Part shown: positions 1 through 20,525 of the stretch, piece after piece
Layout: every line of letters starts with the position of its first letter
Position numbering within the stretch: position 1 is the first letter of the stretch
Source of the DNA: a virus
Virus record (IMG/VR): IMGVR_UViG_3300027969_000493
Span: 1 to 20,525 of that record
Length of the DNA: 20,525 bases
Strand: one strand, 5' to 3'
Made by a program: the position numbers and the translations under genes
Notes under the pieces: model-generated
Databases searched by the model: none
The model's input: only the letters and a program-made list of their open reading frames with translations
Told to the model about the DNA's origin: nothing

Positions 1-156
1 CCCGAAGGACCCCTTTAGACACTGTTAAGTAGAACCCCACTAGCCCATATGGGCGACCTCAACTATTCCTTCATGCTAAATTAGCACTCTTGCCGCTTGC
101 GATAAACGCAAAGTGTCAGATGGTTGTGGATTGATCACCATGATCAATCAATGCTT
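1..156. other. Intergenic tail of the left edge, no clear gene
   Basis: I see no convincing gene here. On the minus strand the 16 bases at the left edge read as one arm of a GC-rich hairpin closing on a TTCG loop, cut by the window end; this looks like half of an intrinsic terminator. A perfect 12-bp palindrome GCCCATATGGGC lies at 43-54, and a short hairpin with TTGCG/CGCAA arms lies at about 99-113. A 21-codon ORF starts about 20 nt below the late promoter at 157-164, but it has no good ribosome binding site, so I do not call it. Confidence 0.35.
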
Positions 157-164
157 TATTTATA
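157..164 (-). promoter_or_regulatory. T4-type late promoter (TATAAATA)
   Basis: The minus strand reads TATAAATA, the T4 late-promoter consensus recognised by the gp55 sigma factor with gp33/gp45. It overlaps the stop codon of the 72-codon gene and would drive whatever lies to the left of the window. Confidence 0.6.
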
Positions 165-378
165 CAACATTGTATTGTAAGTTAAAGAAATTGGGTGTCC
201 AGCCATCAAATCCATGCCCAAAATTCAAATTTTTTGACATTTTTTTTGCAGTGTCTTCATCTTGCAACACTTTAACTGTCACATCCTCGCTGAATGCAGG
301 ACGCTTTTCAACAATCTCCCAAGCAGGAGTAACTTCACCAGCACGCAGAATAGCAGTTTGCACAACCTTGTAGCCCAT
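160..378 (-). CDS. Small hypothetical phage protein (72 aa)
   Basis: I do not recognise this protein. It starts 1 nt after the gp41 stop, with AAGGA about 9 nt before the ATG, so it is probably co-transcribed and translationally coupled with gp41. It is mildly charged with an aromatic C-terminus and shows no membrane segment or cysteine motif. Its stop codon overlaps a late promoter on the same strand, which suggests that the early replication operon ends here and a late unit begins. Confidence 0.7.
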   Translation of the reverse strand: MGYKVVQTAILRAGEVTPAWEIVEKRPAFSEDVTVKVLQDEDTAKKMSKNLNFGHGFDGWTPNFFNLQYNVV

Positions 379-379
379 T

Positions 380-1810
380 CTATTTAAATCCTTTGAATTT
401 GTCAGTGTTCATTTTCTTTTTGAAGTTCGAGATAAACTTTGTTTCTTCCTCGAAACCCTCTGCGGAATCTCGTTGCCCGAACTCAGTTTTATCCATTACG
501 CCACTATCTAGTAAATCATCTTGACTAGACTGTTCTACATCATACAACCTCATTCTGCTTCTGTCAACCCCTACTACGAACCTTTTGAACATAGATGGAT
601 CATTATAACGATTCTTCAACTGTTTGATCATGATCTGATTTAGATCCTGCAGTTGTTCAGTAGAGATCAAAGCGAACATCAAGTCAGCAGTTGCAGGCAA
701 ACCAAATGATTCTGATGTATCAGTTAGATCAACATCAGATGAACCATAACCTGAACGAGTAGTTTGCGTTGCTGATACAATAGGAACATTGAACTCAACT
801 GCAAGTCCTCGCAATTCTTCTGCGATTGCTTTGATGTAAGTATATGAATTGATACTTGAACTCATCTTGATTCTTGATGAAGCGCAAATATTCAAATAGT
901 CGATATAAATTATCTGTGGTTTGAAGTTCTTTTTGATCTTCAATTCATTCAACAAGTGACGAAAGTTTGCAGATCCTGCTGATGCAGTTGGGTATTCCTT
1001 GATGATCAACTTACCGGTTGTCTTTGATTGCAACTTTAGAATCTTCTTCTCATACACATCTTTAGGAAGTAATTCCAATTCATCAATAGGTGTATTAAGC
1101 ATATTTGCGTCAATACGTTCTGCAATACGTTCTTCTGACATTTCCATTGTGATATACAGAACATTTATGCCTTGCAACAAATTGCCTGCAGCACAATGAC
1201 ACATGAACAATGACTTACCTACACCAGTACCTGCAAGTGCGATATTAAGTGTCTTATTAGGCAACCCACCCTTTGTTATCTTGTTCATGAATTCCAAGTC
1301 AAAAGGAATACGAGATTCTTTCATGTGATAGAACTCATAACGAGGTATATAATCATCCAGGAAGTCGTGGCCGATACTTGTATCAAACGATACTGCTAGT
1401 GCATCTGAAAGAATCTGTGGGATAGAACCTTTTGATACTTCTCCAGTTTTATTATCGAGAATCCCGATGCTTTTCATGATTGCATTATAGATTGCTTTAT
1501 CCTGACAAAACTTCTCTGTCTGATCAAACAACCATTCATTTTGCGTATCCGCATCAGGATGCAGCGCGTCAACATAACGCTGACTTGCTACAAACTGATC
1601 TTCGGACAAGTTATCACGCGCTGACAAATCAATAGTCAACGCCTCCTTTGATGGGAAGGCGTTGTATTTCTTGATGTAAGTGTCTATTTCTTCGTAGATA
1701 ATTCTTTCAGTCGGGTCAGAAAAATAATCTGACTTCAGGAATGGGATTGTCTTTCTTGCAAATTCTTCGTTATAAACGAGATGTGAAAGAATAGTTGTTT
1801 CAATCCGCAT
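380..1810 (-). CDS. 41: Replicative DNA helicase, T4 gp41 / DnaB family
   Basis: Hexameric 5'-3' helicase that unwinds DNA ahead of the phage replication fork and partners with the phage primase and polymerase gp43. At 476 aa it matches T4 gp41 (475 aa). The N-terminal domain spans roughly residues 1-150. The RecA-like motor domain carries Walker A GTGVGKS at about 194-200, Walker B IIYIDY at 300-305 and the SATQT motif at 346-350. The first 11 nt overlap the end of uvsX, with AGGTA before the ATG, which implies translational coupling. The stop codon is TAG. The acidic and lysine-rich tail after residue 430 is probably the interaction arm (inference). Confidence 0.95.
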   Translation of the reverse strand: MRIETTILSHLVYNEEFARKTIPFLKSDYFSDPTERIIYEEIDTYIKKYNAFPSKEALTIDLSARDNLSEDQFVASQRYVDALHPDADTQNEWLFDQTEKFCQDKAIYNAIMKSIGILDNKTGEVSKGSIPQILSDALAVSFDTSIGHDFLDDYIPRYEFYHMKESRIPFDLEFMNKITKGGLPNKTLNIALAGTGVGKSLFMCHCAAGNLLQGINVLYITMEMSEERIAERIDANMLNTPIDELELLPKDVYEKKILKLQSKTTGKLIIKEYPTASAGSANFRHLLNELKIKKNFKPQIIYIDYLNICASSRIKMSSSINSYTYIKAIAEELRGLAVEFNVPIVSATQTTRSGYGSSDVDLTDTSESFGLPATADLMFALISTEQLQDLNQIMIKQLKNRYNDPSMFKRFVVGVDRSRMRLYDVEQSSQDDLLDSGVMDKTEFGQRDSAEGFEEETKFISNFKKKMNTDKFKGFK

Positions 1811-2870
1811 TACCTACTTCTACCTCATAATCATCTGCTGATACTAAACTACCCGTTGACAACGAATAGTGACTCTTAATCCATGCAGCAAAATCTGTCT
1901 CTTTGAACATCTTCACCCACAGATCTTTGTTATCTGCAATATCGCCAGCACGCATATTCTTTTCTTCTACTTCACCTGTTGTCTTGTCAACAAGTGCATA
2001 CCAACCTTGCTTTGTCTTTGTGAGATAACCACCTTCAAGTGCAAGGTCGAACAATCCCGACCAGCGATTGATGCCGCCGTCAAACGAAATAGTGATCGGA
2101 ATCTTTGACTTCTCACGGACATAGCGTGACTTCTCGATATTAATCACAAAGTGATAACCTGAAATTTCACCACTTGATTCCTTGTCTTGTTGACGTCCAA
2201 TGATCCATATATTGTCTGCACCGTAATATGAACCCGTGCCGCCTGACACGATGTCTTTAGGATACAAACCGATTTCCTTATAGGTATGGTTGATTGCAAC
2301 TAGCGGAATGTCCTTCAAGGTCATATGCGGTGTAATCATACGGAACAATGATTTCAATTGCTTTGCACGAGACATATCCGCAACTGATTTACCATCAAGC
2401 GCATCTTCGACTTCTTTCTTTGAAGCGATATTGCCAATTGAGTCAATGATAATCATAACGTGATCATCACGTTTCAATTCTTTCAATTGCTGCATGATGT
2501 CGAACTTTAGTTCTTCAATATCAGTGATTGGTGAATGAATGACAGAATCAAATGGAATACCGTATGACTTGAAATATTCTTGCGGTGTGCCAAATTCACT
2601 GTCATAGAATAGAATCATACCATCCTTATACTTCTTTAGAAATGCAGATCCCAATAACAATGCGAAACCTGTCTTGAAGTGTTTCGATGGACCTGCAAGC
2701 ATTGTAATGCCGGGTGTAATCCCGCCATCAACTGAACCTGATAGTGCAACGTTAATCATAGGAATATGAGTCGGGATCATATCCTTCTTCGTGTAAATCT
2801 TGCTATCTTCTAAAGTAGCAGTGAACGCGATTGTGCTGTTTCTAATTAATTTTTCTCGTAGTGATGACAT
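1800..2870 (-). CDS. uvsX: Recombinase UvsX (RecA-like)
   Basis: Phage RecA homologue that forms filaments on single-stranded DNA and drives strand exchange for recombination-dependent replication and repair. At 356 aa it is close to T4 UvsX (about 390 aa). The Walker A motif is the atypical GPSKHFKT (residues 60-67), as expected for the UvsX branch, and Walker B is MIIIIDS (138-144). An SGGTGSYYGADN stretch near 209-220 fits a DNA-binding loop. A strong AGGAGG site precedes the ATG, and a sigma70-like promoter lies at 2895-2922. The gene overlaps gp41 by 11 nt, so the two are probably one operon. Confidence 0.94.
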   Translation of the reverse strand: MSSLREKLIRNSTIAFTATLEDSKIYTKKDMIPTHIPMINVALSGSVDGGITPGITMLAGPSKHFKTGFALLLGSAFLKKYKDGMILFYDSEFGTPQEYFKSYGIPFDSVIHSPITDIEELKFDIMQQLKELKRDDHVMIIIDSIGNIASKKEVEDALDGKSVADMSRAKQLKSLFRMITPHMTLKDIPLVAINHTYKEIGLYPKDIVSGGTGSYYGADNIWIIGRQQDKESSGEISGYHFVINIEKSRYVREKSKIPITISFDGGINRWSGLFDLALEGGYLTKTKQGWYALVDKTTGEVEEKNMRAGDIADNKDLWVKMFKETDFAAWIKSHYSLSTGSLVSADDYEVEVGNAD

Positions 2871-2894
2871 TATGCCTCCTGTGTTGTATTATTT

Positions 2895-2922
2895 AGTATA
2901 ACACATATTTTTCATTGATCAA
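2895..2922 (-). promoter_or_regulatory. Sigma70-like promoter for uvsX-41
   Basis: The minus strand reads TTGATC, 16 bp, TATACT. The -35 overlaps the end and stop of the upstream 74-codon gene. An imperfect inverted repeat (GTGTT..AACAC arms) covers the -10 region at about 2881-2904 and could be an operator. Confidence 0.55.
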
Positions 2923-3136
2923 TATATTTTTTCAGTTTTGCTTTGAATGCTTCAATTTTTTTCACACGGTCGGGCCAGTGTATCATTTCCTTTTCAGGAT
3001 TTGCTTGTAGGTTGTTTAGCAGGGGAAGAATCATATTGTAAATCCCTTGCACTTTGTCTGTGGGTGCTATCTCTTCAGCACTTGTGAACGAAAACCCAAA
3101 GTCATCTTCGTTTAGTTTTGGTGTGTGGTCTACCAT
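2912..3136 (-). CDS. Conserved small phage protein (74 aa), function unknown
   Basis: Small acidic-then-basic protein between gene 43 and uvsX. The N-terminus is acidic and contains DFGFSF; the centre has NMILPLLNNL followed by HWPDR and a lysine-rich helix. From memory, small proteins of this pattern sit beside gene 43 in T4-like marine phages, but no function is known to me. GAGGA overlaps the gp43 stop codon and lies just ahead of the ATG, so translation is probably coupled to the polymerase. Confidence 0.75.
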   Translation of the reverse strand: MVDHTPKLNEDDFGFSFTSAEEIAPTDKVQGIYNMILPLLNNLQANPEKEMIHWPDRVKKIEAFKAKLKKYIDQ

Positions 3137-3143
3137 ATTTTCC

Positions 3144-5657
3144 TCATGAAAAGAAATCTTCGATTGTTACTGTTTCTTCTGAATGCCAACCAATTGCATC
3201 TAGAATTGTTTGAATAGGATCAAGGAATGATTTTTCAAACTGCATATTATAGTCAACGTAATTATGTAGACCTAATTGCTTGGGTAGTTCATCAGGAACC
3301 GACACGACAGGATTATGCAACGGGTTGGGCATTTTCAAATAAGCGAACTTGATTTTATCACCCTCATAGATCGGCGAATATTTCTTTGACAATCCTCTCT
3401 TCTCTAGGAAGTCATTGAATAAAAGCGCACCCTTAACTTGAATAGGTGTTCCCTTCTTATAAATTAGCGTTGCATCTTTGTATTTACTCAATCCATTACA
3501 CCCACGAGGGAATGCGACTTCATCGAATGGCAATGTTTTGAACTTGTCACGAAACTCGTCAATGAATTTATGCAATGCCTTTTCATCTTTATTCATGATA
3601 ATTTCAAGTGCATCATGAATTGCAGTTCGCACAACTGATGGTGTTGAAGAACGAACTGCTTCGATACCTTGCATCTTGAGTTTAGGAGTTGCATACTCGA
3701 CACCTTCAAGGTTATACACATTTAGAATATATCGTTTCTTTGCGGTCCACACTCCCTTATTCGAGATTGCTTCCCGCTTCATTGTCATCTTCTGATCAAA
3801 TGCATTAACATATACAGAAAGCTCTTGGTAACAACTATCAATGAAAGGCTCAATCTTCTCCTTACATACCTTGTCCATGTATCGGGTGATTTCAAGATCA
3901 CTCGGAGCTTCACTTCTTCCAGCAAAAACCAACTGCACCAGTTGATCAAAATTAACATACATCGAGTCCGTATCGCAAGCAATGACATAATCTTCTCCAG
4001 TAGTTTTAAATAATTTGTTTAGGTAACCATTCATCTTGTTTGCCATCCAGCGAATAGACAACTGACCTGATAGCGTGATTGCTTCTGCGTGGTTCATATC
4101 AAACCAACGGAAGTATTGATTGCCGAGTGCACCATAAGCTGAGTTCAACTGAATCTTCTTTGCCTGTTGCATATTATGGTAACGAGCAACATCCTTTGAC
4201 GCTTGCACAGATTTAGTTGCCTCGTATTCCTTCTTTGATTCGATCATTTTCTTTTTATAAACAACTCGGTCGTCATACATCTTCTGCATGAGTTTAGGGA
4301 GGAATCCTCGCTTCTTTTTATCATACAAGCACAGGTTCGCTGCAATTGCACAATTTTTAGATTCAAACTCATCTCGAATATCATCAAGTGCGCCATTCAA
4401 TAATTCGTCAACAGAGAAGTCATGCATCAACCGAGTGATGAATGTATCCGGCGAAATGTTATACTGCATGATTAAGTGAGGATACAGTGAGTTCAAGTCG
4501 AAAGACACAACCCACTTATACAACCCAGGTTTAGGTTCCTTAACGTAACCACCTGCAAGATCACGGTCAGGTGCTCGAGGACTGAATTGTGGAATGACTA
4601 TTTTATCTTCTAGTAAATAATTATGTATGATCACATCCCATGGTTTAACTGATGCAAATGTATCTTCATAGTTAACCTTTGCGTCATATGCAAGTGCATA
4701 CACAAGTTCAAACAACTTCAATTTATCATCAAGCATCGACACGAGTTTAACGTCATGAATGTTGTAGTCAATAAACTTAGTATGGTTCTTGATATACAGG
4801 TCATACAAAGAATCATATTCACTGTAATCGAGTTTCTGTTCACCTAGCTCGACTTGTGCAATGTAATCTAGTTTATAAGTCTCTTGCTTTACATATGTGT
4901 GCTTCTTATACAGTTGCACATAATCAAGCACAGCAACGCCCATAGGACGGAATGCCTGCTGTTTGCGACCACGGTTCTCGATCTCGTGTTCTTCTAGGAT
5001 ACCCCAAGGCGACAACTTCTTCGCTTCACGCTCACCGAATAGTTTTGTGATACGATTGACAAGGTATGGAATATCGAAGAACTCAATGTTCCATCCTGTC
5101 ACAATATCAGGATTCCATGAAGGCATATTCCATACCTTGATGAAATTCGACAGCAACGCATACTCGTCCTTGCATAGAATGTATTTGACTTTAGGATCTT
5201 TCGACTCATACTCTTGCAACCCGAGAACGATATACTCGTCTCGACACTTCATAGTGATTGCAGTAACGGGAACTTCTGCCTTCTGCATATCAGGAAAACC
5301 CTGATCGGTCGGCGTTTCAATGTCGATATTCAGAACATTGATTAGATCAGGATCGTATTGAATTTCACCTGGGTATGCTTCATAGATGTATGAATACTGA
5401 AAACGGTCGAAACCATAAACAGTCATGCCATTCACATCTTTATATGTCTTTAGAAACTCTCGTGCTTCAGAAGGTGAACCGAAGTCAATACGATCAACTG
5501 GATCACCATCGAGTGTCTTATACTTGGCATTATTTTTCTGTGAAGTTATAAACAAAAAAGGTTCATACGGGATAGATTCTTGAATACGCTTGCCATCGTC
5601 ATACCCACGAAGTAGAATATTATTGCGAACAAGGTTGACTGAGGTATAGAACTTCAT
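3144..5657 (-). CDS. 43: DNA polymerase gp43, B family with proofreading exonuclease
   Basis: Replicative DNA polymerase of the phage fork. At 837 aa it is a little shorter than T4 gp43 (898 aa). The 3'-5' exonuclease motifs are all present: Exo I DIET (D112, E114), Exo II NIEFFD (D195) and Exo III YNIHD (D302). The polymerase motifs are also intact: motif A DLNSLYP (387-393), motif B KKIQLNSAYGALGN (500-513), motif C CDTDSMY with D562 and D564, and the KKRY motif at 640-643. It therefore looks fully active, with proofreading. The C-terminal tail should bind the clamp gp45. Ribosome site TTGGAG lies before the ATG, and a consensus sigma70 promoter lies just upstream. Confidence 0.97.
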   Translation of the reverse strand: MKFYTSVNLVRNNILLRGYDDGKRIQESIPYEPFLFITSQKNNAKYKTLDGDPVDRIDFGSPSEAREFLKTYKDVNGMTVYGFDRFQYSYIYEAYPGEIQYDPDLINVLNIDIETPTDQGFPDMQKAEVPVTAITMKCRDEYIVLGLQEYESKDPKVKYILCKDEYALLSNFIKVWNMPSWNPDIVTGWNIEFFDIPYLVNRITKLFGEREAKKLSPWGILEEHEIENRGRKQQAFRPMGVAVLDYVQLYKKHTYVKQETYKLDYIAQVELGEQKLDYSEYDSLYDLYIKNHTKFIDYNIHDVKLVSMLDDKLKLFELVYALAYDAKVNYEDTFASVKPWDVIIHNYLLEDKIVIPQFSPRAPDRDLAGGYVKEPKPGLYKWVVSFDLNSLYPHLIMQYNISPDTFITRLMHDFSVDELLNGALDDIRDEFESKNCAIAANLCLYDKKKRGFLPKLMQKMYDDRVVYKKKMIESKKEYEATKSVQASKDVARYHNMQQAKKIQLNSAYGALGNQYFRWFDMNHAEAITLSGQLSIRWMANKMNGYLNKLFKTTGEDYVIACDTDSMYVNFDQLVQLVFAGRSEAPSDLEITRYMDKVCKEKIEPFIDSCYQELSVYVNAFDQKMTMKREAISNKGVWTAKKRYILNVYNLEGVEYATPKLKMQGIEAVRSSTPSVVRTAIHDALEIIMNKDEKALHKFIDEFRDKFKTLPFDEVAFPRGCNGLSKYKDATLIYKKGTPIQVKGALLFNDFLEKRGLSKKYSPIYEGDKIKFAYLKMPNPLHNPVVSVPDELPKQLGLHNYVDYNMQFEKSFLDPIQTILDAIGWHSEETVTIEDFFS

Positions 5658-5682
5658 GTTATCTCCAATAGGTTACACTTAC

Positions 5683-5711
5683 ATTATACGACGATAATGT
5701 AATTATGTCAA
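5683..5711 (-). promoter_or_regulatory. Consensus sigma70 promoter for gene 43
   Basis: On the minus strand TTGACA, exactly 17 bp, TATAAT: a perfect host sigma70 consensus. The -10 ends about 25 nt before the gp43 start codon. It sits just past an intrinsic terminator, so gene 43 is insulated from the accessory region and started afresh as an early gene. Confidence 0.85.
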
Positions 5712-5721
5712 GCAGAAATGC

Positions 5722-5745
5722 AAAAAGGGAGCCGAAGCTCCCTTT
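5722..5745 (-). terminator. Intrinsic terminator with TTCG loop
   Basis: On the minus strand a perfect 9-bp stem (AAAGGGAGC / GCTCCCTTT) closes the very stable TTCG tetraloop and runs into five T's. It ends the hsp20/48-codon transcript just before the gene 43 promoter. Confidence 0.88.
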
Positions 5746-5750
5746 CTTTA

Positions 5751-5897
5751 TTATGGTCTATAGCCCAAGTCCCATTTCTTTTGTAGAATTTCAAGATGGA
5801 CATTGTTTTCTGCTTGACTTAAATATTCTTCCATCTGTTCATATTCAGATCTGCGATGGAAAATTTGTCTCATTAACAAAAATAATCTACCAATCAT
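5751..5897 (-). CDS. Small protein coupled to hsp20 (48 aa)
   Basis: Short ORF whose ATG overlaps the hsp20 stop (ATGA), giving 48 codons ending in TAA just before the terminator. The N-terminus is hydrophobic (MIGRLFLL); a second in-frame ATG lies 8 codons in. The rest is charged and helical, with EYLSQAENN and KKWDLGYRP. It is not recognisable to me. The stop-start overlap and the terminator immediately after it support a real gene in the hsp20 operon. Small coupled ORFs of this kind are common in T4-like phages. Confidence 0.6.
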   Translation of the reverse strand: MIGRLFLLMRQIFHRRSEYEQMEEYLSQAENNVHLEILQKKWDLGYRP

Positions 5898-6343
5898 AGA
5901 TTGCGTTCCTTCTGTTCTGTGACTTCGATTTTACGAGACTTAGGAGCAGGGGTCAAATTCTCTAGCCAAATCTTTAGCATACCATTCATGAGTTCAGCAT
6001 TCTGAATTTCAACTGTGTCTGCGATTGTAAATTGGCGAGTAAACGCACGATTGGCGATACCCCTGTAAAGATATAGCGGATCATCATTTTGATCCGAATT
6101 GACATTGCCCTTGATGCTAAGGACTTTTTCCTTCAACTCAACTTCAATGTCTTGTTTGCCGAAACCAGCAACTGCCAACTCAATGACATACTTGTTTTCG
6201 TCAATTTTCTTTACGTTATATGGGGGATATGTGACAGTTTTTGCAAATGATTTTTGCATATCGTCTAGTTGTTTCACCATTCCATCAAAACCGATTGTGG
6301 ATGGGAATTGCTTGAAAAACGTATCAAATACGGTGTTTGTCAT
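5894..6343 (-). CDS. hsp20: Small heat shock protein, Hsp20 / alpha-crystallin family
   Basis: ATP-independent holdase chaperone that keeps unfolding proteins soluble. The alpha-crystallin domain spans about residues 40-135, with YVIELAVAGFGKQDIEVELK and the C-terminal strands around LENLTP. At 149 aa it is typical of bacterial IbpA-type proteins. Hsp20 genes are well known in T4-like cyanophages and other aquatic T4-like phages, where roles in late assembly have been suggested. A perfect late promoter TATAAATA lies about 60 bp upstream, and AAGGAAAC precedes the ATG, so late expression is likely. Confidence 0.93.
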   Translation of the reverse strand: MTNTVFDTFFKQFPSTIGFDGMVKQLDDMQKSFAKTVTYPPYNVKKIDENKYVIELAVAGFGKQDIEVELKEKVLSIKGNVNSDQNDDPLYLYRGIANRAFTRQFTIADTVEIQNAELMNGMLKIWLENLTPAPKSRKIEVTEQKERNL

Positions 6344-6401
6344 GTTAGTTTCCTTCTTAAAGCAAGGTTGTTATGTGTCTACCCATTTGGCATAGACGTT
6401 T

Positions 6402-6409
6402 TATTTATA
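6402..6409 (-). promoter_or_regulatory. T4-type late promoter for hsp20
   Basis: Minus strand TATAAATA, a perfect late consensus, about 58 bp before the hsp20 ATG. It directly abuts the CCA end of a tRNA-Ser 3' fragment. Confidence 0.75.
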
Positions 6410-6445
6410 TGGCGGATCATGCGAGATTCGAACTCGCGGAACCCT
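6408..6445 (-). repeat. 38-bp direct repeat, copy 1: tRNA-Ser 3' end fragment
   Basis: Identical over 38 bp to 6757-6794. It holds the CCA, discriminator G, 3' acceptor strand, complete T arm and start of the variable arm of tRNA-Ser(GCT), and then diverges. No D or anticodon arm follows, so this copy is a tRNA remnant. The 13-mer ATAGACGTTTTAT also occurs on both sides of it (6392-6404 and 6452-6464). Confidence 0.92.
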
Positions 6446-6467
6446 TTTGATATAGACGTTTTATGTA

Positions 6468-6740
6468 TTAAAGCAAACTCAGAGCATAGTACATATAAGG
6501 TTCAAGTTCTTCAGGAAAATCAGTATGTGAATTGCGTTTAGTAAATCTTCCTGTGCCATAAAAATACTCAATTAAAATAGTGCAAGCTTTAACAAAACGT
6601 TGATGTTCTTTGCGATGAATTTTAGACAGCAAAGGATTACCTTCTTGCTGTGCTTTAATCTTACGCAAATCACGAATTAGATTTAGTTGTTCATCAGTCC
6701 ATGATGATCTCATAAGAGGGTCATAATATATGCTTTGCAT
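6468..6740 (-). CDS. Unknown protein bracketed by tRNA-Ser repeats (90 aa)
   Basis: I do not recognise this protein. The best start is the ATG at 6738-6740, preceded by TAGGA at good spacing; an in-frame GTG lies just upstream. It is basic and probably helical, with SSWTDEQLNLIRDLRKIKAQ near the N-terminus followed by SKIHRKEHQRFVKACTILIEYFYGTGRF. It is the only gene between the two copies of the 38-bp tRNA-Ser 3' repeat, so it may have arrived as one cassette with that repeat. No endonuclease or integrase motif is visible. Confidence 0.65.
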   Translation of the reverse strand: MQSIYYDPLMRSSWTDEQLNLIRDLRKIKAQQEGNPLLSKIHRKEHQRFVKACTILIEYFYGTGRFTKRNSHTDFPEELEPYMYYALSLL

Positions 6741-6756
6741 CACAAATCCTATTAGT

Positions 6757-6794
6757 TATGGCGGATCATGCGAGATTCGAACTCGCGGAACCCT
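6757..6794 (-). repeat. 38-bp direct repeat, copy 2, inside intact tRNA-Ser
   Basis: Second copy of the tRNA-Ser 3' end, 349 bp from copy 1; here it is part of the complete tRNA gene. Confidence 0.92.
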
Positions 6795-6850
6795 GTTACA
6801 GGTTCGACGGTTTAGCAAACCGCTGGTTTAAGCCACTCACCCAATGATCC
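6759..6850 (-). tRNA. tRNA-Ser(GCT)
   Basis: Class II tRNA with encoded CCA, perfect 7-bp acceptor stem (GGATCAT/ATGATCC), G73, long variable arm and anticodon loop TTGCTAA. It reads AGC/AGU. Its 5' part overlaps the end of the 49-codon gene. Confidence 0.93.
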
Positions 6851-6945
6851 ATTTCTTTTTTGTGCTCTTTCTTCAACTCATCATCACGAAAGTCGTATGC
6901 GCTGCAACACCCACAGCGCATACGCATAGTCTTTTTACCCTTCAT
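6796..6945 (-). CDS. Small Cys-rich phage protein running into tRNA-Ser (49 aa)
   Basis: The frame is open farther upstream (from a GTG at 7026), but that part lies inside the YkuK-like gene. The ATG at 6943-6945, with AGG about 10 nt before it, is the better start. The protein has KTMRMRCGCCSAYDFRDDELKK, a CGCC motif that I associate with very common tiny phage proteins of unknown function. Oddly, its last roughly 18 codons are written across the 5' half of tRNA-Ser, so coding and tRNA sequence overlap on the same strand. Confidence 0.62.
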   Translation of the reverse strand: MKGKKTMRMRCGCCSAYDFRDDELKKEHKKEMDHWVSGLNQRFAKPSNL

Positions 6946-6979
6946 ATTGAGGTTACCTGCACCCCTGTAGATCGGCGAT

Positions 6980-7465
6980 TTAGGCAACTGCTTTATATCC
7001 TCTGCCGTGAGCAACACCGTCAGCACCGAATGATGCTGCCCATGAATCTGGTTTCAGTTTTGGTTCGATACCAGTCATACCTAGAACAAAACCTGCTGCT
7101 TCGTTTGCAGCGCAGTTTGATCCATGCTTTGGGTCGGTGTTAATGTCAAGATGAATTTCAATGTCATATTCATCAATGAACGGAGCTAGTTGTGTGTAAA
7201 GTGAACATACTTTAGAGACTTCATTCATCATACGCATCTTCGGACGGTTCTTCTTCAGATCGTAATCTGCTTCGATAGAAACATTGCTGAAGATTCTGCA
7301 ACCATGCTTGCCATTTTTGTGGATGATAGCAACTGTTGCGTATCTTGCGTGCCAGCGACCTTCTCTCATGAATCTCACTGAGTCACAACCTAGATATACT
7401 TTGGTTGATGTGTCAAGAGTGATAAGCAAGTCGACTATTTCTTCGATTTGTCTCTGAGTAAACAT
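6980..7465 (-). CDS. YkuK-like RNase H-fold protein (DUF458)
   Basis: 161-aa protein matching the Bacillus YkuK/DUF458 pattern, predicted to have an RNase H-like fold. Possible metal ligands are D28 in YLGCDS, E82 in MMNEVSKV, D107 in IHLDINTDP and the C-terminal ADGVAHG. The chemistry is not established; nuclease activity is inferred from the fold. It is last in a probable operon behind the YqiA-like and cytidylyltransferase genes, 2 nt after the latter, with AAAGGTG before the ATG. YkuK-type genes recur in large phages. Confidence 0.8.
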   Translation of the reverse strand: MFTQRQIEEIVDLLITLDTSTKVYLGCDSVRFMREGRWHARYATVAIIHKNGKHGCRIFSNVSIEADYDLKKNRPKMRMMNEVSKVCSLYTQLAPFIDEYDIEIHLDINTDPKHGSNCAANEAAGFVLGMTGIEPKLKPDSWAASFGADGVAHGRGYKAVA

Positions 7466-7467
7466 AG

Positions 7468-7881
7468 TTACACCTTTATTTCTCCATTAGCTTTATGAAC
7501 ACGTTGCCTCAATTCAGTGCTACTGAATTTATGGCGTCTTTTGTTGAAGTAAAATTCCATGTGAAGATCATCTCCAGTGAATTTTTTATTGTAATACTCT
7601 TCACCGAGTATTCGAATATCAATAGGAACTGTAGTTAGTAAATCATACAAATCATTTTCTGATCCGTATACAATTGTTTCATCAACATATCTACATCCAC
7701 GAACTTGAATTTGTCTTTCGATTAGCGATTGAACTGGTTTTTTCTTTTCAGTTCTATCAAGCGAAGGATCAATTTGAATACCTGCAATCAACCAATCACA
7801 TTGCTGTTTAGCTTCTTCAAGCATTGCAACATGACCTGCATGAAACAAATCAAAGGTTGAACAAGTAAATCCTATCTTCAT
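7468..7881 (-). CDS. Cytidylyltransferase-like nucleotidyltransferase (TagD type)
   Basis: 137-aa member of the HxGH nucleotidyltransferase superfamily, which transfers a nucleotide to a phosphorylated small molecule. The nucleotide-binding HAGH is at residues 14-17 in FDLFHAGH, and the second signature FSSTELRQR at 119-127 matches the ISTTxxR motif of glycerol-3-phosphate cytidylyltransferases and RfaE/HldE. The true substrate cannot be read from the sequence; CDP-glycerol-type or sugar-phosphate substrates are plausible. Its ATG overlaps the stop of the upstream esterase-like gene by 4 nt. Confidence 0.87.
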   Translation of the reverse strand: MKIGFTCSTFDLFHAGHVAMLEEAKQQCDWLIAGIQIDPSLDRTEKKKPVQSLIERQIQVRGCRYVDETIVYGSENDLYDLLTTVPIDIRILGEEYYNKKFTGDDLHMEFYFNKRRHKFSSTELRQRVHKANGEIKV

Positions 7882-8393
7882 TTAAAATCCTTAATATAGT
7901 TAATCACATGATGAAACTCTTTATTGAACCGATGATCGCCACCTTCAATATAAGTTACATCTGCACCGTTAAAGTCAACATCACTGAAGTCGATTACTTC
8001 GTCTGCAGTCCCGATGAATACTTTTTGCGTAGGATGAAAGTCAATCCCGATCATATAGTTCTCAAGGATACTACGATCAACACCATACTTTGCAAGTGAT
8101 TCTTTAGGATTATATGATGGATTGATCAGAATAGTTTTGATGCCATAAAGATTACCCAACAAAGAAGCATACCACGCACCGAGTGAAGTGCCCACAAAGA
8201 AGATTCGTGCAGGTTCATGCATCTCATCCATCAACATGTCATCAATTTTTTTCATCAAGACTTCAATTGACACATCCGGATTAACATCAATGTCCCACGA
8301 ATAGGTTTCAATTTCTGCATCACGCAATTGTTGAACCTTATCGGTATTTGCCGACGATCCATATCCGTGAAAGTATACTACAATTTTCTTCAT
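7878..8393 (-). CDS. YqiA-like alpha/beta hydrolase (UPF0227)
   Basis: 171-aa small esterase-like protein. It opens with KKIVVYFHGYGSSANT, which carries the oxyanion-hole HG motif. The nucleophile elbow is GTSLGAW with Ser70. The likely acid is D131 in GTADEVID and the likely base H154 in EGGDHRF, so the catalytic triad is complete. Known YqiA proteins are short-chain acyl esterases; the phage substrate is unknown. It starts 21 nt after a strong sigma70 promoter and has AAGGAG before the ATG. It leads the early operon with the cytidylyltransferase and YkuK-like genes. Confidence 0.87.
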   Translation of the reverse strand: MKKIVVYFHGYGSSANTDKVQQLRDAEIETYSWDIDVNPDVSIEVLMKKIDDMLMDEMHEPARIFFVGTSLGAWYASLLGNLYGIKTILINPSYNPKESLAKYGVDRSILENYMIGIDFHPTQKVFIGTADEVIDFSDVDFNGADVTYIEGGDHRFNKEFHHVINYIKDFK

Positions 8394-8413
8394 TTATATC
8401 ACTCCTTACATAC

Positions 8414-8442
8414 AATATACGATTAATCACAAAAGATGTCAA
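8414..8442 (-). promoter_or_regulatory. Sigma70 promoter for the YqiA-cytidylyltransferase-YkuK operon
   Basis: Minus strand TTGACA, 17 bp, TATATT. The TGA stop of the upstream 183-codon gene lies close to the -35, so the promoter is embedded at that gene's 3' end. Confidence 0.82.
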
Positions 8443-8990
8443 GAGGTTTTTGGGTGACCCATCATAGTTTTTTGATAAACTTCTTTGCCAATTTTGCGCG
8501 AATATTCATGCTCGTCACCCGGTGTAGGTGTTACGTCTTTTCCAAGTAATTCTTTAGCTCTCGAAGAAGGTATCTTTGGTACACCCATTTTATTTTGGAT
8601 GTGTAGGACTTTATGCGATACTTCACCCCAAGCTCTTTTCTGAGTATGATCTTCATGTTTTAACTTATACCAATCTTTCTTACCTTGTTCTGTGCCATTT
8701 TGTGCAGATGCAATTGACTTGCGTCCATGCTGATCCTTATACAAGTTGACAGCAGTAATTTTACCATCGCGTCTTACCGCTTTGATATTAGATTTAGATA
8801 TAGCATCATGGATTTCTTTAGATTCATCTTCTGATCCTGAAGCGTGTCCGCCGTAGCCCTTTTCGGATTCATATGACTTACGGATCATGTCGTGAATTTC
8901 TTGTCTATGTTTTTCACGCAGCTTTTCATGCGCTGGGTTAAATCCGATAGACAAGATATGTTCATTTAGGAAGGTGGAAAATGACAGCAT
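8439..8990 (-). CDS. Possible internal head protein with capsid-targeting N-terminus (183 aa)
   Basis: The N-terminus LSFSTFLNE resembles the capsid-targeting sequence of T4 internal head proteins (TYQEFIAE in IPIII). The FLNE stretch fits the (I/L)xE cleavage site of the prohead protease gp21. The rest contains GYGGHASGSEDESKEIHDAI and AVRRDGKITAVNLYKDQHGR, which resembles part of a GNAT-like fold often seen in phage structural proteins of this kind; I am unsure of this. A late-type CATAAATA at 9010-9017 and AAAAGGAG before the ATG fit a late virion gene. Packaging and injection are inference. Confidence 0.6.
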   Translation of the reverse strand: MLSFSTFLNEHILSIGFNPAHEKLREKHRQEIHDMIRKSYESEKGYGGHASGSEDESKEIHDAISKSNIKAVRRDGKITAVNLYKDQHGRKSIASAQNGTEQGKKDWYKLKHEDHTQKRAWGEVSHKVLHIQNKMGVPKIPSSRAKELLGKDVTPTPGDEHEYSRKIGKEVYQKTMMGHPKTS

Positions 8991-9009
8991 AAAATAACTC
9001 CTTTTGAAT

Positions 9010-9017
9010 TATTTATG
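9010..9017 (-). promoter_or_regulatory. Late-type promoter (CATAAATA)
   Basis: One mismatch from the T4 late consensus, 19 nt before the ATG of the 183-codon gene, leaving a leader just long enough for its ribosome site. Confidence 0.55.
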
Positions 9018-9025
9018 TGTTTAAA

Positions 9026-9107
9026 TGGTGCTAGTGGAGGGACTCGAACCCCCGGTGTGGTATGCCTCCTTACAAGAGAGGTGCTGTCGCCGCTGAGCCA
9101 CACTAGC
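9026..9107 (-). tRNA. tRNA-Thr(TGT), unusual class-II-like shape
   Basis: The CCA end is encoded and the acceptor stem GCTAGTG/CACTAGC is perfect, with A73. The loop CTTGTAA gives anticodon TGT and the G1-C72/C2-G71 pairs fit Thr identity. The variable region is 11 nt and the D stem only 3 bp, more like Leu/Tyr tRNAs. Shifting the anticodon frame by one gives GTA (Tyr), but with a worse stem. Confidence 0.75.
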
Positions 9108-9112
9108 GTGAA

Positions 9113-9589
9113 TTAATAACTTTTACCTTCTTGATAACGCAGACGTCTTGTATGTCTGCCATTACCTTTATTTTTAGCTTTATATGTCGATGTTTGACTA
9201 TGACAATTAGGACATATTAAGCAACAATTTTCTAATGTGTTGTCATCTGAATTGCCATTAATATGTTCAAGTTCCATCGAAATAGGTTTATTATTCCATT
9301 CAGTGATATTACAAACTGAACAGATATTCCCTATAGTGTTAATCAAAAACCATTTAATAGTATGAGAAGAAACTGTATTATCAGCTATTTTACTTTTTGC
9401 TTCATACATTTTTTGACAATGTGTATTGCAATATTTGTTATTACAGACTGCACCACAATTTAAACATGTCTTTACGACTTTAACTATTTTGCTTCGCCAA
9501 TGATTATTTGTATTGTTATATACTGCTGAACATTGTCTGCAGCAAAATTTATCATTAGTTGTTTCTGTTTTACAATTTAAACATTGCAT
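9113..9589 (-). CDS. HNH homing-type endonuclease with zinc ribbons
   Basis: 158-aa free-standing HNH nuclease. The HNH core spans about residues 88-132: CSVC (90-93), ELEHINGNSDDN with H109, and CPNCH (126-130), which pairs the zinc-binding cysteines with the final catalytic-type histidine. Two further Cys clusters (C3/C6/C17/C20 and C42/C45/C54/C58) suggest N-terminal zinc ribbons for DNA binding. It sits tightly between tRNA-Thr (5 nt away) and tRNA-Gly, a typical place for a homing endonuclease that moves within tRNA arrays. GGGGAG precedes the ATG and a CATAAATA lies 23 nt upstream. Base composition is more AT-rich than its neighbours, which fits transfer. Confidence 0.88.
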   Translation of the reverse strand: MQCLNCKTETTNDKFCCRQCSAVYNNTNNHWRSKIVKVVKTCLNCGAVCNNKYCNTHCQKMYEAKSKIADNTVSSHTIKWFLINTIGNICSVCNITEWNNKPISMELEHINGNSDDNTLENCCLICPNCHSQTSTYKAKNKGNGRHTRRLRYQEGKSY

Positions 9590-9612
9590 TAATCGAACTC
9601 CCCACCTAAACC

Positions 9613-9620
9613 TATTTATG
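9613..9620 (-). promoter_or_regulatory. Late-type promoter (CATAAATA) for the HNH gene
   Basis: Minus strand CATAAATA 23 nt before the HNH start codon. T4 homing nuclease genes are often under late promoters. Confidence 0.5.
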
Positions 9621-9646
9621 TATATATGAGAAGTTCGATTTTAATT

Positions 9647-9721
9647 TGGAGCGGGCGATGGGGGTCGAACCCACGACATCTAACTTGGAAGGATAGCGCT
9701 CTACCACTGAGCTACACCCGC
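9647..9721 (-). tRNA. tRNA-Gly(TCC)
   Basis: 75 nt with encoded CCA, U73, acceptor GCGGGTG/CGCCCGC and anticodon loop CTTCCAA. It reads GGA. Confidence 0.94.
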
Positions 9722-9732
9722 ATGAATATGGT

Positions 9733-9752
9733 CCAGTTATTAAGGAAACTGG
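9733..9752 (-). other. Hairpin between the 151-codon gene and tRNA-Gly
   Basis: CCAGTT/AACTGG arms, 6 bp with an 8-nt loop and no T run. It could be an RNA processing site rather than a terminator. Confidence 0.4.
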
Positions 9753-9765
9753 CAAACCTTCGTTT

Positions 9766-9773
9766 TATTTATG
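9766..9773 (-). promoter_or_regulatory. Late-type CATAAATA at the end of the 151-codon gene
   Basis: Overlaps the TAA stop of the upstream gene. It could start a transcript through tRNA-Gly. This is motif evidence only. Confidence 0.4.
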
Positions 9774-10224
9774 CAGGCAATTCACACCACTGCTGAATTT
9801 TTTGTTTCAAAACTGCAGTTGCTTCATGTTTATTTTTCTCACGATTCCAAATCCGATCACCATCTTGCTTACCGTATTTTGCTACCATAGCCCATATACG
9901 AGGTAAGGTTAAGATTTGAAAGTATGACTCGTTTTCAGGCTTACGCTTTTGTTCGACTGATGTATAAGGCACGCCAGCAATATAAGCACGAGCAAGAAAG
10001 GTAGCACGATTTTCATTACGAACATCCCATTTACGATGTTGATTCAATGAATAATAAGCGCTGAACGCTTTATCATCCCAACGAGGATACATACCATTGT
10101 TTCCAGCAGCATGCCATTGTTTCAATCCCCACTGATATTGTTTGAGTTGTTTACGCTCTTCAAAACGAATGATACGAGCTTCTTCAGAAAGATGTTTAGA
10201 TTTTACTTTAAGTTCTACAGACAT
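9769..10224 (-). CDS. Hypothetical phage protein (151 aa)
   Basis: Not recognised. It is a basic, aromatic-rich soluble protein: an N-terminal lysine/glutamate helix, then QWGLKQWHAAGNNGMYPRWD, NQHRKWDVRNENRATFLARA and a C-terminal KKYG-like segment ending in a lysine-rich helix. It has no signal peptide, no membrane segment and no cysteine cluster. AGGAG precedes the ATG but lies at the base of a 10-bp hairpin (10234-10275), so translation may be controlled by RNA structure. It is flanked by tRNA genes on both sides. Confidence 0.75.
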   Translation of the reverse strand: MSVELKVKSKHLSEEARIIRFEERKQLKQYQWGLKQWHAAGNNGMYPRWDDKAFSAYYSLNQHRKWDVRNENRATFLARAYIAGVPYTSVEQKRKPENESYFQILTLPRIWAMVAKYGKQDGDRIWNREKNKHEATAVLKQKIQQWCELPA

Positions 10225-10233
10225 TTTATTCTC

Positions 10234-10275
10234 CTAAATTGATTTCAAGTTGTTTATGTTGAAAGATCAATTTAG
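10234..10275 (-). promoter_or_regulatory. Hairpin at the ribosome site of the 151-codon gene
   Basis: On the minus strand the arms CTAAATTGAT and ATCAATTTAG pair perfectly over 10 bp. They continue after a bulge into TTTCAA/TTGAA, closing a 10-11-nt loop. The 3' arm ends in the first bases of the AGGAG that serves the ATG at 10224, so the folded form should partly mask the ribosome site. Confidence 0.6.
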
Positions 10276-10289
10276 GGTGGACCAGTAAT

Positions 10290-10307
10290 CTACGAGTTAT
10301 CGCTCAT
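10290..10307 (-). other. Five-codon mini-ORF with a strong ribosome site
   Basis: AAGGAG at ideal spacing precedes ATG and the codons for MSDNS, then TAG. It is either a minicistron or the start of a truncated gene. It lies between a tRNA-like gene and the translational hairpin of the next gene. Confidence 0.3.
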
Positions 10308-10328
10308 TGTAGTTCTCCTTGTTAGTAT

Positions 10329-10404
10329 TGGTGGGCCTACTGGGACTCGAGCCCAGATAGTTCGTTTTAGAGGCGACTGCATACACCGTTCATGCTCTAG
10401 ACCC
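10329..10404 (-). tRNA. tRNA-like gene, apparent anticodon CTA (possible amber suppressor)
   Basis: Encoded CCA, perfect acceptor stem GGGTCTA/TAGGCCC, T arm CTGGG/CCCAG and D stem GCAT/ATGC. The best anticodon loop is CTCTAAA, giving CTA, which would read UAG. The anticodon stem has mismatches at both ends (27-43 and 31-39) and position 8 is G instead of the near-universal U. It may be a degenerate tRNA rather than a working suppressor. Reading it as Arg(TCT) would need C at position 33 and a broken stem. Confidence 0.5.
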
Positions 10405-10408
10405 AAAT

Positions 10409-10482
10409 TGGTGCTGCTAGGAAGAATCGAACTTCCATCTCATCCGTACCAAGGATGTGTATTACCACTAGACGATAGCAGC
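10409..10482 (-). tRNA. tRNA-Thr(GGT)
   Basis: Encoded CCA, acceptor GCTGCTA/TAGCAGC with A73, and anticodon arm CATCC-TTGGTAC-GGATG. It reads ACC/ACU. Confidence 0.92.
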
Positions 10483-10483
10483 G

Positions 10484-10699
10484 TTATTCGTATTCGTATT
10501 GGTCGATGCGTTTTTCTTGCATCGTCTTATCGTTCCAGTGCTTGCGAGGATTGCCGCACATATGACAAGAACAATTGTGTGGAGTATGAGCTAACTGTCC
10601 TATCGAAGATTCATCAAGAGGTCGCCAAGGAGAAAAGATCTTAACAACCCATTTCTTCTTTTTGATTTCCTGGAAACGACGAAACGCACGATCACGCAT
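10484..10699 (-). CDS. Small conserved phage protein with CSCHMCGNPR motif (71 aa)
   Basis: Basic N-terminus (MRDRAFRRFQEIKKKK) followed by a compact Cys/His cluster, NCSCHMCGNPRKHW, which probably binds zinc. I recognise this pattern from small proteins encoded among phage tRNA genes, but no function is known. AGGAGG is well placed before the ATG. Its stop lies 1 nt before the 5' end of tRNA-Thr(GGT), and it follows a tiny membrane-protein ORF. Confidence 0.78.
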   Translation of the reverse strand: MRDRAFRRFQEIKKKKWVVKIFSPWRPLDESSIGQLAHTPHNCSCHMCGNPRKHWNDKTMQEKRIDQYEYE

Positions 10700-10708
10700 A
10701 TAGTCCTC

Positions 10709-10837
10709 CTATTTTTTAGTAGTAAGCTCTATCAACATTTGATGATTTGATCTAGTAGACATAAGATTACTAATAGCTAAACCGAAGTTAACTATGACAG
10801 TAAATGGTAACAGAATAGACCAAATCTTCTTTAGCAT
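10709..10837 (-). CDS. Tiny single-span membrane protein (42 aa)
   Basis: ORF from ATG to TAG. A positive start (MLKKIW) leads into one hydrophobic segment, SILLPFTVIVNFGLAISNLM, then a polar tail ending TTKK: a typical N-in single-span shape. It ends 9 nt before the next gene's start codon, and its last codons and stop hold that gene's AGGAGG. Its own ribosome site is weak (AAGAAAGAAG). The function is unknown. Confidence 0.55.
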   Translation of the reverse strand: MLKKIWSILLPFTVIVNFGLAISNLMSTRSNHQMLIELTTKK

Positions 10838-10851
10838 AACTTCTTTCTTAT

Positions 10852-10933
10852 TGGTGCGGATGGAGAGACTCGAACTCTCACCCCGGAGGACTAGTTCCTA
10901 AGACTAGCGTGGCTACCGTTACACCACATCCGC
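10852..10933 (-). tRNA. tRNA-Leu(TAG)
   Basis: Class II, encoded CCA, acceptor GCGGATG/CATCCGC, A73, anticodon arm CTAGT-CTTAGGA-ACTAG and an 11-nt variable region. It reads CUA and probably other CUN codons. Confidence 0.92.
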
Positions 10934-10954
10934 ATTTTTCTTTTTTCTCCATAA

Positions 10955-11029
10955 TGGTAGTCCGTATCTGGATCGAACAGATGACCTACTCCGTGTAAAG
11001 GAGGTGCGCTACCGCTGCGCTAACGGACC
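10955..11029 (-). tRNA. tRNA-Val(TAC)
   Basis: Encoded CCA, acceptor GGTCCGT/ACGGACT with a G1-U72 wobble, anticodon loop TTTACAC. It reads GUA. Confidence 0.88.
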
Positions 11030-11035
11030 ATAATT

Positions 11036-11109
11036 TGGCGAGGGTGCAGAGAGTCGAACTCTGGCTTGCGGTTTTGGAGACCACCGTGCTACCATAACAC
11101 TTCACCGAC
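11036..11109 (-). tRNA. tRNA-Trp(CCA), imperfect acceptor stem
   Basis: The GGT-CTCCAAA-ACC anticodon arm and G73 identify tRNA-Trp. The acceptor stem GTCGGTG/CACCCTC is mismatched at pairs 2-71 and 3-70, and position 8 is not U. It may be decaying, or need editing or repair. Confidence 0.78.
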
Positions 11110-11111
11110 AT

Positions 11112-11186
11112 TGGAGCGGATAACGGGATTCGAACCCGTGACCGTCTGCTTGGCAAGCAGAAGCTCTACCCCTGAGCTACATCCGC
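11112..11186 (-). tRNA. tRNA-Gly(GCC)
   Basis: Encoded CCA, U73, acceptor GCGGATG/TATCCGC, anticodon arm CTGC-TTGCCAA-GCAG. It ends 2 nt before the PAAR gene's stop codon. Confidence 0.93.
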
Positions 11187-11188
11187 AT

Positions 11189-11488
11189 TTAACCTACAAA
11201 AACAGTTGACTCACCTGATGTGATACTACCTGCGTCACACGCATCAGATACTCTTGCGACACCTATGCCACCAATGAATACCGTTGCTGAACTGCCACCT
11301 ATTGAAGCAGTATGTGGAACACAAGGTGTGCCAACTTTAATCTGATGAACTACTGTCGGATCGCCTAAACAAGCGACCAATTTGCCGCCTGCGAATACTT
11401 TGCTTTGTGATGGTGTGTCGAGCGTTGTCGCGCCATCGCATAGATGACCCGTTGCAACTGACGAACCTTGAACCGCTACCACTGGCAT
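11189..11488 (-). CDS. PAAR-repeat spike tip protein
   Basis: 99-aa PAAR protein that should cap the baseplate spike as the sharp tip used to pierce the host envelope, the role of T4 gp5.4. It is glycine-rich with repeated short beta segments: SVATGHLCDG, SKVFAGGKLVACLGDPTVVHQ, CVPHTASIGGSSATVFIGG and VARVSDACDAGS. The conserved His and Cys residues fit the zinc site at the PAAR tip. AAGGA precedes the ATG. It lies downstream of tRNA-Ser, tRNA-Ala and a perfect late promoter (11683-11690), so this virion gene is probably read together with those tRNAs late in infection. Confidence 0.93.
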   Translation of the reverse strand: MPVVAVQGSSVATGHLCDGATTLDTPSQSKVFAGGKLVACLGDPTVVHQIKVGTPCVPHTASIGGSSATVFIGGIGVARVSDACDAGSITSGESTVFVG

Positions 11489-11502
11489 TTTTTTTCCTTA
11501 TA

Positions 11503-11590
11503 TGGCGGAAAGCGTGAGATTCGAACTCACGGAACCTTTCGGTTCGGCAGTTTTCAAGACTGCAGGCATAAACCACTCGCCCAGCTTTCC
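11503..11590 (-). tRNA. tRNA-Ser(TGA)
   Basis: Class II, encoded CCA, G73, acceptor GGAAAGC/GCTTTCC, anticodon arm GCAGT-CTTGAAA-ACTGC. It reads UCA. Confidence 0.94.
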
Positions 11591-11597
11591 GTAATTT

Positions 11598-11673
11598 TGG
11601 TGGAGAATATCGGTCTCGAACCGATCACCTATTGCTTGCAAAGCAATTGCTCTCCCAGATGAGCTAATTCCCC
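11598..11673 (-). tRNA. tRNA-Ala(TGC)
   Basis: Encoded CCA, A73, acceptor GGGGAAT/ATTCTCC, anticodon arm ATTGC-TTTGCAA-GCAAT. It begins about 10 nt after a perfect late promoter. Confidence 0.93.
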
Positions 11674-11682
11674 GTTGTCTTA

Positions 11683-11690
11683 TATTTATA
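11683..11690 (-). promoter_or_regulatory. T4-type late promoter ahead of tRNA-Ala, tRNA-Ser and PAAR
   Basis: Minus strand TATAAATA, perfect consensus. The start site would lie just before tRNA-Ala, giving a late transcript that carries two tRNAs and the PAAR gene. Confidence 0.72.
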
Positions 11691-11691
11691 C

Positions 11692-11755
11692 AGGATCGTT
11701 TTTGTCCGCTAAGACTATTCAAATGATTTAGCGTTTTGTTTGCTGAACCGATCCT
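11692..11755 (-). ncRNA. Hairpin-bounded spacer S1
   Basis: 64-nt element closed by a 7-bp stem AGGATCG/CGATCCT with an inner 6-bp stem CGCTAA/TTAGCG. It shares GTTCAGCAAA right after the closing stem, and an AACGCTAAA block, with S2 at 12368-12432. It lies between tRNA-Pro and a late promoter and has no T run, so it is not an obvious terminator. Confidence 0.5.
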
Positions 11756-11761
11756 AAATTT

Positions 11762-11836
11762 TGGTCAGGGTGACAAGGATTGAACTTGCGGCTTCTTCAT
11801 TCCAAGTGAAGCACTCTACCACTGAGCTACACCCTG
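11762..11836 (-). tRNA. tRNA-Pro(TGG)
   Basis: Encoded CCA, A73, acceptor CAGGGTG/CACCCTG, anticodon arm CTTCA-CTTGGAA-TGAAG. It reads CCA and probably other CCN codons. Confidence 0.93.
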
Positions 11837-11837
11837 A

Positions 11838-12119
11838 TTATTTCTTCTTTTTCTTCTTCTTGATACCACTGTAATAGTGTTCAGCGATACCATCGTATTG
11901 ATTGATAGCATGGTTAATCAACTGCCATTTGATCCACGCATCTTCACAGTGATCTTTTTCCCACCAGAAAATTGCGTCAATCAATCTGACAAAGTTCCAT
12001 TTATTCTTTCGTTTACGCTGCCATTGTCCTGCGCTAAGAGTTTGATTGTTCTTACCGCCGACAAGAGCGTTCATAAGGATACTGAATGCGATAAACACTC
12101 TTGAGAAATATTTACCCAT
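11838..12119 (-). CDS. Small conserved phage protein with N-terminal membrane segment (93 aa)
   Basis: Starts with a hydrophobic segment (FSRVFIAFSILMNALVGG), then KNNQTLSAGQWQRKRKNKWN, a LIDAIFWWEKDHCEDAWIKW stretch and an unusual C-terminus of seven lysines. The combination of GGKxNQTxSA, an ID motif and HCExxW matches a family of small conserved phage proteins that I recognise but cannot assign a function; an inner-membrane role in lysis or host takeover is only a guess. AAAGGTG precedes the ATG. The stop lies 1 nt before tRNA-Pro. Confidence 0.75.
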   Translation of the reverse strand: MGKYFSRVFIAFSILMNALVGGKNNQTLSAGQWQRKRKNKWNFVRLIDAIFWWEKDHCEDAWIKWQLINHAINQYDGIAEHYYSGIKKKKKKK

Positions 12120-12136
12120 TCAGCACCTTTGATATT

Positions 12137-12212
12137 TGGCTCCCAGTGCAGGGCTCGAACCTGCGACACTCTGATTAACAGTCAGATGCTCTACCAACTG
12201 AGCTAACTGGAA
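12137..12212 (-). tRNA. tRNA-Asn(GTT)
   Basis: Encoded CCA, G73, acceptor TTCCAGT/ACTGGGA, anticodon loop CTGTTAA. It reads AAC/AAU. Confidence 0.92.
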
Positions 12213-12221
12213 ACATTGTTT

Positions 12222-12297
12222 TGGTTGCGGTGGGGAGGACTCGAACCTCCGATTTACTGGTTATGAGCCAGTCGAGATGCCTCTTCTCTACCCCGCA
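12222..12297 (-). tRNA. tRNA-Met(CAT)
   Basis: Encoded CCA, A73, acceptor TGCGGGG/CACCGCA with one mismatch at 6-67, anticodon arm CTGG-CTCATAA-CCAG. The GCGGGG acceptor recalls initiator tRNA, but the anticodon stem lacks the full run of three G-C pairs, so I call it elongator-type Met. An Ile(CAU) with modified C34 cannot be excluded. Confidence 0.85.
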
Positions 12298-12321
12298 ATG
12301 ATTCTTTTCATCGTTGTATTA

Positions 12322-12350
12322 TATATACGACATTTTGTTATTAATGTCAA
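12322..12350 (-). promoter_or_regulatory. Sigma70 promoter inside the tRNA array
   Basis: Minus strand TTGACA, 17 bp, TATATA (a TATAAT is also present 2 bp farther on). It would start about 20 nt before tRNA-Met and restart transcription of the lower part of the array. Confidence 0.75.
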
Positions 12351-12367
12351 GACATTTTTTGTTCAAC

Positions 12368-12432
12368 GGGATGATTTTTTAGCGTTTACAAATTACAAGT
12401 TTGTTGCTTAAAAATTTTGCTGAACTCATCCC
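12368..12432 (-). ncRNA. Hairpin-bounded spacer S2, armless-tRNA-like
   Basis: 65-nt element closed by the 7-bp stem GGGATGA/TCATCCC. It contains a perfect anticodon-type arm ACAAA-CTTGTAA-TTTGT (anticodon TGT, Thr) at 12388-12404. No D or T arm and no CCA are present. It shares GTTCAGCAAA and AACGCTAAA with S1. It lies between tRNA-Asp and a sigma70 promoter. Confidence 0.5.
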
Positions 12433-12438
12433 TAATTT

Positions 12439-12512
12439 TGGCGACTCTAGGGGGACTCGAACCCCCTTCGTTCGGTGGACAGCCGAAGGTAATACCCATA
12501 TACGATAGAGCC
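12439..12512 (-). tRNA. tRNA-Asp(GTC)
   Basis: Encoded CCA, G73, acceptor GGCTCTA/TAGAGTC, anticodon arm TTCGG-CTGTCCA-CCGAA. It reads GAC/GAU. Confidence 0.94.
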
Positions 12513-12516
12513 AATT

Positions 12517-12894
12517 TCAGTATAGAATGGTCATCTGCACATCGCAAACTCCCTTTTCGATACAACCTAGCGCTTTAGCAGCGCCTTTTGATAGGTCGAT
12601 TTCTCTGCCTTTGATGAATGGTCCTCTGTCATTGATTCTCACAATAACAGATTTATCTTCATATGTCAACAACAAAATCGTTCCGAAGGGTAGATTTTTA
12701 TGCGCTGCTGTTAATCCGTTAGGATTAAAGTGTTCTCCATTCGCAGTCACTTTGCCATGTTTATACCATGACGCTTTAACTACACGACCGCTTTCTGCTA
12801 TACAGGAAGGTTCGAAAGTTGCAAAGGAACCATTCACAGTCGTGGGAGAACTCATCAAAGACGCCATCAGCAATAATGCTGCTATGCGTTTCAT
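12517..12894 (-). CDS. Secreted RlpA-like double-psi beta-barrel protein
   Basis: 125-aa protein with an N-terminal signal peptide ([13 protein letters not shown]) and a full RlpA-type double-psi beta-barrel: [43 protein letters not shown] and [16 protein letters not shown]65 and D89 sit where the catalytic residues of RlpA lytic transglycosylases lie. It lacks the SPOR domain of bacterial RlpA and shows no clear lipobox, so it should be exported free to the periplasm. A role in peptidoglycan cleavage during lysis is plausible but inferred. AAAGGC precedes the ATG. It is embedded between tRNA-Arg(TCG) and tRNA-Asp(GTC). Confidence 0.9.
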
Positions 12895-12918
12895 GAGTTG
12901 CCTTTCTTCTTAGTTTCT

Positions 12919-12993
12919 TGGTGCTCCTAGCAGGACTCGAACCCGCAACATACGGTTTCGAAGACCGCCGCTCTTCCGTTGAGCTATAGAAGC
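12919..12993 (-). tRNA. tRNA-Arg(TCG)
   Basis: Encoded CCA, A73, acceptor GCTTCTA/TAGGAGC, canonical D arm, anticodon loop CTTCGAA. It reads CGA. The acceptor is identical to that of tRNA-Arg(TCT) at 13242. Confidence 0.93.
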
Positions 12994-12999
12994 ATTGTC

Positions 13000-13077
13000 T
13001 GGAGGTGTGGGTGAGATTCGAACTCACGACTTTATGGATTTGCAATCCATTCCCTTGGGCCACTCGAGCACCACACC
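13000..13077 (-). tRNA. tRNA-Cys(GCA)
   Basis: Encoded CCA, U73, perfect acceptor GGTGTGG/CCACACC, anticodon arm ATGGA-TTGCAAA-TCCAT. Confidence 0.93.
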
Positions 13078-13085
13078 ATAAACAC

Positions 13086-13114
13086 ACATTACAGTGTATT
13101 AGTATTTATGTCAA
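13086..13114 (-). promoter_or_regulatory. Overlapping sigma70 -35 and late-type promoter
   Basis: The minus strand reads TTGACATAAATACT: a consensus -35 TTGACA fused to the late motif CATAAATA (13103-13110). A weak -10 TAATGT lies 17 bp on. It could serve tRNA-Cys, tRNA-Arg(TCG) and the RlpA-like gene both early and late. Confidence 0.5.
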
Positions 13115-13136
13115 CCAGAGAATTTTTTATTTCCGG

Positions 13137-13154
13137 TGCGCGAAAAGTCGCGCA
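13137..13154. other. Perfect 7-bp hairpin TGCGCGA/TCGCGCA
   Basis: Loop of four bases, GC-rich, between tRNA-His and the composite promoter. It has no T run on the tRNA strand, so it is more likely a processing or blocking structure than an intrinsic terminator. Confidence 0.45.
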
Positions 13155-13159
13155 TGAAT

Positions 13160-13234
13160 TGGTACTGGATAGTGGGATCGAACCACGTCCACCTCAGTCA
13201 CAGTGAGGGATGCAACCATTACACCTTATCCAGC
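13160..13234 (-). tRNA. tRNA-His(GTG)
   Basis: Encoded CCA, anticodon arm CCTCA-CTGTGAC-TGAGG, acceptor GCTGGAT/ATCCAGT with G1-U72. The usual G-1:C73 pair of His tRNAs is not obvious. Confidence 0.88.
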
Positions 13235-13241
13235 ATTGTAT

Positions 13242-13312
13242 TGGAGCTCCTAGAAGGAATCGAACCTTCCTTTTTTGGCTTAGAAGACCTAACCCGTCCC
13301 AGCGGTAGAAGC
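13242..13312 (-). tRNA. tRNA-Arg(TCT), shortened D region
   Basis: 71 nt with encoded CCA. The acceptor GCTTCTA/TAGGAGC and T arm GAAGG/CCTTC are intact and the loop CTTCTAA gives TCT. The linker bases 8-9 and normal D arm are missing (a 3-bp CCG/CGG stem follows the acceptor directly) and the anticodon stem has an A-A mismatch. It is probably a degenerate paralogue of tRNA-Arg(TCG). Confidence 0.7.
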
Positions 13313-13318
13313 ATATTA

Positions 13319-13391
13319 TGGCGCTCCCGGAATGAGTCGAACATTCGTAAGCAGGCTTCGTAGACCCGCCACCGGATCCGCCGGCGAAAGC
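13319..13391 (-). tRNA. tRNA-Arg(ACG)
   Basis: Encoded CCA, G73, acceptor GCTTTCG/CGGGAGC, T arm GAATG/CATTC, anticodon loop CTACGAA. A34 would need inosine modification to read CGN. The D arm is unusual and position 8 is not U. Confidence 0.75.
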
Positions 13392-13396
13392 ATTAT

Positions 13397-13470
13397 TGGT
13401 ATCCTTGAATGGAATCTAACCATTGCCCCTATCGTGTCGAGATAGTGTCCTCACATTAGACGACAAGAAT
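13397..13470 (-). tRNA. tRNA-Val(GAC), C33 variant
   Basis: Encoded CCA, acceptor ATTCTTG/CAAGGAT, T arm AATGG/CCATT and anticodon stem CTATC/GATAG perfect. The loop TCGACAC gives GAC but has C instead of the near-universal U at position 33. Confidence 0.72.
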
Positions 13471-13490
13471 ATAAATTTCTGACAACAAGT

Positions 13491-13559
13491 AAAACACAAT
13501 GGGACTCGAACCCATATCTCCCCCTTCCGGGGGCGTCATATCCATTAAACCATGCGTAA
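13491..13559 (-). pseudogene. Degraded tRNA-Arg-like element with collapsed anticodon loop
   Basis: A good T arm ATGGG-TTCGAGT-CCCAT and an Arg-type D region (GTTTAATGGATATGAC) are present. The anticodon arm is a 5-bp CCCCC/GGGGG stem closed by only GGAA, leaving no 7-nt loop. The outer acceptor pairs fail and no CCA is encoded. It probably derives from an Arg(CCN) tRNA. Confidence 0.55.
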
Positions 13560-13572
13560 CATTCTTCAAGCC

Positions 13573-13649
13573 CTTTTCTTAAGTTAGAGTTGCCGCTCTA
13601 TTAGAAGTAACGAAAAGAAGCCTTGTTGTCAAGGGACCGGCAAGTCCCT
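13573..13649 (-). ncRNA. Structured spacer S6 with complementary hairpin loops
   Basis: Two hairpins: AGGGAC-TTGCCG-GTCCCT (13632-13649) and TAGAG-CGGCAA-CTCTA (13585-13600) as read on the minus strand. Their 6-nt loops TTGCCG and CGGCAA are exactly complementary, so they could form a kissing complex. A CTTTTC/GAAAAG helix encloses the second hairpin. The element lies between tRNA-Glu and the Arg-like relic. A TTGACA lies beside the first hairpin, but I see no convincing -10. Confidence 0.55.
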
Positions 13650-13656
13650 ATTCTAT

Positions 13657-13731
13657 TGGTACACCCAACGGGAGTTGAACCCGTCTCTACAAATTGAAAG
13701 TTTGTTATCCTAGCCGATAGACGATGGGCGC
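13657..13731 (-). tRNA. tRNA-Glu(TTC)
   Basis: Encoded CCA, acceptor GCGCCCA/TGGGTGT, Glu-type D arm (TCGTCTATCGGCTAGGATA), anticodon loop CTTTCAA. It reads GAA. Confidence 0.93.
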
Positions 13732-13737
13732 ATATTA

Positions 13738-13828
13738 TGGTGGGGAATGGACGGATTCGAACCTCTTGCCGTTACCGGGACAGGGTTACAGCCTGCCGCC
13801 AGGACCACCTAGCCTTATTGCACTCCCC
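13738..13828 (-). tRNA. tRNA-Tyr(GTA)
   Basis: Class II, 91 nt, encoded CCA, A73, acceptor GGGGAGT/ATTCCCC, anticodon arm GCAGG-CTGTAAC-CCTGT. Confidence 0.9.
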
Positions 13829-13833
13829 AAACT

Positions 13834-13908
13834 TGGTAGTCCTAAGGTGAATTGAACACCCGACCTAAGAGTTATCAGCTCTTTGCTCTACCACTGAGCT
13901 ATAGGACC
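13834..13908 (-). tRNA. tRNA-Ile(GAT)
   Basis: Encoded CCA, A73, acceptor GGTCCTA/TAGGACT, anticodon arm AAGAG-CTGATAA-CTCTT. It reads AUC/AUU. Confidence 0.93.
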
Positions 13909-13995
13909 AAACTCTATTGTTGCGCTTCTACGAGAGGCGTTAAGAGAAAATTTCAGCCAGAAATTCTTTTAATGTGCAGCTGGATCTGACACAGT
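13909..13995 (-). other. Spacer S7 with one hairpin, no gene
   Basis: 87 nt between tRNA-Ile and the long tRNA-like element. AATTTC/GAAATT arms extended by a G-T pair close a TGGCT loop. No promoter or ORF with a ribosome site is visible. Confidence 0.35.
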
Positions 13996-14114
13996 TGGTA
14001 TCGGGCGGGGTTTCGAACCTATAGATTGTATTCTGCGTCATGAGCAGCAATCTATATTTTTTCCATTCGCATCGGAGTCATGACTCTCTTCTGCAGCACC
14101 ATGCTAGACCCGAT
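13996..14114 (-). ncRNA. 119-nt tRNA-like element with a long internal insertion
   Basis: The ends are those of a tRNA: encoded CCA, A73, perfect acceptor ATCGGGT/GCCCGAT, a D-loop-like GCATGGTGC and a T-loop GGTTCGAAACC with a short stem. The middle is about 40 nt too long. It holds a 12-bp palindrome GAGTCATGACTC and a strong hairpin (ATAGATTG/CAATCTAT around CTGC/GCAG). TCATGAC occurs twice, 40 bp apart, so a partial duplication in a former CAT-anticodon tRNA is one reading. I see no workable anticodon arm. Confidence 0.55.
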
Positions 14115-14116
14115 TC

Positions 14117-14192
14117 TGGTGGATGGTGTTGGTTACGATCCAACCTTTTGTGTTTTTCAGACACACGCTTTCACCAGATTAGCTTACCATCC
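14117..14192 (-). tRNA. tRNA-Phe(GAA)
   Basis: Encoded CCA, A73, perfect acceptor GGATGGT/ACCATCC, T stem GTTGG/CCAAC, anticodon arm TGTGT-CTGAAAA-ACACA. The T loop is ATCGTAA rather than TTC. Confidence 0.9.
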
Positions 14193-14257
14193 AAAAATTC
14201 TTCGTATTGTTGTTTTTCAATAATTATAATTTTAATATCAGGATGTTGTTCTATAAC
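14171..14257 (-). pseudogene. Possible 3' remnant of a protein gene
   Basis: An open frame of about 28 protein-like codons (containing AVIEQHPDIK and EEFLDGKLIW) runs to a TGA inside the D arm of tRNA-Phe. No start codon is available: upstream the frame enters a tRNA 5' half and hits TAG. It looks like the tail of a gene fused to a broken tRNA by recombination. Confidence 0.35.
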
Positions 14258-14288
14258 AGCAACCGCTCTACCATTGAGCTACCAAGAC
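14250..14288 (-). pseudogene. 5' half of a tRNA, broken at the anticodon
   Basis: GTCTTGG, TA, a canonical D arm (GCTC..GAGC) and the start of an anticodon arm reading CTGTTAT (Asn-like) are present. No matching 3' half follows: no T arm, no CCAAGAC strand, no CCA. Beyond it (14289-14416) lie a hairpin CCGAA../..TTCGG at 14298-14318 and no gene I can support. Confidence 0.6.
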
Positions 14289-14416
14289 ATAATTGCACCG
14301 AACACTGTCGCAGTTCGGCAGCGGATGGTTATTTAGACGTCTCCCGTTTATCCGGCCGGACTGGAGAGAATCATTCGCCATCACCCTAGTCTGTTTCAAC
14401 GTCAAAGGGCACGTTT

Positions 14417-14491
14417 TGGTGTACCGGGAGGGGATTGAACCCTCGACACGCGGATTAAGAGCCCGCTGTTCTACCACTGAACTACCGGTGC
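14417..14491 (-). tRNA. tRNA-Lys(CTT)
   Basis: Encoded CCA, A73, T arm GAGGG/CCCTC, anticodon arm GCGGG-CTCTTAA-TCCGC. The acceptor GCACCGG/CCGGTAC has one mismatch (2-71). It reads AAG. Confidence 0.88.
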
Positions 14492-14502
14492 ATTATTTAG
14501 AA

Positions 14503-14593
14503 GATACACCGCTGTGATTGTTCATCACTCAGGAATTCCGACCCTCTGACATAACAGAATGTCTTACATGCCACCTTACTGTATCGGTGTATC
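14503..14593 (-). ncRNA. Hairpin-bounded spacer S3
   Basis: 91 nt closed by a perfect 9-bp stem GATACACCG/CGGTGTATC, with an inner GACAT/ATGTC hairpin and a degraded T-arm-like GGGTCGGAATTCC. It sits 10-11 nt from the Lys tRNAs on either side. It is either a tRNA relic or a structured RNA. Confidence 0.5.
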
Positions 14594-14603
14594 ATCAAAG
14601 TAA

Positions 14604-14680
14604 TGGTGGATCGACTGGGGTTCGAACCCAGGTTGACACGGATTAAAAGTCCATCGCTAAACCAACTCAGCTACCGATCC
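14604..14680 (-). tRNA. tRNA-Lys(TTT)
   Basis: Encoded CCA, A73, acceptor GGATCGG/TCGATCC, anticodon loop CTTTTAA. It reads AAA. Its 5' part overlaps the end of the 51-codon gene. Confidence 0.93.
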
Positions 14681-14812
14681 ATTCTTCAACGCCATCTTAT
14701 CGTCACGGCGTTGAACCTTCTTGCTTTTCCCGTGAGCACCGCAAACCTTGAAGCGCATATGCTCAACATAAGGATTGCGTTGTTTAGGAAGTTCTTTCTG
14801 TTTTCGTTTCAT
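14657..14812 (-). CDS. Tiny basic phage protein overlapping tRNA-Lys (51 aa)
   Basis: ORF from ATG to TAG, with AGGG and AGAAG ahead of the ATG. It is strongly basic: MKRKQKELPKQRNPYVEHMR, then CGAHGKSKKVQRRDD. The RNPxV...GAHxKxxKxxRR pattern is one I associate with a widespread family of very small phage proteins of unknown function. The last 8 codons (AELV region) are written in the 5' part of tRNA-Lys(TTT), a second case here of a coding end inside a tRNA. Confidence 0.65.
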   Translation of the reverse strand: MKRKQKELPKQRNPYVEHMRFKVCGAHGKSKKVQRRDDKMALKNGSVAELV

Positions 14813-14942
14813 CTTCTTTTTCCCTAAATTCGACAGTGTATTTGCCGTCCGACCATTGTTTCAAAGTGTGCATATAGTACTTCCAAACACCATACTTACG
14901 ATGCACGCTGTTTAGGTAACTCAAGTTTCCCGTGTGGATCAT
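14784..14942 (-). CDS. Small unknown protein (52 aa)
   Basis: ORF from ATG to TAA with a strong AAAGGAAG at good spacing and a sigma70 promoter 25-55 nt upstream. It contains LNSVHRKYGVWKYYMHTLKQ and WSDGKYTVEFREKED, then a KTERTS tail. It overlaps the next ORF by 29 nt. I do not recognise it. Promoter, ribosome site and coding character together make it credible as an early gene that leads into the Lys tRNAs. Confidence 0.62.
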   Translation of the reverse strand: MIHTGNLSYLNSVHRKYGVWKYYMHTLKQWSDGKYTVEFREKEDETKTERTS

Positions 14943-14968
14943 GTCGTCTTCCTTTTCATCATGTAATC

Positions 14969-14997
14969 GTTATCGTATATTATCGAAATAATGTCAA
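14969..14997 (-). promoter_or_regulatory. Sigma70 promoter for the 52- and 51-codon genes
   Basis: Minus strand TTGACA, 17 bp, GATAAC (4/6 in the -10). It starts about 20 nt ahead of the 52-codon ORF. Confidence 0.6.
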
Positions 14998-15006
14998 GCG
15001 TTCTTT

Positions 15007-15078
15007 TGGTAGCGTCTGTGAGAGTTGAACTCACCCTAGATCCTTATGAGAGATCTGTCTAAACCGCTTAGAGACGCC
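15007..15078 (-). tRNA. tRNA with CAT anticodon (Met or Ile2)
   Basis: Encoded CCA, A73, acceptor GGCGTCT/AGACGCT, T arm GTGAG/CTCAC, anticodon arm GATCT-CTCATAA-GGATC. The G1 acceptor and the second CAT tRNA at 12222 make an Ile tRNA with lysidine at C34 (reading AUA) plausible; sequence alone cannot decide. The D arm is short. Confidence 0.8.
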
Positions 15079-15087
15079 ATGATTGGG

Positions 15088-15195
15088 AACGACTATAAAC
15101 AGATCATATCTTCAACTGAGCCTCACCAGAGCTTGGGAATCGAACCATCTTAGTTGTTGATGTATTTCTGACCATGTTGCAACATGTTAGTCGTT
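15088..15195 (-). ncRNA. Hairpin-bounded spacer S4
   Basis: 108 nt closed by a perfect 8-bp stem AACGACTA/TAGTCGTT. Inside are a perfect 14-bp palindrome CATGTTGCAACATG and a consensus T-loop GGTTCGATTCC without proper T-stem pairs. It lies 4 nt from tRNA-Gln and 9 nt from the CAT tRNA. It may be a tRNA relic or a processed RNA. Confidence 0.5.
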
Positions 15196-15199
15196 ATAT

Positions 15200-15274
15200 T
15201 GGATGGGGAGGTAGGATTCGAACCTACGGTACACGCATTCAAAGTGCGATGCCTTACCACTTGGCCACTCCCCA
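15200..15274 (-). tRNA. tRNA-Gln(TTG)
   Basis: Encoded CCA, U1-A72 acceptor TGGGGAG/CTCCCCA typical of Gln, anticodon arm TCGCA-CTTTGAA-TGCGT. It reads CAA. Confidence 0.92.
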
Positions 15275-15276
15275 AA

Positions 15277-15370
15277 ACTCTGTTTACACACGCACCCCAT
15301 CTAGTGGACTAATCTCAGCAAAGTGTTGGTAGGCCTACCCTCATTTGCGGGATGCATGTGAAAACAGAGT
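15277..15370 (-). ncRNA. Structured RNA S5 with a 22-position stem
   Basis: The two 22-nt arms (15277-15298 and 15349-15370) pair at 21 of 22 positions as minus-strand RNA, counting two G-U wobbles; the one exception is U-U. On the plus strand the same wobble sites would be C-A mismatches, so the structure belongs to the tRNA-coding strand. Above it a GCAAA/TTTGC helix stacks directly on the long stem and holds the 12-bp palindrome GGTAGGCCTACC; a bulge of about 20 nt carries TAGTCCACTA. It ends 2 nt before tRNA-Gln. Confidence 0.72.
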
Positions 15371-15519
15371 CATATGTTTCCAGTTCCGTCATCGCTTACG
15401 CTAGGAACAAGTTTCTAAATTTTGAAAGAGCAAGGAAGATTGATGCCATCGCTTCGTTCCTACATTGTCAACATCGTTTATTTGGTAAATAATGTCAACC
15501 ACTTTTTTTCGTCAACGCA
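15371..15519 (-). other. Leader between the attenuator and the tRNA array
   Basis: No recognisable gene. A 17-codon ORF (15396-15449, MASIFLALSKFRNLFLA) has AGGA 8 nt before its ATG and a hydrophobic product, so it may be a minicistron. Two TTGACA sequences occur (about 15466-15498), but I see no good -10 at the right spacing. Confidence 0.3.
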
Positions 15520-15521
15520 AC

Positions 15522-15554
15522 AAAAAACCCCGGGACCTTTTGGATACCGGGGTT
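15522..15554 (-). terminator. Strong intrinsic terminator ahead of the tRNA array
   Basis: Minus-strand stem AACCCCGG/CCGGGGTT (8 bp perfect) with a 13-nt loop, followed directly by TTTT. It would stop transcripts from the promoter at 15697-15725 after about 170 nt. Confidence 0.85.
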
Positions 15555-15600
15555 CTTCTTAGATCATGTGAGCAAAGTGCCGTCACATACAAAGAACCCC
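15549..15600 (-). promoter_or_regulatory. Antiterminator arm of a candidate attenuator
   Basis: On the minus strand GGGGTTCTT (15592-15600) is perfectly complementary to AAGAACCCC (15549-15557). The latter contains the 5' arm of the terminator stem, so the two pairings exclude each other. Between them a hairpin ATGTGA/TCACAT can form. Confidence 0.65.
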
Positions 15601-15660
15601 AACGAAGCCGCAGAAGCGGACCTCTTTCATATTATCAATCTGGTTAAGATAAGACGGCAT
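15583..15660 (-). CDS. Possible 25-codon leader peptide
   Basis: ATG-to-TGA ORF (MPSYLNQIDNMKEVRF.., ending GVLCM) inside the leader between promoter and terminator. Its last codons cover the antiterminator arm GGGGTTCTT, the layout of leader-peptide attenuation. AAAGG lies 11 nt before the ATG, a weak site. It may only be fortuitous. Confidence 0.35.
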   Translation of the reverse strand: MPSYLNQIDNMKEVRFCGFVGVLCM

Positions 15661-15696
15661 TGTTTCAAAAACCTTTGTTTGTTTCGTTGTTCTTAA

Positions 15697-15725
15697 TGTA
15701 TATATGATTTCTTTTCGATTGTCAA
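15697..15725 (-). promoter_or_regulatory. Sigma70 promoter of the tRNA-array leader
   Basis: Minus strand TTGACA, 17 bp, TATACA (5/6 in the -10). The -35 overlaps the end of the 76-codon gene. It is the only strong promoter above the S5/Gln part of the array. Confidence 0.8.
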
Positions 15726-15952
15726 GCGTTCTTTTGCAAATAAAATCGAATAATTTTCATATCTAGTTCGTCAAGTTTTTCACTCCACGCAGCACCATAT
15801 GCGGCTACCTTTTCGCTCACTCGTGCTAAGTTGTTTGCAATCATGTCGTTAGGATAGTCTTTTGCCATCTCTGCCATACCGAATGCAACCTTGTGGAGTT
15901 TCTGAGTGTCGATCTTGTGTTTCAATGTGTTAGTTCCTTTTGTATTCATCAT
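15722..15952 (-). CDS. Small unknown helical protein after regA (76 aa)
   Basis: Not recognised. It is predicted helical and amphipathic: HKVAFGMAEMAKDYPNDMIANN, then LARVSEKVAAYGAAW and a KLDELDMKIIRFYLQKNA tail. Start choice: the ATG-ATG at 15947-15952 sits right at the expected start site of the promoter at 15959-15987, leaving no leader, while AAAGGAA lies inside codons 4-7 at good spacing for a TTG at 15923-15925. Initiation may therefore be at that TTG (67 aa), or leaderless at the ATG. Confidence 0.68.
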   Translation of the reverse strand: MMNTKGTNTLKHKIDTQKLHKVAFGMAEMAKDYPNDMIANNLARVSEKVAAYGAAWSEKLDELDMKIIRFYLQKNA

Positions 15953-15958
15953 AAATCA

Positions 15959-15987
15959 TTTATAGAATATTCGATAAATGTTGTCAA
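15959..15987 (-). promoter_or_regulatory. Sigma70 promoter between regA and the 76-codon gene
   Basis: Minus strand TTGACA, 17 bp, TATAAA. A near-consensus promoter. Confidence 0.8.
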
Positions 15988-15995
15988 CCAGGAAA

Positions 15996-16394
15996 TCACA
16001 CTTTCTTCCGACCGATGTTGTATTTTGCGACGAGTTCCCATTGACCTTTGTCTTTGTGAGGTAGAATCTTGACCTGACTCATAGCAGCTCTTGGGTCGTC
16101 TATCTGACTTGCATCAACAACCTTGACAAGATCCCAGTCCTGTAGTAAGTTGATGATGGTGTTGCGTCTACCTTTGTCTTCGTCAGAGAAGTCAGTAGGC
16201 TTGCCATCAAGTGCAAATAGTTCCTTGAAGTGAACGATATAGTACTTGCCCTGCTTGTGCAGGATGTGGCATGATTGATATAGTTTGTTGTCTTTTCTAG
16301 AAGCTACGCCGATACGAGTCAATGTTTCTTTGATCTTGAGGAAGTCTTGTTCCTCGCCGATTCTCACCTCCACAAGTGTTTCAATTAAGTTCAT
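15996..16394 (-). CDS. regA: RegA translational repressor
   Basis: RNA-binding protein that blocks translation of many early phage mRNAs by covering their start sites; in T4 it targets genes 44, 45 and rIIB among others. At 132 aa it compares with T4 RegA (122 aa). It shares near-identical stretches such as FLKIKETLTRIGVASRKDNKLYQSCHIL and YYIVHFKELFALDG, plus the C-terminal WELVAKYNIG. The ATG overlaps the gp62 stop (ATGA), as part of the 45-44-62-regA operon. It is followed by a new promoter and, about 300 bp on, the tRNA array. Confidence 0.96.
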   Translation of the reverse strand: MNLIETLVEVRIGEEQDFLKIKETLTRIGVASRKDNKLYQSCHILHKQGKYYIVHFKELFALDGKPTDFSDEDKGRRNTIINLLQDWDLVKVVDASQIDDPRAAMSQVKILPHKDKGQWELVAKYNIGRKKV

Positions 16395-16840
16395 TTAGTT
16401 ATTCCACCCTTTTCTAATTTTTCTTTAATAATAGCAAGTTGACCTTTGCTTAATATTGAAAGAGCGGACCGTGCTTTTGCATCACTATACTTATAGTATT
16501 CTTTGATTGCGTCTATGTCAGAGCTTTTCTCTGCTTTGGGCCACTTCTCATATCGACTTCTAGGTCTAATACTATTTATTAAATAATCATGTTGTAGAAG
16601 TTTGGGTAGATTGTAATGAAGATTCATATCGTTAGCATATAGAATCGTATCAGCAGTCAATGAAAATGCTTTGTTTACGATATATGCATCATACTTATCA
16701 GCAGTTTCTTCTGAGAAAAGATACTTCTTACCTTTTGAAATATCACCTACGAATGTAAATACATCGAACTTCTTTTCAACCGGAGCTTCTTCAATCTTCG
16801 GTTGGGGTGATGTCTTCTGCTTTGTCGTGTTTTTTACCAT
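16391..16840 (-). CDS. 62: Clamp loader small subunit gp62
   Basis: Partner of gp44 in the complex that loads the sliding clamp gp45. Recognised from position and from FTFVGDISKGKKYLF, YIVNKAFSLTADTILYANDMN, the LLQHDYLINSIRPRSRYEKW core and YYKYSDAKARSALSILS, which match gp62 of T4-like marine phages. The frame opens earlier at a GTG (16870), but the ATG at 16838-16840 with GGAG 10 nt upstream is preferred, giving 149 aa; T4 gp62 is longer (187 aa). The start overlaps the Cys-rich small gene by 50 nt and the end overlaps regA by 4 nt. Confidence 0.88.
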   Translation of the reverse strand: MVKNTTKQKTSPQPKIEEAPVEKKFDVFTFVGDISKGKKYLFSEETADKYDAYIVNKAFSLTADTILYANDMNLHYNLPKLLQHDYLINSIRPRSRYEKWPKAEKSSDIDAIKEYYKYSDAKARSALSILSKGQLAIIKEKLEKGGITK

Positions 16841-16982
16841 GTTTTTGCATCTCCGCGGCACATTTTTCACACATATTCATAGTATACTGTTCAGGAATGC
16901 CTTGGTCGTTCAGAGCACTATAACGAAGGTAGTGCTTTTTCCCGAACCGAGTGCGTTCACATAAACCGCATTTGAACATCAT
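16791..16982 (-). CDS. Small zinc-ribbon-like protein between 44 and 62 (63 aa)
   Basis: FKCGLCERTRFGKK near the N-terminus and MNMCEKCAAEMQKHGKKHD later give two CxxC pairs, so a zinc-ribbon fold is likely. The acidic tail ends TPTED. The ATG overlaps the gp44 stop, and the gene runs 50 nt into gp62, so it belongs to the clamp-loader operon. T4 has no gene at this place. Function unknown; RNA or DNA binding is a guess. Confidence 0.72.
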   Translation of the reverse strand: MMFKCGLCERTRFGKKHYLRYSALNDQGIPEQYTMNMCEKCAAEMQKHGKKHDKAEDITPTED

Positions 16983-17920
16983 TTAAATGTCACCTCTCCC
17001 ATGATCTGTGCCACGCAAGCAGCAAGGTTGACTTCCTGGTTAACGACGAATGCTGCCTTGTGTTGGTAATCCGCAAGGATATACACGAGTGAAGGTATGC
17101 TGTCAGTAGTGACCTTCTCTGATGCAACTGAATACAACTTAGCGCAGAACTCGTCAAAAGTCAGTTCAGGATTCTCACCGATCCACTTACGAGCACCTGT
17201 GAAGTTACGATCCTTGATCATCTCGATTAGTTTCTCTACTGACGAGTCAACATTGACTGACAGCATACCAGTATCAATAGCACCTGTTCCTGCATAGCGT
17301 TGTAGTTCGTTCAACACTCGACGCCAATCAGGGAAGTAACGCTTCATAACTTCTGCAACAACTTTCTTGTCAAAAGGAATACCTTCTTGATCAAGGATGT
17401 AGTTGATACGTTTCAAAAATTGTTGTGCAATAGGTTGACGATCTTCTTTTGCAAGACGGAAATCAACAATTGAGCAACGAGAATGCAGCGGTTGAATGAT
17501 TTTGTTTTTGTAGTTACAAGTTAGAATGAATCCACAGTTATTCGAGAATTCTTCCATGAAGTTACGCAATGCAGGTTGTACTGATTGCGGGTTCAAGTAA
17601 TCTGCTTCATCAAGGATCACATACTTGCGACCACCAGAGAACGATACACTAGATGCGAAGTTAGTAATCTCATTACGCAAAGTGTCGATCAAGCGACCTT
17701 CATTCGATCCGTTAATGACAAGACAATCAGCACCGATCTCCTCAATCATGGCACGAGCAATTGTAGTTTTACCTACACCCGCACTACCTGATAGAATCAT
17801 GTTAGGAATATCTTTTTTATCAACAAATGTTTGAAACGCTTGCTTCACCTTCTCAGGAAGGATAGTTTCTGCGACAGTGTGAGGACGATATTTTTCAACC
17901 CAGAGAAATTCAGTATTCAT
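16979..17920 (-). CDS. 44: Clamp loader large subunit gp44 (AAA+ ATPase)
   Basis: ATPase that opens and loads gp45 with gp62. 313 aa from the chosen ATG (17918-17920), against 319 in T4. GGAG lies 9 nt before it; an in-frame TTG 6 codons upstream is a worse start. Motifs: N-terminal LWVEKYRP typical of clamp loaders, Walker A GSAGVGKT (45-52), Walker B ILDEAD (102-107), sensor 1 TCNY and the SRC arginine finger in HSRCSI (146-151). All catalytic residues are intact. Its own promoter lies within the gp45-gp44 gap. Confidence 0.97.
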   Translation of the reverse strand: MNTEFLWVEKYRPHTVAETILPEKVKQAFQTFVDKKDIPNMILSGSAGVGKTTIARAMIEEIGADCLVINGSNEGRLIDTLRNEITNFASSVSFSGGRKYVILDEADYLNPQSVQPALRNFMEEFSNNCGFILTCNYKNKIIQPLHSRCSIVDFRLAKEDRQPIAQQFLKRINYILDQEGIPFDKKVVAEVMKRYFPDWRRVLNELQRYAGTGAIDTGMLSVNVDSSVEKLIEMIKDRNFTGARKWIGENPELTFDEFCAKLYSVASEKVTTDSIPSLVYILADYQHKAAFVVNQEVNLAACVAQIMGEVTFK

Positions 17921-17940
17921 AATATATGCTCCATGCAATC

Positions 17941-17989
17941 AAAAAGTTAGGTGTAGCATCATCATAGACGCTACACCCTTGTTTGTCAA
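17941..17989 (-). promoter_or_regulatory. Sigma70 promoter of gene 44 inside an inverted repeat
   Basis: Minus strand TTGACA (17984-17989), 17 bp, TATGAT (17961-17966). The -35 overlaps the TGA stop of gene 45. The -10 lies in the loop of a perfect 7-bp inverted repeat GTGTAGC/GCTACAC (17951-17957, 17970-17976), which is followed after CTAAC by five T's. The same DNA may thus act as promoter, operator and weak gp45 terminator. Confidence 0.75.
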
Positions 17990-18666
17990 GCCTCGAATTT
18001 GCTTGCTTTTGCTTCTAGTGCAATCCAGTATTCAACGTCAATGACAGTGTTGCCTTTGAAGTGTGACATACCCTTTGAAGTAATCTGCACATTATAGTCC
18101 TGCGAAATTAACTTCAAGTTCTCTGCTTTGAATACTAGATGGAACTTCTTGTCAGTTTTACCTACTTTGATTCTGAAACTGTCACCATTCAGATTCTTAC
18201 TGTCAGTGACTTGCAACCACAGATCATCACGATCACCTGCGACTGCGATTTCAGGCATACCTAATGCACCTAATGCACGCTGAACATCAGCAAGGTGAAC
18301 TGCACTCAATATGAACTCAACATCAATGGAAGGCAATACGAGATCTTTTTCTGGGGGAACAATAATCGTATTGACGTCTGCATATCGGTATTCTAGTTCA
18401 CGGCCATCGCTTTTCATACAAACTGATTTGTCGCCAAATTCAAGATCTGGATTGTCAAACAAAGTCATGACACCAATGAAACGTGATAGGTCGAAGATAG
18501 CAAACTGCTTCTCGAAGATTTGGTCGATGCGTGCTTTTGCAAGCACGCTCTTTGTTGGTGAAACTGTTGCCAAAACATTACCTGCCTTGAACAACAGTGA
18601 CGGGTTGATTGAAGAGAAGTTCTTCATGACGCTAAGCGTCTTTGGTTCAATTTTCATAACTGACAT
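17986..18666 (-). CDS. 45: Sliding clamp gp45
   Basis: Trimeric ring that tethers gp43 to DNA and, in T4, also activates late transcription. At 226 aa it is very close to T4 gp45 (228 aa). Recognised by length, by its place ahead of gp44 and by segments such as LSVMKNFSSINPSLLFKAGNVL, RFIGVMTLFDNPDLEF and the C-terminal DVEYWIALEA. AAAGGAAAC precedes the ATG. Presence of gp45 together with late promoters fits the T4 late-transcription scheme, although gp33 and gp55 are not in this window. Confidence 0.94.
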   Translation of the reverse strand: MSVMKIEPKTLSVMKNFSSINPSLLFKAGNVLATVSPTKSVLAKARIDQIFEKQFAIFDLSRFIGVMTLFDNPDLEFGDKSVCMKSDGRELEYRYADVNTIIVPPEKDLVLPSIDVEFILSAVHLADVQRALGALGMPEIAVAGDRDDLWLQVTDSKNLNGDSFRIKVGKTDKKFHLVFKAENLKLISQDYNVQITSKGMSHFKGNTVIDVEYWIALEAKASKFEA

Positions 18667-18684
18667 AATATAGTTTCCTTTAAA

Positions 18685-19551
18685 TTACTTCTTTTTCTTA
18701 AGACGATTCTTGATCATCGCATCGCCGTCCGCAGTTGCTGATGCACCTACTGCAGCAAGGTCAGCAAGAGAACCGCCGAAGATATAAGTGCCAACGTGCT
18801 GCAACTTAATCCATGGGCAGAGCCAATTCTGCAAACCAATCTCCTGAACTTTCTGACAGAACCAATAATCTTCTGACAAATAACGCTTCGACTTCGGATC
18901 AATCTCTGCCTGGAAATATTGCATGATTTCACGAGTGCCATCAAAGTGTTCTGTGCGAACATGATCTGGTTTGTAATAGTATTGCGGGAATGCTTCTGCA
19001 AACTTAAGCATTGTCTTCTTGCGGATCATCATGAATCCGGTGCCTGATTCTAGAACTTCAACTGGTTCATTGATCGGAATCGAACCTGCGCCGCTCTTGG
19101 GATTGAACACATAATCACCAACGAATTTGTCAAGGTTGTTTGCATCTTCATCAGCAAAACCTTTGTCAACTGCCATCTTGACTTTTTCCCATGAAATGCA
19201 CTTCTTGGGATAAGGACCCGAGATAATGTCATAAGGAGATTCGTCATCTGCCATCGCAAGCATTGCAATAACGTCTTGTGGGTTGAACCCGATGTCTGAG
19301 TCGATAAACATCAAGTGAGTGCAATCGCTGCGAACAAATTCATCACAGCAATAGTTACGAGCACGAGTAATCAACGACTCGTTAAACAGAAAATACATCT
19401 GCAAACCGATGCCATAGTGAGTGCATAATGCAGTCAAATCAGCGACAGAACGGGCAAACATACCCGCACACTGTCCGCCATACATCGGCGTCGCTAAAAA
19501 TAGTTTGCGTTTACGCAGTTCTTCTACCGGCACCTTAATTTCAATAGCCAT
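18685..19551 (-). CDS. Glycosyltransferase, GT-A fold
   Basis: 288 aa from the ATG at 19549-19551, which has AAGGAG 9 nt upstream; an in-frame start 27 nt earlier would overlap the kinase gene and lacks this site. The N-terminal region KLFLATPMYGGQ starts the nucleotide-sugar-binding fold. The DSD metal motif is at 84-86 in THLMFIDSDIGF, and later LSEDYWFCQKVQEIG gives the acidic acceptor-side motif. Such enzymes in T4-like phages may modify DNA bases or surface glycans; the substrate cannot be told from sequence. The tail ends in four lysines. It lies between dNMP kinase and gp45. Confidence 0.85.
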   Translation of the reverse strand: MAIEIKVPVEELRKRKLFLATPMYGGQCAGMFARSVADLTALCTHYGIGLQMYFLFNESLITRARNYCCDEFVRSDCTHLMFIDSDIGFNPQDVIAMLAMADDESPYDIISGPYPKKCISWEKVKMAVDKGFADEDANNLDKFVGDYVFNPKSGAGSIPINEPVEVLESGTGFMMIRKKTMLKFAEAFPQYYYKPDHVRTEHFDGTREIMQYFQAEIDPKSKRYLSEDYWFCQKVQEIGLQNWLCPWIKLQHVGTYIFGGSLADLAAVGASATADGDAMIKNRLKKKK

Positions 19552-19552
19552 A

Positions 19553-20173
19553 TTATAGGACTCCTTGTTTAAATTCATTTAGTTTAGTTTTTAAATCTTC
19601 AATGGTGCCGTTGTTTTCAATGACACGATCAAACTCGTATCCACAAAGTGAATATTCAGAACGATGGACCGTAGGATATAATAATGACATACTATTTGTG
19701 TTTGTCAAGTTATCTTTTGCAGCAGTTTCAAACCATAAAGGTTCAGGACCACGGACCACACGAATAGTGTGACCGCCCATTTTTTTAATAATTCTAGATT
19801 CATTGGGAAAGCGCATATCAGTAATAACATAATTACTGTCAGGATCTTCTGTGATTATCTTCTCAACAACATAGACCCATAGATTGGGATCGAATACATC
19901 ACGACCTGCTTCGGTACCCATGAGTTGCATCATGTAGCGAGGTGTTACCTCATATCCGAATTTGCTTGTCCAGTATTCGTCTGTTTTTTCACGAAAGTAT
20001 CGACTTGCTATCGAGTCACCTTCGAGCAGTTCACGAGGCCATTTGAAAATAGCAGAAACTGCATCTTTAACGGCATCAGCAAATGCGATTGCTTTGAATC
20101 CGTGTTCTTGTACTAGAATGTCACCTAGTGTTCCTTTACCGGAACCTAAAAATCCTGCAATACCAATAATCAT
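19553..20173 (-). CDS. 1: Deoxynucleoside monophosphate kinase, T4 gp1-like
   Basis: Phosphorylates dNMPs to dNDPs to supply the fork, and may accept modified nucleotides. 206 aa from the ATG at 20171-20173. Walker A GFLGSGKGT at residues 7-15, ITDMRFPNE in the central core (the R and E typical of this family) and a C-terminal helix. T4 gp1 is 241 aa. The ATG overlaps the stop of the upstream gene (TGATG), implying coupling. Ribosome site CGGTG is modest. Confidence 0.88.
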   Translation of the reverse strand: MIIGIAGFLGSGKGTLGDILVQEHGFKAIAFADAVKDAVSAIFKWPRELLEGDSIASRYFREKTDEYWTSKFGYEVTPRYMMQLMGTEAGRDVFDPNLWVYVVEKIITEDPDSNYVITDMRFPNESRIIKKMGGHTIRVVRGPEPLWFETAAKDNLTNTNSMSLLYPTVHRSEYSLCGYEFDRVIENNGTIEDLKTKLNEFKQGVL

Positions 20174-20525
20174 CAATCACCGAAATAATAAGGGTTTTCC
20201 TTTGTCTGAAATGAATACAAAGGTGTCAATTTGTTCTTGAACGGGTTGAAATCAAACATCGTATTGGGTTCTGTTGCAACCGAATTTTCGAATTTAGTTG
20301 ATGATATTGTGCTGTGTGAGTCAATGAACATAGGACTTATTTCATTCCTGAATAATCTCAACTCACGCATATCATTATACCACAAACACGAAAATGTTCC
20401 GTCAATGTCATCAAGCGAACCACCTGCAATCAGATGATGCAATAGTATATATGTGTCCCAAGTTGACTTCATCTGATATTTTTCACGCAGACGTTCAACT
20501 TCTTTTTCTTTGATGATACCATTGT
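20173..20525 (-). CDS. C-terminal part of a probable class-II glutamine amidotransferase-like protein (partial)
   Basis: The frame is open to the window's right edge, so the N-terminus with its catalytic Cys is outside. The visible part, KSTWDTYILLHHLIAGGSLD, then GTFSCLWY, RLFRNEISPMF, TISSTKFENS and EPNTMFDFN, matches the glutaminase (Ntn-hydrolase) domain order: the DTxxLxxL helix, a GxFA strand, the R..SP motif and the A/SSExxA-like strand. Such proteins occur in large phages, but their acceptor is usually unknown. Assignment is by remembered pattern, so moderate. An internal ATG at 20472 is not needed as start. Confidence 0.6.
   Translation of the reverse strand, partial: NGIIKEKEVERLREKYQMKSTWDTYILLHHLIAGGSLDDIDGTFSCLWYNDMRELRLFRNEISPMFIDSHSTISSTKFENSVATEPNTMFDFNPFKNKLTPLYSFQTKENPYYFGD

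Follow-up and report, generated by a model that had tools for sequence, protein, structure and literature searches.

A likely ribosome-mediated transcription attenuator ahead of a tRNA array in a T4-like phage genome

Gene order and the tRNA array

The window, by which we mean the whole stretch of 20,525 nucleotides that was analysed, is a piece of a T4-like myovirus genome. On its minus strand the genes run in the order gp45, gp44, gp62, regA, a 76-aa ORF, the leader described below and an array of 23 tRNA genes, the first of which lies 250 nt past the putative attenuator. Downstream of the array on the same strand come an Hsp20-like gene, DNA polymerase (gp43), UvsX and a DnaB-like helicase. 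Hsp20 and polymerase directly follow regA in a related Synechococcus phage, so the array in the window sits within sequence inserted between these two genes, regA and Hsp20. On the minus strand the stricter script found strong intrinsic terminators at only two places, in the leader and at 5746-5723, one on each side of the tRNA unit, which is thus bracketed by them; a laxer scan of the window returned a few additional weaker sites.

15722 to 15952, minus strand: 76-aa ORF upstream of the leader, with its own promoter TTGACA-N17-TATAAA at 15987
6759 to 15274, minus strand: tRNA array of 23 genes, tRNA-Gln first and tRNA-Ser last, with small ORFs interspersed
5723 to 5746, minus strand: second intrinsic terminator, which closes the array unit and precedes DNA polymerase

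Directly 5' of tRNA-Gln, positions 15277-15370 hold a 22-nt inverted repeat (86%) whose arms are 50 nt apart, and a related phage contig (L171) has a comparable long stem 5' of its first tRNA, with the tRNA T-arm-like GGTTCGAATCC. These could be processing stems or decayed tRNAs.

A leader with two competing hairpins precedes the array

15697 to 15725, minus strand: leader promoter, -35 TTGACA at 15725-15720, 17-nt spacer, -10 TATACA at 15702-15697
15583 to 15660, minus strand: leader ORF of 25 codons, MPSYLNQIDNMKEVRFCGFVGVLCM, with ATG at 15660 and stop TGA at 15585-15583
15604 to 15624, minus strand: hairpin 0, GAGG.CCGC / GCGGCTTC, immediately 5' of segment 1
15592 to 15600, minus strand: segment 1, GGGGTTCTT, leader codons G-V-L, the 5' arm of the antiterminator
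15566 to 15588, minus strand: apical stem of the antiterminator, ATGTGA at 15588-15583 (with the stop codon inside) paired with TCACAT at 15571-15566
15549 to 15557, minus strand: segment 2, AAGAACCCC, common to antiterminator and terminator
15522 to 15557, minus strand: intrinsic terminator, 5' arm AAGAACCCCGG, 3' arm CCGGGG at 15533-15528, which with T6 at 15527-15522 makes up segment 3

A preliminary description of this stretch had claimed a near-consensus promoter, a leader of about 170 nt, a 25-codon ORF and three segments. The leader (about 170 nt), the ORF and the segments were all found on the minus strand, and the promoter claim held in part: the -35 box is perfect and the -10 box mediocre, with four of six consensus positions. 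Judged from the sequence alone, the ribosome-binding site of the ORF is weak. The 1:2 and 2:3 pairings had been described as perfect and mutually exclusive. Segments 1 and 2 are indeed perfectly complementary over 9 pairs, and the antiterminator is longer than claimed, as the apical stem ATGTGA/TCACAT extends it beyond these pairs; the terminator, AAGAACCCCGG...CCGGGGTTTTTT, contains one G-U pair. Antiterminator and terminator are mutually exclusive, sharing the arm 15557-15549. The predicted energies are -22.1 kcal/mol for the 1:2 hairpin and -18.1 kcal/mol for the terminator, and the folding of the whole leader has z = -2.3. When the leader was dinucleotide-shuffled 1000 times, only 5 shuffles paired with the terminator 5' arm as well as segment 1 does, and a chance origin of segment 1 is unlikely. 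Hairpin 0 could be a pause hairpin; three relatives (L008, L263 and L171) have a hairpin of different sequence at the same position.

A sigma-70 consensus scan from the leader terminator to tRNA-Gln detected no further strong promoter, as the preliminary description had stated, and the two extra TTGACA boxes at 15498 and 15471 both lack a -10 box. The statement needs qualification, since some tRNAs of the array have possible internal promoters. Promoter-like sites lie within the window array at 12350 and 8442, suggesting that maybe only the first 10 or so tRNAs rely on the leader alone, and in the second group of phages described below such sites occur between the terminator and the first tRNA. 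Leader control perhaps covers, therefore, only part of the transcription of the arrays. Near-consensus TTGACA-N17-TATAAT-like promoters recur along the minus strand of the window, at 15987, 15725, 12350, 8442 and 5711.

Related leaders retain the competing segments

Homologous leaders define group 1 (G1), which consists of the window, L002/L003, L008, L171/L182 and L263. L002/L003 are close to the window (89% over 960 nt), and the others are more distant. In L171, L008 and L263 the homologous promoter reads TTGACA-N17-TATAAA. L002, L008, L171 and L263 retain all three segments as well as the apical stem, while loops and upstream codons vary; the apical stem is present in all G1 relatives with different loop lengths, and L008 and L263 retain 8 of the 9 segment 2 pairs. 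Relatives that kept the terminator and lost segment 1 had been named as a refutation of the attenuator, and this outcome was not met in these four relatives, which keep both. For the pairing of segment 1 in L171, 10 of 1000 shuffles were as good. The leader ORF is retained in L002, and in L008, L171 and L263 it has 26 or 27 codons, with in-frame length variants and the same C-terminus, VGVLCM*, as in the window. The ORF spans segment 1 and does so in frame in the relatives, its translation being inferred. The tRNA arrays of L171 (13 tRNAs) and L182 (16 in the record) start about 190 nt past the terminator; the contigs of L008 and L263 are too short downstream to reveal an array.

A comparison of relatives for covariation had been proposed as a check. 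Segment 1 is invariant across the five G1 leaders, and thus no column covariation could be seen within G1. Other leaders (L224 and L226) restore the pairing with other letters. They belong to group 2 (G2), made up of L044/L224, L074/L225/L227, L226 and L228/L229, whose leaders are unrelated to G1 in sequence and have the order promoter, ORF, segment 1, terminator and tRNA array. The G2 arrays hold 9 to 38 tRNA genes (9 in L224, 38 in L225 and 36 in the L226 record). About 70 nt encoding KHEQPSYLSLAARSCFIGNGRDW are near-invariant among diverged G2 phages, and this invariance at the DNA level may reflect an additional RNA function. Just past this block, the letters of segment 1 and of the terminator arm both vary between phages. 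In L224 CCCAGGGT pairs with ACCCTGGG, and in L226 CCGGGG pairs together with two further pairs; 0 and 3 of 1000 shuffles, respectively, were as good. L225 and L228 have a weaker form of the 1:2 pairing, matched by 123-128 of 1000 shuffles.

One contig, L017, carries a third, unrelated short ORF (MVHQPKLITVCTFGNTEYARSWGSTA) with an array of 12 tRNAs downstream, and its stop codon sits in a hairpin that overlaps the terminator arm. In every leader family the stop codon lies 23-30 nt upstream of the terminator stem, and every contig that extends far enough shows a tRNA array downstream (window, L171, L182, L224, L225, L226, L228 and L017). Scanning viral contigs with further patterns and degenerate peptides gave no additional families, and two matches, L291 and L292, lacked a terminator. 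The G2 block was not found in the 84,980 genomes searched. Against named phages, the leader DNA had only chance-level BLAST matches, and three leader peptides used as tblastn queries returned either nothing or unrelated matches of low identity; thus no isolate carrying the leader was found.

Leader peptides of related phages contain nearly all amino acids

The three sequence-unrelated families encode 18-20 of the 20 amino acids within 26-32 codons. Nineteen are present in L171 and L017 (26 codons) and in L008 (27 codons), and 18 in L263 (27 codons); in G2, the first 32 codons encode all 20 in L224, L225 and L228 and 19 in L226. Random protein windows from the same phages have a mean of 13.5-15. 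Counted by tRNA decoding classes, L225 covers 27 of 32 within 32 codons, a level reached by 0 of 5420 windows of equal length from the group's own genes. Amino acids that are repeated mostly use codons read by different tRNAs (ATA/ATT, CTC/TTG, GCC/GCA, GGT/GGA, GTC/GTA). Between L171 and L008, Tyr and Cys are swapped between two places, so that each leader retains both.

So as not to select by eye, we then took each intrinsic terminator in all loci and, among the short ORFs that end at most 75 nt upstream of it, the most diverse one. The top 7 of these 255 terminator-proximal ORFs by diversity are all members of the leader families described here. Because the idea about composition had been formed before the scan, and L017 had been spotted by eye just beforehand, the scan counts as a check, not as a discovery made blind. 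An attenuator specific to one amino acid was ruled out, as no single codon is enriched.

The window peptide is only mildly diverse: it has 16 of 20 amino acids (lacking A, H, T and W; p about 0.1), and its number of decoding classes is reached by 37% of windows. The L002 peptide has 17 of 20 (p about 0.02-0.03). Thus, the reading as a general sensor rests on the relatives and not on the window alone. The preliminary description had inferred that the supply of charged tRNA is the signal, and the near-complete peptides of the relatives support this strongly, with no experimental evidence for the mechanism.

A model for control of the array

We suggest that entry into the tRNA array is most likely controlled by the leader acting as a ribosome-mediated transcription attenuator, which would sense when almost any charged tRNA runs short. 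The anatomy, the conservation, the kept complementarity, the place before arrays and the amino-acid diversity in the relatives are shown; leader translation, stalling, read-through and the biological trigger are all inferred, in the absence of RNA or translation data.

In the model, RNA polymerase would start at the 15725-15697 promoter and make a leader with the 25-codon ORF as a test. A ribosome that reaches the stop codon smoothly would cover segment 1, so that segments 2 and 3 pair into the terminator at 15522 and the array is kept off. With the ribosome stalled upstream of about codon 17, or absent, segment 1 would be free to pair with segment 2, and the long 1:2 hairpin, with its apical stem over the stop codon, would block the terminator and let polymerase enter the tRNA genes. 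Hardly any amino acid is missing from the peptides of the relatives, so the signal is probably that one or another charged tRNA, almost regardless of which, has become scarce, as might happen when host anticodon nucleases cut the tRNA pool.

We walked a ribosome footprint along the leader and folded the RNA to the end of segment 2. In the window, the terminator arm was paired upstream at 0.73-0.89 with the A site at codons 3-17 and at 0.42-0.54 from codon 18 to the stop; with the ribosome at the stop it dropped only to 0.54. The fall was sharper in L002 and L008, to about 0.1-0.3. The step came at codon 19-20 in L171 and L008 and at codon 32 in L225 and L226, which is the Trp ending the invariant block. 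The antiterminator was predicted (0.86) for the untranslated window leader. The step suggests that a completed peptide permits the terminator, and that an earlier stall or a failure to start permits read-through. L017 gave no clear step in this test, and in L224 a ribosome at the stop left segment 1 uncovered; by these predictions both fit the simple mask model less well. The mask model is static folding and is not evidence of regulation.

A bolder reading is that in several T4-like lineages a "one of each" leader, which checks almost the entire tRNA pool in a single pass, has arisen independently or been passed between them; any missing tRNA, for example one cut by a host defence nuclease, would then stall the ribosome and switch on the whole replacement array. 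On balance we lean towards this reading, by a small margin.

Alternative explanations

The leader terminator could be an ordinary one that insulates the operon of regA and the 76-aa ORF, the short ORF and segment 1 being accidental and the tRNAs having other promoters. Intrinsic terminators are common between transcription units, and the promoter-like sites inside the window array and past the terminator in G2 are in favour of this explanation. However, segment 1 exceeds 99.5% of shuffles and is retained in all relatives, its counterpart arises anew in the other leader families, the stretch between the terminator and tRNA-Gln has no consensus promoter, and the leader peptides are diverse in three families. 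We consider this explanation unlikely.

Similarly improbable is a specific arrest-peptide attenuator (TnaC- or ErmCL-like), in which a conserved peptide end stalls for one small molecule or antibiotic and not for tRNA shortage. The candidate ends are VGVLCM* in G1, where it is invariant, and the near-invariant block ending GNGRDW in G2, whose roughly 70 nt of DNA are near-identical across diverged phages. But the peptides of the three families are unrelated and share a property of composition, with no common arrest motif, and a ribosome arrested on the conserved end in G1 would mask segment 1, turning the array off instead of on.

A stand-alone small RNA or micropeptide gene with its own terminator and any function in trans is very unlikely: promoter, ORF and terminator do form a complete unit, and G2 phages have additional promoter-like sites downstream, but competition between a 1:2 antiterminator and a terminator would be pointless in such a gene, and the unit precedes tRNA arrays wherever the contig extends.

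Relation to known systems

Attenuators and leader peptides have long been known. Like the attenuators of enteric amino-acid operons (trp, his, thr, ilv, leu), the phage leader has a short ORF and alternative antiterminator and terminator structures, and the position of the ribosome on the leader would decide between them. Unlike them, it would control tRNA genes instead of biosynthetic genes, and it has no run of any one regulatory codon but, in the relatives, one of each. The layout had been likened to classic amino-acid attenuators, which we correct: the switch has three segments and so differs from the four-segment trp type (1:2, 2:3, 3:4), which terminates when untranslated. An untranslated phage leader should therefore read through.

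No Rfam family matched at its gathering score; Thr_leader (RF00506) was below threshold (22.5 bits against 55, E 0.1), and the T-box models had no match at E up to 1 within 15150-16000. In T-box riboswitches, as proposed here, tRNA charging sets read-through at a terminator; T-box riboswitches bind uncharged tRNA directly, without a ribosome or an ORF. The three-hairpin attenuator of Corynebacterium ilvBNC (PMC11857589) also has a leader peptide and competing hairpins before the regulated genes, but it is amino-acid specific, is not from a phage and does not precede tRNAs.

The reason for large phage tRNA arrays is debated, between codon compensation and rescue from tRNA-cleaving defences. Phage tRNAs have been described as a counter-defence against tRNA-cleaving immunity (PMC10264068, PMC11555353), which offers a biological reason both for the arrays and for sensing tRNA loss; as summarised, these papers concern the function of the tRNAs, not control of the array. 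If our proposal is true, opening of the array only under a shortage of charged tRNA favours rescue, and the question becomes directly testable. With nearly all 20 amino acids represented, such a leader would moreover sense translation in general, in a way that is new; attenuators are not known to sense more than one or a few amino acids. The preliminary description knew of no phage tRNA array controlled in this way, and the open-access literature searched, which leaves most subscription journals outside, contained no account of an attenuator ahead of phage tRNA genes and no leader sampling nearly all amino acids.

Other observations near phage tRNA arrays

Nine T4-like phages (L010, L015, L023, L028, L032, L038, L047, L048 and L051) lack a short leader, and the 3' end of a small-protein gene (..GLV*) can pair, via its stop codon, with the terminator arm. 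This pairing is capped by a hairpin whose sequence varies between phages while the pairing is maintained, and the layout precedes tRNA arrays in most of them; the fold of L032 is different. In the other eight the gene ends GGTCTCGTCTAA (or TGA), a variable hairpin follows, and the terminator arm (A)GGCGGG can pair with CTCGTCT. It is possible, as an inference from sequence, that this is the same logic with a real gene as the sensor.

In six of these phages (L028, L038, L048, L051, L010 and L015), GCTGTTTGACATTGTTAG or a close variant and a hairpin come after the terminator and before the first tRNA, and motifs of this type also occur in L171 at about 3960 and in the window at about 15475-15455 (minus strand). 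The motif looks similar to the boxA antitermination sites of rRNA leaders. That it is a host rRNA antitermination site was not confirmed, the phage form being present in only three unrelated genome contigs.

Two isolated phages have an annotated ppGpp synthetase or hydrolase gene lying at most about 2 kb ahead of a tRNA gene. No leader of the kind described here was found in a 50 kb stretch of XacN1, and the DLP6 stretches examined had no tRNA array.

28637 to 29275 of XacN1 (L293): ppGpp synthetase/hydrolase gene
90484 to 91092 of DLP6 (L294): ppGpp synthetase/hydrolase gene

ARAGORN listed tRNAs with a CTA anticodon as tRNA-Pyl in several arrays (L005 at 5439, L006 at 5343 and L284 at 1747), and these might be amber suppressors. 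The contig of L226, which carries a G2 leader, also has a tmRNA-like gene with the tag ANDEKFALAA at 4497-4866 on the minus strand.
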